From assembly GCA_024643795.1 (NCBI GenBank), contig JAHEMF010000015.1, positions 1 to 53,733 on the forward strand: 53,733 nt of DNA, in the 5' to 3' direction. Below the pieces are notes generated by a model. It was not told where the DNA came from. It made no database searches and saw only the letters and a program-made list of their open reading frames with translations. Each line of letters begins with the position of its first letter. Position 1 is the first letter of the stretch. Shown in pieces: positions 1 through 53,733 of this stretch. A program made the position numbers and the translations under genes. This DNA comes from Bacteroidota bacterium. Lineage in GTDB: Bacteria > Bacteroidota > Bacteroidia > AKYH767-A > OLB10.

Positions 1-1835
1 CTCAAACATCCGGTGTTCTGAATTTCGACAATGCAAATGGTGGTTCACCACTTGCAGAACATAAATTGTATTTGAATGGCTCCAATTATACAATAGGCGG
101 TAGTGCTTATATAACACATGCCAACCATCTTTCCTTAAATACAATCTTTGGCCAGTTGTATTTCAACAGGTCAGGAACAACAGTATTCTCAAGAACATCA
201 TCAACCCACGAGATCAGACAGGTGAAACAAACAGTCATGAGTCAAACTTATGTTGATGCGAGTTCATCTTCCAACAATCTGCAAACCGCTTCTCATATAA
301 GCAACAACACGGTGGTTCATAACATGCTGATGATCTATGGTACATTGGACATGGGTTCAGTAGTAATTTATGCTCGTCAGCAACCCTCCTATTTTGCCCG
401 TCTAACTGTCTACAATAATGGCAGATTACGGACCAGCCATACCGGAGGATTATATTCCGGTTCAGCCACTGCGTCTACCATTAATGGAATGATAAGCGGG
501 ATCAATGCAATGAATTATGATCTTGAATCAAATTCCATTGTTGAAGCATATGGAACAGCAACAAAGATCATCACTGGTATACCAAATGGGATAGCCAACG
601 GCACAAATCAGGAATACGGTATACTTGAACTAAATCATACCGGAACTTCCGGTACAACATGGGCATATCCGGAAACCTCATCAGAAGTTTATATAAGAAG
701 AGAGTTAAGACTAACCGCTGGTGAATTCAACCTGGATACAGATCATACTACCAATACCGGAGGAAGGATCATCACTCTAAGAAACGGTGCAATTGCAACT
801 AGAACAGCAGGATTTATAAGGAGTGAAACCGAAGACGGTTCAGGTACAGTAAATTGGGAGATCACATCCAATGGTAGCTACATCATACCTTTTGGTTATG
901 ATGCCGCAAATTATATACCATTCACATTTTCGCAAACATCAGGCGCAACCGGTGTTCTGTCGCTTGCAACATACCGCACTGCAGTGGATAATACACCCTA
1001 CCCTCCTACAGTAACACACACCCGTGATGTTTTCGGAAATGAGAATAGCGCATATACAGTTGACCGGTTTTGGAAAATTGAAACCACAGGTACACCAACC
1101 TCTAATTTGACATTCACTTATGTTGCCGTGGAAGGTACAGGTATTGTTTCACCGAGGGCCCAACTTTGGGAACCTCTCACCATGGGATGGTTTCCACCTG
1201 CAGGAACACAATCAAACCCTTCTGCAGTAAGTACCCTCGCAAATGGTATAGCAAGCCATAATTCATGGTGGACTCTATCGGCTGCAGCCCACCCCTTACC
1301 TGTTACGCTGGTAGAATTTGATGCATATTTATCAGACAAATCGATCATCCTTGACTGGACAACTTTATCAGAAATAAACAATGACAGATTTGATGTTGAA
1401 CGCAGCAGCAATGCCACTGATTTTATTCAGATAGGATCAGTAGCCGGACATGGTACAACTTCATCACCTATGCGCTACCTTTTCCGTGATGATCAACCTT
1501 TATTTGGGAAAAACTATTACAGATTAAAGCAAGTAGATTTTAATGGTCAATTTGTTTACTCCAAAACCGTGGTGGTAAATTATAGGTATATTTCACAACC
1601 TGCATTCTTCCCTAATCCGGTTCTAAGAGGCAATACCATTCATTTTGAATCAGCCGGAGGAAATCCGGAGGTTATTTTGATAATGGATACGACAGGCAAA
1701 CTGATCAAACGGATTACCCCCGCAGAATTTACAAGTGGTGAATTAAATATACAGGACCTTTCAAAAGGTATGTATCATATTTCAGTGGTAATGGCTGATG
1801 GCGAATTGATCACTGAACGTTTGATAGTACTCTAA
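1..1835 (+). CDS. T9SS sorting-domain surface protein, 5' end outside window
   Basis: The reading frame is open from base 3 with no stop, so the gene begins left of the window and only its C-terminal ~610 residues are seen. A TTG at 66 is not a credible start because coding-like sequence continues upstream of it. The body is rich in Thr, Ser, Asn and Gly and looks like a beta-rich extracellular protein. From about base 1297 it carries the PVTLVEFDA / NNDRFDVERS / YYRLKQVDFNG segment that commonly precedes Bacteroidota sorting domains. It ends in a type A Por/T9SS domain of ~75 residues (FFPNPV near the start, SKGMYHISV near the end). Inference: it is exported by Sec, then moved across the outer membrane by T9SS and displayed or released. 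Its specific function is not recognisable. The stop is followed at once by the A-tract of the opposing terminator. Confidence 0.85.
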   Translation, partial: QTSGVLNFDNANGGSPLAEHKLYLNGSNYTIGGSAYITHANHLSLNTIFGQLYFNRSGTTVFSRTSSTHEIRQVKQTVMSQTYVDASSSSNNLQTASHISNNTVVHNMLMIYGTLDMGSVVIYARQQPSYFARLTVYNNGRLRTSHTGGLYSGSATASTINGMISGINAMNYDLESNSIVEAYGTATKIITGIPNGIANGTNQEYGILELNHTGTSGTTWAYPETSSEVYIRRELRLTAGEFNLDTDHTTNTGGRIITLRNGAIATRTAGFIRSETEDGSGTVNWEITSNGSYIIPFGYDAANYIPFTFSQTSGATGVLSLATYRTAVDNTPYPPTVTHTRDVFGNENSAYTVDRFWKIETTGTPTSNLTFTYVAVEGTGIVSPRAQLWEPLTMGWFPPAGTQSNPSAVSTLANGIASHNSWWTLSAAAHPLPVTLVEFDAYLSDKSIILDWTTLSEINNDRFDVERSSNATDFIQIGSVAGHGTTSSPMRYLFRDDQPLFGKNYYRLKQVDFNGQFVYSKTVVVNYRYISQPAFFPNPVLRGNTIHFESAGGNPEVILIMDTTGKLIKRITPAEFTSGELNIQDLSKGMYHISVVMADGELITERLIVL

Positions 1836-1840
1836 AAAAA

Positions 1841-1860
1841 ATCCCGCCTTTCAGCGGAAT
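1841..1860 (-). terminator. Rho-independent terminator of the M20 dipeptidase gene
   Basis: Read on the minus strand, ATTCCGC and GCGGGAT form a 7-bp stem with one mismatch around a short TGAAAG loop, followed directly by a run of T (plus-strand A-tract 1834-1841). It lies 9 bases past the stop of the minus-strand peptidase gene. The right flank on the plus strand has only a short T-run (cagtttt), so any bidirectional activity for the gene ending at 1835 would be weak. Confidence 0.75.
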
Positions 1861-1868
1861 CTTCAGTT

Positions 1869-3242
1869 TTACTTCTTCGACATCTCAGCGTAATATTTAA
1901 AGAACATCGGAATGGTTTGTATTCCTTTCATATAATTGAATACACCATAATGTTCATTAGGACTGTGGATGTTATCAGAGTTGAGACCGAAACCTAGTAG
2001 CACAGATTTCAATCCGAGTATTTGTTCAAACAATGCAACTATTGGGATACTTCCACCTTCACGTGTTGGAATTGGTTTCTTACCAAAAGTCTCTTCCATT
2101 GCCTTACTTGCGGCCTGATATGCTATTGAGTCTGTTGGAGTAACAACAGGTTCACCACCATGATGAGGAGTTACAGAAACCTTAACTGATGATGGAGCTA
2201 TTTTTTTAAAATGAGCAGCAAATAAATCTGTAATCTTGTGGGAATTCTGATTAGGTACCAGTCGCATTGATATTTTAGCATATGCCTTTGAAGGTAACAC
2301 CGTTTTTGATCCTTCACCGGTATAACCACCCCAAATGCCGTTCAGTTCAAAAGTGGGTCTTATGGATGTCCTTTCGGGAGTTGAAAAACCTTTCTCACCC
2401 CTAACATCACCTATCTGCAGATCCTTTTTAAAATGTTCAAGATCGAATGGAGCTTTTGCCATCTCTTTTCTCTCTACATCACTTATTTCAATCACATCAT
2501 CATAAAAACCAGGAATGGTAATATGATCGTTCTCGTCTTTCATAGATGTGATCATTTCACACAATACCTGAATCGGATTCGCCACCGCTCCACCATACAC
2601 TCCTGAATGAAGGTCACGATCAGGGCCCACAACTTCAACCTGAACATAACTCAATCCTCTCAAACCAACAGTGATAGATGGCGTTTCATTCGCAAGCATG
2701 GATGTATCTGAAATCAGGATCACATCTCCTTTAAGTCGTTCTTTATTGTCTTTGATAAAATCCGCCAGGTTAGCAGATCCAACTTCTTCTTCGCCTTCAA
2801 TGAGGAATTTGATATTGCATGCAAGACTGTTATTTTTCATCATGCTTTCAAAAGCCTTAACATGCATGTACATCTGACCTTTGTCGTCGCATGCACCACG
2901 TGCATATATCTTGTCATCTTTGATAACAGGTTCAAAAGGTGGTGAAGTCCATAGCTCCAACGGATCGGCAGGTTGTACATCGTAATGACCATACACCAAT
3001 ACTGTTGGCAGTGCCGGATCAACTATCTTCTCGCCATAAACTATAGGATGACCGGGTGTAGGACAAACTTCAACATTATCGGCACCAGCCTCAATAAGTT
3101 TTGCTTTGATAAATTCTGCAGCTCCTTTAACATCATCTTTAAACTTTGAATCTGCACTTACTGAAGGTATCTTTAAAAGGTCTATCAACTCATCAATAAA
3201 CCTCGATTGATTCTTTGAAATATACTCCTGCACTTGTTCCAT
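1869..3242 (-). CDS. M20-family dipeptidase (CNDP-like)
   Basis: 457 residues, the usual size for M20 dipeptidases of the CNDP/DapE-like group, which are cytosolic di-zinc peptidases. The metal-site motifs are present in order: GHYDVQ (His86 and Asp88), ARGACDDKG (bridging Asp near 120), and EGEEEVGS with the catalytic Glu pair around 151-152. A further DTSML segment lies near residue 180, and a C-terminal SDNIHSPNE segment supplies the last His ligand. The insert from about 200 to 310, including the LHSGVYGG motif, matches the dimerisation/lid domain. It starts at an ATG and has no signal peptide. It is 24 bases downstream of fabD, so co-transcription is likely. The family is clear; the substrate (dipeptides in general) is not fixed by the sequence. 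Confidence 0.9.
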   Translation of the reverse strand: MEQVQEYISKNQSRFIDELIDLLKIPSVSADSKFKDDVKGAAEFIKAKLIEAGADNVEVCPTPGHPIVYGEKIVDPALPTVLVYGHYDVQPADPLELWTSPPFEPVIKDDKIYARGACDDKGQMYMHVKAFESMMKNNSLACNIKFLIEGEEEVGSANLADFIKDNKERLKGDVILISDTSMLANETPSITVGLRGLSYVQVEVVGPDRDLHSGVYGGAVANPIQVLCEMITSMKDENDHITIPGFYDDVIEISDVERKEMAKAPFDLEHFKKDLQIGDVRGEKGFSTPERTSIRPTFELNGIWGGYTGEGSKTVLPSKAYAKISMRLVPNQNSHKITDLFAAHFKKIAPSSVKVSVTPHHGGEPVVTPTDSIAYQAASKAMEETFGKKPIPTREGGSIPIVALFEQILGLKSVLLGFGLNSDNIHSPNEHYGVFNYMKGIQTIPMFFKYYAEMSKK

Positions 3243-3266
3243 TTTATTTTTATGTATTTATAATGA

Positions 3267-4142
3267 TTAAACTGATTCTATAACTGCATCACGATTTATT
3301 TTTTTCACCAAGCCCTGTAAAACCTTACCCGGGCCAACTTCCGTGAACGTGGAAGCTCCATCATTCACCATATTCAAAACTGTTTGAGTCCATCTTACCG
3401 GACCTGTCAGTTGATCTATCAGGTTTTGCTTTATCACATCCGGATCCTTACCAGGTTGGGCATTCACATTTTGATACACCGGACAAACAGGTGTGTTGAA
3501 TATTGTTTGCTGAATAGCTGCTGCCAGTTTCTCACGCGCGGGTTCCATTAATGGTGAGTGGAATGCTCCTCCTACGTTTAGCAGCAGTGCACGCTTTGCA
3601 CCGGCAGCGGTTAACTTTTCGCATGCTATTTTTACTCCCTCAACGGAACCAGAGATAACTATTTGTCCGGGACAATTATAATTTGCAGGCACTACCACCT
3701 CATCAACAGACTTACATATTTCCTCAACAACTGAATCTTCGAGTCCGAGAATGGCAGCCATGGTTGAAGGTTGTTTTTCACATGCCTCCTGCATTGCATT
3801 GGCTCTTTCACGAACCAACTTCAGACCATCTTCAAAAGACAATGTGCCATTGGCAACCAGAGAGGAGAACTCACCCAGTGAGTGGCCTGCAACCATGTCA
3901 GGTTTAAAATCCACGCCCATAGCCTTTGCAGCAATCACAGAATGAATAAAGATGGCCGGTTGAGTTACTTTTGTTTGTTTCAGATCCTCATCTGTTCCGT
4001 TGAACATAAGATCTGTGATTCGAAATCCAAGTATCTCATTTGCTTTTTCAAACAATTCTTTGGACGACTCTGAGCTTTCATAAAGGTCTTTACCCATGCC
4101 AACAAACTGAGAACCCTGACCGGGGAAAATATATGCTTTCAT
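3267..4142 (-). CDS. fabD: Malonyl-CoA:ACP transacylase FabD
   Basis: 291 residues, close to the normal FabD length of about 300. It transfers malonyl from CoA to acyl carrier protein to start type II fatty-acid synthesis. The N-terminal FPGQGSQ oxyanion-loop motif is at residues 6-12. The nucleophile Ser88 sits in GHSLGE, Arg111 lies in the RERANAMQ helix that binds the malonyl carboxylate, and catalytic His195 lies in GGAFHSPLM. C-terminal VGPGKVLQGLV is also typical. The ATG start leaves a 66-base gap to folE upstream. Other fab genes are not adjacent, so this copy stands apart from a fatty-acid operon. Confidence 0.96.
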   Translation of the reverse strand: MKAYIFPGQGSQFVGMGKDLYESSESSKELFEKANEILGFRITDLMFNGTDEDLKQTKVTQPAIFIHSVIAAKAMGVDFKPDMVAGHSLGEFSSLVANGTLSFEDGLKLVRERANAMQEACEKQPSTMAAILGLEDSVVEEICKSVDEVVVPANYNCPGQIVISGSVEGVKIACEKLTAAGAKRALLLNVGGAFHSPLMEPAREKLAAAIQQTIFNTPVCPVYQNVNAQPGKDPDVIKQNLIDQLTGPVRWTQTVLNMVNDGASTFTEVGPGKVLQGLVKKINRDAVIESV

Positions 4143-4208
4143 AAGATTTTTATTTAAGGGGTTACGAGTTTAACAAAATCCCCTGTCATTTTCAATGAAA
4201 AACTCAGT

Positions 4209-4853
4209 TTATGACAACTTTGAGCTGATAAGCTTAATAAATTCATTGCGTGTGCTGTCATTTTCAAACTCACCAGTGAAAGCTGAGGTGGTGGTAACTG
4301 AATTCTGCTTCTGCACACCACGCATCTGCATACAAAGGTGCTGAGCCTCAATAACTACTGCCACACCCAATGGATTCAGTGTATCCTGAATACAATCTCT
4401 AACCTGGTTGGTGAGCCTCTCCTGTACCTGTAACCGACGTGCAAAAGCTTCAACAACTCTGGGTATCTTACTCAATCCAACTATGTACTTATTAGGTATG
4501 TAGGCAATATGAGCTTTACCAAAAAAAGGCAACACATGGTGCTCACACATTGAATAGATCTCAATGTCTTTTACAATAACCATATGCTTGTAGTCTTCCC
4601 TGAACTTAGCCGACTTTAGGATCTTTGAAGGATCCAGATCGTAGCCATGCGTTAAATACTGTAGCGCCTTGGCATACCTTTCGGGAGTTTTTTGTAACCC
4701 TTCGCGGGTTGGATCTTCACCAATGGTTCTCAAGATCGATTTAAAATTCTCAGCTATCTGATCTATCTTCTCAGTGTTATACTGATCTATCTTGTAATAC
4801 CCATCAAGATTATTGTCGTCAATTATATTATCTGATATCTCCTTTTTAGCCAT
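4209..4853 (-). CDS. folE: GTP cyclohydrolase I
   Basis: Catalyses GTP to 7,8-dihydroneopterin triphosphate, the entry step to folate and other pterins. The zinc ligands Cys103 (in MCEHH), His106 and Cys174 (in QHLCM) are visible, with catalytic His105, [16 protein letters not shown] near 45-60 and RLQVQERLT at 140-148. I chose the ATG at 4853 (214 residues). A longer frame would begin at a TTG at 4868 inside the upstream queD-like gene. The chosen ATG lies only 4 bases after that gene's TGA, so the two are almost certainly one transcript and may be translationally coupled. Pairing with a pterin synthase fits a shared dihydroneopterin triphosphate supply. Confidence 0.95.
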
Positions 4854-4857
4854 AATT

Positions 4858-5271
4858 TCAGTTGCCAAAATATTCTACAAAATTATTCTCCGTTTCACTC
4901 AGTTTGATTGAATGTAAAAATGCTCCGGCAGTTCGTATATCATCTGCTATCTGATGCCATATCTCAATTGCAAGCACTTCAGTTGAAGGCATTTTATCTT
5001 TCATAAAATCTACATCCATATTTATATTTCGGTGATCCAGCTTATCAATCACCTTTTCTTGAACTATCTTACTCAACGACTTCAGATTAATAACAAAGCC
5101 TGTAACCTTGTCAGGCTCACCTTTAACGGTCACAAAAAGTTCATAATTATGCCCATGCCAGTTGGGATTGGAACATTTTCCAAAAACTTCAAGGTTTTTT
5201 TCTGCAGACCAGTCCGGATTATACAGTTTGTGTGCTGCATTAAATCTTTCCCTTCGAGTGATGAATACCAT
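4858..5271 (-). CDS. queD: 6-carboxytetrahydropterin synthase / PTPS family (QueD-like)
   Basis: 137 residues, the normal length of the 6-pyruvoyl-tetrahydropterin synthase fold. It acts on dihydroneopterin triphosphate, the FolE product. The zinc ligands are His14 (RFNAAH), His39 and His41 (HGHNYEL). The catalytic Cys33 lies in [11 protein letters not shown], Asp79-His80 in the LDHRNIN motif, and substrate-binding Glu98 in PSTEVLA. It precedes folE with a 4-base gap to folE's ATG. Bacterial members normally make 6-carboxytetrahydropterin for queuosine (QueD); a true PTPS role in biopterin-like cofactor synthesis cannot be excluded because queC and queE are not here. Confidence 0.9.
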
Positions 5272-5314
5272 TAAATACTGACTTCTAATAATTTATAACT
5301 TGCGGTAAATTTAA

Positions 5315-5322
5315 CAAAACTA
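5315..5322 (-). promoter_or_regulatory. Candidate -7 box (TAnnTTTG) upstream of queD-folE
   Basis: Minus-strand TAGTTTTG matches the Bacteroidota sigma-A -7 consensus exactly and lies 43 bases before the queD-like ATG. No TTG is found at the expected upstream spacing, so support rests on the -7 element alone. Confidence 0.35.
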
Positions 5323-5372
5323 AAAACGGTATCACTTGTATTAACCCATACCTTACCTAATAAGTTAGCTTT

Positions 5373-6053
5373 TTGAGAAAAAAAGTACTCATTATCATCC
5401 CTACTGTTCAAGAGTGTATTGGAATCGTTCCCGAACTCAAGGGTTCTGTCAGGGTTGGTATTCCCATGGACCTCAAATCCCGCAAAGGTTGGGATCCCAC
5501 AGTGCTAGTTACAGGTGCAGGGCCGGTTTTTACCGGGATAGAGTTATCAAAACACCTGGCTACCAATTCTTACGATCTTGCCATTCAGTTGGGCATTTGT
5601 GGCTCTCATACGCCTGAGATAAAGCCCCCTGATATAGCAGTTATTGAAAATGACCGGTTCTACAGATTTGGAGCTGAAGATGCAGCTGATTTCATTGATG
5701 GTAATGAACTTGGGTTTTACAGTGACCAACTATCCGGCACACCGGGTGTTTACAATGCCAGTATCAAGTTGGCTGACTTAGGATTTTTAGACAAGATAAG
5801 TTCCTGCCGGGGAATCACTGTATTCACAGCTACAGGATCAGATACCACTGCTGCTGAGATAAAGAGCACTTTTGGAGAGGTTCTTGAATCTATGGAAGGG
5901 GCAACATTCTATTATACTTGTGAAAGGTTCAATTTGCCGGCTGTTCAAGTAAGGGCTGTTTCGAACATGGCAGGTAAGCGCGATCGTGATTCATGGAATA
6001 TCAAAGAGGCACTTACGCAACTGGAGGTCTTTCTATCTAAACTAATCAAATAA
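5373..6053 (+). CDS. mqnB: Futalosine hydrolase (menaquinone synthesis)
   Basis: 226 residues with the nucleoside phosphorylase/MTA-SAH nucleosidase fold. Futalosine hydrolase releases hypoxanthine from futalosine to give dehypoxanthine futalosine in the alternative menaquinone pathway. Supporting motifs are VTGAGPV (about 45-53), QLGICGSH (about 70-78), the ESMEGATFYYTC nucleoside-binding segment (about 168-180), and AVSNMAGKRDRDSWN, where the RNR/W-like tail is typical of MqnB rather than MTA/SAH nucleosidase. The start is a TTG at 5373 giving MRKKVLII; no in-frame ATG fits the first strand of the fold. It is divergent from the queD-folE pair, with about 100 bases between starts, and is 4 bases upstream of the next gene, so those two are probably co-transcribed. 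Confidence 0.88.
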   Translation: MRKKVLIIIPTVQECIGIVPELKGSVRVGIPMDLKSRKGWDPTVLVTGAGPVFTGIELSKHLATNSYDLAIQLGICGSHTPEIKPPDIAVIENDRFYRFGAEDAADFIDGNELGFYSDQLSGTPGVYNASIKLADLGFLDKISSCRGITVFTATGSDTTAAEIKSTFGEVLESMEGATFYYTCERFNLPAVQVRAVSNMAGKRDRDSWNIKEALTQLEVFLSKLIK

Positions 6054-6057
6054 GCAA

Positions 6058-6723
6058 GTGAAGGTCAGGGAAGATAATTTACCGAAAATTCCGGCAAAGG
6101 TCCAGAAAATGCTTGACAGGGGTGAAGATGAAACCCTTGATTTCAAACAACAGGTTACCAGCGAAAATAAGATCGCTAAAACCATAGTTTCTTTTGCCAA
6201 CCACATAGGTGGTATCTTGCTTATTGGTGTTGACGATCAAAAAAGAATCAGAGGTATCCATCCGGAAGAAGAAAAATTTATGCTTGAAAAAGCTGCAGGT
6301 TTTTATTGCAAACCTGAGATACCTATCGAGATCAAAGAGTGGCAAGTGGGTAAAAAAATAATTTTAGAGGTACATATATCCAAAGGAGAACACAAACCCT
6401 ATTTCGCTCTCGGCGATGATGATAAATGGTGGGCATATATCCGTGTGCGGGATGAATCACTACTTGCCAGCAAGGTAGTTGTTGAAGTGCTGAAACGTGA
6501 AGCAGAGGACAAGAACACTGTCATTCAATATACCTCAAAAGAGAAAGCTTTGTTAGACCACCTGGCTGAACATCAAAGGATCACATTAAAGGAATACATG
6601 CATCTGGTAAATATTTCCCGAAGAAGGGCAACCGGAATTCTTGTTAATATGATATCAGTTGGTGTTATAAGAGTACACACCCATGAAAAAACCGAATTCT
6701 ATACTCTGAGCTCAGCATATTGA
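6058..6723 (+). CDS. AlbA_2-domain protein with C-terminal winged-helix-like region
   Basis: 221 residues from a GTG at 6058, 4 bases after mqnB. Residues about 20-140 match the AlbA_2 family (formerly divergent AAA_4, also in Schlafen proteins): ETLDFKQQ, IAKTIVSFANHIGGILLIGVDD, and a YIRVRDESLLAS end. The last ~70 residues form a helical segment (TSKEKALLDHLAEHQRI, NISRRRATGILVNMI) resembling a winged helix that would bind nucleic acid. Members are usually called putative transcriptional regulators or ATP-binding proteins, with few proven roles. No catalytic RNase signature was recognised. It is convergent with the next minus-strand gene, with a 2-base gap. Confidence 0.75.
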   Translation: MKVREDNLPKIPAKVQKMLDRGEDETLDFKQQVTSENKIAKTIVSFANHIGGILLIGVDDQKRIRGIHPEEEKFMLEKAAGFYCKPEIPIEIKEWQVGKKIILEVHISKGEHKPYFALGDDDKWWAYIRVRDESLLASKVVVEVLKREAEDKNTVIQYTSKEKALLDHLAEHQRITLKEYMHLVNISRRRATGILVNMISVGVIRVHTHEKTEFYTLSSAY

Positions 6724-6725
6724 GG

Positions 6726-8594
6726 TTACCTTTTCCAAAACAGTTTTTCTGCCTGACTAATTGTCCCTTTTGAGATTTTTATGACGTACACACCTGAAGG
6801 TATTTCCAACATGTTAACATATAGCTCATCACCCTGAAGATACCCATCCAGCCTTTCGTCTTTCACAATTTGTCCCAACATATCTACTATTTGCAATCTT
6901 GATCCGTTGCCGGGATCTGAAACAAAAATCAATTGAACCCCTGCAGCAGAAGATACAGAACCTATACTGAATATTTCAGCACTGCTATTTATACTACTGC
7001 TACAGCTGTCTATTCTGAAGTATGAATATGTTTCCATCACACAACCGGATGTTGTGTTGTAACTGTAGATTATTTTATGTGTTCCAGGGCCTGCCGCATC
7101 CGGGTAGAACCAGCCATTTAAAACTCCGGGACCCTGCAACAATCCGCCTGAAGGAGCAGCGGAGGGTTTGAAAGGCTTTGCATCGACGCACATTTCTATA
7201 TTTCCATTTACAATCTGAGCTGGGATTGACGGGTAAAAATCTACATAAACCGGATCTGACATAGTGCTGCAGCCGTTGTTTGAAACCTGAACTTTGTAGC
7301 TCCCGGAAGCAGTTACTTTATATTGAGCATGGTGTACACCCGGGATCAAAACCTGGTCTTTGTACCATTGGTACATCAGGTCAGGATGGTTGGGAGTATT
7401 TAACAATAAGTGGTTACCACATGCCGTAACCGAATCTGGAAGATTTAGATCAGCAACTGGTTTACATTGTAAAGTATCTCTTAGTTTTAAAACACCTGAT
7501 GATGTTTTTCCGATATACAGTTCTCCATAGGAGTCTTGCCCGAAAGTTGAGAATACAAAAGTGTTGAATACACCCAGAGAGGTGTTGGTCCATGTGCCCG
7601 CAATATTCTCAAGTGCCATGATCTCACCTGAGCAATAATCGGTGTAAATGTATTTGCCATACCAGTTTGGATGCAGGGCTCCCCGGTAAACAAAACCCCC
7701 AGTAATTGAACATGCCCCTGCATGCGAATAAACATGTACCGGTTCAGTGAATAAGTTGGCAGAAATACACCCGGCAGGGTTATAACTGGTAAATCCTTCA
7801 AAGCAGCGCCAGCCATAGTTTTCACCACCTGTTGATGATGCAGGTTGATAGTCGATCTCCTCAAATTGATTCTGACCTACATCCCCTATCCACATATCGC
7901 CTGTTACTGCATCGAATGAGAACTTCCATGGATTCCTCAAACCAAGCGACCATATCATAGGCTCAGCTATAGTATCATAAAAAAACGGATTGGATGAAGG
8001 AATGTAATAACCAGTATTTTTCATCACATCCACCCTGAGTATCTTTCCTAGTCTTGATGATAAATCCTGACCGGAATTCAGCGGATCACCTCCTGCCCCA
8101 CCATCGCCCGATGCTATGTATAAAAAGTTATCGGGACCAAATTTTATACAACCACCATTGTGATTTGTGAATGGTTGTTCAATCTCAAATAAAACTTCTG
8201 CTGAATTTGGATCTGCCCATCCATTTGCTGTATTGATCTTGTATCTGGCAACCACATTGTTGTTATGTAAATTGGTGTAGTTAACATAAAAGCAACTATC
8301 TGTATGAAATTCAGGACTGAATTCCATACCCAGTAAACCTTGTTCGCCACCTGATTTTACCACGGAACTGATATCGAGAAAGGGCTGGCTGCTAATGTTG
8401 CCAAGCAGATCTGAGGTAAAGACTTTACCATTCTGCTGTACAATAAAAAGTTTGTTATTGGGGGCTGTTGTGATCTCTGTAACCCCTGCAGGTGTTGAAC
8501 AAAAGGGTATTAGCTGTAGTTGGGCAATTGAAAGACCAACACAACAAACAATTAAGAATAATGAGAAGTTCAACTTGAAAATAAATATCCTCAT
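6726..8594 (-). CDS. Secreted PQQ-dependent sugar dehydrogenase with Ig-like and T9SS sorting domains
   Basis: 622 residues. An N-terminal hydrophobic segment (FSLFLIVCCVGLSIAQ) is a signal peptide. Residues about 25-375 match the soluble glucose/sorbosone dehydrogenase beta-propeller: FTNHNGGCIKFGPDNFLYIASGDGG-like blade, SRLGKILRVDV, SLGLRNPWKFSFD, DVGQNQFEEID, and YGWRCFEG. These bind PQQ and oxidise aldose sugars. Residues about 385-450 form an Ig-like/PKD-type segment (YQWYKDQVLIPG, SGSYKVQVSNNGC). The final ~80 residues form a T9SS type A-like sorting domain (LQIVDMLGQIV, EIPSGVYVIKIS). Inference: a cell-surface or released aldose dehydrogenase feeding electrons to the envelope. Substrate is unknown and PQQ synthesis genes are not in the window. 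Its -7 box lies 4 bases upstream of the ATG. Confidence 0.88.
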   Translation of the reverse strand: MRIFIFKLNFSLFLIVCCVGLSIAQLQLIPFCSTPAGVTEITTAPNNKLFIVQQNGKVFTSDLLGNISSQPFLDISSVVKSGGEQGLLGMEFSPEFHTDSCFYVNYTNLHNNNVVARYKINTANGWADPNSAEVLFEIEQPFTNHNGGCIKFGPDNFLYIASGDGGAGGDPLNSGQDLSSRLGKILRVDVMKNTGYYIPSSNPFFYDTIAEPMIWSLGLRNPWKFSFDAVTGDMWIGDVGQNQFEEIDYQPASSTGGENYGWRCFEGFTSYNPAGCISANLFTEPVHVYSHAGACSITGGFVYRGALHPNWYGKYIYTDYCSGEIMALENIAGTWTNTSLGVFNTFVFSTFGQDSYGELYIGKTSSGVLKLRDTLQCKPVADLNLPDSVTACGNHLLLNTPNHPDLMYQWYKDQVLIPGVHHAQYKVTASGSYKVQVSNNGCSTMSDPVYVDFYPSIPAQIVNGNIEMCVDAKPFKPSAAPSGGLLQGPGVLNGWFYPDAAGPGTHKIIYSYNTTSGCVMETYSYFRIDSCSSSINSSAEIFSIGSVSSAAGVQLIFVSDPGNGSRLQIVDMLGQIVKDERLDGYLQGDELYVNMLEIPSGVYVIKISKGTISQAEKLFWKR

Positions 8595-8598
8595 CCTT

Positions 8599-8606
8599 CA
8601 AATTTA
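8599..8606 (-). promoter_or_regulatory. Candidate -7 box of the sugar dehydrogenase gene, 4 bases from its ATG
   Basis: Minus-strand TAAATTTG, then AAGG, then the ATG at 8594. If used, transcription would start at or next to the ATG, giving a leaderless or near-leaderless mRNA. No TTG at a 17-23 base spacing was found. The terminator of the upstream HU gene ends just before this site, so a new promoter is needed here. Confidence 0.4.
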
Positions 8607-8639
8607 CTGAAGACCAAATTAGAAAGAGGGTAAAAAAAA

Positions 8640-8658
8640 ATCCCGCTAAAAGCGGGAT
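8640..8658 (-). terminator. Rho-independent terminator of the HU gene
   Basis: Perfect 7-bp stem ATCCCGC/GCGGGAT with a 5-base loop. On the minus strand it is followed by nine T residues. It lies 26 bases past the HU stop codon. The other flank lacks a T-run, so it is directional. Confidence 0.93.
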
Positions 8659-8684
8659 CTTTATAATCAGTTGTAAAAACCGGA

Positions 8685-8957
8685 TTACTTAACTTTAGAA
8701 GAAAGTTCAGCACCAGCTTTAAACTTAGCAACCTTCTTAGCAGCGATTTTGATCTCTTTGCCAGTTTGTGGGTTACGACCTAAACGTGCAGCTCTTTTAG
8801 TTACAGAGAAAGTTCCGAAACCTACCAGAGTTACTTTGTCACCCTTCTTAAGGGTTTTTGTGGTCACGTTGATGAAAGCATCAAGAGCCCTTTGTGCATC
8901 AGTCTTAGTGATTTTTGCTTCACCAGAAATTGCATCGATTAATTCACCTTTGTTCAT
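8685..8957 (-). CDS. HU-family DNA-binding protein
   Basis: 90 residues, exactly the size of a bacterial HU subunit. It binds DNA without sequence preference as a dimer and compacts or bends it. The N-terminal helices begin [11 protein letters not shown], the VGFGTFSV hinge is at about 45-52, and the DNA-contacting arm tip [10 protein letters not shown] at 60-69 contains the intercalating Pro63. The C-terminal [15 protein letters not shown] is typical. The gene is a single transcription unit with its own promoter and a strong terminator. HU versus IHF subunit cannot be settled by eye, but the arm sequence and unlinked position favour HU. Confidence 0.95.
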
Positions 8958-8989
8958 TTTGTATAATTTTTTGGTTAAGAATTATATCC

Positions 8990-9021
8990 CGAAGGTATGA
9001 CGAAACCGCCTTATATAGCAA
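8990..9021 (-). promoter_or_regulatory. Candidate HU promoter (TTG-N21-TACCTTCG)
   Basis: On the minus strand a TTG (9021-9019) is followed 21 bases later by TACCTTCG (8997-8990), one mismatch from TAnnTTTG. The -7 box sits 32 bases upstream of the HU ATG. The rest of the 186-base interval 8958-9143 shows nothing else recognisable. Confidence 0.45.
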
Positions 9022-9143
9022 GTTTCAGTACGGTAAACCACTCAAATTGTTGATAAATAGGGGCTTTTGTTAATAACTTGGACCTGAAATTACCATTATC
9101 AGGGCGTTTTGGAGGTTTTTGATGATGAAAAAAATAAGAAAAA

Positions 9144-11222
9144 TCAGTATTTCAATAATCCGGCAATTACCTCTTTTACTTTATTTGCATTTGGAATCAT
9201 AGTTTGTTCCAGAGTAGAATTAAGTGGAATGGCAGGCAGATTTTCTGAACCATAAGTTCGTACCGGCGCATCCAAAAATTTAAAACATTCTTCTGAAATT
9301 CTTCCGGCAAGGGCCTGGGCGAAAGAGTTAGATGGAGGCTCTTCAGTAAGAACAAGACAACGATGATTCTTTTTCACCGACTCAAATATCATTTCATGAT
9401 CTATAGGGTTGAGTGTTCTCAGATCCACCACTTCTACTCTTCCGGGAAAATCAGTAGCAGCATTTTTTGCCCAATACACTCCCATACCATATGTTATAAC
9501 CGTTAGTGTTGGTTCATTTATTGAATCATCAGACCGGAGCACATATCTTCCTTTTCCAAATGGTATTATGTATGATTCGTCAGGCTCAACCGTTTTTGCA
9601 TCTTCGGTTCCTTTGATCTTCGACCAGTATAACCCCTTGTGTTCAAAGATAACAACCGGGTTTGGGTCATAGTAAGCACTCTTGATAAGTCCTTTGAGAT
9701 CCGCACCGGTACTGGGATACGCCACCTTTATTCCTCTGATATTTGTTACTACCGACTCTACGCTGGAAGAATGATAAGGTCCTCCACTGCCATATGCACC
9801 TATAGGAACTCTGATTATACACGAAACAGGCCACTTACCGTTTGATAAATAACACGACCTGCTAACCTCGGTGAACAGCTGGTTCAATCCCGGCCATATA
9901 TAATCAGCAAACTGTACCTCAACTATTGGTTTCAAACCTGCAGCCGACATACCTACTGTGCTTCCTATTATGAATGCCTCTTGAATAGGAGTATTGAAAA
10001 CTCTTGAATCTCCGAACTTTTGGGCCAGTGTAGCCGCTTCCCTGAACACGCCTCCCAAACGTTTACCAACATCCTGACCATATAGCAAACACTCAGGGTG
10101 TTTCTGCATCAATTCCTGAACGGCAAACAATGCGCAGTCAACCATTACTTTTTTTTCTCTGCCTGCCGGAGCTCTTTCTCCTGTTTCTTCGGTTACGGAA
10201 GTAGGTGCATAATCATGAGTGAAAAGATCTTCCGGATCAGGATCGGGGCTGTTAGCTGACCGTATATAGTGTTCCTGAACTAACTTGGTAGCTTCATCTT
10301 CAATATTAGCCAATTGTTCATCGGTGAATCCAAAGTCGAGCAGCTGGCTTCTGAAGCGAGGATAAGGGTCTCTTAACGCACTCTTCTCCAGGTCGTCACG
10401 ATACCATTCTTTCCTCACTCCAGATGTATGATGGTTGAGCAAAGGCACTTTAGCATGGATCATGAATGGCCTTCGCTCGGTACGTATCAATTCAATCACC
10501 TCCCTGACAGTCTGATAACTCCTGATAAAATCAGTGCCATCAATGCTGCGTACTTCTAAACCTTTGAATCCTTTGGCATATTCACTCGCATCCATGGCGC
10601 GGATCTCATCAGCTGAAGCTGAAATGTCCCACTCATTATCCTGAACCAGGTACAGGATAGGAAGTTTTTTTAATACCGCCATCTGTAAAGCCTCGGCCAC
10701 TTCACCTTCTGTAACGGATGCATCACCCAGCGAACAAACCACTACCGGATTATCTTCATCAGCATTATTCAAACCGATCTGTTCCTTGTACCATAATCCC
10801 ATAGCCACACCGGTAGAAGGTATTGCCTGCATCCCGGTTGCCGATGATTGCATGGGTATTTTAGGCATATCATCCCTGTTCAGGCTTGGATGGCAATAAT
10901 ATAGCCTACCACCGCTGAACGGGTCGTCCTTTTTGGCCATAAGCTGTAACATCAGCTCATAGGGCTCCATGCCTATCGACAGCAGCATGCTGTCGTCGCG
11001 ATAATATGCTGAAAGGAAGTCCTGTGGCTTTAACTGTAACCCAGTAGCGATCTGAATTGCTTCATGGCCACGCGATGTTGCGTGCACATATTTTGAAGTG
11101 AACTGAAAATTCTTCTCATAGATCTCTGTCATTGCCTTTGCTGTACACATAAGGCGAAAAGCTTTTAACAGGGTTGCTTCTGATATCTCCGTCTTACTTT
11201 CCTTTATAGGTGTTTGTGCCAT
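9144..11222 (-). CDS. Fused alpha/beta 2-oxoacid dehydrogenase E1 (branched-chain type)
   Basis: 692 residues combining E1-alpha (about 1-345) and E1-beta (about 355-692), which are separate proteins in many bacteria. It performs thiamine-diphosphate-dependent decarboxylation of a 2-oxo acid and acylates the lipoyl E2. In the alpha part, SRGHEAIQIATGLQL, YYRDDSMLL and a ThDP motif GDASVTEGEVAEA ... VQDNEWDIS are seen. In the beta part, LYGQDVGKRLGGVF, PIQEAFIIG and VEVQFADYIWPGLNQL are seen. The single-chain form is common in Bacteroidota and is usually annotated as branched-chain 2-oxoisovalerate dehydrogenase E1. E2 and E3 are not here. It is the last gene of the Paa-linked minus-strand series, 47 bases after the enoyl-CoA hydratase-family gene. 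Confidence 0.88.
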   Translation of the reverse strand: MAQTPIKESKTEISEATLLKAFRLMCTAKAMTEIYEKNFQFTSKYVHATSRGHEAIQIATGLQLKPQDFLSAYYRDDSMLLSIGMEPYELMLQLMAKKDDPFSGGRLYYCHPSLNRDDMPKIPMQSSATGMQAIPSTGVAMGLWYKEQIGLNNADEDNPVVVCSLGDASVTEGEVAEALQMAVLKKLPILYLVQDNEWDISASADEIRAMDASEYAKGFKGLEVRSIDGTDFIRSYQTVREVIELIRTERRPFMIHAKVPLLNHHTSGVRKEWYRDDLEKSALRDPYPRFRSQLLDFGFTDEQLANIEDEATKLVQEHYIRSANSPDPDPEDLFTHDYAPTSVTEETGERAPAGREKKVMVDCALFAVQELMQKHPECLLYGQDVGKRLGGVFREAATLAQKFGDSRVFNTPIQEAFIIGSTVGMSAAGLKPIVEVQFADYIWPGLNQLFTEVSRSCYLSNGKWPVSCIIRVPIGAYGSGGPYHSSSVESVVTNIRGIKVAYPSTGADLKGLIKSAYYDPNPVVIFEHKGLYWSKIKGTEDAKTVEPDESYIIPFGKGRYVLRSDDSINEPTLTVITYGMGVYWAKNAATDFPGRVEVVDLRTLNPIDHEMIFESVKKNHRCLVLTEEPPSNSFAQALAGRISEECFKFLDAPVRTYGSENLPAIPLNSTLEQTMIPNANKVKEVIAGLLKY

Positions 11223-11226
11223 CTTA

Positions 11227-11234
11227 CAAATTTA
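11227..11234 (-). promoter_or_regulatory. Candidate -7 box of the E1 gene, 4 bases from its ATG
   Basis: Minus-strand TAAATTTG, then TAAG, then the ATG at 11222, the same geometry as upstream of the sugar dehydrogenase gene and nearly that of paaA. TTG triplets lie upstream, but at about 13 bases rather than 17-23, so the -33 element is not convincing. It could be an internal promoter within the Paa-linked series. Confidence 0.35.
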
Positions 11235-11269
11235 CAATTCAAAAAATCAAAACGTTCGCCACCATATAC

Positions 11270-12037
11270 TTATCTGGCACCGGCTTTAAATTTACGTATG
11301 GCTTCGCGGGTAAAGTCAGATAACACCAGCCTTCCGCTGGTTTCTGCCCTCTCAGCCAGCAGTGTGCCCCAGTGGTCAGTACCCTGCCAGAATACTTTTT
11401 TCAGCTGCTCCATAGCCTCCGGATTACTGGTGGCTAGCCTGTCGGCCAAAGTCTGAAGTTTAGTGTCAAGTTCATCAATAGTATCAAACAACTCAGTATA
11501 CAATCCTTTTTCAAGGGCCCACTGTGATGTCCACCACGCAGAAGCATTGATAGCCATAGCCGAAAATGCTGATGTACCCACTTTGCGTTCTACTGCCGGA
11601 CCAACAACAAAAGGGCCAATACCTACGGCTAACTCCGAAAGCTTTACTGAGGCAGATACATGGGCGTATACATAGTCGGCTGCCGCAGCAACTCCTACAC
11701 CACCGCCCACTGCTTTACCCTGAATACGGGCTATCACAAACTTGGGACATGTTCTGATGGCATTGATAACACTGGCGAATCCTGAAAAGAACTTACGCCC
11801 TTCTTCCATATCCTTTATGGCTACTAATTCATCAAAGGAAGCACCGGCACAAAAAGCCTTCTCACCTTCACTCTTTAAAATAACCACTCTGCAGGAGTTA
11901 TCTTTACCTGCCGATTCAATTGCATCCGCCAGTGAGCGTAACAAAGCGCCAGGCAGTGAATTGCTTTGGGGGTGGTAAAATGAAACGGTATGTACCGGTC
12001 CGTTCTTCTGTACTTCAACTTGTCCTTCTGCAACCAT
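11270..12037 (-). CDS. Enoyl-CoA hydratase/isomerase (crotonase) family protein
   Basis: 255 residues, standard crotonase length. The CoA/oxyanion motifs AFCAGASFDEL (about 62-72) and QGKAVGGGVGVAAAADY (about 105-121) are present. Of the two catalytic glutamates of classical hydratases, the first position (Glu in GGCELA of the rat enzyme) is Gly here. The second is retained in KLSELAVGIG. That single-Glu pattern is seen in several isomerases and in some atypical hydratases. In context it may supply the PaaF step (2,3-dehydroadipyl-CoA hydration), but the missing Glu argues for caution, so no symbol is given. It lies 15 bases after the SHOCT protein gene, within a run of Paa genes. Confidence 0.82.
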   Translation of the reverse strand: MVAEGQVEVQKNGPVHTVSFYHPQSNSLPGALLRSLADAIESAGKDNSCRVVILKSEGEKAFCAGASFDELVAIKDMEEGRKFFSGFASVINAIRTCPKFVIARIQGKAVGGGVGVAAAADYVYAHVSASVKLSELAVGIGPFVVGPAVERKVGTSAFSAMAINASAWWTSQWALEKGLYTELFDTIDELDTKLQTLADRLATSNPEAMEQLKKVFWQGTDHWGTLLAERAETSGRLVLSDFTREAIRKFKAGAR

Positions 12038-12052
12038 TATGTAATGTTCTAT

Positions 12053-12649
12053 TTAGCCTAACAAATTTCTCTTTTGAGAATTGAACTCTTCGTCGGTAAG
12101 CATTCCCTTTTCGCGTAAACTTCCCAGACGTTCAAGCTGCATCAGCTTATCTTCAAAACTAAGATGTACGCTTGCAGGCTTGCGGTTTTCAGGGGCTGCT
12201 GTTTCCGGGATGGATGTATCTTCTTCATCAGCATTTTCGTCGGCCGACCGGCGGCGGCTTAAACGGCGCAGGAAGAAAACAAGGGTTATCATTAGCAATA
12301 CCCCAACCAGGAAATTAAATACTATCAGTATTCTGTTACTTTGATTCAGATGTAGGTTATCGCTATGAAACCCGTCCAGCTGCTCAGAAAGGTCATTCTT
12401 TTCAGCATCCAGGCGCATGATCTCGTCACGTAAACCTGCAACCATGAGTTTCTCTTTGTCCAGCATCACAGATGTAGCTTTTATAGCTGAATCCTTTGCT
12501 ATAAGCACATTTTCCATACTATCCAGCTGGGCTTTCTGCTCATTGATAAGGTTAATGTAGGTCTTTGCAGAGGTGCGTTGAGCCAGTACTGCTGAAGAAA
12601 ATCCAACTCCTAGAATTATGCAAACTACTGCTATAAGTTTATATTTCAT
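12053..12649 (-). CDS. Membrane protein with coiled coil and C-terminal SHOCT domain, function unknown
   Basis: I start at the ATG at 12649 (198 residues, MKYKLIAVVCII). A longer frame runs back into paaZ and lacks a sensible N-terminus. The order is: signal peptide or first membrane helix (about 4-24), a charged heptad-like coiled coil (about 35-95; INEQKAQLDSMENV, LDAEKNDLSEQL), a transmembrane helix (about 102-122; ILIVFNFLVGVLLMI), an Arg-rich stop-transfer stretch (FFLRRLSRRR), an acidic linker, and a final ~32-residue SHOCT motif (LERLGSLREKGMLTDEEFNSQKRNLL). SHOCT segments mediate oligomerisation or protein contacts. It sits 13 bases after paaZ and 15 before the crotonase gene, so it is co-transcribed with catabolic enzymes despite no obvious catabolic role. 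Confidence 0.75.
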   Translation of the reverse strand: MKYKLIAVVCIILGVGFSSAVLAQRTSAKTYINLINEQKAQLDSMENVLIAKDSAIKATSVMLDKEKLMVAGLRDEIMRLDAEKNDLSEQLDGFHSDNLHLNQSNRILIVFNFLVGVLLMITLVFFLRRLSRRRSADENADEEDTSIPETAAPENRKPASVHLSFEDKLMQLERLGSLREKGMLTDEEFNSQKRNLLG

Positions 12650-12662
12650 ATATGCATGGGGG

Positions 12663-14708
12663 TTAGTTTGGTTCTTTCCGTTCAACCAGGGTAAGTACGG
12701 TCTCAGTGGCCACAGTTTCGCCATTCTGGTTTGTCACTTCCACATCCCATTCAACTACACCTTGTGGTATCTGGCCTTCTTTGAGTTCTTTCTTGACCTT
12801 TCGCAGGCATGTAAGCCTTACGGCGATAGTGTCGCCCACATATACCGGTTGGGTAAAGCGAAGGTTATCCAGTCCGTAATTTGCCAGTACAGGCCCTTTC
12901 TTAGGATCCACAAACAGTCCGGCCGCAGCCGAAATAATGAAATATCCATGAGCCACTCTCTTTTCAAAGATGGACCCATCGAGGGATGTTTCATCGGTAT
13001 GTGCATAAAAGAAATCACCGCTTACACCGGCAAAATTCACAATATCGGCTTCGGTTACCGTTCGTTTGTGTGTGTACAAGGTGTCGCCCACTTCAATCTC
13101 TTCAAAGTACTTTCTGAAAGGATGGATCACATCTTCCTTAACCTTGGCACCACGTATATACTCATTGGTTATGTGCATTAGTGTGGTAGGAGACCCCTGC
13201 AATGCGGTACGCTGCATGTAGTGCCTCACACTCCTTACTCCGCCCAGTTCTTCACCGCCACCGGCTCTTCCCGGCCCTCCATGAACTAGGTGTGCCAGCG
13301 GACTGCCGTGGCCTGTTGATTCACCGGCACAATCAGCATTCACGAACATTAACCTGCCATGATAAGCCGCGGTTCCCATGGCCATTTCTCTGGCGAAGGA
13401 GTCATCGGCTGTAAACACAGATCCTACCAGACTTCCCTGGCCCTTTTTCGCCAGCTCTATGGCTTCATCAGTGGTTTTGTAAGGCATAATAGTACTCACC
13501 GGCCCAAATGCCTCCACATCGTGCGGAAGTGAATTTGAAATAGGGTCTTTGCAATAGAGCAGCAATGAAGGGAAGAATGCTCCTTTCGACTTATCGGCTC
13601 CTATAACATCAAAATTCTTGAGATCGCCATATACCAGCTCACAACATTGCATTAGTTCCTGAACTCGGTTACCCACTTCCTCAACCTGACCTCGGCTGGC
13701 CAGAGGCCCCATGCGTACTCCTTCAGCCAGCGGATCGCCCAAAATGGAGCCTGTGAGCCTCTTTGAAAGTGCATTTATCAGATCCTGTGCATAGGCTTCA
13801 GGGACCATTGTACGGCGGATGGCAGTACACTTTTGTCCGGCCTTGGTGGTCATTTCGCGTGCCACTTCTTTAACAAACAGGTCGAATTCCACTGTTCCCG
13901 GTTTGGCATCAGGCCCTAAAATGGAACAATTGAGTGAATCGGCTTCCATGTTGAAGCGAACCGAATGCTCAACGATCGAGCTCTTCTGCTTCAGCATCTT
14001 ACCAGTGGCCGCAGAACCAGTGAAAGTAACCACATCCTGAAGGTTAACGTGGTCCAGAATGTCGCCGGCACTTCCGCAAATTAACTGAAGTGATCCTTCA
14101 GGTAAAATACCTGAACTTATTATTTCTCTGACCATTAACTCTGTTAAATAACAGGTGGCTGTAGCCGGTTTAATTATTGCCGGAACACCAGCCAGAATGG
14201 TAGGTGCCAGTTTTTCGAGCATCCCCCAGCAGGGGAAATTAAAAGCATTAATATGGATAGCTACACCTTCTAACGGCACGCATATATGGTGACCTATAAA
14301 AGTACCTTGTTTGGATATCACTTCCGGATCACCATCAATCAAAAACGGGGAGTCTGGAAGCTCTCGTCGCCCTTTGGAGGCAAACACGAAAACAGTGCCT
14401 ATACCACCGTCAATATCAACCCACGAATCGCTTTTGGTAGCTCCCGTTGCATATGATAACTTATAAAAGAGGTCTTTCTTTGTATTCAGGTGCAAAGCAA
14501 GAGCCTTCAGCATCAGGGCCCTTTCATGAAAGGTCATTTTCCTGAGTGCAGGTCCCCCTTTGCTGCGCGCATATTCCAGCATCGATTTGAAATCCAATCC
14601 TTCCGATCCGGCAAAACCCAATGACTCACCGGTCACCGCATTGAACAGCTCTGTACCATTTCCAGAGCCTTCAACCCATTGACCCTGTGCATAATTCTTA
14701 ATTCTCAT
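12663..14708 (-). CDS. paaZ: PaaZ: oxepin-CoA hydrolase / semialdehyde dehydrogenase
   Basis: 681 residues, the full bifunctional length. The N-terminal aldehyde dehydrogenase domain (about 1-520) shows [10 protein letters not shown] (about 225-234), FNMEADSLN with the general-base Glu, and the catalytic Cys near residue 292 in [10 protein letters not shown]. The C-terminal MaoC-like hot-dog domain (about 530-681) shows the Asp/His hydratase pair in [16 protein letters not shown] and then [15 protein letters not shown]. The hydratase part opens the oxepin-CoA ring and the dehydrogenase part oxidises the resulting semialdehyde to 3-oxo-5,6-dehydrosuberyl-CoA. It follows paaY by about 100 bases and is preceded by a good -7 box, so it may head its own transcript. 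Confidence 0.96.
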
Positions 14709-14739
14709 GAAATTAATGATTGAAACAAGATGAGGTGAG

Positions 14740-14747
14740 CAAAGATA
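14740..14747 (-). promoter_or_regulatory. Candidate -7 box upstream of paaZ
   Basis: Minus-strand TATCTTTG followed by C, an exact TAnnTTTG match, 31 bases upstream of the paaZ ATG in the 100-base gap after paaY. The nearest upstream TTG is 13 bases away, shorter than the usual 17-23. Confidence 0.4.
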
Positions 14748-14808
14748 TTAATGTTTTGCCCAATCCTTTACCCTGAAGGGTGGATATAATCAACCTTTTG
14801 CTGAAATG

Positions 14809-15399
14809 CTATTTAGTCTCGTTCCAGGTCTTGTATCCCGGGTTCTGCACCTGGCGGCCGGCGGGTATTTCGCGCAGGGGTTCACATTCCTTTAAAGTCT
14901 GTGAACATGTTTCAGGCAATGACTGATACAGGCGGGTGCCTTCGGTTTTCCAATCTATCATTTCCTGGCTAACTTCTTTAATGATCTTAGCAGGATTACC
15001 GGCCACTACGCTTCGCGGTGGGATGATGGTTTCGGCTTTAACAAAAGCCAGCGCTCCAACAATACATTCATCGCCGATAACTGCGTTATCCATGATAACT
15101 GCATTCATACCTATTAGCGAATTACGACCAATGGTAGCGCCGTGAATAATTGCTCCATGTCCGATGTGAGCCGATTCATGTAGCGTTACAGTCACTCCCG
15201 GAAACATATGAATAGTGCAGTTCTCCTGTACATTGCAGCCATCTTTTATTTCAATAAGTCCCCAGTCGCCTCGTATAGCGGCTCCGGGACCAATGTACAC
15301 ATCCTTACCTATGATCACATTACCCGTTACCACTGCCGATGGGTGCACAAAAGCAGATTGATGAACTACCGGTTTATATCCTTGAAATTCGTAGAACAT
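14809..15399 (-). CDS. paaY: PaaY: hexapeptide-repeat gamma-carbonic-anhydrase-like thioesterase
   Basis: 196 residues forming a left-handed beta-helix: repeats such as GNVIIG, KDVYIG, ATIGRNSLIG and AVIGDECIVG over about 20-140. The gamma-carbonic-anhydrase-type metal ligands His64 (CTIHMF), His81 (HIGHG) and His86 (IIHG) are all present. PaaY is a thioesterase that removes dead-end CoA adducts, such as 2-hydroxycyclohepta-1,4,6-triene-formyl-CoA, formed when PaaZ's two steps uncouple. The C-terminal tail (about 150-196) with LPETCSQTLKECEPL is typical of PaaY rather than plain carbonic anhydrase homologues. It lies 5 bases downstream of the thiolase gene. Confidence 0.93.
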   Translation of the reverse strand: MFYEFQGYKPVVHQSAFVHPSAVVTGNVIIGKDVYIGPGAAIRGDWGLIEIKDGCNVQENCTIHMFPGVTVTLHESAHIGHGAIIHGATIGRNSLIGMNAVIMDNAVIGDECIVGALAFVKAETIIPPRSVVAGNPAKIIKEVSQEMIDWKTEGTRLYQSLPETCSQTLKECEPLREIPAGRQVQNPGYKTWNETK

Positions 15400-15404
15400 G
15401 AGAT

Positions 15405-16616
15405 TTAGAGGTTGGTATTTTCAATGATCATCGCATAACCTTGTCCCACTCCAACACACATAGTACAAAGAGCATATTGTTTGCCCTGAAGCTGAAGTTC
15501 ATGAGCTGCTGTGAGGATGAGCCTGGCTCCTGACATTCCCAAAGGATGACCTAGGGCTATAGCACCGCCATTGGGATTAACCCTGGGATCGTTGTCGGCT
15601 ATACCCAGCTCTCGTAAACAAGCCAGACTTTGAGCAGCAAAGGCCTCATTTAATTCTATAACATCCATGTTATCAATTGATAAATTAGCCTTACTTAATG
15701 CTTTTCTTGATGCGGGTACCGGACCAATACCCATATATTTTGGCTCCACTCCTGCTACAGCTGAGGCAACAATTCTTGCCAGAGGCTTTTTACCGGTTCC
15801 TGCAAGGTATTTTTCAGAGGCAACCATCAAAGCGGCAGCACCATCGTTTATACCGCTTGCGTTTCCTGCCGTAACAGTGCCTCCTTCGCGGAAAGCCGGC
15901 CGCAAACGAGATAATATCTCAAGTGTTGTTCCAGGTTTGATGAACTCATCATCACTCACCACTACAGCAGCTCCTTTTCGCTGCGGAATGGTTACCGGAA
16001 AAATCTCACTTTTAAATCGTCCTTTTTCTCTGGCTGCAGTTGCTTTTTGTTGTGAGCGGAAAGAAAAGGCATCCTGATCATCACGGTTGATCTTGTATTT
16101 TTCAGCAACATTTTCTGCAGTCTCACCCATGCTATCAACCCCGTACATTTTCTTCATCTCAGGGTTCACAAACCTCCAGCCTATACTGGTGTCAAATATT
16201 TTTGAATCACGTCCGAAAGGGGTTGCTGATTTAGACAGCACATATGGAGCTCTCGACATACTTTCAACTCCACCTGCAATATATACCTCACCATCACCTA
16301 GCAGAACAGCGCGGGAGGCATTTACCACTGCAGCCATACCTGAGGCGCACAATATATTTACAGTTTCAGCAGGCACATCCACAGGCAAACCTGCCAGAAG
16401 TCCCGCCATACGGGCTACATTACGATTATCTTCACCTGCCTGGTTGGCACAACCCATCATGACCTGAGCAATATGAGCAGGTGAGATTTCTGCATTTCTG
16501 TTCATCAGTTCCCTGATAACACCTGCAGCCATATCATCAGCGCGCACTGGTGACAAAGCACCACCAAAACTTCCAACCGGTGTTCTTATTCCATCTACAA
16601 TAAATACGTTGTCCAT
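15405..16616 (-). CDS. paaJ: PaaJ-type 3-oxoadipyl-CoA / 3-oxo-5,6-dehydrosuberyl-CoA thiolase
   Basis: 403 residues, as expected for a degradative thiolase. The acyl-accepting Cys lies in NILCASGMAA (about residue 89), the base pair is His in GGAIALGHPLGMSG and Cys in LCTMCVGVGQG near the C-terminus, and VTAGNASGINDGAAAL is the CoA-binding segment. In PAA catabolism it acts twice, releasing acetyl-CoA from the C8 and C6 3-oxoacyl-CoA intermediates. Its position between paaI and paaY supports this assignment over a general acetyl-CoA acetyltransferase. ATG start; 37 bases after paaI. Confidence 0.92.
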   Translation of the reverse strand: MDNVFIVDGIRTPVGSFGGALSPVRADDMAAGVIRELMNRNAEISPAHIAQVMMGCANQAGEDNRNVARMAGLLAGLPVDVPAETVNILCASGMAAVVNASRAVLLGDGEVYIAGGVESMSRAPYVLSKSATPFGRDSKIFDTSIGWRFVNPEMKKMYGVDSMGETAENVAEKYKINRDDQDAFSFRSQQKATAAREKGRFKSEIFPVTIPQRKGAAVVVSDDEFIKPGTTLEILSRLRPAFREGGTVTAGNASGINDGAAALMVASEKYLAGTGKKPLARIVASAVAGVEPKYMGIGPVPASRKALSKANLSIDNMDVIELNEAFAAQSLACLRELGIADNDPRVNPNGGAIALGHPLGMSGARLILTAAHELQLQGKQYALCTMCVGVGQGYAMIIENTNL

Positions 16617-16653
16617 GTTGATTCCTAAAAATATGAAGGGCGAAGATACTGCT

Positions 16654-17082
16654 TTACGGTGCGTCAGGAAACCACTCTTCTTCTTTTCGAAAGACTATCC
16701 CTTTGAAAGCAGCTACCAGTTTTTGATCCTGATTAGTTACCATTACATTATAAATCCCGGTTCTGCGGGTCAGGTTCACTTCTTGAGCTGTAGCTATAAG
16801 TGTATCATCCATTTTTACAGGAGTGGTGAACGACATTGAAGCATCCAGCACCAGACTCTTTTTGTTATGTGAATTGGAAGCAAATGCCAGGGCACTATCG
16901 GCCAACGAAAAGCTTATCCCGCCATGAGCGATCCCAAAGCCATTCAACATCTCTTTTCGTACTTTCATTGACAGCGAACACGACCCTTCGTGTATGCTTA
17001 TAATCTCGATCCCAAGCCACTGACTGAAATAGTCGCCATCCATCATTTTGCTTACTACCCTTTCGGGGATGTTGTTTTTCAT
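16654..17082 (-). CDS. paaI: PaaI hot-dog thioesterase
   Basis: 142 residues with the hot-dog fold of the PaaI group, which hydrolyses hydroxyphenylacetyl- and phenylacetyl-CoA and rescues CoA from stalled intermediates. The diagnostic segment GFGIAHGGISFSLADSAL contains the HGG motif (His53) and the catalytic Asp62; LVLDASMSFTTPV and RRTGIYNVMV follow as in family members. It is the first gene of the distal Paa block on the minus strand and diverges from the PLP-enzyme gene across a 234-base interval. A near-consensus TATATTTA sits about 30 bases upstream but is not a full -7 match. Confidence 0.93.
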   Translation of the reverse strand: MKNNIPERVVSKMMDGDYFSQWLGIEIISIHEGSCSLSMKVRKEMLNGFGIAHGGISFSLADSALAFASNSHNKKSLVLDASMSFTTPVKMDDTLIATAQEVNLTRRTGIYNVMVTNQDQKLVAAFKGIVFRKEEEWFPDAP

Positions 17083-17190
17083 AATTTTCTTTTGCTTTTG
17101 TAAATATATTTAATATTTTTGGTGCTTAATCTTTACCAATCCCCCCAGATTGCCATAGGAAATCACCCCCCGAGTACGGTTTCCAGTAAA

Positions 17191-17306
17191 GGTTAAAGTG
17201 GGAATTCTTCCCAACTGACTGGCTTATTAGGCTTAGCACCGGCACCTATATGGTGCTGATTTTATTTGGCGTCTTCCTGAACAGAAGCAGATCAGAAACT
17301 TTAACC
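17191..17306 (+). promoter_or_regulatory. Structured leader upstream of the PLP enzyme gene (riboswitch-like, unassigned)
   Basis: GGTTAAAGT at 17191-17199 is perfectly complementary to ACTTTAACC at 17298-17306, so a 9-bp closing helix ends 10 bases before the ATG at 17317. Inside it are hairpins GGGAA/TTCCC (17200-17212), GCACC/GGTGC (17242-17256, competing with AGCACC at 17235-17240) and CTTC/GAAG (17273-17287). This shape is like a multi-branched regulatory leader. No known riboswitch class was recognised. The rest of 17083-17316 has C-rich runs (17140s and 17165-17171) but no exact promoter motif. Confidence 0.4.
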
Positions 17307-17316
17307 CCTTATTGAT

Positions 17317-18612
17317 ATGGTAATCAACGACGCCAAAAGCAGACACGAACAAATCCTTGAAGTAGTTAACCAGACTGCCGAAACCACCCGTGAATTGGGC
17401 ATCATCCACCTGATGGATGAAAATGACATTTCAGATGGCCGCCATATTCGCGTAAAAGGCCGCGAACTGGTGAACTTCGGTACCTGCGGGTACATGGGCC
17501 TGGAAATGGATGAACGACTTAAATCAGCCGTAATTGATGCTGTAAATCGTTATGGGACTGCCTTCGCCTCTACCCGTGCCTATGTGACCATTAAACTGTA
17601 TGAAGAAATAGAAGATCTGCTATCGAAACTCTTTGGTAAACCGGTAGTAGTCTTGGCTAATGTTACCCTTTCACATATTTCCAATATCCCGATCCTGGTT
17701 GGCGACGATGATTGCGTTATTCTGGATACACAGGTACACGACAGTGTTCAAACAGCGGTCCAGCTGCTTAAGAGCAGAAACGTTCATGTAGATATTATCC
17801 GACATAATCGTATTGATATTCTGGAAGATAAGATCAATAAACTAAAGCAGAAGTATAAGAAGATCTGGTATATGCCCGATGGTGTTTACTCAATGTTCGG
17901 CGACGGTGCACCCATGAAAGAGATCACCCGCCTGATGGATACCTATGACCAATTCCATGTATATGTTGATGACACACATGGAATGAGCTGGGCAGGTAAA
18001 AATGGTTCAGGATATGTGTTAAGCGAGGTACCGTTCCATGATCAAATGATCCTGGTAACATCACTCAATAAAGCTTATGCCGCGGCAGGTGGAGTTACTG
18101 TGTTCCCCAATACCAAAACCAGAGATATGGTAAGGAATTGCGGAAGACCGTTCATTTTCTCCGGACCTATTCAGCCGCCTATGTTGGGAGCTTGTATAGC
18201 TTCAGCCAAAATTCACCTCTCGCCTGAGATATACCAAATGCAGGCTCAGTTGCAAGAAAGGGTCAAATACGTGAATAACCGTTGTGATGAGCTTGAACTG
18301 CCTTTAATCTTTAAAAACAATACTCCTGTATTTTTTATTGGTGTAAGTAAGCCTGCTGTTGCATACAGCATGGTGAAGAGGTTGATCAATAAAGGGTATT
18401 TCTTTAACCTTTCAGTATTCCCAAGTGTGGCTATTAACAATGCCGGGCTACGCATTCCTGTGAGCCGAAACCACACCATAGATGACATTGAAGGTTTACT
18501 GAGCAACATTGCTACGGAGCTACCTATGGCATTACATGCTGCGGGGATTTCTAAGGAAGATGTTTTCAAAGCTTTCAGGCTTCCCTACCCTTTCGAAAAA
18601 GTACCTAAGTAA
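17317..18612 (+). CDS. Alpha-oxoamine synthase family PLP enzyme (KBL/BioF/SPT-like)
   Basis: 431 residues of fold-type I PLP aminotransferase. NFGTCGYMGLEMD (about 53-65) and RYGTAFASTRAYVTIKLYEEIE (about 85-106) are the entry motifs of 2-amino-3-ketobutyrate CoA ligase, 8-amino-7-oxononanoate synthase and serine palmitoyltransferase. YVDDTHGMSWAGKNGSG holds the PLP-ring Asp and His, and the Schiff-base Lys is near residue 252 in TSLNKAYAAAGG. The family condenses an amino acid with an acyl-CoA. The substrates cannot be told from sequence: the Lys motif and the ~30-residue N-terminal extension differ from textbook KBL and BioF. It is a single gene between divergent paaI and its own terminator, with a structured leader. 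Sphingolipid or other lipid amine synthesis is one possibility. Confidence 0.82.
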   Translation: MVINDAKSRHEQILEVVNQTAETTRELGIIHLMDENDISDGRHIRVKGRELVNFGTCGYMGLEMDERLKSAVIDAVNRYGTAFASTRAYVTIKLYEEIEDLLSKLFGKPVVVLANVTLSHISNIPILVGDDDCVILDTQVHDSVQTAVQLLKSRNVHVDIIRHNRIDILEDKINKLKQKYKKIWYMPDGVYSMFGDGAPMKEITRLMDTYDQFHVYVDDTHGMSWAGKNGSGYVLSEVPFHDQMILVTSLNKAYAAAGGVTVFPNTKTRDMVRNCGRPFIFSGPIQPPMLGACIASAKIHLSPEIYQMQAQLQERVKYVNNRCDELELPLIFKNNTPVFFIGVSKPAVAYSMVKRLINKGYFFNLSVFPSVAINNAGLRIPVSRNHTIDDIEGLLSNIATELPMALHAAGISKEDVFKAFRLPYPFEKVPK

Positions 18613-18648
18613 AACCAAAATATTTGGCGACTGTTTCTGAAGCAGTTT

Positions 18649-18673
18649 GTCCCGGCGGGTTCCCTGCCGGGAC
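18649..18673 (+). terminator. Rho-independent terminator of the PLP enzyme gene
   Basis: Perfect 8-bp stem GTCCCGGC/GCCGGGAC with a 9-base loop that can pair further through GGG/CCC, followed by six T. It begins 36 bases past the stop. The T-run overlaps the end of the convergent response-regulator gene. Confidence 0.93.
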
Positions 18674-18677
18674 TTTT

Positions 18678-19106
18678 TTATGGTAATTCTGTAAGCTGCC
18701 AGAATTTGTTGAGGGTATTGATAGCCTCAACATAACTTTCGAGTGTAAGAGGTTTGACTATGTAACCGGCAACATTTTGCCCAAAAGCTTCCAACCGGTC
18801 TCTGTCGTCGCTGGAAGTTGACATTACATATACGCTAATCGGTTTAAGTTCGGAATCGGAACGAAGCTCTTTCAGGAACTCATGACCGTTCATCTGGGGC
18901 ATGTTCAGGTCAAGCAAAATAACCGAAGGACGTGGAGAGATTTTAGTGCGACCTTCTGTTCCTCTGAGCATTTCTAAAGCCTCAATTCCATTCTTGGCAT
19001 GATGATATGTGTATTTGAGGTCGGTTTTTTTAAGGGCGCGCTGCATTACCATAGCATCAACCTCATCGTCTTCAACATGCAATATGATGATATTCTTATC
19101 TGTCAT
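18678..19106 (-). CDS. CheY/Rcp1-like stand-alone response regulator
   Basis: 142 residues consisting of a receiver domain only. The acidic pocket is VEDDEVD (about 11-17), the phospho-acceptor Asp66 is in LLDLNMPQMNG, the switch Ser/Thr is in VMSTSSD (about 94-100), and conserved Lys118 is in YIVKPLT. The long loop before the phospho-Asp (RGTEGRTKISPRP) is typical of Rcp1-type regulators that partner PAS or phytochrome-type histidine kinases. With no output domain it would act by protein contact. It is divergent from the two histidine kinases, with 152 bases between starts, and is their likely phosphorelay partner. Confidence 0.9.
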   Translation of the reverse strand: MTDKNIIILHVEDDEVDAMVMQRALKKTDLKYTYHHAKNGIEALEMLRGTEGRTKISPRPSVILLDLNMPQMNGHEFLKELRSDSELKPISVYVMSTSSDDRDRLEAFGQNVAGYIVKPLTLESYVEAINTLNKFWQLTELP

Positions 19107-19173
19107 AGCGCTTAATCCTTTAGCTTATGTAAATTTCAATGAATAATAGTAAATATTATAACATAGAACAGAT

Positions 19174-19181
19174 TATTTTTG
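19174..19181 (+). promoter_or_regulatory. Candidate -7 box upstream of the kinase pair
   Basis: TATTTTTG, an exact TAnnTTTG match, lies 77 bases upstream of the first kinase ATG. No TTG is visible at the usual upstream spacing, so support is partial. Confidence 0.33.
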
Positions 19182-19258
19182 AACCACCTGTTGTTCAATA
19201 AGTTAATGCCAATAAAAAGCTGCAACCAATCCTGTATATGGGCGTATAATACCTCCAT

Positions 19259-21025
19259 ATGCAAATTAAGGCCTTAACTAAATCGATCAGAAAGCTCCTT
19301 GCTTCCGGGTATTATAACACTATTCCTGATGACGATCTGCTTGAAAGACAGCGTTATAAGTTGTTTTTCATATTTTCAGCAAGTGGGTTTCTGATCTGCC
19401 TTGCTGAGTCGTTTCATGCGATCTCATTTGACACGGCTTACACCAGACTAGCGACAGGATTACAATTATTTTCAATCACCTTTTTGTTAAATTATCTGGC
19501 CCTTCAAAGGCATGGGAAGCTAAGAATAGCTTACATAATTGGCATATTAACTGCCTTTTTTTGCATCCACTTATTCAATTACTACTACGGAGGAATCCGT
19601 AATTCAGGTAATTTCTACTATTCAGTTATCATCATTACCACCTTCATGCTATTAGGCAGAACAGAAGGACTGCTTATGATGGGGCTGTCTATAGTTAATC
19701 AGATCTACTTTTATTATGTCAGCCCTGATCCTGGTTTTGTGTGGAATATCCTGGAAGGCAATCAGTCAGACATCAATCAGGATTTTCTTTTCTCAACTGT
19801 AATGGCAGTGCTGGCTATATCGGCATTGAGCAGCAGTTTGGGGAGCTCAAAGAATATAGTTATTGAAAAGATCACAGAAGCACGAAATACTTTGGCAGAT
19901 AAGAACCGTGAACTAAGCAAGCTTTCTCTGGTGGCATCAAAAACGGATAGTGCTGTTATTATAGCAGACAATAATTGCAACACTCTTTGGGTAAATGAGG
20001 GATTTGAAAGATTAACAAGTTATACACTGGCTGAACTTAAAGGTATTTGTCCGGACACATTATTGCATGGCGATAAAACGGATTTCAATACAGTAAAAGA
20101 AATGCATAAGGCGGTTCAGAGTGGTCAGCCATTTTCATGTGAACTTGAACAATATAAAAAAGATGGGTCCACATTCTGGTCCAGTTTAACCCTCACTCCT
20201 ATTCTTGATGAAGCAGGCGATGTGATAAAAGTGATCTCTTTACAAACTGATATCACTGAAAGGAAAACTGCAGAAAATCAGATCAAAACCTACCTGAAGG
20301 ATCTTGAAAAGACAAATAAGGAGCTCGATGAATTCGCCTATGTTGTTTCGCACGATCTTAAAGCACCGCTTCACGCTATTTCAGCTTTAACAACATGGAT
20401 AGAAGATGATATGCAGGGGAAATTCAGTGATGAAACATCCGCCAACTTCAATATCATTAAAAACCGTGTGGTTCGCATGGAAGATCTAATTAACGGGTTG
20501 CTTGAGTTTGCAAGAGCCAATCATGGCACAAGTGAAAGAGTGACTATAAACATGAATGAATTTATTAAAGAAATGATAGAATTTGTTGATATCCCAACAA
20601 ATTGTTTAATCAAGATCCCTGCTCCATTGCCTACCATCACAGGTGATTCGATCAAACTTCAACAAATTTTCACCAACCTTATCAGCAATGCTATCAAATA
20701 CAACGATAAGGATAAGATGTACATCACTATCAGTGTAACAGATACGGAAAGTTCATGGGAATTCAGCATACGCGATAATGGCCCCGGTATTGACCCGCGG
20801 TTTCATGAAAAGATATTTGTCATTTTCCAGACACTCACTCCCCGGGATACGCTGGAAAGCACAGGCGTAGGACTTGCTATAGTAAAAAAGATCATCGAAG
20901 AAGAGGGCGGAAAAGTGTGGATCGATTCACAAACAGGACATGGAGCCGATTTCAGATTCACATGGCCTAAAAAACCAAGAACCTTTGTTTACAAATACAA
21001 TGGTCCTGCCACTTACTTTCAATAA
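19259..21025 (+). CDS. Membrane PAS-domain sensor histidine kinase (first of tandem pair)
   Basis: 588 residues. About residues 35-200 hold around six hydrophobic helices forming an integral membrane sensor. A PAS domain follows at about 215-340 (ADNNCNTLWVNEGFERLTSYT, then the PAC-type DITERKTAENQI). The HisKA helix has the phospho-acceptor His near 365 in YVVSHDLKAPLHAI. The ATPase domain at about 450-575 has the N box LISNAIKYNDK, the G1 box DNGPGIDPRF and the G2 box GVGLAIVKKIIEEEGGKVW. It autophosphorylates in response to an unknown signal. It is 8 bases upstream of a close paralogue and divergent from a receiver-only regulator. The C-terminal tail after the kinase core is short and aromatic. 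Confidence 0.92.
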   Translation: MQIKALTKSIRKLLASGYYNTIPDDDLLERQRYKLFFIFSASGFLICLAESFHAISFDTAYTRLATGLQLFSITFLLNYLALQRHGKLRIAYIIGILTAFFCIHLFNYYYGGIRNSGNFYYSVIIITTFMLLGRTEGLLMMGLSIVNQIYFYYVSPDPGFVWNILEGNQSDINQDFLFSTVMAVLAISALSSSLGSSKNIVIEKITEARNTLADKNRELSKLSLVASKTDSAVIIADNNCNTLWVNEGFERLTSYTLAELKGICPDTLLHGDKTDFNTVKEMHKAVQSGQPFSCELEQYKKDGSTFWSSLTLTPILDEAGDVIKVISLQTDITERKTAENQIKTYLKDLEKTNKELDEFAYVVSHDLKAPLHAISALTTWIEDDMQGKFSDETSANFNIIKNRVVRMEDLINGLLEFARANHGTSERVTINMNEFIKEMIEFVDIPTNCLIKIPAPLPTITGDSIKLQQIFTNLISNAIKYNDKDKMYITISVTDTESSWEFSIRDNGPGIDPRFHEKIFVIFQTLTPRDTLESTGVGLAIVKKIIEEEGGKVWIDSQTGHGADFRFTWPKKPRTFVYKYNGPATYFQ

Positions 21026-21033
21026 ATCAAAAT

Positions 21034-22794
21034 ATGAATATATCACCAACCGGCATATTTAAGTTTGGAGCTTATAAGGCTATTCCTGATGATCATATCA
21101 TAGAAAAGCAACGGTACGTTCTCTTTGGGATATACACTTTCGCAGGTTTATTGATCTACCTTATTTATGGCATGGAAGAATACGCCCAGGGACTTCCTTC
21201 GTACAATCACTTTGCCATCTTTACTTGTGTAGCCGTAACACTATTTATGAATTACCTTATGGTACAGATTCATAAATACCTTGAACTGGCATATACCATA
21301 AGCATAATAGCCGGACTAATACTGATCCATGCATTCACATATGATGTAGGAGGTATTAGAAATCCCGATCTCATATATTCAGGGCTTATCATACTATATT
21401 CTTATATAGTGTTGGGTAATCATGGCGGAAAGATCACCTTCTTCCTATCGATGGCAAACATCATCTTCTTTTATGTGCTCACAGATTTCACCACAGAAGG
21501 AAAATTCATATCCTTCATTTCAGATGGAGATGAGATAAACAGAAGACATTTAATAACAGCTATCACCAGTATGGTTTTATTGACTGCTTTAAGCATGTAT
21601 CTGGAAAATGCCAAGAACATAACCATTTTCAGAGTTAAAGAGTCAAGAGATATTCTTCAGGTGAAGAACACTGAACTGGAAGAGCTTTCACTGGTGGCAA
21701 GTGAAACTGAGAATGCGATAATTATCACCTCAAATAGAGGTGTGATCACTTGGGTCAATGACGGTTTTGAAAGGCTTACGGGTTATACTATTGATGAAAG
21801 TATTGGTAGAAATATGAAAGAGTTTTTGTTCGGCAATCTGAGTGATCAGCAAATTGCTACAAAACTTTCATACTGTGATTTTGAAACCCCATCATATCAC
21901 GCCGAGATCCTACTGTACAGAAATGATGGAACCACTGTTTGGGTTGAACAAAACGTAACCCGGGTATATGATGATGAAGAGGGTACAACCAAATATATTT
22001 TCATTGGAACAGATGTTACAGAGCGTAAACATGCAGAAGTCCAAATGGAAGAGTATCTCCGTAATCTGGAAGGCACCAACATGGAGCTTGATAAGTTTGC
22101 ATATGTAGTATCTCACGACCTGAAGGCTCCTTTGAGAGCTATTGGTAATCTAACTGGGTGGATAGAAGAAGATACCGGACATCTTTTACCTGAGAATGTA
22201 AGAACAAACTTTAACCTTATTAAAAACCGGGTGATACGAATGGAATCACTTATAAATGGCATTCTGGAGTATTCAAAAGCATCCAAAAAGAAAAATCAAT
22301 ACGAATTGTTTGATTCTGCTAAATTGATAAACGATTGTTATGACCTTTTAGGAAAACCAGAAAACTGTGAAATTGAAATTCAATCCGGCATGCCGGTGAT
22401 CTTTGCTGATAAGATAAAATTTGAGCAAGTATTTCTGAATCTTATCAGCAATGCCATAAAATTTAATAGCAAATCATCCAAACATATCAAAGTAAGTTTC
22501 AGAGACGAGTCTGATCATTTCAGATTTACTGTATCAGATAACGGCCCGGGGATAGACCCGAAATTCCATGACAAGATCTTTGTGATCTTTCAAACCATTA
22601 ACACCCGCGATGAATTTGAAAGTTCCGGTGTAGGTTTGGCTATAGTAAAAAAGGTGGTAGAAGAAGAAGGTGGTAAGATCTGGTTAGAATCTGTAATAAA
22701 TGAAGGTAGTTCGTTCCATTTTACATGGCCAAAATCCACTATTTTGGAAACTGAGGCACAGATCAATCAGGAGATCGAAAAAAAAGCATCCTAA
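21034..22794 (+). CDS. Membrane PAS-domain sensor histidine kinase (second of tandem pair)
   Basis: 586 residues, same architecture as its neighbour: N-terminal PDDHIIEKQRYVLF, six or so membrane helices to about 200, PAS at about 215-340 (ITSNRGVITWVNDGFERLTGYT, DVTERKHAEVQM), phospho-acceptor His near 361 in YVVSHDLKAPLRAI, and ATPase boxes LISNAIKFNSK, DNGPGIDPKF and GVGLAIVKKVVEEEGGKIW. The N-terminal motif and the GGIRN loop are shared between the two proteins, so they arose by tandem duplication. The kinase cores are closer to each other than the membrane sensors, suggesting different inputs to a shared output. The small downstream gene starts 35 bases after the stop. Confidence 0.92.
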   Translation: MNISPTGIFKFGAYKAIPDDHIIEKQRYVLFGIYTFAGLLIYLIYGMEEYAQGLPSYNHFAIFTCVAVTLFMNYLMVQIHKYLELAYTISIIAGLILIHAFTYDVGGIRNPDLIYSGLIILYSYIVLGNHGGKITFFLSMANIIFFYVLTDFTTEGKFISFISDGDEINRRHLITAITSMVLLTALSMYLENAKNITIFRVKESRDILQVKNTELEELSLVASETENAIIITSNRGVITWVNDGFERLTGYTIDESIGRNMKEFLFGNLSDQQIATKLSYCDFETPSYHAEILLYRNDGTTVWVEQNVTRVYDDEEGTTKYIFIGTDVTERKHAEVQMEEYLRNLEGTNMELDKFAYVVSHDLKAPLRAIGNLTGWIEEDTGHLLPENVRTNFNLIKNRVIRMESLINGILEYSKASKKKNQYELFDSAKLINDCYDLLGKPENCEIEIQSGMPVIFADKIKFEQVFLNLISNAIKFNSKSSKHIKVSFRDESDHFRFTVSDNGPGIDPKFHDKIFVIFQTINTRDEFESSGVGLAIVKKVVEEEGGKIWLESVINEGSSFHFTWPKSTILETEAQINQEIEKKAS

Positions 22795-22828
22795 AAGTGG
22801 TTTCAAAAGCAATAACAATACTACAAAA

Positions 22829-23077
22829 ATGAACAACAAACTTCTACTGATAAAGGACCTTATAAAGGAAATACCAGAAAGTTATGGTGAAGATATCCGC
22901 AATGAACTGGTTTCAATACTTCAATACTCTGACCCAAAACAGGCAGAAGGAAATGTTGATAGGATCACGGGATTGAGTGAGCATGAGATCAGACTGATCA
23001 AAAAGCTCTCTGAGCAAACTGAGAAATTAAATAAACTTTTTAAAGAAGGGCCTAACGAGAATTATGATCAATTATAA
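22829..23077 (+). CDS. Small protein of unknown function downstream of kinase pair
   Basis: 82 residues from the ATG at 22829 (MNNKLLLIKDLIKEI); the frame extends further upstream but that stretch overlaps the kinase gene. It is predicted to be highly helical and charged: a first amphipathic helix (LLLIKDLIKEI), a GEDIRNELVSILQY helix, then LSEHEIRLIKKLSEQTEKLNKLF, which could form a coiled coil. No membrane segment or signal peptide. It is not recognised as a known family. Its place directly after the kinase genes suggests an accessory or connector of the same signalling unit. It overlaps the convergent paaH 3' end by 10 bases. Confidence 0.6.
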   Translation: MNNKLLLIKDLIKEIPESYGEDIRNELVSILQYSDPKQAEGNVDRITGLSEHEIRLIKKLSEQTEKLNKLFKEGPNENYDQL

Positions 23078-24234
23078 AAACTCTGATCATCATCTGCCAT
23101 TTTCCTGAGTAACAAACAAGTTCTGTAGCGATCTTCAGAATAATTTGCATACAAATCATCCAGCACCTCCACTACCTTTTTCACTCCTATTTGATCGCAC
23201 CATTTAAGTAAACCTTGCGGATAATTAACGCCATTGATCATGGCATTGTCAATATCATCACGATTTGCAATATTCATATAGAGAGTATCTGCAGCTTCAT
23301 TGATGAGCATACAAATAATACGATCGGCGATCCATTGAAAGTTTGTTGGATCAGGTTGTTTTTTAGAAGTATCAACAACTTCACCTTTATCATATTGATA
23401 AAACCCCCTACCCGATTTACGGCCGTAGAATCCGGCTTCAAATAGTCTTCGTTGGGTAAGAGAAGGTTTATATCGTGGATCATAAAACATTTGCTCAAAC
23501 ACTGTTTCGGTTACCCGATAATTCACATCATGCCCAATGAAATCCATCAACTCAAAGGGTCCCATTCTGAAACCCAAACTCTTAATTGCGGCATCAATCT
23601 CTGTTGGGAACGACAACCCTTCATCAAAGATCCTTAGTGATTCACCGTAAAATGGTCGTGCTACCTTATTGACTATAAATCCCGGGGTGTCTTTAGCGGT
23701 GACAATAACCTTGTTCCATGTACCTAATATTTCATACACTTTATCAACTGTTTCGCGGCTTGTGGTGATACCGGGAATAACCTCAACCAGTTTCATCAGT
23801 ACAGGAGGGTTAAAAAAATGAATCCCAACAACCCGTTCCTTATGCTTACACGAACTTGCTATTGATGCGATTGAAAGTGAAGATGTATTCGAAGCCAGTA
23901 TGCAACTGTTGGATACACGACCTTCCAGGTCGGAAAATATTGCCTGCTTAACATCCAGCTTTTCAATCACCGCTTCAATTACCAGTTCACAATCTGAAAA
24001 AGCGTTAAGGTCGTTTACAAAAGAAATTCTCCCAAACACTTCTTCTGCACTTCCAGAAGTAAGTTTATTTTTCGAAGCAAGCTTCTCGAGAGATTGCTTA
24101 ATACCTGCTTTAGCATTGGTGAAAGAATCCGGATTCGAATCTGTTACAACCACCTTACAACCTGCCATTGCTGCAACCTGAGCAATACCTGAACCCATTG
24201 CTCCTGCACCTATTACACCTATCATACCTGACAT
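23068..24234 (-). CDS. paaH: PaaH: 3-hydroxyadipyl-CoA (3-hydroxyacyl-CoA) dehydrogenase
   Basis: 388 residues. The N-terminal NAD-binding Rossmann domain starts GVIGAGAMGSGIAQVAA (about 5-21). The catalytic His lies in GIHFFNPPVLMKLVEV (about 140-155), the partner Glu in LVIEAVIEKL, and the substrate-binding segment is KDTPGFIVNKVARPF (about 187-201). The 3HCDH C-terminal domain includes GPFELMDFIGHDVN and GFYGRKSGRGFYQYD. It oxidises 3-hydroxyadipyl-CoA to 3-oxoadipyl-CoA with NAD. At 388 residues it is longer than minimal ~285-residue hydroxybutyryl-CoA dehydrogenases, retaining a short second C-terminal helix bundle. Last gene of the paaABCD-G-H run, 22 bases after paaG. Confidence 0.92.
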   Translation of the reverse strand: MSGMIGVIGAGAMGSGIAQVAAMAGCKVVVTDSNPDSFTNAKAGIKQSLEKLASKNKLTSGSAEEVFGRISFVNDLNAFSDCELVIEAVIEKLDVKQAIFSDLEGRVSNSCILASNTSSLSIASIASSCKHKERVVGIHFFNPPVLMKLVEVIPGITTSRETVDKVYEILGTWNKVIVTAKDTPGFIVNKVARPFYGESLRIFDEGLSFPTEIDAAIKSLGFRMGPFELMDFIGHDVNYRVTETVFEQMFYDPRYKPSLTQRRLFEAGFYGRKSGRGFYQYDKGEVVDTSKKQPDPTNFQWIADRIICMLINEAADTLYMNIANRDDIDNAMINGVNYPQGLLKWCDQIGVKKVVEVLDDLYANYSEDRYRTCLLLRKMADDDQSFYN

Positions 24235-24256
24235 CTGATCTTTGACTTATAAAATA

Positions 24257-25033
24257 TTATTCACCTTTGAAAACAGGTTTTCTTTTTTCGAGGAATGCAT
24301 TAACGCCTTCATTGTAATCGTAAGTAGATCCTGCCTGCTTCTGTAATTTTTCTTCAAGATCCAGTTGCTTTTGGAGGTCATTGGTTGCAGAATTGTTAAG
24401 TGCTTCCTTAGTATATGCCAAACCTTTAGTAGGCATCTGTGCTAATGTTTTGGCAATTTGAGTTGCAGTTTCCAGAAGCTTCTCATCATCTTCCACCTTG
24501 TATATCATGCCCATTTTCTCTGCATCCTCTGCTTTAACTTTATCGCCCAGCATCATCAAAGCTGAAGCTTTCCCAAATCCTATCAACCTGGGCAAAGTAA
24601 ATGTTCCTCCACTGTCAGGTATCAGTCCTATCTTGCTAAATGCCTGAATAAATGAAGCTGAGCGAGCAGCAACAGTGATGTCACAGGCAAGGGCAATGTT
24701 TGCTCCGGCACCTGCGGCAACACCATTCACTGCAGCAACCACCGGCATGTCAATTGATCTTATTCGTAATATTATAGGATTGTAGTGCTCTTTAACAATT
24801 GACCTGATGTCAGGCCCGTTTTCAGCTGTAACCTCGGCCAGATCCTGTCCGGCACTGAATGCTCTTCCTTCACCGGTTATAAGAACAGCTCGTACCTGCT
24901 GATCATTGGCTGCATCATCAAGAGCCTTTTGCATGGCAAGCGCCATATCTCTGTTAAAGCTATTCAACACATCGGGGCGATTCATCTTGATGAATGCCAC
25001 TCCGTCACTAACATTATATGATATTGAATTCAT
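24257..25033 (-). CDS. paaG: PaaG: 1,2-epoxyphenylacetyl-CoA isomerase
   Basis: 258 residues, crotonase fold. PaaG converts ring-1,2-epoxyphenylacetyl-CoA to the oxepin and shifts double bonds later in the pathway. The CoA-binding segment is GRAFSAGQDLAEV (about 57-69). The second oxyanion segment is NGVAAGAGANIALACD (about 103-118), where the first hydratase Glu is replaced by Asn. In the stretch FSKIGLIPDSGGTFTLPRL the second Glu is absent and the Asp of PDSGG is the PaaG-type catalytic residue. This pattern separates it from a true hydratase. It lies 54 bases downstream of paaD and 22 upstream of paaH. Confidence 0.94.
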   Translation of the reverse strand: MNSISYNVSDGVAFIKMNRPDVLNSFNRDMALAMQKALDDAANDQQVRAVLITGEGRAFSAGQDLAEVTAENGPDIRSIVKEHYNPIILRIRSIDMPVVAAVNGVAAGAGANIALACDITVAARSASFIQAFSKIGLIPDSGGTFTLPRLIGFGKASALMMLGDKVKAEDAEKMGMIYKVEDDEKLLETATQIAKTLAQMPTKGLAYTKEALNNSATNDLQKQLDLEEKLQKQAGSTYDYNEGVNAFLEKRKPVFKGE

Positions 25034-25055
25034 GATCCGGCTTTAGATTAAAACT

Positions 25056-25063
25056 CAAAGGTA
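25056..25063 (-). promoter_or_regulatory. Candidate internal -7 box between paaD and paaG
   Basis: Minus-strand TACCTTTG, an exact TAnnTTTG match, lies 22 bases upstream of the paaG ATG in the 54-base gap. No matching TTG was found, so it may be chance or a weak internal promoter. Confidence 0.28.
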
Positions 25064-25087
25064 GGAGTTCTGAAAGATGTCAGAAAA

Positions 25088-25591
25088 CTAGTGGCATTTG
25101 AATTCTTCAAAGGGTTGTTTGCATGCATCACAGTAATGTAAGGCCTTGCACGCAGTTGATCCGAATGCGCTGGTAAGCCTGGTTTCAGCAGATCCGCAAA
25201 ACGGACATTTGACAGATCGTCTATTTCCGGTAATTAACGCTTTAAGATGTTCTTCGGTTGATTGTTCGGGAGGAGCAATTCCATACTCACGCAGTTTTTC
25301 CTTAGCTTCATCACTCATCCAATCTGTTGTCCATGCAGGAGATAAAACAGTTTTTACCTTGAAATTTGAAATACCTTCTCTTTTAAGTACACGGTTTATC
25401 TCCTCTTCAATTGCCTTCATGGCAGGACATCCGGTATAAGTGGGCGTAATATAGATGTCAAAAGTGCCTTCATTTTCTTCCACCTTTCTGAATACACCCA
25501 GGTCAACAATACTTAGTACAGGAACCTCCGGATCGGGCACATCGTGCATCAATCTTTCAATATCTGTTTTATAATTCTGAGCATTTACCAC
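25088..25591 (-). CDS. paaD: PaaD: phenylacetyl-CoA epoxidase accessory/Fe-S assembly subunit
   Basis: 167 residues. The N-terminal ~100 residues are a MIP18/DUF59 domain (VPVLSIVDLGVFRKVE, YTGCPAMKAIEEEI, WTTDWMSDEAKEKL). The C-terminal ~45 residues are a Cys cluster (CPFCGSAETRL, STACKALHYCDACKQPF) able to bind zinc or assist Fe-S/di-iron centre maturation. PaaD is required for epoxidase activity in vivo and is thought to act in metal-centre maturation. Overlaps the 3' end of paaC by 7 bases, showing translational coupling. Confidence 0.95.
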   Translation of the reverse strand: MVNAQNYKTDIERLMHDVPDPEVPVLSIVDLGVFRKVEENEGTFDIYITPTYTGCPAMKAIEEEINRVLKREGISNFKVKTVLSPAWTTDWMSDEAKEKLREYGIAPPEQSTEEHLKALITGNRRSVKCPFCGSAETRLTSAFGSTACKALHYCDACKQPFEEFKCH

Positions 25592-26349
25592 GTAGCATCA
25601 GGATAAGCCCGGGGCAGGAATTGCATTTCAGCTAAAATATAACCAAGGTGTTCAGTATGGTTACCCGATCTGCTTCCCATACGCATGAAATTATTTGCTT
25701 CCGGAATAACGAGTTTTGCTTCTTTGATCTTTGGTTCAATCATGTTATTCCAATCGATACGTAAACTCTTGATATCGGCCCCTATTCCTTTTTCGAACAT
25801 AAGCATATCAGTTTCATCAGCATCAAACATATCATCAACAAAAAACCAGAGTTGATCAAGAGCACTTTGCGCCTTCTGATGACTTTCTTCAGTACCATCA
25901 CCTAAACGCACCACCCAATCGCCACTATAGCGAACATGATATGCCACCTCTTTGAGGGATTTTTCGGCGAAAGCCGAGATTGTTTTATCTGTACTGTTGC
26001 GCAGTTTAGAATACAACAGGAACATGTAACTGCTTACCAGATACTGCCTCATCATAGTTACTGCAAAATCGCCATTAGGCTGTTCAACCATCAGTAAATT
26101 ATAGAAATCGCGTGCATCTCTTCTATAAGCGAGATCATCACCTGTGCGACCCTCCCCTTCCAGTTCTCCTGCATAATTCAATATGATCTTTGTTTGGCCA
26201 ATAAGATCAAGCGCAATGTTTGCCATGGCTATATCTTCCTCCAGAATAGGAGCATGTCCACACCATTCAGACACCCTGTGACCCAGGATCAATGAAGTAT
26301 CTCCGATCCTTAAACAATACCTGAACAACGCCTCGTTAGATTCTTTCAT
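25585..26349 (-). CDS. paaC: PaaC: phenylacetyl-CoA 1,2-epoxidase structural subunit
   Basis: 254 residues with the ferritin-like all-helical fold. PaaC lacks the active di-iron site and pairs with PaaA to form the catalytic heterodimer of the epoxidase. Family segments seen are RIGDTSLILGHRVSEWCGHAP (given here in abbreviated view, about 11-30), EEDIAMANIALDLIGQ (about 37-52), AYRRDARDFYNLLMVEQPNGDF (about 75-95) and KEVAYHVRYSGDWVVRLGDG (about 132-150). ATG start; 12 bases after paaB. Confidence 0.95.
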   Translation of the reverse strand: MKESNEALFRYCLRIGDTSLILGHRVSEWCGHAPILEEDIAMANIALDLIGQTKIILNYAGELEGEGRTGDDLAYRRDARDFYNLLMVEQPNGDFAVTMMRQYLVSSYMFLLYSKLRNSTDKTISAFAEKSLKEVAYHVRYSGDWVVRLGDGTEESHQKAQSALDQLWFFVDDMFDADETDMLMFEKGIGADIKSLRIDWNNMIEPKIKEAKLVIPEANNFMRMGSRSGNHTEHLGYILAEMQFLPRAYPDATW

Positions 26350-26361
26350 ATTTTAAATGGT

Positions 26362-26661
26362 TCAGGATATCTGCTTCACTCCTGTTGGTGTTTTATAAAA
26401 ATTAGGGTTTCTGTATGCTTTGTCATTTGCAGGGTCAAAGAATGGACCTGCATCCTCAGGTTGTGATGCTACAATACACTCCGATGGTACCACCCATAAA
26501 CTTACAGCTTCATTTCTTCTGGAATACACATCACGTGCATTCATCATGGCCATTTCTTTATCAGCTGCTCTTACACTTCCTGCATGCTCATGAGGTGCGC
26601 CTGTTTTCTTTTGTGTGAAAACTTCCCAAAGTTTTCCCTGAACATCTTTCTTTTCTTCCAT
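26362..26661 (-). CDS. paaB: PaaB: phenylacetyl-CoA epoxidase bridging subunit
   Basis: 99 residues, matching the small PaaB subunit. PaaB links PaaAC heterodimers into the larger complex and is needed for activity. Recognisable segments are LWEVFTQKKTGAPHEHAGSV (about 11-30) and NARDVYSRRNEAVSLWVVPS (about 41-60), followed by FFDPANDKAYRNPNFY. It is 32 bases downstream of paaA and 12 upstream of paaC. Confidence 0.95.
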   Translation of the reverse strand: MEEKKDVQGKLWEVFTQKKTGAPHEHAGSVRAADKEMAMMNARDVYSRRNEAVSLWVVPSECIVASQPEDAGPFFDPANDKAYRNPNFYKTPTGVKQIS

Positions 26662-26693
26662 CGTATTAATTACTTATCAAGATTCGAGTACAA

Positions 26694-27632
26694 TTAGTTA
26701 AGATGTTTCTGAGCATAAGCTGCTGCCGCTTCTCTTACCCATCTTCCTTTTTCATGAGCACCAACACGTGCGCTCATTCTTTCATGATTACATGGACCAT
26801 TTCCTGAGATAACTGCATAGAACTCATCCCAGTTAATTTCACCCCAATCGTAATGGCGGGTATCAGGGTTCCACCTCAGCTTATCATCCGGAATCGTTAA
26901 ACCTATAGCTTCTGCCTGCGGAACAGTTCTATCAATAAACCTTTGCCTGAGATCGTCATTTGAATGCAGTTTCACTTTCCACCGCATCAATTCAGCTGAA
27001 TTAGGCGAATTTGCATCCGAGGGGCCGAACATCATCAATGATGGCCACCACCACCTGTTCATAGCATCCTGTGCCATTTCCTGTTGCTCCTTTGTGCCTC
27101 TCATCAGATACGCAAGGATCTGATATCCCTGCTTATTATGAAAATTCTCCTCTTTGCAGATCCTGATCATTGCTCTCGAGTATGGCCCGTAAGAACACTT
27201 TGCCAGGGCAGTCTGATTAATGATCGCCGCACCATCCACCAGCCAACCGATTGCTCCAATATCAGCCCAATTTTGTGTGGGATAGTTGAAAATGGAAGAA
27301 TACTTGGCCTTTCCGGTGTGAAGCTGTTCCATCATTTCTGCCCGATCGATCCCCAAGGTTTCAGTGGCACTATAGATATATAAACCGTGACCTGCCTCAT
27401 CCTGCACTTTGGCTAGCAAGATGGCTTTCCTGTCCAGACTTGGTGCCCTGGTGATCCAGTTACCTTCGGGTAACATACCAACAACCTCAGAATGAGCATG
27501 TTGCGACATCATTCTGATCAGTTGCTTTCTGTAGCGTTCGGGCATCCAGTCTTTGGGCTCTATTACAATCCCGGAATCTATCTTTTGTTGAAATTCCTTT
27601 TCAAGTTGCGCTTCGGTTATTGTTGCTTCCAT
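26694..27632 (-). CDS. paaA: PaaA: catalytic di-iron subunit of phenylacetyl-CoA 1,2-epoxidase
   Basis: 312 residues, full length. It uses O2 and electrons from a reductase to epoxidise the aromatic ring of phenylacetyl-CoA. Characteristic blocks are [17 protein letters not shown] (about 27-43), [20 protein letters not shown] (about 44-63), [17 protein letters not shown] (about 75-91) with Glu and His iron ligands, and [13 protein letters not shown] (about 160-172) with the second ligand set. The ATG at 27632 fits the family N-terminus. The reductase PaaE and the ligase PaaK are absent from the window. A near-perfect promoter lies so close to the ATG that the mRNA is likely leaderless. Confidence 0.97.
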
Positions 27633-27636
27633 GCTT

Positions 27637-27665
27637 GCAAATGTATGATTTTCGGAGTTTTACAA
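27637..27665 (-). promoter_or_regulatory. paaA operon promoter (TTG-N17-TACATTTGC)
   Basis: On the minus strand TTG (27665-27663) is followed after 17 bases by TACATTTG (27645-27638) and C, an exact match to the Bacteroidota -33/-7 pattern. Only CAAGC separates the -7 box from the paaA ATG, so the transcript should begin at or within a few bases of the start codon. This is the best promoter match in the window. Confidence 0.65.
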
Positions 27666-27758
27666 TATGATTTTGGTCAATAAGTAAACATGTAAAACTG
27701 ATCATTGTTTTTGGCGCTCATCTCTTACAGAATTAGGCTTCCCGAACACTATTTTTCA

Positions 27759-27766
27759 TAAATTTG
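27759..27766 (+). promoter_or_regulatory. Candidate -7 box of the polysaccharide operon
   Basis: TAAATTTG, an exact TAnnTTTG match, 59 bases upstream of the export lipoprotein ATG and in the divergent interval with paaA (27633-27825). No clear TTG at -33. It is the only strong -7 match facing into the locus in this interval. Confidence 0.45.
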
Positions 27767-27825
27767 TCGATCCATAAAATTCTGATCATCAAGCATTCCA
27801 ATCGCTGTCGCGACATTTCCCTGAT

Positions 27826-28626
27826 ATGAAAGTTAATTATTTTTTTCCCGGTGGCTCTGATAAGAAGTCCGTTGGGCACTTTTTCCTGCTCCTGGCATTG
27901 GGCATGGCATTTTCATTTACAGCCTGCGTTTCTAAAAAGGATATAGTTTATTTTCAGGAGTTTGAGGAAGATAGTAGTGATACTATTCCTGAATTAACCA
28001 TTGAAGATCCACGGCTTCAACATAATGATCTGATAGGTGTGCATGTAGCCAGCATAAACATGGAAGCTTCACAATTCTTTAATCCATCCGCTGATGCCAG
28101 TTCAGACCCCGGATCAGATATGACCAAATATCTGGTTGATTCAAATGGAGAGATAGAGATGCCTTTGATAGGTAGAGTGAAAGTTGCCGGCCTCACAACC
28201 AAAGAAACTAGTGACACATTAAGAACTTTATTGGAAAAGTACCTGGAAGCGCCAACAATAAGAGTTTATTTGAAGAGTTTTAAGATTACAATTCTTGGAG
28301 AGGTGAAACTACCTGGAGTATATTATATTCAAAACGAAAAGGTATCATTGCCCGAAGCACTTGGACTGGCAGGTGACATGACAATTTACGGTGCCCGTAA
28401 AGAGGTACAGGTGATCAGGGAAATTGACAACAACAGGGTCTTTATCAATGCAGACATGACAAGGAGAGAATTGTTCTCAACCAATGCTTATTTCCTGCGA
28501 CCTAACGATATTGTTTATGTACCGGCAGGGAAAGGAAGAATTGCCAGTGCAGACAACTTTTACAGGATAGCCCCATTAGTGATCTCAACACTCACACTTA
28601 TTTCACTTCTTTACATAAGATTTTAA
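27826..28626 (+). CDS. Outer-membrane polysaccharide export lipoprotein (Wza-like)
   Basis: 266 residues. The N-terminal hydrophobic stretch (FFLLLALGMAFSFTAC) ends in a lipobox with Cys34, so the mature protein is lipidated. Residues about 62-150 form the polysaccharide export (Poly_export) domain (LQHNDLIGVHVASINM, YLVDSNGEIEMPLIGRVKVAGLT). An SLBB-type beta-grasp follows at about 158-235 (ILGEVKLPGVYYI, LPEALGLAGDMTIYGAR, RPNDIVYVPAG). A C-terminal hydrophobic helix (APLVISTLTLISLLYI) matches the Wza-type amphipathic pore helix. It forms the outer-membrane channel for polymer export with the Wzc-like kinase encoded 29 bases downstream. First gene of the locus. Confidence 0.92.
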   Translation: MKVNYFFPGGSDKKSVGHFFLLLALGMAFSFTACVSKKDIVYFQEFEEDSSDTIPELTIEDPRLQHNDLIGVHVASINMEASQFFNPSADASSDPGSDMTKYLVDSNGEIEMPLIGRVKVAGLTTKETSDTLRTLLEKYLEAPTIRVYLKSFKITILGEVKLPGVYYIQNEKVSLPEALGLAGDMTIYGARKEVQVIREIDNNRVFINADMTRRELFSTNAYFLRPNDIVYVPAGKGRIASADNFYRIAPLVISTLTLISLLYIRF

Positions 28627-28655
28627 TTAAAGCATAATTAACAGAACGAAAGATA

Positions 28656-31073
28656 ATGGCTGATCAGCAAACTGAGTATTCGGTCCAGGATGAGAGAAAG
28701 ATAAACCTCAAGTATGTTTTTTTTAAATACTTCCTCAGGTATTGGTATGTTTATGTTGCCAGTTTGGCCATAATGTTTGCAATTGCCTATTACTACAATT
28801 GGTACACTACTCCTATTTATAATGCTTCATGTACCATACTTATTAAGGATGACAAAAGAGGTTCAGCGCAGGATCTGATGCAGCAACTGAATACTATGGA
28901 CAATCAGGGAGGAATAGAAAACGACCTTGAACTCATCAAGTCACGCACTATTATCAATCGCACCTTAAGGAGACTCGACTTCGACGTTTCATACACACTG
29001 GTTGGTAACATCAAAACTGCTGAACTTTACAAAGACTCTCCCATCAAATTGTCATACGACTCATTATCATTCAGGATATACGAGCAGGATATTAACGTAG
29101 AGATCTTGAACAGCAAAAATTATAAGATCACTTATAAACTAAAAAATGACGAAATAGCAGAAACAGGAACTCACCCATTTGACTCCACCATCACCGGAAC
29201 ATTCGGCAACTTCAAGATCTCTAAAACAAGTAAGTTCCGACCCTCACAATTTAATGATCCTGCCTATTCAAAGAGGAACTTCAAAATTAAGATCCACAAC
29301 TACGACCTGTTAACCGACTACTATTCGAGGAGAGTCAGAATTGATTTCTTATCAAAGAAAGCATCGATCCTGAAGTTATCACTACAAGACCCTGTTCCGC
29401 AAAAGGCTGGTGACTTTTTAAATATGCTGCTTGAAGTTTATATTCAGAGTGGAATTGATCAGAAGAATGAGATCGCGGCAAATTCACTCAAATTTATTGA
29501 TGAGCAATTGCAAAGAATAACCAAAGATCTCCAGAAAAGTGAACTGGATCTTGAGAACTTTAAAACCTCAAGGGGCATAACTGACCTGAGTACTGAAGCC
29601 GAATCATTTTTAGGAAGTGTAAAATCTATCGATGAAAAGATTTCTGAGATTGAGATACAACTATCATTTCTTGAATATCTTGAAACATACATCACAAACG
29701 ATCAGGATATTGAGAAAATTTCTCCGGCATCAATAGGGATTGCCGACAACTTACTACAGAAACTCATCACGCAACTCAGCGATCTTCAAAGCCAGAGAAA
29801 AAGTTTGTTAAATTCCACAAAGCCCGATAACCCTCTTGTAATATCGCTCAACATACAGATTCAAAATACTACGGAGGATCTTCTTGAGAATGTAAGATCA
29901 ATTCGTGATGGTTTGAAAGCAACGAAAGCACAAGCAGAATTGAGGCTCGATGATGTGCAGGAAAAAATCAAAGGCGTTCCAAGTACTCAAAGGGAACTGA
30001 TATCGAAACAAAGGCAGGCAACAGTTAGAGAAGCACTTTACAATTACCTTCTGCAAAAGAAAGCTGAAACCGCCATTCTACTCGCCAGTACAATTTCTGA
30101 CAACTGGGTTGTAGACTCCGCTCGTGCATCATACAAACCTGTGCGACCTGTTCCTGAGCAATCATACACTTTTGCATTTATCCTTGGGTTGTTGTTACCG
30201 GCTTCCCTGATATATATCAGAGATCTGATGAATGACGGTATACAGGATTTTAGTGACCTGCAAAACCTCACCAATATGCCGGTTCTTGGCATGGTAGGAT
30301 TTACCAGAGATAAAGCTTCATTGATAGTTTCTACCAGACCAGAATCACAAATAGCCGAAGCATTCAGATCTATACGGACCAACCTGCAGTATTTCCTTAA
30401 AAAGTCACATCCTAAAAAAATACTCATCACTTCATCCATAAGTGGAGAAGGAAAAAGTTTTTGCTCTGCAAACCTTGCTGCCATATATGCAGTTGCAGGT
30501 AAAAGAGTTGTATTGGTTAGCTGCGACTTAAGAAAACCCAAAAAGAACAAAGACTTCAATCTGGAATTCGATACCGGAATTTCCGATTACTTGATCGGGT
30601 CAGCCAAAATTGACCAGGTCATACAAAAGTCTAACATTGATAACTTATCCATCATTCTTTCAGGCCCCAAGCCACCTAATCCGGCCGAACTTATATTAAG
30701 TTCAAAGATGGATGACTTCTTTAAAGATCTTGAAGAACGGTTTGATGTGATAATAATAGATTCCCCTCCTATTGGCATTGTTACTGATGGTATGATACTT
30801 TCAAAGTATGCTGATCTTACAATTTATGTAGTAAGACAAAATGTAACCAAACGCCAGCACCTCCATTTCATATCCAAACTGATGAATGATAACCGTATTT
30901 CTAATATTGCAATGATATTCAATGCTGTTAAGGCAGATAGTCAGGCATACGGTTACGGATATGGTTATGGTTACGGATATGGTTATGGTTACGGATATGG
31001 TTACTACGATGATGACAAAAAAAAGTCATTAAAATCACTCAAAAACAGGATTCTTAACAAGATCAAAGCCTAA
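28656..31073 (+). CDS. Polysaccharide co-polymerase / tyrosine autokinase (Wzc-like)
   Basis: 805 residues. A first membrane helix at about 28-48 and a Wzz-type periplasmic domain with long coiled-coil helices (about 260-460, e.g. KFIDEQLQRITKDLQKSELD) are followed by the GNVR-like region and a second membrane helix (about 500-520). A cytoplasmic BY-kinase domain has Walker A near 590-600 (SSISGEGKSFCSANLA), Walker A' VVLVSCDLRKP (about 615-626) and Walker B VIIIDSPP (about 697). The tail has nine consecutive Gly-Tyr pairs (about 766-783), the autophosphorylation cluster, encoded by a DNA tandem repeat. It controls chain length and export through phosphorylation cycles. A partner phosphatase was not seen in this locus. 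Confidence 0.94.
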   Translation: MADQQTEYSVQDERKINLKYVFFKYFLRYWYVYVASLAIMFAIAYYYNWYTTPIYNASCTILIKDDKRGSAQDLMQQLNTMDNQGGIENDLELIKSRTIINRTLRRLDFDVSYTLVGNIKTAELYKDSPIKLSYDSLSFRIYEQDINVEILNSKNYKITYKLKNDEIAETGTHPFDSTITGTFGNFKISKTSKFRPSQFNDPAYSKRNFKIKIHNYDLLTDYYSRRVRIDFLSKKASILKLSLQDPVPQKAGDFLNMLLEVYIQSGIDQKNEIAANSLKFIDEQLQRITKDLQKSELDLENFKTSRGITDLSTEAESFLGSVKSIDEKISEIEIQLSFLEYLETYITNDQDIEKISPASIGIADNLLQKLITQLSDLQSQRKSLLNSTKPDNPLVISLNIQIQNTTEDLLENVRSIRDGLKATKAQAELRLDDVQEKIKGVPSTQRELISKQRQATVREALYNYLLQKKAETAILLASTISDNWVVDSARASYKPVRPVPEQSYTFAFILGLLLPASLIYIRDLMNDGIQDFSDLQNLTNMPVLGMVGFTRDKASLIVSTRPESQIAEAFRSIRTNLQYFLKKSHPKKILITSSISGEGKSFCSANLAAIYAVAGKRVVLVSCDLRKPKKNKDFNLEFDTGISDYLIGSAKIDQVIQKSNIDNLSIILSGPKPPNPAELILSSKMDDFFKDLEERFDVIIIDSPPIGIVTDGMILSKYADLTIYVVRQNVTKRQHLHFISKLMNDNRISNIAMIFNAVKADSQAYGYGYGYGYGYGYGYGYGYYDDDKKKSLKSLKNRILNKIKA
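30951..31004 (+). repeat. Three 18-bp tandem repeats encoding the Gly-Tyr tail
   Basis: Three copies of ggttacggatatggttat, the third differing only in its last base. Each unit encodes (Gly-Tyr) three times, so change in copy number would keep the reading frame and add or remove tyrosines of the kinase tail. Confidence 0.95.
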
Positions 31074-31122
31074 TAACCTACTACTCTACTTTTTATTTCC
31101 TGCAATTTACAAGCCATATTGA

Positions 31123-32475
31123 TTGAAAAATTTCATTTCATATCTCGGAAAGAAGTTCGACAGTCAAACTAAGCTGCTAGTAAAAAACACTTCATGGGTA
31201 CTTGGTTCAAATATGATCAGGACAGGACTTGTTTTCCTGAAATCGATTGTGATTGCCAGAGGATTAGGAGTTGAGTTTTATGGTATTTATGCACTGATCG
31301 TTGCATTTGTGGTTTCAATTCAGGATTTCTTCAACCTGAATATTGGCAATGCATTCATAAAGTTCGCAGCTGAGTATAAAACCAATGAGCGGACCGACAA
31401 GGTGGTTGCACTTATTAAGGTTTGTCTTCTGGCAACTGCTGCAACCGCGCTTCTGTCTATAATAATGATAGCTGTACTACTGAATGTTTCTTACGACCTT
31501 TTCGTTAATAAACCAGGTCTTGAGTGGTATATTTTCTTTTACGCTGTGGCAGATGTAGCATCATTTTTTGATCCTATGGGAAGAAGCATTTTAAGACTCT
31601 ATTATAAATTCAAAATAAATTCTATAATTCAAACAATCACAGCATTCATTGAATTTATTATTGTGACAACTGTTGTATTAATGAACCCTGCAGATCTGCG
31701 CTCATTTTTCATAGCTGTAGTTGTATCAAAGATCATAAATACCATCATTAATAACGGTGCCGGTTTATGGGAACTCAGACATGAATTCCTGCCTCATGCA
31801 AAAGCCGGTATTGGAATTGTAAAAGATCAGTTACGTGAGATAGGTGGTTATATAGTAGGTAACTCATTGAGTAAAACATTACTTACTTTAATGAATCAGG
31901 GTGATGTACTCATTCTTGGAGCTGCAATGGGCCCCAAACCTGTTGCATACTATGCAGTAGCCAAAAGGATGGCAAATATGTTGGGGGTAATAACCGATCC
32001 CTTTACCACTTCTGTTTTCCCGCAATTCTCAATACTACTTGCTGAGAATAGGCATAAAGAGATCAAGACCATGCTGATTAAAATTACCCGCACCGCAATT
32101 TTACCTTCCTTACTGGTAATTGTACTTGGTTATTTTCTGGGTGAACTGGTCATAACAACTGCATATGGTCCTGCTTATAGTCCAGCATCTGAGCCTTTCA
32201 CAATTTGCCTTATCGGCAGCGTTCTAACTTCGCTATTTTTCTGGAACCAATCATTGATGCAAAGTATGGGATTGATCGCATTTCGTTTTAAAGTATATCT
32301 TTTCGCAATAGCTTTAGGAGGTTTGCTGTCGTATTTTTATCTGGTTCCCAACCAGGGAAGTGTTGGTATGGCCATTGGGGTTGTACTTACAAAGGTCATT
32401 ATCATTACTATCTTTACAACCACAGCATTCATCAAATTAAAATCGCCTGATATTGAAAGTGGAACCGCACCATAG
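31123..32475 (+). CDS. Oligosaccharide repeat-unit flippase (Wzx-like)
   Basis: 450 residues with about 12-14 hydrophobic helices, the MATE/MOP-type polysaccharide transporter layout. Family segments near the N-terminus are SWVLGSNMIRTGLVFLKSIVIARGLG (here described, about 23-48) and YGIYALIVAFV. It moves lipid-linked repeat units across the inner membrane for polymerisation. The start is a TTG at 31123 (MKNFISYLGKKF), since the first in-frame ATG would cut into the first membrane helix. It lies 49 bases after the kinase gene, and its 3' end overlaps the sulfotransferase gene by 23 bases if that gene uses its TTG. Confidence 0.87.
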   Translation: MKNFISYLGKKFDSQTKLLVKNTSWVLGSNMIRTGLVFLKSIVIARGLGVEFYGIYALIVAFVVSIQDFFNLNIGNAFIKFAAEYKTNERTDKVVALIKVCLLATAATALLSIIMIAVLLNVSYDLFVNKPGLEWYIFFYAVADVASFFDPMGRSILRLYYKFKINSIIQTITAFIEFIIVTTVVLMNPADLRSFFIAVVVSKIINTIINNGAGLWELRHEFLPHAKAGIGIVKDQLREIGGYIVGNSLSKTLLTLMNQGDVLILGAAMGPKPVAYYAVAKRMANMLGVITDPFTTSVFPQFSILLAENRHKEIKTMLIKITRTAILPSLLVIVLGYFLGELVITTAYGPAYSPASEPFTICLIGSVLTSLFFWNQSLMQSMGLIAFRFKVYLFAIALGGLLSYFYLVPNQGSVGMAIGVVLTKVIIITIFTTTAFIKLKSPDIESGTAP

Positions 32476-33322
32476 AAAAAAGAGTAAACCACCCAAGCTT
32501 GAGATAGCCAGGTATAAGTTAGCACACCTCACCCGGAAAGCTACATCTTACAAAAGAGTGCTACCTGATTTCCTGATCATTGGTGCTGCAAAAGCAGGTA
32601 CTACATCGCTTTATAATTACTTATTACAACATCCTCAGGTTGCGCCTTGTTTCAGAAAAGAGGTTCACTATTTTGATCGCAAATACAACAAAGGTTTAAA
32701 ATGGTATAAGAGTCATTTTCCTCTTAGTTCAGAAATGAATGTTCAACTCAAAATGGTCACAGGTGAAAGTTCACCATATTATCTTTATCATCCTCTGGCT
32801 GCAGAACGAGTATCTAAAACACTACCTTCTGTAAGGTTATTTTGCATGTTAAGAAATCCGATAGACAGGGCCATATCTAATTATAACCACAGGGTGAGAG
32901 CAGGTTTTGAAAGCCTTCCCATAGAAGAAGCATTTGCTATTGAGAAAGAGAGGATCTCCGGCGAAAATTTAAAGCTCATCAACAATCCTGAGTATGTAAG
33001 TTATAATCATTACCATTTTTCATACATAACCCGGGGGTATTACGCCGAACAGTTGGAAAACTGGTTTTCGCACATTTCAAAAGATCAGATTCTGATCCTG
33101 AACAGTGAGCAATTTTATACTGATCCTGCTACAGCAATGAAAAAAGCATTCAATCATCTCGCATTACCATGGAATGACAGACTCCAATTTAAGGTATTCA
33201 ATTCAGGAGGTGAAAATTATGTGAATGTATCTGACACTTTTAGAAAAAACCTCGTCAACCATTACAAACCGTATAATGAAAAGCTATTTGAGCTTATTGG
33301 CGAACGTTATGATTGGCAATAA
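32453..33322 (+). CDS. PAPS-dependent sulfotransferase domain protein (first)
   Basis: 289 residues. The 5'-phosphosulfate-binding loop is IGAAKAGTTSLYNYLLQHP (about 44-62) and the 3'-phosphate-binding segment is MLRNPIDRAISNYNHR (about 133-148), as in carbohydrate (heparan-type) sulfotransferases. KEVHYFDR (about 68-75) holds the conserved active-site region, with Lys and Glu. It should transfer sulfate from PAPS to a glycan hydroxyl or amine in the cytoplasm. The likely start is a TTG at 32453, with a nearby GTG at 32459 as an alternative; no ATG precedes the core domain. PAPS synthesis genes are not in the window. Confidence 0.88.
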   Translation: MKVEPHHRKKSKPPKLEIARYKLAHLTRKATSYKRVLPDFLIIGAAKAGTTSLYNYLLQHPQVAPCFRKEVHYFDRKYNKGLKWYKSHFPLSSEMNVQLKMVTGESSPYYLYHPLAAERVSKTLPSVRLFCMLRNPIDRAISNYNHRVRAGFESLPIEEAFAIEKERISGENLKLINNPEYVSYNHYHFSYITRGYYAEQLENWFSHISKDQILILNSEQFYTDPATAMKKAFNHLALPWNDRLQFKVFNSGGENYVNVSDTFRKNLVNHYKPYNEKLFELIGERYDWQ

Positions 33323-33343
33323 TCACAGCAAAACTAATATTCT

Positions 33344-34336
33344 GTGAACCTGCGCGAACTGAACAAATTTTTAAATGGAGGTGTCAATAGTTTTATTGAT
33401 GCCCTTTACATACTGGCACTTCCTAAACTTTGGTTCAGGCTAAAATCTACACAAATTTACTATAATCAGGAAAATCCTGAAACATCGAAAGGTTCTGCCA
33501 TTGAATTGACGCAAAGCCTTTTTCAAAACAATACCCCAACGGTAGTTGAACTCAAACATTATCTGGAAAAAAATATTCCGGATCATTATACAAGTGTGTT
33601 GGTACATGGAAGTGTTGCATCAAATGAAATAATTGGCTACAGTGACCTGGATCTTATTATCATCATAAAAGACTCGGTATTAAAAAACCCAAAGTTACTT
33701 TCTAAAACAGGGTATCATTTATACCGATCAAGAAGATTCTTGCATAAATTCGATCCTTTACAACATCACGGATTGTTTATTATTCCGGAATCCTTTCTAA
33801 GAGACTTTGATACCGGTTTTATTCCGGTAAGCTTATTAGCAGAAGCCAAAGTGCTTAGCGGCGAAAAAAGCTTCACAATTAATGTTTCGACTTATCCATA
33901 CAGGGGCAGGCTTGAGGTTGTGACTCAGCACTTGAGAAAGATCATTCAACAGCATAGGATTCCAAATAATAAATATGGATTAAAAGCCGTATTGAGCGAA
34001 TTCATGTTATTGCCTGCTCTTTACATCCAGGAGAGATACAAGACCGATATTTCAAAAAAGGACAGCTTTCTTGAGGCTTCAAAAGACTTTTCTGAAACTG
34101 ATTATGCTATCATGAACGAAATAAGCGCTATCCGTTTAAACTGGAAAAAAGATATTCCATTACTAAGGAGTAAGTTACTATGTTTGTTACGGGCCTTACC
34201 GGGAGGTAAAATCGGATTTTTATCAGGCAAGGCAAACAAGGATATTGTAAATGGATTGAAAGGCGTACAGGGACAAAAAATGATAAGGTTAATGGATGTG
34301 ATGTTAGAAAAAGCACACAAAGCTGATAAGAAATGA
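33344..34336 (+). CDS. Nucleotidyltransferase-fold protein (first)
   Basis: 330 residues from a GTG at 33344. The only clear motif is the pol-beta-type nucleotidyltransferase signature VLVHGSVASNEIIGYSDLDLIII (about 84-106): a Gly-Ser followed by Asp-x-Asp, which bind the metal and nucleotide triphosphate. The rest is helical and not matched to a named family. It may transfer a nucleotidyl or similar group to a protein, lipid or sugar, or be a non-catalytic relative. It lies between two sulfotransferase genes, overlapping the second by 4 bases (ATGA), so it is translationally coupled with sulfation enzymes. No known glycan-locus role is established for it. Confidence 0.68.
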   Translation: MNLRELNKFLNGGVNSFIDALYILALPKLWFRLKSTQIYYNQENPETSKGSAIELTQSLFQNNTPTVVELKHYLEKNIPDHYTSVLVHGSVASNEIIGYSDLDLIIIIKDSVLKNPKLLSKTGYHLYRSRRFLHKFDPLQHHGLFIIPESFLRDFDTGFIPVSLLAEAKVLSGEKSFTINVSTYPYRGRLEVVTQHLRKIIQQHRIPNNKYGLKAVLSEFMLLPALYIQERYKTDISKKDSFLEASKDFSETDYAIMNEISAIRLNWKKDIPLLRSKLLCLLRALPGGKIGFLSGKANKDIVNGLKGVQGQKMIRLMDVMLEKAHKADKK

Positions 34337-35088
34337 AATATGCTTTCATCACAGGTATGGGGCGTTCAGGAACAAAATTCCTGACTGCATTATTGTCGCA
34401 AAGTAAAAATGCAGTTGTAAAGCATGAACATATTGGTAACCGAGAGTTCTGGCTTTTGAGCTGGTATCTTGACAAGAACGCTTACACCATACCCTATCTT
34501 GAAAACGAGAAAGACAATATTGAATCAGGATTGCAAAAAGAGTTGTTCATTGATGTGAACAGCAGACTTCAGAATTCGGTACCTGAACTTGAAAAGGTCT
34601 TTCAAACTCAAAATATCTATCATTTGGTACGTGATCCCCGAAAGGTGATCCCCTCATTGTACAGCAGGAGATCAGAGAACAATGTCCATCAAGTACCGAA
34701 AAATGAAACTGAATTCAGAATTTGGTTAAAGAGTGATAAGTTGTATCAGGTTTGCTGGAACTGGGCAGACACAACAAAAAGACTTTTGAAACAAAACACA
34801 ACCCTGATCCGCTTTGAAGATCTGTTGACAGATTACGGGTATCTTAATAAAAACCTGCTATCACCTTTACAGTTAAATGATATAGATGAAACAAAATGGT
34901 CGCAGGTAAAATCAAAAAAAGTAAATCAAACTCTTCCTTCAGCATACAGGTATCTTTATTCACTGGTAAAGAAAAAAGATTTTGTTAGTGAGTCACTCCC
35001 TGAGTTCAATGAATGGGATAGTAAAAGTCAACAAATGCTATTTGATGTTTGTGGTGAAGTAATGAACCTGGCAGGATACCGGATCTGA
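34333..35088 (+). CDS. Sulfotransferase family protein (second)
   Basis: 251 residues. P-loop-like PAPS motif ITGMGRSGTKFLTALLSQ (about 6-23), with VKHEHIGN shortly after, and a 3'-phosphate segment LVRDPRKVIPSLYSRR (about 98-113). ENNVHQVPKNETEF and IRFEDLLTDYGYL follow as in Sulfotransfer family proteins of exopolysaccharide loci. It is likely to sulfate a hydroxyl of the repeat unit. The start ATG overlaps the preceding nucleotidyltransferase-fold stop by 4 bases. The next gene on the plus strand is separated by a reversed sulfotransferase gene. Confidence 0.85.
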   Translation: MKYAFITGMGRSGTKFLTALLSQSKNAVVKHEHIGNREFWLLSWYLDKNAYTIPYLENEKDNIESGLQKELFIDVNSRLQNSVPELEKVFQTQNIYHLVRDPRKVIPSLYSRRSENNVHQVPKNETEFRIWLKSDKLYQVCWNWADTTKRLLKQNTTLIRFEDLLTDYGYLNKNLLSPLQLNDIDETKWSQVKSKKVNQTLPSAYRYLYSLVKKKDFVSESLPEFNEWDSKSQQMLFDVCGEVMNLAGYRI

Positions 35089-35097
35089 TATTAACTA

Positions 35098-35949
35098 TCA
35101 GGCCAACTGAGGGGTTATCAGCTCATACCCCAACTTCTTCATAACATCACCTGCAACCCTGTTGATGATATCGATATCATCGTCTGTTAGATTTTTGAAG
35201 GATGTTTTATTGAAGTTTTCAATACTGGTAGTACGTTCATGAATCCTGAAATCCTTTTCAATGATCTCGATAGGCAGATGTGGAATTTGAATAAAATCAA
35301 ATATCCTATTCAGAGTGTTTACAGGATCGTGCGTTAATTCCTCATATTGGATATTGATCTTATTCTCTACTGAATTCAGGTCTTTTTGCATAATATCATT
35401 AGAAACGCTCCACTGGCTAGCTGCCATTTCAATATTATGACCAGCCTTTCTTCTTATTCCTTCTGATACTGCATAACCATTGCGAACCAGTGAAATGAAG
35501 TGGGCATTCTTAAAATTTTTGTTCAACCATTTTACACGTCCTGCATTCACTATAGACTTTTCAATCAACACAGGTCTGTCAGGATGATTATACATAAACG
35601 CCCATTGCCTTTTTATTTTGGAAACATTGATATCAAGCCCTGATGTTTCATCGAGATAAAAAAGCTCAGGTTTAAGTGCCCACAACCTGGGTAAGCCAAA
35701 ATCTACCGCATTGGTCAATTCGTTAGTAAAGTTTCGGCCCTCTTTAGGCATGCTTCCAACCATATGATGCTGAGCAATTATATTATGCAACAATGTGGTA
35801 CCGGAATTATAACATCCCAGTAAAAAGACCCACTTATCAGGTTGAGGTTCCCGATAGAACCTATACCCCATCTCTTTAAGCTTCATTTTCAGCATAATAT
35901 GCTGCTTATGAGCTACATGTTCAAGATGCTTTAATGAATATTTCTTCAT
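35098..35949 (-). CDS. Sulfotransferase family protein (third, antisense to the locus)
   Basis: 283 residues. Near residue 41 is the 5'-PAPS loop LLGCYNSGTTLLHNIIAQH, and near 150-166 is LVRNGYAVSEGIRRKAG, the 3'-phosphate segment; IQYEELTHDPVNTLNRIFDFI is the typical downstream helix. All other genes from 27.8 to 51.4 kb run on the plus strand, so this one is transcribed against the locus. Its start codon shares bases with an ATG of the divergent next gene (CATG at 35947-35950). It lies 9 bases from the end of the second sulfotransferase gene. It probably acts on a different position or residue of the same glycan. Confidence 0.87.
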   Translation of the reverse strand: MKKYSLKHLEHVAHKQHIMLKMKLKEMGYRFYREPQPDKWVFLLGCYNSGTTLLHNIIAQHHMVGSMPKEGRNFTNELTNAVDFGLPRLWALKPELFYLDETSGLDINVSKIKRQWAFMYNHPDRPVLIEKSIVNAGRVKWLNKNFKNAHFISLVRNGYAVSEGIRRKAGHNIEMAASQWSVSNDIMQKDLNSVENKINIQYEELTHDPVNTLNRIFDFIQIPHLPIEIIEKDFRIHERTTSIENFNKTSFKNLTDDDIDIINRVAGDVMKKLGYELITPQLA

Positions 35950-36031
35950 GCCCTATAAGTGCAAAAATAAACAAAGTCAGGATAGTATGCCTACGGCTCT
36001 CAAACCATATATTTGCATCCCGCACATAAAA

Positions 36032-37015
36032 ATGCCTTACAAATACATATATAAACCGCCAACCGCAACTGTTGAACAATATGACCGGGTTGTTGATCTA
36101 GTATGTAAAAAGATCAAAAAACAACCGGGGGTTTTAGCTATTTATCAGTTTGGCCATTTGAACACTCCGGGCATTTCTGATATCGATATTTTAACTGTAT
36201 TTGATAAAGGGAGCAGCTGTCTGATAGATCCATTAGATGGATGTCCTGATGAATTAAAAAAACTTTTTACTCATTCTGTGCAAGGAATATCTGCACATCA
36301 TCTTGAGCCATTGATGAAATATTCATTTTGGCATAACTACAATTTACTTTATTCTGCTGAGGGGAAAGATATTCTGCCTGCATCATCAATAAGTAAAGAA
36401 ATCATCATTCCTCTTAAGCAACAGATCGCAACTGAATACCTCACTACAAACTATATTGATATGGTTATGCAGCAGTCGATCGGAATTATAAAGGTTCGAT
36501 CACTCTTTCAACATGTGAAGGGGTTTATTTACGATTTTGATTTTCTGGGATATGATGATCCTGCCTTAAGAGATAAAGTTGAAACTGTAAGAGGATGGAT
36601 CAAACAACATAACCATCAGCCTGTAAGTGATCGTGAGATAGGGACATGGCTGGATGACTTTATGCCAACCTTTAAAATTTTTCTTCAAAAGGTGTATGAA
36701 ACCAACCCACTCTACCTACCTAAAAGGGATATTTATAATTATGGTAGAAACATCAAGGTTATTGCCAGAGGACCTGTTCAATGCAAGCACACTGGATTTC
36801 GTGTGCCACGCATACCCGGCATTATGACCGACAAACAATTTTATCGCTTACAGAACAGATTCAATAATTTTGAATTTCATTTTCCTATTACACATCAGGA
36901 GCCATTTCCAGGGGCTTCAGACAGAATTAAAGAAGCTCTGGAAATGAGGACGTACTGTAAATTACACATCCCACACTTTGCTCCATTACTAACCAGATTC
37001 ATGCTGCAACTATAA
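36032..37015 (+). CDS. Nucleotidyltransferase-like protein (second), function unknown
   Basis: I chose the ATG at 36032 (327 residues, MPYKYIYKPP). The frame can also start at 35948 (355 residues), but that ATG overlaps the start of the antisense sulfotransferase, and the extra residues are low in predicted structure. Near residue 37 (from 36032) is IYQFGHLNTPGISDIDILTVFD, which resembles the nucleotidyltransferase signature with the Asp-x-Asp pair kept, but the usual Gly-Ser is Gly-His. The rest has no recognised domain; the C-terminus is aromatic and basic (TGFRVPRIPG, NNFEFHFPI). It may be a divergent or inactive relative of the gene at 33344. Followed 10 bases later by a glycosyltransferase gene. 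Confidence 0.6.
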   Translation: MPYKYIYKPPTATVEQYDRVVDLVCKKIKKQPGVLAIYQFGHLNTPGISDIDILTVFDKGSSCLIDPLDGCPDELKKLFTHSVQGISAHHLEPLMKYSFWHNYNLLYSAEGKDILPASSISKEIIIPLKQQIATEYLTTNYIDMVMQQSIGIIKVRSLFQHVKGFIYDFDFLGYDDPALRDKVETVRGWIKQHNHQPVSDREIGTWLDDFMPTFKIFLQKVYETNPLYLPKRDIYNYGRNIKVIARGPVQCKHTGFRVPRIPGIMTDKQFYRLQNRFNNFEFHFPITHQEPFPGASDRIKEALEMRTYCKLHIPHFAPLLTRFMLQL

Positions 37016-37025
37016 ATATTGAAGA

Positions 37026-38147
37026 ATGAATAAGTCTGATCAATTAAAGGTGACACATTTCATTTGGTCTGCTAGTTTTGGCGGAATTGAAAAAGTTGTT
37101 CTGGATCTTTGTCAAAGTCAGTTTAAGTCAGATTTTGTTTCACCAACTTTATTGATAGGAAAAAGATCAGGTGCATTTCTGGAATTGTTGGCACAAATCG
37201 GGATCAACTATCAATTCGCCGGATTTCGTTCAGGAAAAGATATAAGATATGATTTACTGAAAAGTATCAAAAAGGTATTCATGGCTTGTGACATTATCCA
37301 TATTCACACCTTCAATCCGTTGGTTGCCTTTGCAGCTAAAGCATCAGGTAAGCCAGTGATTTATACTATTCACGGTAACTTTGGCTTTGGCCGAAAGCTA
37401 CATTTCTGGGAAAATCTGAACAAAAAAATGCTTGGTTATTTTTTAAGGAATCACGTACAAAGAATCACCTGTAATTCTGAATTCACCTTACAAAAGGCTA
37501 TACAGCATTATGAAATTGACAGTAAAAAGTGTGAGGTGATCTTTAATGGGATACCTATGAAGATTAAGGCAGACAGAGCACTGGTTGATCAAGAAACTCT
37601 CTCTTTCATAGAGAATAAATTTGTGATCGGAACTTCTTCCAGATTTGCGGGCTTTAAAAGAATAGACAGACTTATATCTGCCTTTCATCAAACAATTCCA
37701 CACGCCCCTGATGCTGTGTTGATGCTTGTTGGAGATGGTATCCTGAAAGAGCAGCTTCAAGAACAGGTAAGTTCATTGGGCATTGAAAACAAAGTCCGAT
37801 TCACAGGATACCAGCAAAGTGTTGGATCTTATCAGCAATGCATGGATATTTGTGTGTTTCCTTCAGAAAACGAACCTTTCGGACTTGTAGCAATTGAAAC
37901 TCTGCTACTGGGCAAACCTACTCTCATATTTAATGACGGCGGAGGAATGGCTCAATTAATAGAAAAGAAGTTCCCCGAATATATTGTTAGCTCAATTGAT
38001 GACCTTAGCTGTAAGATGCTTGAACTTTACAACAATCCTTCACCTGAAGCAGAGATTCAAAAAAGGATCTCCTATGCGCAACAGTACGACATAGAATCGA
38101 TGAGCAAAAAATTGAAAGAAGTTTACAATTCAGTGTTAAAAAAATGA
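37026..38147 (+). CDS. GT4-family glycosyltransferase (first)
   Basis: 373 residues with a GT-B fold: N-terminal acceptor half starting FIWSASFGGIEKVVLDL (about 13-29), DIIHIHTFNPLVAF (about 90-103), and a C-terminal donor half (about 195-365) with GTSSRFAGFKRIDRLI, LMLVGDGILKEQL and the E-x7-E motif in PSENEPFGLVAIETLLLG. A retaining transferase that adds a sugar to the lipid-linked repeat unit. Donor and acceptor are not predictable. It overlaps the following glycosyltransferase by 4 bases. Confidence 0.93.
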   Translation: MNKSDQLKVTHFIWSASFGGIEKVVLDLCQSQFKSDFVSPTLLIGKRSGAFLELLAQIGINYQFAGFRSGKDIRYDLLKSIKKVFMACDIIHIHTFNPLVAFAAKASGKPVIYTIHGNFGFGRKLHFWENLNKKMLGYFLRNHVQRITCNSEFTLQKAIQHYEIDSKKCEVIFNGIPMKIKADRALVDQETLSFIENKFVIGTSSRFAGFKRIDRLISAFHQTIPHAPDAVLMLVGDGILKEQLQEQVSSLGIENKVRFTGYQQSVGSYQQCMDICVFPSENEPFGLVAIETLLLGKPTLIFNDGGGMAQLIEKKFPEYIVSSIDDLSCKMLELYNNPSPEAEIQKRISYAQQYDIESMSKKLKEVYNSVLKK

Positions 38148-39289
38148 ATAGCCGTCGTAAAGTAGTTCTTGTTACAAATATACCCAGCCCCTATAGGATA
38201 CCTTTATTCAATGAATTGACCAAACAGTTGAGGAATATTGAATTGGACCTTGTGGTGATCTTTGGTAACAGGATATATTCCAGGCGTAAGTTCGATGCCA
38301 TCCCTGAAAAGGAGTATGAATTTGAGTTTCACTTTTTAAACTCAGAGACCATAAATTTTGGTAATGAAGAAAAAACTTATTTCAGCTATAAAGGGTTATT
38401 CAAATTGATCAAAATGATTGATCCTGCATGTGTGATCATGAACGGATTTACCATTGCAGCTACAAGACTCTGGTTGCAATCATTTATCAGTAAGCGACCT
38501 TACATCCTGTGGGTAGGGTCAGTGATCAAACAAGGTCGTTTTGATTCAATGGCTCGACGCATTCAGCGAAAATTGATCATAAACCGATCTGCTTCATTTA
38601 TAGCATACGGAAGCATGGCGAGAGAATACCTATTGAAGATGAATGCTCCACCGGAAAAGATTTTCATAGGTATAAATACCGTTGATACCTCATTTTTTAA
38701 AAGTGCTACCGAATCCATCAGATCACAAGGTCATATTAAAGAAAAGCATCACCTTACTTATATAGGATATCTCTCCAAACGTAAAAATGTTAATAAAGTA
38801 TTAGAGGTGGTGCAGCAACTTCAACAAAGAAGAAATGACTTTATTCTGGATCTTATAGGCGATGGACCTGAAAAAGAAGCATTGGAAAACTATGTTAAAG
38901 AAAGTGGTATCACTGATCTGGTTAGATTCCATGGATTCAAACAAAAGGATGAATTGCCGGGTTACCTGGCCGTGAGCGATTGTTTATTGTTTCAAACAGA
39001 CTTTGACATTTGGGGATTAGTGTTGAATGAAACGCTGGCCGCCGGAGTACCAGTGATAGCCTCCACAAATGCCGGAGCTACGAAAGATCTGATCATAGAT
39101 GGTGTTACAGGATACATATCAGACTACAACGACCCCATCAAGGTTTGTGAAATAATTGAAGTCTTGTTTGACAACCAGGACCTTGCTAAAAAGATAAGTG
39201 ATGAAGCAAGAGCTCATGTTTCAAACTATGCCAGCATAGAAGTAAGTGCCCGCGGATTTGCTGATGCGGTTAAATTTGGGTTGAGCTGA
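38144..39289 (+). CDS. GT4-family glycosyltransferase (second)
   Basis: 381 residues, GT-B fold. N-terminal VLVTNIPSPYRIPLFNELTKQ (abbreviated, about 8-27) is typical of capsule transferases. The donor half has YIGYLSKRKNVNKVLEVVQQL (about 206-226), LDLIGDGPEKEALE (about 239-252), and FDIWGLVLNETLAAGVPVIA, whose second Glu is present while the first position of E-x7-E is Asp. Same operon as its neighbours, with coupled start (ATGA overlap). It is 31 bases upstream of the polymerase gene. Confidence 0.92.
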   Translation: MNSRRKVVLVTNIPSPYRIPLFNELTKQLRNIELDLVVIFGNRIYSRRKFDAIPEKEYEFEFHFLNSETINFGNEEKTYFSYKGLFKLIKMIDPACVIMNGFTIAATRLWLQSFISKRPYILWVGSVIKQGRFDSMARRIQRKLIINRSASFIAYGSMAREYLLKMNAPPEKIFIGINTVDTSFFKSATESIRSQGHIKEKHHLTYIGYLSKRKNVNKVLEVVQQLQQRRNDFILDLIGDGPEKEALENYVKESGITDLVRFHGFKQKDELPGYLAVSDCLLFQTDFDIWGLVLNETLAAGVPVIASTNAGATKDLIIDGVTGYISDYNDPIKVCEIIEVLFDNQDLAKKISDEARAHVSNYASIEVSARGFADAVKFGLS

Positions 39290-39304
39290 TTTTCAATACA
39301 TTTG
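39275..39304 (+). promoter_or_regulatory. Candidate internal promoter (TTTG-N18-TACATTTGC) before the polymerase gene
   Basis: TTTG at 39275-39278, 18 bases, then TACATTTG at 39297-39304 and C: a full match to the consensus. It starts inside the end of the preceding glycosyltransferase gene and the -7 box is 16 bases from the GTG start at 39321. It would permit separate expression of the polymerase and downstream genes. Confidence 0.5.
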
Positions 39305-39320
39305 CACATCAAAGAGAATA

Positions 39321-40574
39321 GTGAGTTACAAGGAATGGAGAATATGGTTTAAAGAAATGCCGTGGTCACTGGCGTGGTTTGTACTGTTGGTGCTTTTTCG
39401 TCCGGTCATCGATAACTTTTATTACCTTAAAGAAACTTCCCCATTCCTGTCGCCACTCTACATTGTTGGGGTACTTACACCATTATTATCAGTTGTAGCC
39501 ATTATTAAGGTACCAAAACCAAACTATTCCAGGTTAGATTCAGTGATGGCGGTGTATTCTACCCTGATATTCTTATCATGCGCATTCCTGCTTATCCGGG
39601 CAGGTTTTTCTATGGATTCGCTTGAAGTCAGCCTTAAATTATCCCTGCCTGCATTTGTGTATTTCTTTGGCAGAAGATTCATACGTTCAAAAAAAGATCT
39701 GTTGGGGATATTTCAAACGTTCATATATTCGGCAGCCTTTGTTCTTGTTATACTTGGATATGAATTGATATTTAATCCTATTAGTGTACAAATGTCTCGA
39801 GGGCTGGAAAGGATACAAGGGAATTTTGCAGACGTAATCAACTATGCAATTTATGCCACTTGCGGTGTGTTACTTGCCGGATTCTATTACTTTGATAAAA
39901 GCAAAAGCTGGAAATTCAATAAACGGGTGACCATTTTTATGATAACAGTAGTTATCAGTCTGGTCATTATCAGCAACATTCACCATACTGCAAGCTATGC
40001 TGTAATTATGGGTTTGTTCATAATATTTCTTGTCAATAATCTTCGCTCAAACCTGGGTGGGGCGGTATTTTTCATACTCACAGCCGCAGTTGTGGTATAT
40101 ACGTTTGGAAAGGAAACAATTGATGAGAATATTATGCCACTGATTGAAACAGATATTCAGGTTTATGAAGGTGAAAAAGATAGTGAAGCACTTTTGCATG
40201 GTCGTGTTGGCAGATGGGAAAGTTTTCTGGAAGTATTTGATGAATCAAATGTGGTAAGTAAATTAATTGGGCTGCCTTCAGGTATGGATGAACCTTTCAA
40301 ATATATTTCTAAAGGAGCGCACAATGATTTTTTAAGAATAATGATGTTTACAGGTCTTGCCGGACTGTTTGCGTACCTGATTTTCCTGTTCAGCTCCTTT
40401 ATGAGAACTCTTAAACATGATACGCCCATGAGATTTCTGGGTCTTGGAACATTGGCGATCTTTTTCCTTTATTCAATCAGCACTACCCCATCGCTTTATG
40501 CACCTTTGTTATATATTTTAATACCGGTCTTTTGTATGCTGGCATTGCCTGTGAACATGATGGATAAGAAATGA
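39321..40574 (+). CDS. O-antigen polymerase/ligase-like membrane protein (Wzy-like)
   Basis: 417 residues, mostly hydrophobic, with about 10-12 membrane helices. The start is a GTG. A large periplasmic loop at about 255-335 includes GRVGRWESFLEVFDESN and SKGAHNDFLRIMMFTGLAGLF, whose H-N-D-F-L-R pattern is seen in O-antigen polymerases and ligases. It polymerises repeat units at the periplasmic face in Wzx/Wzy systems. Sequence alone does not separate polymerase from ligase, but the presence of Wzx- and Wzc-like proteins and no other polymerase candidate favours polymerase. It overlaps the following glycosyltransferase by 4 bases. Confidence 0.84.
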   Translation: MSYKEWRIWFKEMPWSLAWFVLLVLFRPVIDNFYYLKETSPFLSPLYIVGVLTPLLSVVAIIKVPKPNYSRLDSVMAVYSTLIFLSCAFLLIRAGFSMDSLEVSLKLSLPAFVYFFGRRFIRSKKDLLGIFQTFIYSAAFVLVILGYELIFNPISVQMSRGLERIQGNFADVINYAIYATCGVLLAGFYYFDKSKSWKFNKRVTIFMITVVISLVIISNIHHTASYAVIMGLFIIFLVNNLRSNLGGAVFFILTAAVVVYTFGKETIDENIMPLIETDIQVYEGEKDSEALLHGRVGRWESFLEVFDESNVVSKLIGLPSGMDEPFKYISKGAHNDFLRIMMFTGLAGLFAYLIFLFSSFMRTLKHDTPMRFLGLGTLAIFFLYSISTTPSLYAPLLYILIPVFCMLALPVNMMDKK

Positions 40575-41674
40575 CACCAAAGAAGATTTTGATCCTTGGT
40601 AAGATACCACCACCCTACATGGGACCTGCCATTGCAACTGAGATCTTGCTCAATTCAGGATTGAAGGAGCGTTATAATTTATTGCACCTTGATACACGGG
40701 CACATCAGGATATCAATGAACTGGGGAAATTCAGTATAAAAAAGATTTTTAGGAATATCACTATTTATTTCAGTTTGTACTCGCTGATCAAAAAAGAATC
40801 TCCTCACCTGGTTCTTATACCTATATCTCAAACCACTATCGGGTTTTTAAAAGATTCCTTATTCATTGTCACTTCAAGATTAGCAGGTGCAAAAATATTG
40901 ATCCAACTAAGGGGAAGTGGTTTCAAAGATTGGTATGACCACGCTACTTCTTTCATTCGAAGTTATGTTCGAAAAGTTCTCGGACATACACAAGGTGTTA
41001 TAGTGCTGGGAAACAACCTGAAATATCTATTCAGAGATTTTTTTAATGATGAGCAGATATATGTTGCACCAAATGGTGCCAACTATGACATTCCTGCTCC
41101 AATAAGAAATGATAAGAATAAGATCAAGCTTATCTATCTTGCCAACCTACAGGCATCTAAAGGAATTGAAGATGTTATAAGAGCTATTGTATTCTTGAAT
41201 CAGGCTATGCCCGGTACATTTGTTTTGGATGTAATTGGAAACTGGCGTGATGAGAAAACAAAATCCACATTAATGGAACTTGTTTCTGAAAACAAACTGC
41301 CTGTAAATTTTCCCGGGCCTTCCAAAGGAAGTGAGAAGTTCAGGCTGTTAAGTAGTTCAGACATTTTTCTTTTTACTCCACGCGAGCCGGAAGGTCATCC
41401 ATGGGTAATAGTAGAAGCCATGGCTTGCGGACTGCCGATCATATCAACAGATCAGGGTGCAATCATTGAATCTGTGATCAACGGAGAAAACGGATTTATT
41501 GTACCGGTGAGTGATCCGAATGCTATTTTTGAAAAAATAAAACTCCTCATCAATAACAAAGATCTTCGAATCAGAATGGGGCAACTTTCCAAAGAATATT
41601 ACCTTCAAAAGTTTACTGAAACCCAGTTGGTTGAAAACTATTCAAAAGCTTTCGAAAAAGCGATTTTGGGATAA
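40571..41674 (+). CDS. GT4-family glycosyltransferase (third)
   Basis: 367 residues, GT-B fold. N-terminal LILGKIPPPYMGPAIATEIL (about 6-25). C-terminal donor half with IYLANLQASKGIEDVIRAI (about 194-212), a pyrophosphate-binding region GNWRDEK, and the E-x7-E-type stretch TPREPEGHPWVIVEAMACGLP. It adds a sugar to the repeat unit. It closes a tightly packed stretch: the next gene is 173 bases away with its own promoter-like element. Confidence 0.92.
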   Translation: MTPKKILILGKIPPPYMGPAIATEILLNSGLKERYNLLHLDTRAHQDINELGKFSIKKIFRNITIYFSLYSLIKKESPHLVLIPISQTTIGFLKDSLFIVTSRLAGAKILIQLRGSGFKDWYDHATSFIRSYVRKVLGHTQGVIVLGNNLKYLFRDFFNDEQIYVAPNGANYDIPAPIRNDKNKIKLIYLANLQASKGIEDVIRAIVFLNQAMPGTFVLDVIGNWRDEKTKSTLMELVSENKLPVNFPGPSKGSEKFRLLSSSDIFLFTPREPEGHPWVIVEAMACGLPIISTDQGAIIESVINGENGFIVPVSDPNAIFEKIKLLINNKDLRIRMGQLSKEYYLQKFTETQLVENYSKAFEKAILG

Positions 41675-41698
41675 TTTTTAAAACCTTGATTATTAATG

Positions 41699-41742
41699 TT
41701 TTATATTCCGAGTAACATTTCTCACCGGAGCAGCCGTTGACC
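41699..41742 (+). promoter_or_regulatory. Composite intergenic motif shared with 48601-48662
   Basis: TTTTAT (41699), CCGAGTAACA (41708-41717) and AGCCGTTGACC (41732-41742) occur in this order. The interval before the sugar transferase gene has TTTTAT (48601), CCGAGTTAACA (48608-48618) and AGCCGTTGATC (48652-48662). No factor was identified. Confidence 0.35.
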
Positions 41743-41752
41743 GTATTTTCCT

Positions 41753-41760
41753 TAAATTTG
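41753..41760 (+). promoter_or_regulatory. Candidate -7 box upstream of the two-domain oxidoreductase
   Basis: TAAATTTG followed by C, an exact match, 87 bases upstream of the ATG at 41848 in the 173-base gap. A TTG lies 13 bases upstream, shorter than usual. Between this box and the ATG, GATCTAT (41791-41797) and ATAGATC (41829-41835) could pair across 31 bases; otherwise nothing was recognised. Confidence 0.43.
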
Positions 41761-41847
41761 CTGTCGGCTAAACCCCCATTAACATTTCATGATCTATATT
41801 AAATCTCTGCGAATCAAAATTTCAGGGAATAGATCTCTTTAGGACTT

Positions 41848-44010
41848 ATGGAGCAATTAACTCAAAATCTCAAGGACGGGACCATGCAGATCCTGGAAGT
41901 ACCTTATCCTGCATTAAGCAGTGGTCAGGTATTGGTACGTAACCACTATTCTTTGATCAGTTCAGGAACCGAAGGGAAAACTGTGAAGGATGCCCGACTG
42001 GGATATATTGGCAAGGCAAGAGCCAGAAAAGAAGAGGTTAAAAAAGTATTTGATGCAGCCCGCACCTTTGGTGTCATGAATACCTACCGCATGGTGATGA
42101 ATAAGCTTGATGCGCCATCATCACTTGGTTATAGTTGTGCTGGTGAAGTAATTGCCGTTGCGGAAGATGTATCCATATTTCGGGTAGGTGATATGGTTGC
42201 TTGTGGTGGAGCTTCAGCTGTTCATGCCGAAGTAGTTGCAGTACCTGTAAATTTATGTGTACGCCTTTTGTCGGAAGTGGATGCTGCCGCAGGTGCATTT
42301 ACAACAGTTGGGGCCATAGCTTTGCAGGGCATCCGTCAAGCTGATCTGAGGCTTGGAGAAAACTGTGTGGTTATAGGTCTTGGACTTGTGGGTCAGCTTA
42401 CTATTCAAATGTTAAGAGCGGCAGGTGTAAAAGTGGCAGGAATAGATATTGATGATCAAATGATCAACAAAGCCCGCCTCGGTGGTTGCGAACTGGTCAT
42501 GAACAGAAACCAACCGGGTATTGAGGAGTCAGTCTTAGAATTCACTGATGGATATGGTACGGATGCAGTAATAATTACTGCCGGTGCCGACTCTACAGAT
42601 CCGGTAGACCTGGCAGGTGCACTTTGCAGAAAGAAAGGAAAAGTGATCATAGTAGGTGGCGTACCTACAGGATTCAAGAGACCTAATTATTTCAAAAAAG
42701 AGCTTGATCTTAGAATGTCATCTTCATATGGACCAGGACGCTATGATCTGGAATATGAAGAGAATGGCATTGACTACCCCTATGGATATGTAAGGTGGAC
42801 TGAGAACAGGAACATGCAAGCTTTCGTGGAGATGGTTGATTCAGGCAGGCTGAATATACGCGAACTCATAACTCACACATTTGATTTTAAAGACGCGCAC
42901 AAAGCTTATGAACTGGTACTTAAAAGAACTGAATCATTTGTTGGCATAGTTTTAAGGTACGACACTAACAAAGAACTTAAAAGGTCTGTTGTGGTTAATC
43001 CTGAAAAGGAATTTAACCCTGCGGATGCTAATATAGGGTTGATCGGTGCCGGATCATTTGGTCAAAATTTCTTGCTACCTGCGCTAAAAGGAAAAGCTAA
43101 TTTCATATCTGTTGCTACAGCAAGGCCGAATAATGCAGTAAATATAGCTACCAAACACGGATTCATTAACTCTACCGGTGATAGCGAAGAGCTCATCAAC
43201 AACGAAAAAGTGAATACCATTTTCATTGCCACACGACATAATACACACGCTTCACTGGTAAAATCATCTCTCGAGAGAAATAAAAATGTTTTTGTTGAAA
43301 AACCATTGTGTCTCACAAGAGATGAACTTAAAGATATAGCGGATACCTATGCAACCAAAAATGCGAAGTTAATGGTTGGTTTCAACAGAAGATTTGCACC
43401 TTTCACAAAGAAATTGATGCAGTCTCTTCCGGTTGACACTCCGCGGTCAATTGTTTACCGCATCAATGCGGGTATAATTCCTGCCGATCATTGGGTACAC
43501 AACCCTGCAATAGGTGGCGGCAGGATCATTGGTGAGCTTTGCCATTTTATAGACCTTGCAATGCATATTGCAGGTTCAAATATCAAATCAATATCGGCAC
43601 AGGCGATCAGAGACGGCAAAGATCTTCATGATACACTTGTTGTTAATATTCAATTTGAGAATGGAAGCATTGCCGGTATTAACTATTTCAGTAACGGTAA
43701 TAAAGCGTTAAGCAAAGAATATCTTGAGGTATTTTCAGGTGGCGTTGCTGTGATCATAGATGATTTCAAAACACTTACCATTCATTCAGGGAAATCTTCA
43801 AAGGAAAGTGGAGATCAGGATAAAGGGCATAACCACGAGGTTGAAGAGTTTTTAAATTCCATTAAAAATGGAACACCCTCTCCTATTCCATTCAATGAAC
43901 TGATCATTACAACCCTGGCAACATTTGGAGTTCTTGAATCAATAGCACGATCGGGTGAAAAGATCGATATCTCCATAGAAAACCTAATTGAGAATAATTC
44001 CGGGAACTAA
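41848..44010 (+). CDS. Two-domain oxidoreductase: MDR dehydrogenase fused to Gfo/Idh/MocA
   Basis: 720 residues. Residues about 1-365 form a zinc-type medium-chain dehydrogenase (LISSGTEGKTV, DAPSSLGYSCAGEVIAVAEDV, ENCVVIGLGLVGQLTIQ Rossmann, DAVIITAGADS). Residues about 390-715 form a Gfo/Idh/MocA oxidoreductase (IGLIGAGSFGQNFLLPALKG Rossmann, FIATRHNTHASLV, NVFVEKPLCLTRDELK with the E-K-P catalytic motif, MVGFNRRFAPF, GELCHFIDLAMHIAG). Known in polysaccharide loci of several phyla, often beside heparinase-like or epimerase-like genes, and thought to oxidise, reduce or epimerise a sugar. Here it is followed at a 1-base gap by a toroid protein. The substrate is unknown. Confidence 0.92.
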   Translation: MEQLTQNLKDGTMQILEVPYPALSSGQVLVRNHYSLISSGTEGKTVKDARLGYIGKARARKEEVKKVFDAARTFGVMNTYRMVMNKLDAPSSLGYSCAGEVIAVAEDVSIFRVGDMVACGGASAVHAEVVAVPVNLCVRLLSEVDAAAGAFTTVGAIALQGIRQADLRLGENCVVIGLGLVGQLTIQMLRAAGVKVAGIDIDDQMINKARLGGCELVMNRNQPGIEESVLEFTDGYGTDAVIITAGADSTDPVDLAGALCRKKGKVIIVGGVPTGFKRPNYFKKELDLRMSSSYGPGRYDLEYEENGIDYPYGYVRWTENRNMQAFVEMVDSGRLNIRELITHTFDFKDAHKAYELVLKRTESFVGIVLRYDTNKELKRSVVVNPEKEFNPADANIGLIGAGSFGQNFLLPALKGKANFISVATARPNNAVNIATKHGFINSTGDSEELINNEKVNTIFIATRHNTHASLVKSSLERNKNVFVEKPLCLTRDELKDIADTYATKNAKLMVGFNRRFAPFTKKLMQSLPVDTPRSIVYRINAGIIPADHWVHNPAIGGGRIIGELCHFIDLAMHIAGSNIKSISAQAIRDGKDLHDTLVVNIQFENGSIAGINYFSNGNKALSKEYLEVFSGGVAVIIDDFKTLTIHSGKSSKESGDQDKGHNHEVEEFLNSIKNGTPSPIPFNELIITTLATFGVLESIARSGEKIDISIENLIENNSGN

Positions 44011-44011
44011 A

Positions 44012-45193
44012 ATGGCTGAGTTTACTTTTCTTTTAAGCGAAAGCGTAAAGGATACATTCAAAAACATGTTCCTTACCTGGGGAGAAATTCCTCAGATAAA
44101 AGACAGCGACAAGCTACACCTTCAAAAGACCATTGACTGGATAGAAGAAGCGTCTGTGCATGGCGATGGCGGAGTAAGCAGCCACTATAGCCTTATCACA
44201 GGTGACTGGCTATACCCTTTTCCGGAAACTACCGGCTATATAATTCCAACCTTGTTTGACTACGCAAAGTTCAGTGGTAATAAAAAGTACAGTGAACTGG
44301 CTATAAAACTGACCCATTGGCTTTGTGATGTACAACTCGACAGCGGCGCATGCATGCAAGGCAATTATGATCGCCGTAAGGGTAAAACCTCGCCTATTAT
44401 TTTTAATACCGGACAAAATATTCTGGGATTCATTCGCGCATTTGAAGAATCCGGAGAACAGAAGTTCAAAGAAAGCGCCATCAAAGCAGGTGATTTTCTG
44501 GTAAGCAGCACCGATGATAAAGGCGTATGGGATAAAAACCTACACAGAGGTCTCAAACATACAATCAATGTAAGATGCTCATGGTCACTGCTGATGTTAA
44601 ATCAGATAGTTGCTAATGATGATTATGTCAGGGTTGCACATGCCAATCTTGAATGGGCAATGGCTCAACAACAACCTAACGGTTGGTTTAAATATGGAAC
44701 GAGCCGTATTGGGGGATTACCAAACACTCATTTTCTTGCATACACCTGTGAAGGATTTATTGAATCTTACAGGATCACTGGCATAACACAATACCTTGAC
44801 GCAGCAATCAAAACTGCATCAAAAATGCTGGAGTTGTTTGACCAGCGAAAGATGTTATATGCCTTTTGGGATGAGAACTGGAATAACAGAGGTAAGCGAT
44901 TTAAATTTCTAAAGGGCAAATTTGTGTGCCTTACAGGTAACATTCAGATCTCAAGAGTTTGGATGCAACTTTACGAAGAAACTAAGGATGAAAAATATTT
45001 AGATGCAGCTTTTAAGATGCTCAACTTTGTGAAATCGTTACAGGATGTTGAGTCCGGTAAAAAAGGGATTGAGGGTGGTATTAAAGGTTCGTTCCCTGTA
45101 TATGGAAGCTATTCCACGTTAATGTACCCAAATTGGGCAGCAAAATATTTTGCAGATGCTTTATTGTTAAAGATCAGGTTAAGTGAGAAATGA
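44012..45193 (+). CDS. Alpha/alpha-toroid protein (first of pair), polysaccharide-locus unknown
   Basis: 393 residues from the ATG at 44012, one base after the oxidoreductase stop. An earlier TTG at 43988 would add eight residues inside the upstream gene. The whole length is repeating helix pairs with Gly-Trp or aromatic turn motifs (GDWLYPFPETTGYIIPTLFDYAKFSG, AIKLTHWLCDVQLDSGAC, FNTGQNILGFIRAFEESGEQKF, NLEWAMAQQQPNGWFKYG). This is the pattern of (alpha/alpha)6 barrels such as six-hairpin glycosidases, terpene cyclase folds, and C5-epimerase or lyase helical domains. No catalytic signature of a known GH or PL family was recognised. Predicted cytoplasmic (no signal peptide). It overlaps its partner by 4 bases. 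Confidence 0.7.
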   Translation: MAEFTFLLSESVKDTFKNMFLTWGEIPQIKDSDKLHLQKTIDWIEEASVHGDGGVSSHYSLITGDWLYPFPETTGYIIPTLFDYAKFSGNKKYSELAIKLTHWLCDVQLDSGACMQGNYDRRKGKTSPIIFNTGQNILGFIRAFEESGEQKFKESAIKAGDFLVSSTDDKGVWDKNLHRGLKHTINVRCSWSLLMLNQIVANDDYVRVAHANLEWAMAQQQPNGWFKYGTSRIGGLPNTHFLAYTCEGFIESYRITGITQYLDAAIKTASKMLELFDQRKMLYAFWDENWNNRGKRFKFLKGKFVCLTGNIQISRVWMQLYEETKDEKYLDAAFKMLNFVKSLQDVESGKKGIEGGIKGSFPVYGSYSTLMYPNWAAKYFADALLLKIRLSEK

Positions 45194-46410
45194 TAGAAAC
45201 CGAATACATACAACCTGAGACAATAGATGCTTCTTCAATTAAAAATGTTGAAAGCACTTTTATAAACCTGCACAGGTATCTTAAACAGAATGATTATAAA
45301 GGCTGGGAATATGATGATCTGTTGGCATCAAAACCTGTCAACACTCTTACCTTTAATTCACTGTGGTTGAAAATTGCCGCTGTTCAGGTTGCAAAAAGAT
45401 CACCTATCAATCTAAGACCTCTATTACGTGTACCAAAATTACATAGTACAAAAGCATTTGGATTTATTACCAAGGGATATCTCCTGCATGACCTATACAC
45501 CGGTGATGAAAAATACCGTGCAGATGCTTTACAAAGTCTTGAGTGGCTGCTGAAGAATGCATGCAAAGGTTATTCTGGTTACTGTTGGGGGAATGATTTT
45601 GATTTTGCCAGCCGGGCAGGATTTTTTCCGAAGGAAATTCCCACTATTGTATGGACCTCACACATACAAGAGGCTTTTGAGATGGCATATCAGTCAACCG
45701 GTGATTCAAGATATCTTGATGTGGTTCACAGTGTAGCCGATTTCATTGTAAACGACCTGGATAGAATTGAGGATAAATCAGGTTTTTGTTTTGCCTATGC
45801 ACCTGGAATCAACTTTCCAATCCACAACTCAAACCTTTTGGGTATGGCAGCTGTTTTACGGTCATACAAGTATTCCCGTAATGCAGAATACCTTGAAATT
45901 GCCAAACGATCATGCAACTGGTCTGTAACCAGACAGAATATTGACGGGAGTTGGTATTATGGTGATAAGCCGATGTTGCACTGGATAGACAATTATCATA
46001 CAGGATATAATCTGGATTGCCTTTCAACGGCCTATGAAATCGCCGGCGACGGGTTCTTAGATGAAAAAGTGATTGAATCTACATATAGTTATTGGATCAA
46101 AAACCTGTTTGATCAGGATATGGCACCTCGATTTTACAATACCAGTTCCTATCCAAGAGATATACAAGCCACCGCACAGGCAATTGAAACTTTTTGTAAA
46201 ATGAGTGTAAAATACCCTGATGCACTGGCAAAAGCTGTGGATGTATTTAATTGGGCCAGTGGCAATATGCTTCAAAAAAACGGGAGTTTTGCCTACAGGA
46301 TATATAAAAGCGGTAAAAGGAATAACTTAGAGGCCATTCACTGGGGACAGGCAACCATGCTTTCTTCAATGGGCCATATTTTGTATTATAGCAAACTCAA
46401 ACATAAATAA
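45190..46410 (+). CDS. Alpha/alpha-toroid protein (second of pair), polysaccharide-locus unknown
   Basis: 406 residues, ATGA overlap with the first toroid gene. It has similar helix-pair repeats (FITKGYLLHDLYTGDEKY, SLEWLLKNACKGYSGYCWG, VVHSVADFIVNDLDRI, LEIAKRSCNWSVTRQNIDGSWYYG, YHTGYNLDCLSTAYEIAG). Aromatic and acidic residues cluster in the loops (NDFDFASR, HWIDNYHTGYN), suggesting a ligand groove. Signal peptide and membrane segments are absent. It resembles the first protein in fold but not closely in sequence. The pair may form one complex acting on the nucleotide sugar or lipid-linked glycan with the adjoining oxidoreductase. Function not recognised. Confidence 0.7.
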   Translation: MIETEYIQPETIDASSIKNVESTFINLHRYLKQNDYKGWEYDDLLASKPVNTLTFNSLWLKIAAVQVAKRSPINLRPLLRVPKLHSTKAFGFITKGYLLHDLYTGDEKYRADALQSLEWLLKNACKGYSGYCWGNDFDFASRAGFFPKEIPTIVWTSHIQEAFEMAYQSTGDSRYLDVVHSVADFIVNDLDRIEDKSGFCFAYAPGINFPIHNSNLLGMAAVLRSYKYSRNAEYLEIAKRSCNWSVTRQNIDGSWYYGDKPMLHWIDNYHTGYNLDCLSTAYEIAGDGFLDEKVIESTYSYWIKNLFDQDMAPRFYNTSSYPRDIQATAQAIETFCKMSVKYPDALAKAVDVFNWASGNMLQKNGSFAYRIYKSGKRNNLEAIHWGQATMLSSMGHILYYSKLKHK

Positions 46411-46425
46411 ATAGCCAACTAGTAA

Positions 46426-47379
46426 ATGGAAACTGAAACATTAAACGACGTAAAACAAACCGAACAAATTCACAGTAAACTAACTGTCTATCTTCGTACT
46501 CCGGGAGGTAAAGACGAACTTATACCTACATCTGACGGTGGATACAAAACTGCTACAGGCGACAGTTATCCATTACTGGATGGCGTTGTATGCGGAATAT
46601 CTCCTGATGACAGAGGTGCTGACCTTGGAGATTCTAAATTCTATGAGGACAACCCATTTGGAGTAAGAAATTGGTCAGACCCTACTGAGGTTGAAGCTGG
46701 GGTAGAATCTGATCTCAAAGAGCTTGTAAAAAAATTGCCTAAGAATTCTTTGATAGCTGATATTGGAGCAGGATCAGGAAGAGTATCAAACTATTTAAGT
46801 CTGCAGGGATTTACACATGTAACTAGTGTGGATTACTCTCTGAATTCTATAAAAATGGTTAAAAAACATTCACAAAATTTTTGTGTTTGGGGTAACAATC
46901 TAAACCTGCCATTAGCATCTAATTCATATGACCTTGTGATCTCAACAGGTGTTATTCATCACACCCCTGATCCTGAAAGAGCGTTTCATGAGTGTTGCAG
47001 AGTTATTAAGCCGGGCGGTTTATTTTATATGAAGGTGCGTAACCTGTGGAGTCCTTATGGCATCCTGTTTTATACGTATGGATCATTCCTCAGATTCTTT
47101 TACAAAATACCCGGATTGAAATGGATATCTGACCTTTTTGGATTTCAGGTTTACCGCCTTACCAGAAAGGTATTTTACTCGCATCTTCCTAAAAGGCCGG
47201 ATGCTGAATTAAGAGGGAAATTTGAAAATTTGTTCATCAAAAAACTTATCACTTTCTTCACAACAGGTCAAGTTAAAAAGATGCTTAAAGAAAACAACAT
47301 GGAGATCATGTATGGCAGAAAAACCGAGATCACTCACTGGCAACACTTCTATGTTAGTCGCAAAATAAGTGCATCATAA
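46426..47379 (+). CDS. SAM-dependent methyltransferase with N-terminal Trm112-like segment
   Basis: 317 residues. The N-terminal ~65 residues (LTVYLRTPGGKDELI, TGDSYPLLDGVVCGI) resemble the Trm112-like segment that precedes many capsule methyltransferases, but without its Cys pairs. The class I methyltransferase core has SLIADIGAGSGRVSNYL (motif I, about 104-120), a VDYSLNSIKM stretch (about 132-141), SYDLVISTGVIHHTPD (about 165-180) and VIKPGGLFYMKVRN (about 191-204). It most likely methylates a sugar of the repeat unit. 15 bases after the toroid gene, 66 before the DUF354 gene. Confidence 0.88.
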   Translation: METETLNDVKQTEQIHSKLTVYLRTPGGKDELIPTSDGGYKTATGDSYPLLDGVVCGISPDDRGADLGDSKFYEDNPFGVRNWSDPTEVEAGVESDLKELVKKLPKNSLIADIGAGSGRVSNYLSLQGFTHVTSVDYSLNSIKMVKKHSQNFCVWGNNLNLPLASNSYDLVISTGVIHHTPDPERAFHECCRVIKPGGLFYMKVRNLWSPYGILFYTYGSFLRFFYKIPGLKWISDLFGFQVYRLTRKVFYSHLPKRPDAELRGKFENLFIKKLITFFTTGQVKKMLKENNMEIMYGRKTEITHWQHFYVSRKISAS

Positions 47380-47445
47380 GCAAATGGATATAACATCAGC
47401 AACCGGAATAATATAATTCCGGCCTGATGCACATCTCAGTCGGGA

Positions 47446-48504
47446 ATGAACCAACCTTTGAAGCGAGTACTAATATATATGGGCCATCCGGCCCATTTTC
47501 ATTTGTTCAAAAATACCATTGCAGCACTACAGGCACGTGGTCATCTGGTACAAGTACTCATCAAGAAAAAGGATATTTTGGAAGACCTGCTGCGATCAGC
47601 CGGACTGGAACATATAAATATCAACCCTGAAGGCAGAGGAGATAGTAAACTTGCAATTATTTTAGGGTTGTTGAAACGTGAGTGGGAATTCTATAAAGTG
47701 ATTCGAAAATTCAAGCCTGATATTATGGCAGGAACTTCGGCAGAAATAGCCCATTTGGGATTTCTGTTAGGAATTCCATCACTTGTTTTTAATGAAGATG
47801 ACGCAAGTGTTGTTCCATATTTTGCCAAAGTAGCCTACCCGTTTGCAAAGCATGTTGTTGCACCGGATTGCACAGATGTTGGTAAGTGGAATTCAAAAAA
47901 AATAGGATACCCCGGTTATCATGAGCTGGCTTATCTACACCCCAACAATTTCATACCAAACCCACTTCATGCGCAGCCTTACAAAGATAGAGGCCGGTAT
48001 TTTGTTTTACGGTTTGCTAAACTGACTGCACATCATGATGAAGGTCGTACAGGTATTTCAAATTCAATTGCCAGCAGATTAATTGAGATATTAAAGCCTT
48101 ACGGCGAAATACTCATAACATCAGAAAGAGAAATAAATTCTGAACTAGAACCCTACCGGGTGGCTATTGACCCTCTTCACATACACAGCTTGCTATACTA
48201 TGCTGATCTATACATCGGCGACAGCCAAACCATGGCGGCAGAGGCTGCGGTTTTAGGAACACCATCTATACGATTCAATGATTTTGCTGGTGAAATAACC
48301 TACCTCGAAGAGTTAGAGCATCTTTTTGGGCTCACAACAGGCATCCCTACTAAGGATGTTGAGCGCTTATTTGAAATAACCGGAAAATACGCAAAGGATG
48401 TAACGCTCAAGCAACAGTTTGAAGTAAAGCGTTCCAAAATGCTTGAAAGCAGGATAGATTGTGCCGGGTTTTTCACAAAATTGATCAGCGATTTTCCTTG
48501 CTAA
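47446..48504 (+). CDS. DUF354-type GT-B glycosyltransferase-like protein
   Basis: 352 residues. N-terminal VLIYMGHPAHFHLFKNTIAAL (abbreviated, about 8-27) with the G-H-P-A-H-x-H motif, PDIMAGTSAEIAHLGFLLGIPSLVF (about 90-113), and a donor-like half with IGDSQTMAAEAAVLGTPSIRFND (about 262-284). This is the DUF354 family, related in fold to UDP-GlcNAc 2-epimerase and GT-B transferases, and common in bacterial and archaeal polysaccharide loci. A role as glycosyltransferase or epimerase is inferred from fold. ATG at 47446. Confidence 0.86.
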   Translation: MNQPLKRVLIYMGHPAHFHLFKNTIAALQARGHLVQVLIKKKDILEDLLRSAGLEHININPEGRGDSKLAIILGLLKREWEFYKVIRKFKPDIMAGTSAEIAHLGFLLGIPSLVFNEDDASVVPYFAKVAYPFAKHVVAPDCTDVGKWNSKKIGYPGYHELAYLHPNNFIPNPLHAQPYKDRGRYFVLRFAKLTAHHDEGRTGISNSIASRLIEILKPYGEILITSEREINSELEPYRVAIDPLHIHSLLYYADLYIGDSQTMAAEAAVLGTPSIRFNDFAGEITYLEELEHLFGLTTGIPTKDVERLFEITGKYAKDVTLKQQFEVKRSKMLESRIDCAGFFTKLISDFPC

Positions 48505-48684
48505 AACTATATATAAAGCTGATTTTCAATTTCTTATGAAGTTATATGTTTTGTATCAAATCTTCATATCTACTTCCCGAAAGATGGGTATAAATTGTAC
48601 TTTTATGCCGAGTTAACAAAAAGCTATTTATTATTTCGACACAGTGGAATGAGCCGTTGATCACACGGGTTGCAAATTCAGTAT
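48505..48684 (+). promoter_or_regulatory. Intergenic interval with shared composite motif before the sugar transferase
   Basis: About 180 bases without a gene. It contains TTTTAT (48601), CCGAGTTAACA (48608-48618) and AGCCGTTGATC (48652-48662), matching elements before the two-domain oxidoreductase in the same order but with wider spacing. No exact TAnnTTTG lies close to the start; TATGTTTTG at 48546-48554 has one extra base. Nothing else recognised. Confidence 0.35.
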
Positions 48685-49806
48685 ATGCGTAAACCAATAT
48701 CTGCACTGTTATCATCAAGGCAAAGGGAATCTGAATCAACCCCCATTTTCGATCTCCACAAATTTGGCAATACTTCCGAAACCATATTACAGGACCATGG
48801 TAGGAATGTTTTTGATTATTTGTCGAATCATGTAGATCTGAATAGCGAAAAAAACATGGTTATGATGACCAGAGATGTTTTTAATATTCACTCCTTATCC
48901 GATAACTATTTCCGATCAATTGTAAACCTCACCAAGGTAAATGACATTCAGCGGATCAATAAGTTTTTTGAAGCTGTTAATTTGAAATTACCTGCAGGAG
49001 GAATATTTATCGGAAGTGTAGAAACAAAGGGTGCCAGGAAAAGAAGGATCCTTAACAAATATCCTCCGGTAATTGGTGAGATTTATTATAGCTTTGACTT
49101 TTTATTTAAGAGAATATTTCCAAAATTACCTGTAACAAAAAAGATCTACTTTTTTATTACCGCAGGTAGAAACAGAGTCTTATCAAAGACTGAGACCCTT
49201 GGACGTTTATACAGTTGCGGATTCCGGTTATTGCATGAAAAGAAGATCGGTAATCAAATGTATTTTGTTGCTGAAAAGAAATGTGAGCCTTTTTTTGATG
49301 AAGAACCCTCCTATGGTCTTATATGTAAATTAAAGCGATACGGAAAACATGGTAAACTTATAACGGTATACAAATTCCGGACCATGCACCCCTATTCAGA
49401 ATATTTACAAGAGTACGTATTCAGCAAAAACAATCTACAGGAAGGGGGGAAATTCAAGAACGACTTCAGGGTTTCTAACTGGGGTAAGCTAATGCGAAAA
49501 TATTGGATTGATGAGCTGCCAATGCTATGGAATCTTTTAAAAGGAGATCTAAAACTGATAGGCGTAAGGCCATTGAGTAACCAATACTTTAACCTTTATA
49601 CTGATGAGTTGAAAGACCTCAGAAAAGATCACAAACCAGGACTTATCCCACCCTTTTATGCTGACATGCCAAAGTCGCTTGAAGAGATCATGGAATCTGA
49701 AGCAAAGTATTTGCACAGTTATTCAAAGAGTCCTTTTCTCACAGATACCCGATATTTCTTCAAGATCATGAAGAGAATTTTTATTGATCGGGCCCGAAGT
49801 AAATGA
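48685..49806 (+). CDS. Chimeric sugar transferase with methyltransferase-like N-terminus, no membrane hairpin
   Basis: 373 residues from the ATG at 48685 (a TTG at 48670 would add five). C-terminal half (about 205-373) is a bacterial sugar transferase (polyprenyl-phosphate phosphoglycosyltransferase) domain: YGKHGKLITVYKFRTMHPYS, DFRVSNWGKLMRKYWIDELPMLWN, LKGDLKLIGVRPLS. The hydrophobic re-entrant helix that normally precedes the K-F-R-S/T-M block is missing; instead there is a soluble N-terminal region (about 1-205) with IVNLTKVNDIQRINKFFEAVN, LPAGGIFIGSVETKG and LGRLYSCGFRLLHEKKIG, resembling the C-terminal part of a methyltransferase fold. Glu-rich EEPSYGLICKL marks the junction. It may initiate the repeat unit, or may have another role because the anchor is absent. 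Confidence 0.82.
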   Translation: MRKPISALLSSRQRESESTPIFDLHKFGNTSETILQDHGRNVFDYLSNHVDLNSEKNMVMMTRDVFNIHSLSDNYFRSIVNLTKVNDIQRINKFFEAVNLKLPAGGIFIGSVETKGARKRRILNKYPPVIGEIYYSFDFLFKRIFPKLPVTKKIYFFITAGRNRVLSKTETLGRLYSCGFRLLHEKKIGNQMYFVAEKKCEPFFDEEPSYGLICKLKRYGKHGKLITVYKFRTMHPYSEYLQEYVFSKNNLQEGGKFKNDFRVSNWGKLMRKYWIDELPMLWNLLKGDLKLIGVRPLSNQYFNLYTDELKDLRKDHKPGLIPPFYADMPKSLEEIMESEAKYLHSYSKSPFLTDTRYFFKIMKRIFIDRARSK

Positions 49807-49832
49807 AGTAGCATCAAAACCTTGGTCTCTGT

Positions 49833-51446
49833 ATGCGAAACAAAATTCATTTCATATTATTATTTCTTTTTTTTGCTTCTGCTGTTCCTTTCAGATCCAT
49901 TGGTCAGGTAGTATTTCAACATTTGAATAATGAAGATATTTACCTTTTTTTGGATGAACTTGCAAACAAAGGAGTCATCGATATTAACTCTGCCATAAAA
50001 CCCTATCCCAGAATATTCATTTCCGAAAAACTTACCGAGGCCTTGTCAAAAACGGATCAACTAAGCAGATCGGATGTAGCGAATATTGAATTCTATTTAC
50101 AGGATTACAACAAAGAATTATTTAATAAGGGTGAATTCAAAAAAAGATATGACATTCTGTTTTATAAGGATAGCCTGTTTACATTTTCATTGAATCCGAT
50201 CTTAGGTATAGAATTCTTCAGCAATGAGAATGGCAACAATTATCATAGATGGAACGGAGGTGAGTTTTTCGCTTATGTTGGTCCGCATGTTGGATTTTAT
50301 GCAAGCCTGAGAGATAATAAGGAAAAGAAAGTTCTATCAGATGAGGGCTTCCTTACACCACGAACCGGCGCATTATACAAACCTGACAAATCAGGAGGGG
50401 GTGATTATAGTGAAGTAAGGGGCGGGCTAACCTATGCATGGAAATGGGGATACTTTGGAATTCTCAAGGATCATTTTGCCTGGGGAACCAACTACCATGG
50501 CTCTAACATATTCTCGGGCAGAACACCCTCCTTCGCACATATTAAGTTCCATATGAAACCTGCAGACTGGTTCGAGTTTAATTATGTACATGGGTTTTTG
50601 GTGTCAAACGTTCTGGATACCGGAAGGAGTTATGTTGCCGGTGTAAAGGAAAGGGAAATATTCTATCCTAAATTTATTGCTGCGAACCTATACACATTTA
50701 AGCCATTCAAAAAACTATACTTCTCAATAGGAAATTCAATAGTTTACAGTGATGAATTTCAGCTCGCCTACTTGTTTCCATTTTATTTCTTTAAGTCAGC
50801 TGACCACAGCCAAAGTAGTACCGGGAGTAATTTTCTCGGACAAAACTCACAATTCTTTTTTGACATAAGCTCAAGGCAACTGAAATACTTACATCTATAC
50901 ACATCTGTTTTTGTTGATGAGATAAGTTTCGCCAGGTTCAATGACAAAAGCAGCCACTCTAACTTTTTAAGTTTAAAGCTCGGTGCCGCATTCAGTCATC
51001 CCAAATTATATAGCACCACTTTCATAGCAGAATACACAAGAACCAATCCCATTGTATACGAACATTTTGTATCAACAACCACATTTGCCACCAACGGATT
51101 TAATCTTGGCCATTACCTGAACGATAATTCGGAAGAAATATATATTGGTATAGTGAACCGCTCCATACCCAAATTGAAATTATCAGCATCTATTACTTAC
51201 TCAAGAAGAGGCGAAGATTATCCCTATACGGGACAAGATGGCAGCGGCTTAGGCCTGCCTTTCATTGAGAAAGAGGTTTGGAAACAAAATGCCCTCTTAT
51301 TTAAAGCTTCTTATCAATTAATAAATGATGGATATTTGTTTGCAGGGTTCACAGCTTCAGATCAAACGGGAGTGAAAGACTGGACGGCCCCCTATTTTCA
51401 TGGTAAAACAAATACAATTTCTGCCGGATTAAATATTGGCTTTTAG
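49833..51446 (+). CDS. Outer-membrane capsule assembly protein (Wzi-like)
   Basis: 537 residues. N-terminal signal peptide (FILLFLFFASAVPF, about 6-19), then an N-terminal helical segment (NEDIYLFLDELANKGVIDIN, about 33-52) as in Wzi-like proteins, and a beta-rich barrel with alternating aromatic strands (about 110-537). FGILKDHFAWGTNYHGSNIFSG (abbreviated) and FAHIKFHMKPADWFEFNYVHGFL match the capsule assembly Wzi family core. It likely anchors or assembles the polymer at the outer surface, working with the export lipoprotein at the other end of the locus. It ends in aromatic strand TISAGLNIGF, fitting an outer-membrane barrel. Last gene of the locus; 1 base from a convergent gene. Confidence 0.82.
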   Translation: MRNKIHFILLFLFFASAVPFRSIGQVVFQHLNNEDIYLFLDELANKGVIDINSAIKPYPRIFISEKLTEALSKTDQLSRSDVANIEFYLQDYNKELFNKGEFKKRYDILFYKDSLFTFSLNPILGIEFFSNENGNNYHRWNGGEFFAYVGPHVGFYASLRDNKEKKVLSDEGFLTPRTGALYKPDKSGGGDYSEVRGGLTYAWKWGYFGILKDHFAWGTNYHGSNIFSGRTPSFAHIKFHMKPADWFEFNYVHGFLVSNVLDTGRSYVAGVKEREIFYPKFIAANLYTFKPFKKLYFSIGNSIVYSDEFQLAYLFPFYFFKSADHSQSSTGSNFLGQNSQFFFDISSRQLKYLHLYTSVFVDEISFARFNDKSSHSNFLSLKLGAAFSHPKLYSTTFIAEYTRTNPIVYEHFVSTTTFATNGFNLGHYLNDNSEEIYIGIVNRSIPKLKLSASITYSRRGEDYPYTGQDGSGLGLPFIEKEVWKQNALLFKASYQLINDGYLFAGFTASDQTGVKDWTAPYFHGKTNTISAGLNIGF

Positions 51447-51447
51447 A

Positions 51448-52896
51448 TCAGCCTGCTGCACCTGCACGAGTCACCAATAAGCTGTGAATCTCGTTTGAAT
51501 TGGATATGCGCAAAAAATAGTTGCCTGGCTCCAGTGGTGATTTTTCATTAAACTTCCAGTTGTTGAACCCCTCAATAACTTCAATCACTTCATGATGAAC
51601 AGTTTTACCACCCGAACTTACCAGATCGATCATGACTTTGCATTTAATTTCAGAATCGAATCTTATGTAAAACGATCCTTCAAAAGGTGTTGGTCCGCAA
51701 AATATATTTTTTAAAAGTGAAGCGGAATTACCATCTTTTTGCTTATCAACATCACTGATAGTTCTGTAATCAAGAAGATTCCAATTAACAATCACTGTTC
51801 CATTCTCCAAATATTTCACACCTGCTGTCTTGAATGCCGCATCCTTTAAACCTTGATTGGCAACGGCAGTATAATATCCATTTTCCATAATGGCCACTAC
51901 ATATTCTTTAGCAGCAAAAGGCGAACGGTTATCATTTTCAATACTCCCCTCGTAATATTTAACAGTCAAAAAACCGTCTTTGAATTTTTTATCCTCAATT
52001 AGCATGGATAAAACTATCCTGCCTGTACCATCTGAAACCGGAAACTGGATCGGCATTGTATTTTTAATCTCAACAGGTAAAGTGAGCTCCCCTACCACTG
52101 AGCCATTTACTACATTAAAATCTATCAGACTTTCAGGCTTTTCTCCCAGAGTAACTCCAAACGGGCCTGTTATCAATGCACCACTTAAAAGATCTAATTT
52201 TTTGATTATTGTTACAGGCCCAGACAATGTAACACCTTCAGGATTATCGATAGTTAAACGGGTTACTGTAGATGGAAACCCGTTACCCGTTTCCTGTGCC
52301 ACCAGCCCATTGAAAACAAAATGAGTTTGATCACTCAGGTCATACTTTCCCTTAAGTTGAATATTACCTCTGGAATGAGTTTTATCCAGTCCTTCAGGAG
52401 TGCCAAATGCAAGCCTGGCGGCACCTGTTGTTATAAAATCAGCATTCCCTTCAATAATGCAATCACCGAAGTCAATTGAACCTTCACATTTCAAATATCC
52501 ATCACCCTTGTATTTTTCAATTTTAACTGAATTACACAATAACTCCACAGACGCCCCATTTTCAATTATGAATTTCGATGCTATGATCTCCTCTTCCATG
52601 ATAACTACATGTCCGGAATCGATTATGATCACTGACCCTTTTTCTGATGGTGCCTGATCAGCCGGTAACCAGTCATCGCCATCATATTGTTCCCAAATTG
52701 ATTCATCTGTAAATGTTCCTGAGCCTGAAGTTCTGTAATCACCCTCAACGAATGCACTGGAATCTTCAACATCAGATAACTTGATAGCTATGAAAATAGT
52801 GACAAATGCAAACAGAAAAACCGAAGCCCCAATTATTAGCTTCATCCTGTTTGAAAGGTATCCTCGTTGTCTGTTTCTTGGTTTTAATCGCCCCAT
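51448..52896 (-). CDS. Membrane-anchored or secreted beta-rich surface protein with sorting-domain-like C-terminus
   Basis: 482 residues from the ATG at 52896; an alternative ATG at 52845 would begin directly at the hydrophobic helix (MKLIIGASVFLFAFVTIF), either a signal peptide or signal anchor. The body (about 60-390) is beta-rich with many V-I-I-D / G-Y-L-K type strands, perhaps a parallel beta-helix. The last ~75 residues (FCGPTPFEGSFYIRFD, LVSSGGKTVHHEVIEV, LEPGNYFLRISNS) resemble the T9SS type A domain. It ends with an extra AGAAG tail after the usual final basic residue. Function unknown. Convergent with the Wzi-like gene. Confidence 0.75.
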   Translation of the reverse strand: MGRLKPRNRQRGYLSNRMKLIIGASVFLFAFVTIFIAIKLSDVEDSSAFVEGDYRTSGSGTFTDESIWEQYDGDDWLPADQAPSEKGSVIIIDSGHVVIMEEEIIASKFIIENGASVELLCNSVKIEKYKGDGYLKCEGSIDFGDCIIEGNADFITTGAARLAFGTPEGLDKTHSRGNIQLKGKYDLSDQTHFVFNGLVAQETGNGFPSTVTRLTIDNPEGVTLSGPVTIIKKLDLLSGALITGPFGVTLGEKPESLIDFNVVNGSVVGELTLPVEIKNTMPIQFPVSDGTGRIVLSMLIEDKKFKDGFLTVKYYEGSIENDNRSPFAAKEYVVAIMENGYYTAVANQGLKDAAFKTAGVKYLENGTVIVNWNLLDYRTISDVDKQKDGNSASLLKNIFCGPTPFEGSFYIRFDSEIKCKVMIDLVSSGGKTVHHEVIEVIEGFNNWKFNEKSPLEPGNYFLRISNSNEIHSLLVTRAGAAG

Positions 52897-52997
52897 ATTG
52901 CAATAACAAACGATTTTTACGCAAAAAGCGTACCCGGGTTACCCTTTTTTTAAGTGAAAACAATGGTAATATTTACATATATCTTACTGTTTCACAA

Positions 52998-53733
52998 TTA
53001 TTTATAAATCATTATTCTGGCAAACCTGTTTTCGGGTACAAAACGCAGGAAATATTTTCCTGATATAAGATCACCTAAATCAAGAGTAAGATCATATTTG
53101 GAATCGGTGGAGAGCGCATCAAATACCTTTACTTTCCTTCCACTTATTTCATAAACTTCGATGGCTTTGATTTCATCAAATTGAGCTAAAGGAATGTTAA
53201 TTTGATCGACAACCGGGTTGGGATAAAATACCAATTCAGAATGTGGCGGATCATACCAAACTTTCAATACAAATGAAGTGTCTGTACTTCCGAACGGACC
53301 AGTAACCAATAGTCTATAGAAATTATATCCGATTATAGGATCATCATCAATTACATGGAATGATATAACTGAATTGTTACTAGATCTCAATACCGGTCCA
53401 AAACTTTGAAACATACCATAAACAATCCTCTCAACATTAAAAGAATAACTGTCTAAAGCATTATTTGAGTTCCAATAGATAATAACCTTATCCATCCCAA
53501 CACTTCCCCTGAGATCATAAAATGTAATGGGTAAAGGGTTTTCAGAGGGAATTTGAGAAGCAAGTGTTACTGCCTTAATAGAGTCAGAAGCTGAAACTGG
53601 GATCGAAGAAATAATACTTCCATTCAACTGATTGCCCGTTGTAAAACCATTTCCCTTATCAATCCATTGAGATTCATTCCAGGCAGCCACCTTAAGGAAG
53701 TTCAGAGCTGTAACACCACATGATGTATTATTG
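52998..53733 (-). CDS. T9SS sorting-domain protein, 5' end outside window
   Basis: The frame stays open to the right edge, so the gene starts beyond the window; a GTG at 53690 is internal (upstream codons read NFLKVAAWNESQWIDKGNG). About 245 C-terminal residues are visible. They carry the SFNVERI / FYRLLVTGPFG segment that precedes sorting domains, then a type A sorting domain (LVFYPNPVVDQINIP, IEVYEISGRKVKVFD, ISGKYFLRF) ending in a terminal Lys. Likely a T9SS-exported surface or adhesion protein. No function can be given from this part. Confidence 0.88.
   Translation of the reverse strand, partial: NNTSCGVTALNFLKVAAWNESQWIDKGNGFTTGNQLNGSIISSIPVSASDSIKAVTLASQIPSENPLPITFYDLRGSVGMDKVIIYWNSNNALDSYSFNVERIVYGMFQSFGPVLRSSNNSVISFHVIDDDPIIGYNFYRLLVTGPFGSTDTSFVLKVWYDPPHSELVFYPNPVVDQINIPLAQFDEIKAIEVYEISGRKVKVFDALSTDSKYDLTLDLGDLISGKYFLRFVPENRFARIMIYK

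Follow-up and report, generated by a model that had tools for sequence, protein, structure and literature searches.

A linked pair of AadA-like nucleotidyltransferase-fold proteins in surface-glycan loci of bacteria and archaea

The analyzed window, a contig of 53,733 nucleotides from the 2.88-Mb genome of an uncultured Bacteroidota bacterium, carries two nucleotidyltransferase-fold proteins, termed NT1 and NT2, and three sulfotransferases, termed ST1, ST2, and ST3, in a locus for exopolysaccharide export. The first-pass annotation had proposed that the two kinds of enzymes form a coupled module. Comparison with other genomes showed that the conserved unit is the NT1-NT2 pair and not a combination of sulfotransferase and nucleotidyltransferase genes. 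We estimate a probability of about 50% that NT1 and NT2 function as a single AadA/ANT-like unit, probably a hetero-complex, which is dedicated to cell-surface glycan assembly, with NT1 catalyzing a nucleotidyl or otherwise phosphate-linked transfer. In agreement with the initial statement that no glycan pathway with both enzyme families was known, searches confined largely to open-access literature yielded no description of the NT1-NT2 pair.

The exopolysaccharide locus and the NT1-NT2 pair

All five genes lie within a Wzx/Wzy-type exopolysaccharide locus that spans 27826-51446 and represents the Wza-Wzc-Wzx-Wzy operon type. The export part at 27826..32475 (plus strand) encodes a Wza-like export protein, a Wzc-like co-polymerase/tyrosine kinase, and the Wzx flippase, of which Wzx was identified by Pfam and the other two by sequence reading and conserved synteny. 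NT1, an AadA/ANT-like protein of 330 aa, is encoded at 33344..34336 (plus strand), and NT2, the second AadA-like protein with 327 aa from the methionine at 36032, at 36032..37015 (plus strand). A conserved core 3' of NT2 at 37026..41674 (plus strand) encodes the glycosyltransferases GT_a, GT_b, and GT_c together with a Wzy/O-antigen-ligase-like polymerase, whose match is below the Pfam cut-off. The rest of the locus at 41848..51446 (plus strand) encodes a fused Zn-dehydrogenase/Gfo-Idh oxidoreductase, two alpha/alpha-barrel-type sugar enzymes, a methyltransferase, a DUF354 protein, an initiating sugar-phosphate transferase, and a protein that is Wzi-like by a match below the Pfam cut-off. Scanning the region for promoters and terminators gave results close to chance level.

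NT1 and NT2 are present in the same 21 of the 24 genomes of the window's family, and the other three genomes lack both, one of them (G007) having a 30-residue NT2 remnant that was detected by profile (E 8.6e-6). In the sister family, NT2 occurs in 9 of 11 genomes. Contig scans detected NT2 in Aminicenantes, a thermoplasmatal archaeon, Syntrophorhabdus, Woesearchaeota, Flavobacteriales, an alphaproteobacterium, and the cyanobacterium Phormidesmis, and the complete pair is found sporadically in Acidobacteriota, cyanobacteria, an alphaproteobacterium, Syntrophorhabdus, a thermoplasmatal metagenome-assembled genome, and several nanoarchaeotal genomes. The phylum-wide surveys covered 395 Bacteroidota, 292 cyanobacterial-phylum, 361 nanoarchaeotal-phylum, and 386 Aminicenantes-phylum genomes and scored no more than the few top candidates of each genome, so that statements about rarity are approximate; the phylum names of the sampled relatives are those inferred from the named record that centered each search. 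Among the best few candidates scored in each of the 395 phylum genomes, there was no full-length NT1 without NT2. A plasmid collection searched for NT1 relatives and viral contigs searched for NT2 relatives yielded none. The relatives are mostly metagenome-assembled genomes, for which tight neighborhoods within one assembled contig are safe and the taxonomic label of single contigs is not, the thermoplasmatal contig having just 3.4 kb.

Wherever linkage could be tested, the two genes were found in one neighborhood (45/45 loci). Throughout the 37 jointly scanned loci, NT1 precedes NT2 and both have the same orientation; in 22 of these loci, they are directly adjacent or have a gap within about 110 bp, and in the rest they are one to five genes apart. 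Overlaps of 4-20 bp between NT1 and NT2 are common. Direct adjacency was also seen in all eight further nanoarchaeotal and Acidobacteriota loci, three of which have the genes in convergent (tail to tail) orientation. An apparent NT1-NT2 fusion is encoded in one Bacteroidota genome (G173), where residues 125-403 of a 1141-aa protein make up an NT1 domain (63 bits, as scored with filters off on an excised fragment of 420 residues) and residues 439-636 make up an NT2 domain (65 bits). The tree distances of NT1 and NT2 correlate with r = 0.77, a value reached by none of 5000 permutations; this is expected for a co-inherited pair, and simple co-inheritance of neighbors also yields correlation.

Nearly all loci with the pair have a glycan-assembly context, be it Wzx/Wzy, a Wzt-type ABC system in a cyanobacterium, or an archaeal Wzx with a UDP-sugar dehydrogenase. 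One alphaproteobacterial pair adjoins guaA on a contig piece in which no glycan gene was recognizable. The constant linkage, the apparent fusion, and the location in glycan operons argue for a joint role of NT1 and NT2 in the synthesis or decoration of a surface polysaccharide. The earlier suggestion that the nucleotidyltransferases modify the glycan of an export locus is retained in part: placement in an exopolysaccharide locus is confirmed and glycan modification is probable, whereas the coupling to sulfotransferases had to be given up.

Folds and active sites of NT1 and NT2

The assignment as nucleotidyltransferases had been made from motifs and needed structural support, because NT1 matched the Pfam models Polbeta/NTP_transf_2 only below threshold (E 8e-4 and 4e-3; 19.9 of 26.9 and 18 of 21 bits) and NT2 did not match them. 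A cyanobacterial NT1 relative passes PF01909 (22 bits versus a cut-off of 21). The NCBIfam ANT models matched neither NT1 nor NT2 of the window, and the NT1 of another locus (L108) scored 22 bits against ANT_9, the cut-off of which is 340. NT2 had no family-level sequence match to any nucleotidyltransferase, and a PDB search by sequence with the single NT proteins gave no significant match. At the sequence level, the NT1 family profile matched AAD(9) with an E-value of 2.8e-4 and DrrA with an E-value of 3.9e-4.

The AlphaFold models, built on 19-member family alignments, had pLDDT values of 87 (NT1) and 88 (NT2) and matched AadA/ANT-type nucleotidyltransferases, which bears out the motif-based assignment of the fold. 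In comparisons with ANT(3,9)/AadA by Foldseek and VIA-align, NT1 gave a Z of 11.9 over 210 residues at 3.5 A, and NT2 gave a moderate fold match with a Z of 9.1 over 191 residues at 3.3 A, at sequence identities of 9-15% to AadA/ANT enzymes. In the model comparison, similarity to HEPN proteins was seen for the C-terminal bundle of NT1 (Z of about 8.5). Judged from these models, NT1 and NT2 each look like a nucleotidyltransferase core that is followed by an AadA/HEPN-like helical bundle.

The putative active site of NT1 comprises the Gly-Ser at 33608-33613, the SDxD motif with D101/D103 at 33644-33652, and the D137-x-L-Q-H-H142 motif at 33752-33769. G89-S90, S100-D101, Asp137, His141, His142, Lys214, Lys238, and Arg264 are invariant in 37/37 pairs, and D103 and Q140 are Asp and Gln, respectively, in 36/37, with DxE once. 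In the NT1 domain of the fusion protein, an Asn replaces the otherwise invariant Asp of DxxQHH. For NT2, residues are counted from the ATG at 35948; the start at 36032 suits the homologues better than this upstream ATG, and the extra residues 1-27 are modeled below pLDDT 50. NT2 contains G69-H70 (36152-36157), the PGISDID motif (36167-36187), and the invariant His109 (36272-36274), and it keeps G69, G75, S77, D78, D80, and His109 across the 37 pairs. The invariant Asp137 and His142 of NT1 and His109 of NT2 appear to lie near the strand of the catalytic E87 of AadA.

The exchange of Gly-Ser to Gly-His that had been noted in NT2 is correct for the window's genome. In the 37 relatives, however, G69 is followed by G, S, N, H, T, or K, which makes Gly-His one of several variants at a loosely constrained site rather than an exceptional change. 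The idea that the exchange indicates an inactive second enzyme was set aside, as Ser is never fixed in the NT2 family and the DxD is invariant; metal binding by NT2 may persist because of this invariant DxD. A profile alignment of NT1 and NT2, in which the LQHH of NT1 is aligned to the LFTH of NT2 with weak statistics (probability 27%, E 6.6e-4), suggests a common ancestry of the two proteins.

Proposed function of the pair

Our best reading is that the pair is an undescribed two-subunit transferase that adds a phosphate-linked, probably nucleotidyl, substituent, with a chemistry that we infer. NT1, which has the intact active-site signature, would be the catalytic subunit and would transfer a nucleotidyl group, namely AMP by analogy with AadA, ANT(9), GlnE, and DrrA, or another phosphate-linked group. 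The acceptor would be a hydroxyl group on either the lipid-linked repeat unit or a sugar precursor, and the transfer would take place on the cytoplasmic side, ahead of the flippase or ABC export. NT2 would be a partner that shapes acceptor binding, or it could perform a second, diverged step. The three sulfotransferases would sulfate the same glycan from PAPS as independent, lineage-specific decorations. By analogy, we favor as the mechanism a nucleotidyl transfer to the hydroxyl of a sugar, since the closest folds, which are of the AadA/ANT type, catalyze AMP transfer from ATP onto a hydroxyl (PMC11646218).

The constant pair in glycan operons of two domains of life points to an unrecognized chemical step in surface-polysaccharide assembly. 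That a two-subunit nucleotidyltransferase, sporadic in bacteria and archaea, puts nucleotides such as AMP on extracellular or lipid-linked polysaccharides is a more specific proposal that we consider less likely than not. If it is true, some microbial surface glycans would be nucleotide-decorated, and those of the window's lineage would be both sulfated and nucleotidylated. Drugs and proteins are known targets of antibiotic-adenylylating-type nucleotidyltransferase-fold enzymes, and such a step in glycan assembly would suggest a role of AadA-type enzymes beyond antibiotic resistance. For the annotation of hypothetical proteins, GS-SDxD-DxxQHH followed by PGISDxD-LxxH could serve as a marker.

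The main rival is a LicD-like phosphotransfer, in which the donor would be an alcohol such as choline, glycerol, or ribitol in CDP- or NDP-linked form and the phospho-alcohol, not the nucleotide, would be moved to the glycan. LicD proteins belong to the nucleotidyltransferase superfamily and use CDP-conjugates in capsule and wall-polymer synthesis, an example being CpsC (PMC11666461). In one genus, a glycerol-3-phosphate dehydrogenase gene is close to the NT pair (L049, 7324-8274), and in two distant loci (L109 and L114), a gene for a PF01663 phosphodiesterase/nucleotide pyrophosphatase lies directly upstream; both would be in line with such a reaction. However, PF04991 matched neither NT1 nor NT2 at E-values up to 1 and none of the relatives searched, no dedicated CDP-alcohol synthase was recognized in the annotated loci, and the fold matches listed are AadA-like. 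LicD/FKRP-type structures were not among these listed matches, which counts as no evidence against them. We consider transfer of a phospho-alcohol rather unlikely.

Still less probable in our view is a regulatory AMPylation, by which NT1 and NT2 would modify a protein of the polysaccharide machinery and thereby switch the glycan output, comparable to the action of GlnE on glutamine synthetase and of DrrA on Rab1. GlnE and DrrA are indeed among the structural neighbors, and the NT1 profile also matches DrrA at the sequence level. However, the hosts, which have Wzc/Wzy, ABC-transporter, or archaeal Wzx loci, share no single machinery protein, and the NT pair stays while the gene content of the loci varies strongly. 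The pair is found together with more than one type of export system, which makes an action on a single specific export protein improbable.

Sulfotransferases and comparison with known systems

The coordinates and identities of all five genes hold, and the three sulfotransferases are of the PAPS type. ST1 (32453-33322, plus strand) matches Sulfotransfer_1 with an E-value of 3.9e-17, and ST2 (34333-35088, plus strand) and ST3 (35098-35949, minus strand) match Sulfotransfer_3 with E-values of 3.2e-9 and 2.1e-18. With 63, 37.8, and 67.8 bits, they all pass the Pfam cut-offs of 22-27 (PF00685/PF13469), and the 5'-PAPS loops KAGTTSL, RSGTKFL, and NSGTTLL are visible in their translations. As the genome also encodes an APS kinase (APS_kinase, E 1.3e-68, G000:C45:39627-40073), PAPS-dependent sulfation by the host is plausible, and sulfotransferases in Wzx/Wzy loci have a precedent in synechan (PMC8205485). 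The APS kinase gene belongs to a second cluster on contig C45, which has four more sulfotransferase-domain matches.

What could speak for a coupled sulfotransferase-nucleotidyltransferase biosynthetic module is that ST1, NT1, and ST2 run in the same direction, with a 4-bp overlap of ST2 with the NT1 stop, and that six further relatives have similar sulfotransferases beside or within the NT pair. ST2 and the oppositely oriented ST3 lie between NT1 and NT2, an opposite orientation that was seen again in three relatives, and ST1 is an accessory neighbor that is near NT1 in some relatives only. Such a pairing is, however, not conserved in other genomes, and most NT pairs have no sulfotransferase between them. 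Sulfotransferases lie between NT1 and NT2 in only 5 of the 20 family loci with both genes readable (the window, L054, L055, L057, and L066), in 0 of 7 sister-family loci, and in none of the distant loci, as determined by BLAST with the window genome's own sulfotransferases. A commoner occupant of this slot is a GINT1_N-domain protein (genera g3, g7, g8, and g9), and two sister-family loci have a methyltransferase or similar small gene there. Two genomes of genus g10 (G020 and G023) contain the NT pair and no Sulfotransfer_3 match, and two others (G010 and G013) contain several Sulfotransfer_3 matches and neither NT gene, as scored genome-wide by Sulfotransfer_3 in the relatives, with PF00685 searched in the window's genome. 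Judged from this gene content, gain and loss of the two functions are independent, and the sulfotransferases appear to be optional, lineage-specific sulfation genes. This non-conservation largely refutes the coupled module, which we consider very improbable.

It is highly improbable that a HEPN-MNT-type toxin-antitoxin or defence nucleotidyltransferase has by chance entered variable glycan islands: the HEPN-like bundle of NT1 and weak PADLOC matches to MNT-like and cyclase models (best E 7.8e-6) would fit, but these matches span about 50 residues of the generic nucleotidyltransferase motif only, no RX4-6H motif stands out among the invariant NT1 residues, the corresponding His of NT2 is kept in just 28/37 (E, N, R, S, or I elsewhere), and a fixed place in glycan operons across a whole family is untypical of toxin-antitoxin systems.

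Known HEPN-MNT pairs share with the NT proteins an MNT-like core and a HEPN-like bundle, but both folds are fused in each NT protein, RX4-6H is not conserved, and the context is a glycan operon. GlnE and DrrA have a related fold, and GlnE combines two nucleotidyltransferase domains in one protein, like the fused NT1-NT2; they act on proteins, however, and the NT pair has no GlnE-like size or context. LicD, FKTN, and FKRP (PF04991) exemplify the superfamily at work in glycan synthesis (PMC11666461), but differ in the family match that NT1 and NT2 lack. The synechan xss locus of Synechocystis likewise has two or more PAPS-type sulfotransferases in a Wzx/Wzy locus, but belongs to another phylum, and the word nucleotidyltransferase is absent from its description (PMC8205485). 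Most similar are AadA, ANT(3'')(9), and ANT(9), which share the predicted nucleotidyltransferase domain and C-terminal helical bundle with NT1 and NT2 and the GS-DxD metal-binding signature with NT1; sugar- or cyclitol-like acceptors are plausible. In contrast to these enzymes, the NT1 of a relative is below the ANT_9 cut-off, sequence identity is low, NT1 has a conserved DxxQHH, and NT1 and NT2 always form a two-gene pair that is found in glycan loci throughout a bacterial family and is not a mobile resistance gene.

Fusion, orientation and upstream neighbor of the NT pair

In the fusion locus L131 of the Bacteroidota genome G173, NT1-like and NT2-like domains are fused in a single protein of 1141 aa (L131:9018-12443), which shows weak TPR matches close to its C terminus and is followed by a protein of 1192 aa that carries three glycosyltransferase domains. 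Some nanoarchaeotal genomes (L160, L161, and L163) have NT1 and NT2 in convergent rather than collinear orientation, yet next to each other. In two MAGs, one archaeal and one of Syntrophorhabdus, the NT pair is immediately preceded by a PF01663 phosphodiesterase/nucleotide pyrophosphatase gene (L109:3-1409 and L114:7274-8839, respectively).

Further genes of the glycan and sulfotransferase loci

The Wzc-like protein of the window (28656-31073) ends in a long C-terminal Gly-Tyr repeat (YGYGYGYG...), presumably its autophosphorylation cluster. In a Woesearchaeota MAG, a LAGLIDADG domain, probably an intein, interrupts a sugar dehydratase/epimerase gene (L117:11501-13456). Outside the window, a second sulfotransferase locus of the same genome, L123 (G000:C45:27234-40073), contains the APS kinase of the genome and four sulfotransferase-domain matches, and is probably its main sulfation cluster.

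The slot between NT1 and NT2

The sulfotransferase gene ST3 (35098-35949) lies between NT1 and NT2 on the strand opposite to the operon, an orientation seen again in three relatives (L054, L055, and L066). The slot occupied by the window's sulfotransferases holds in other relatives a GINT1_N-domain protein of 466-534 aa (L063:9505-10911 and equivalents), a domain familiar from the plant glucosamine inositolphosphorylceramide transferase.
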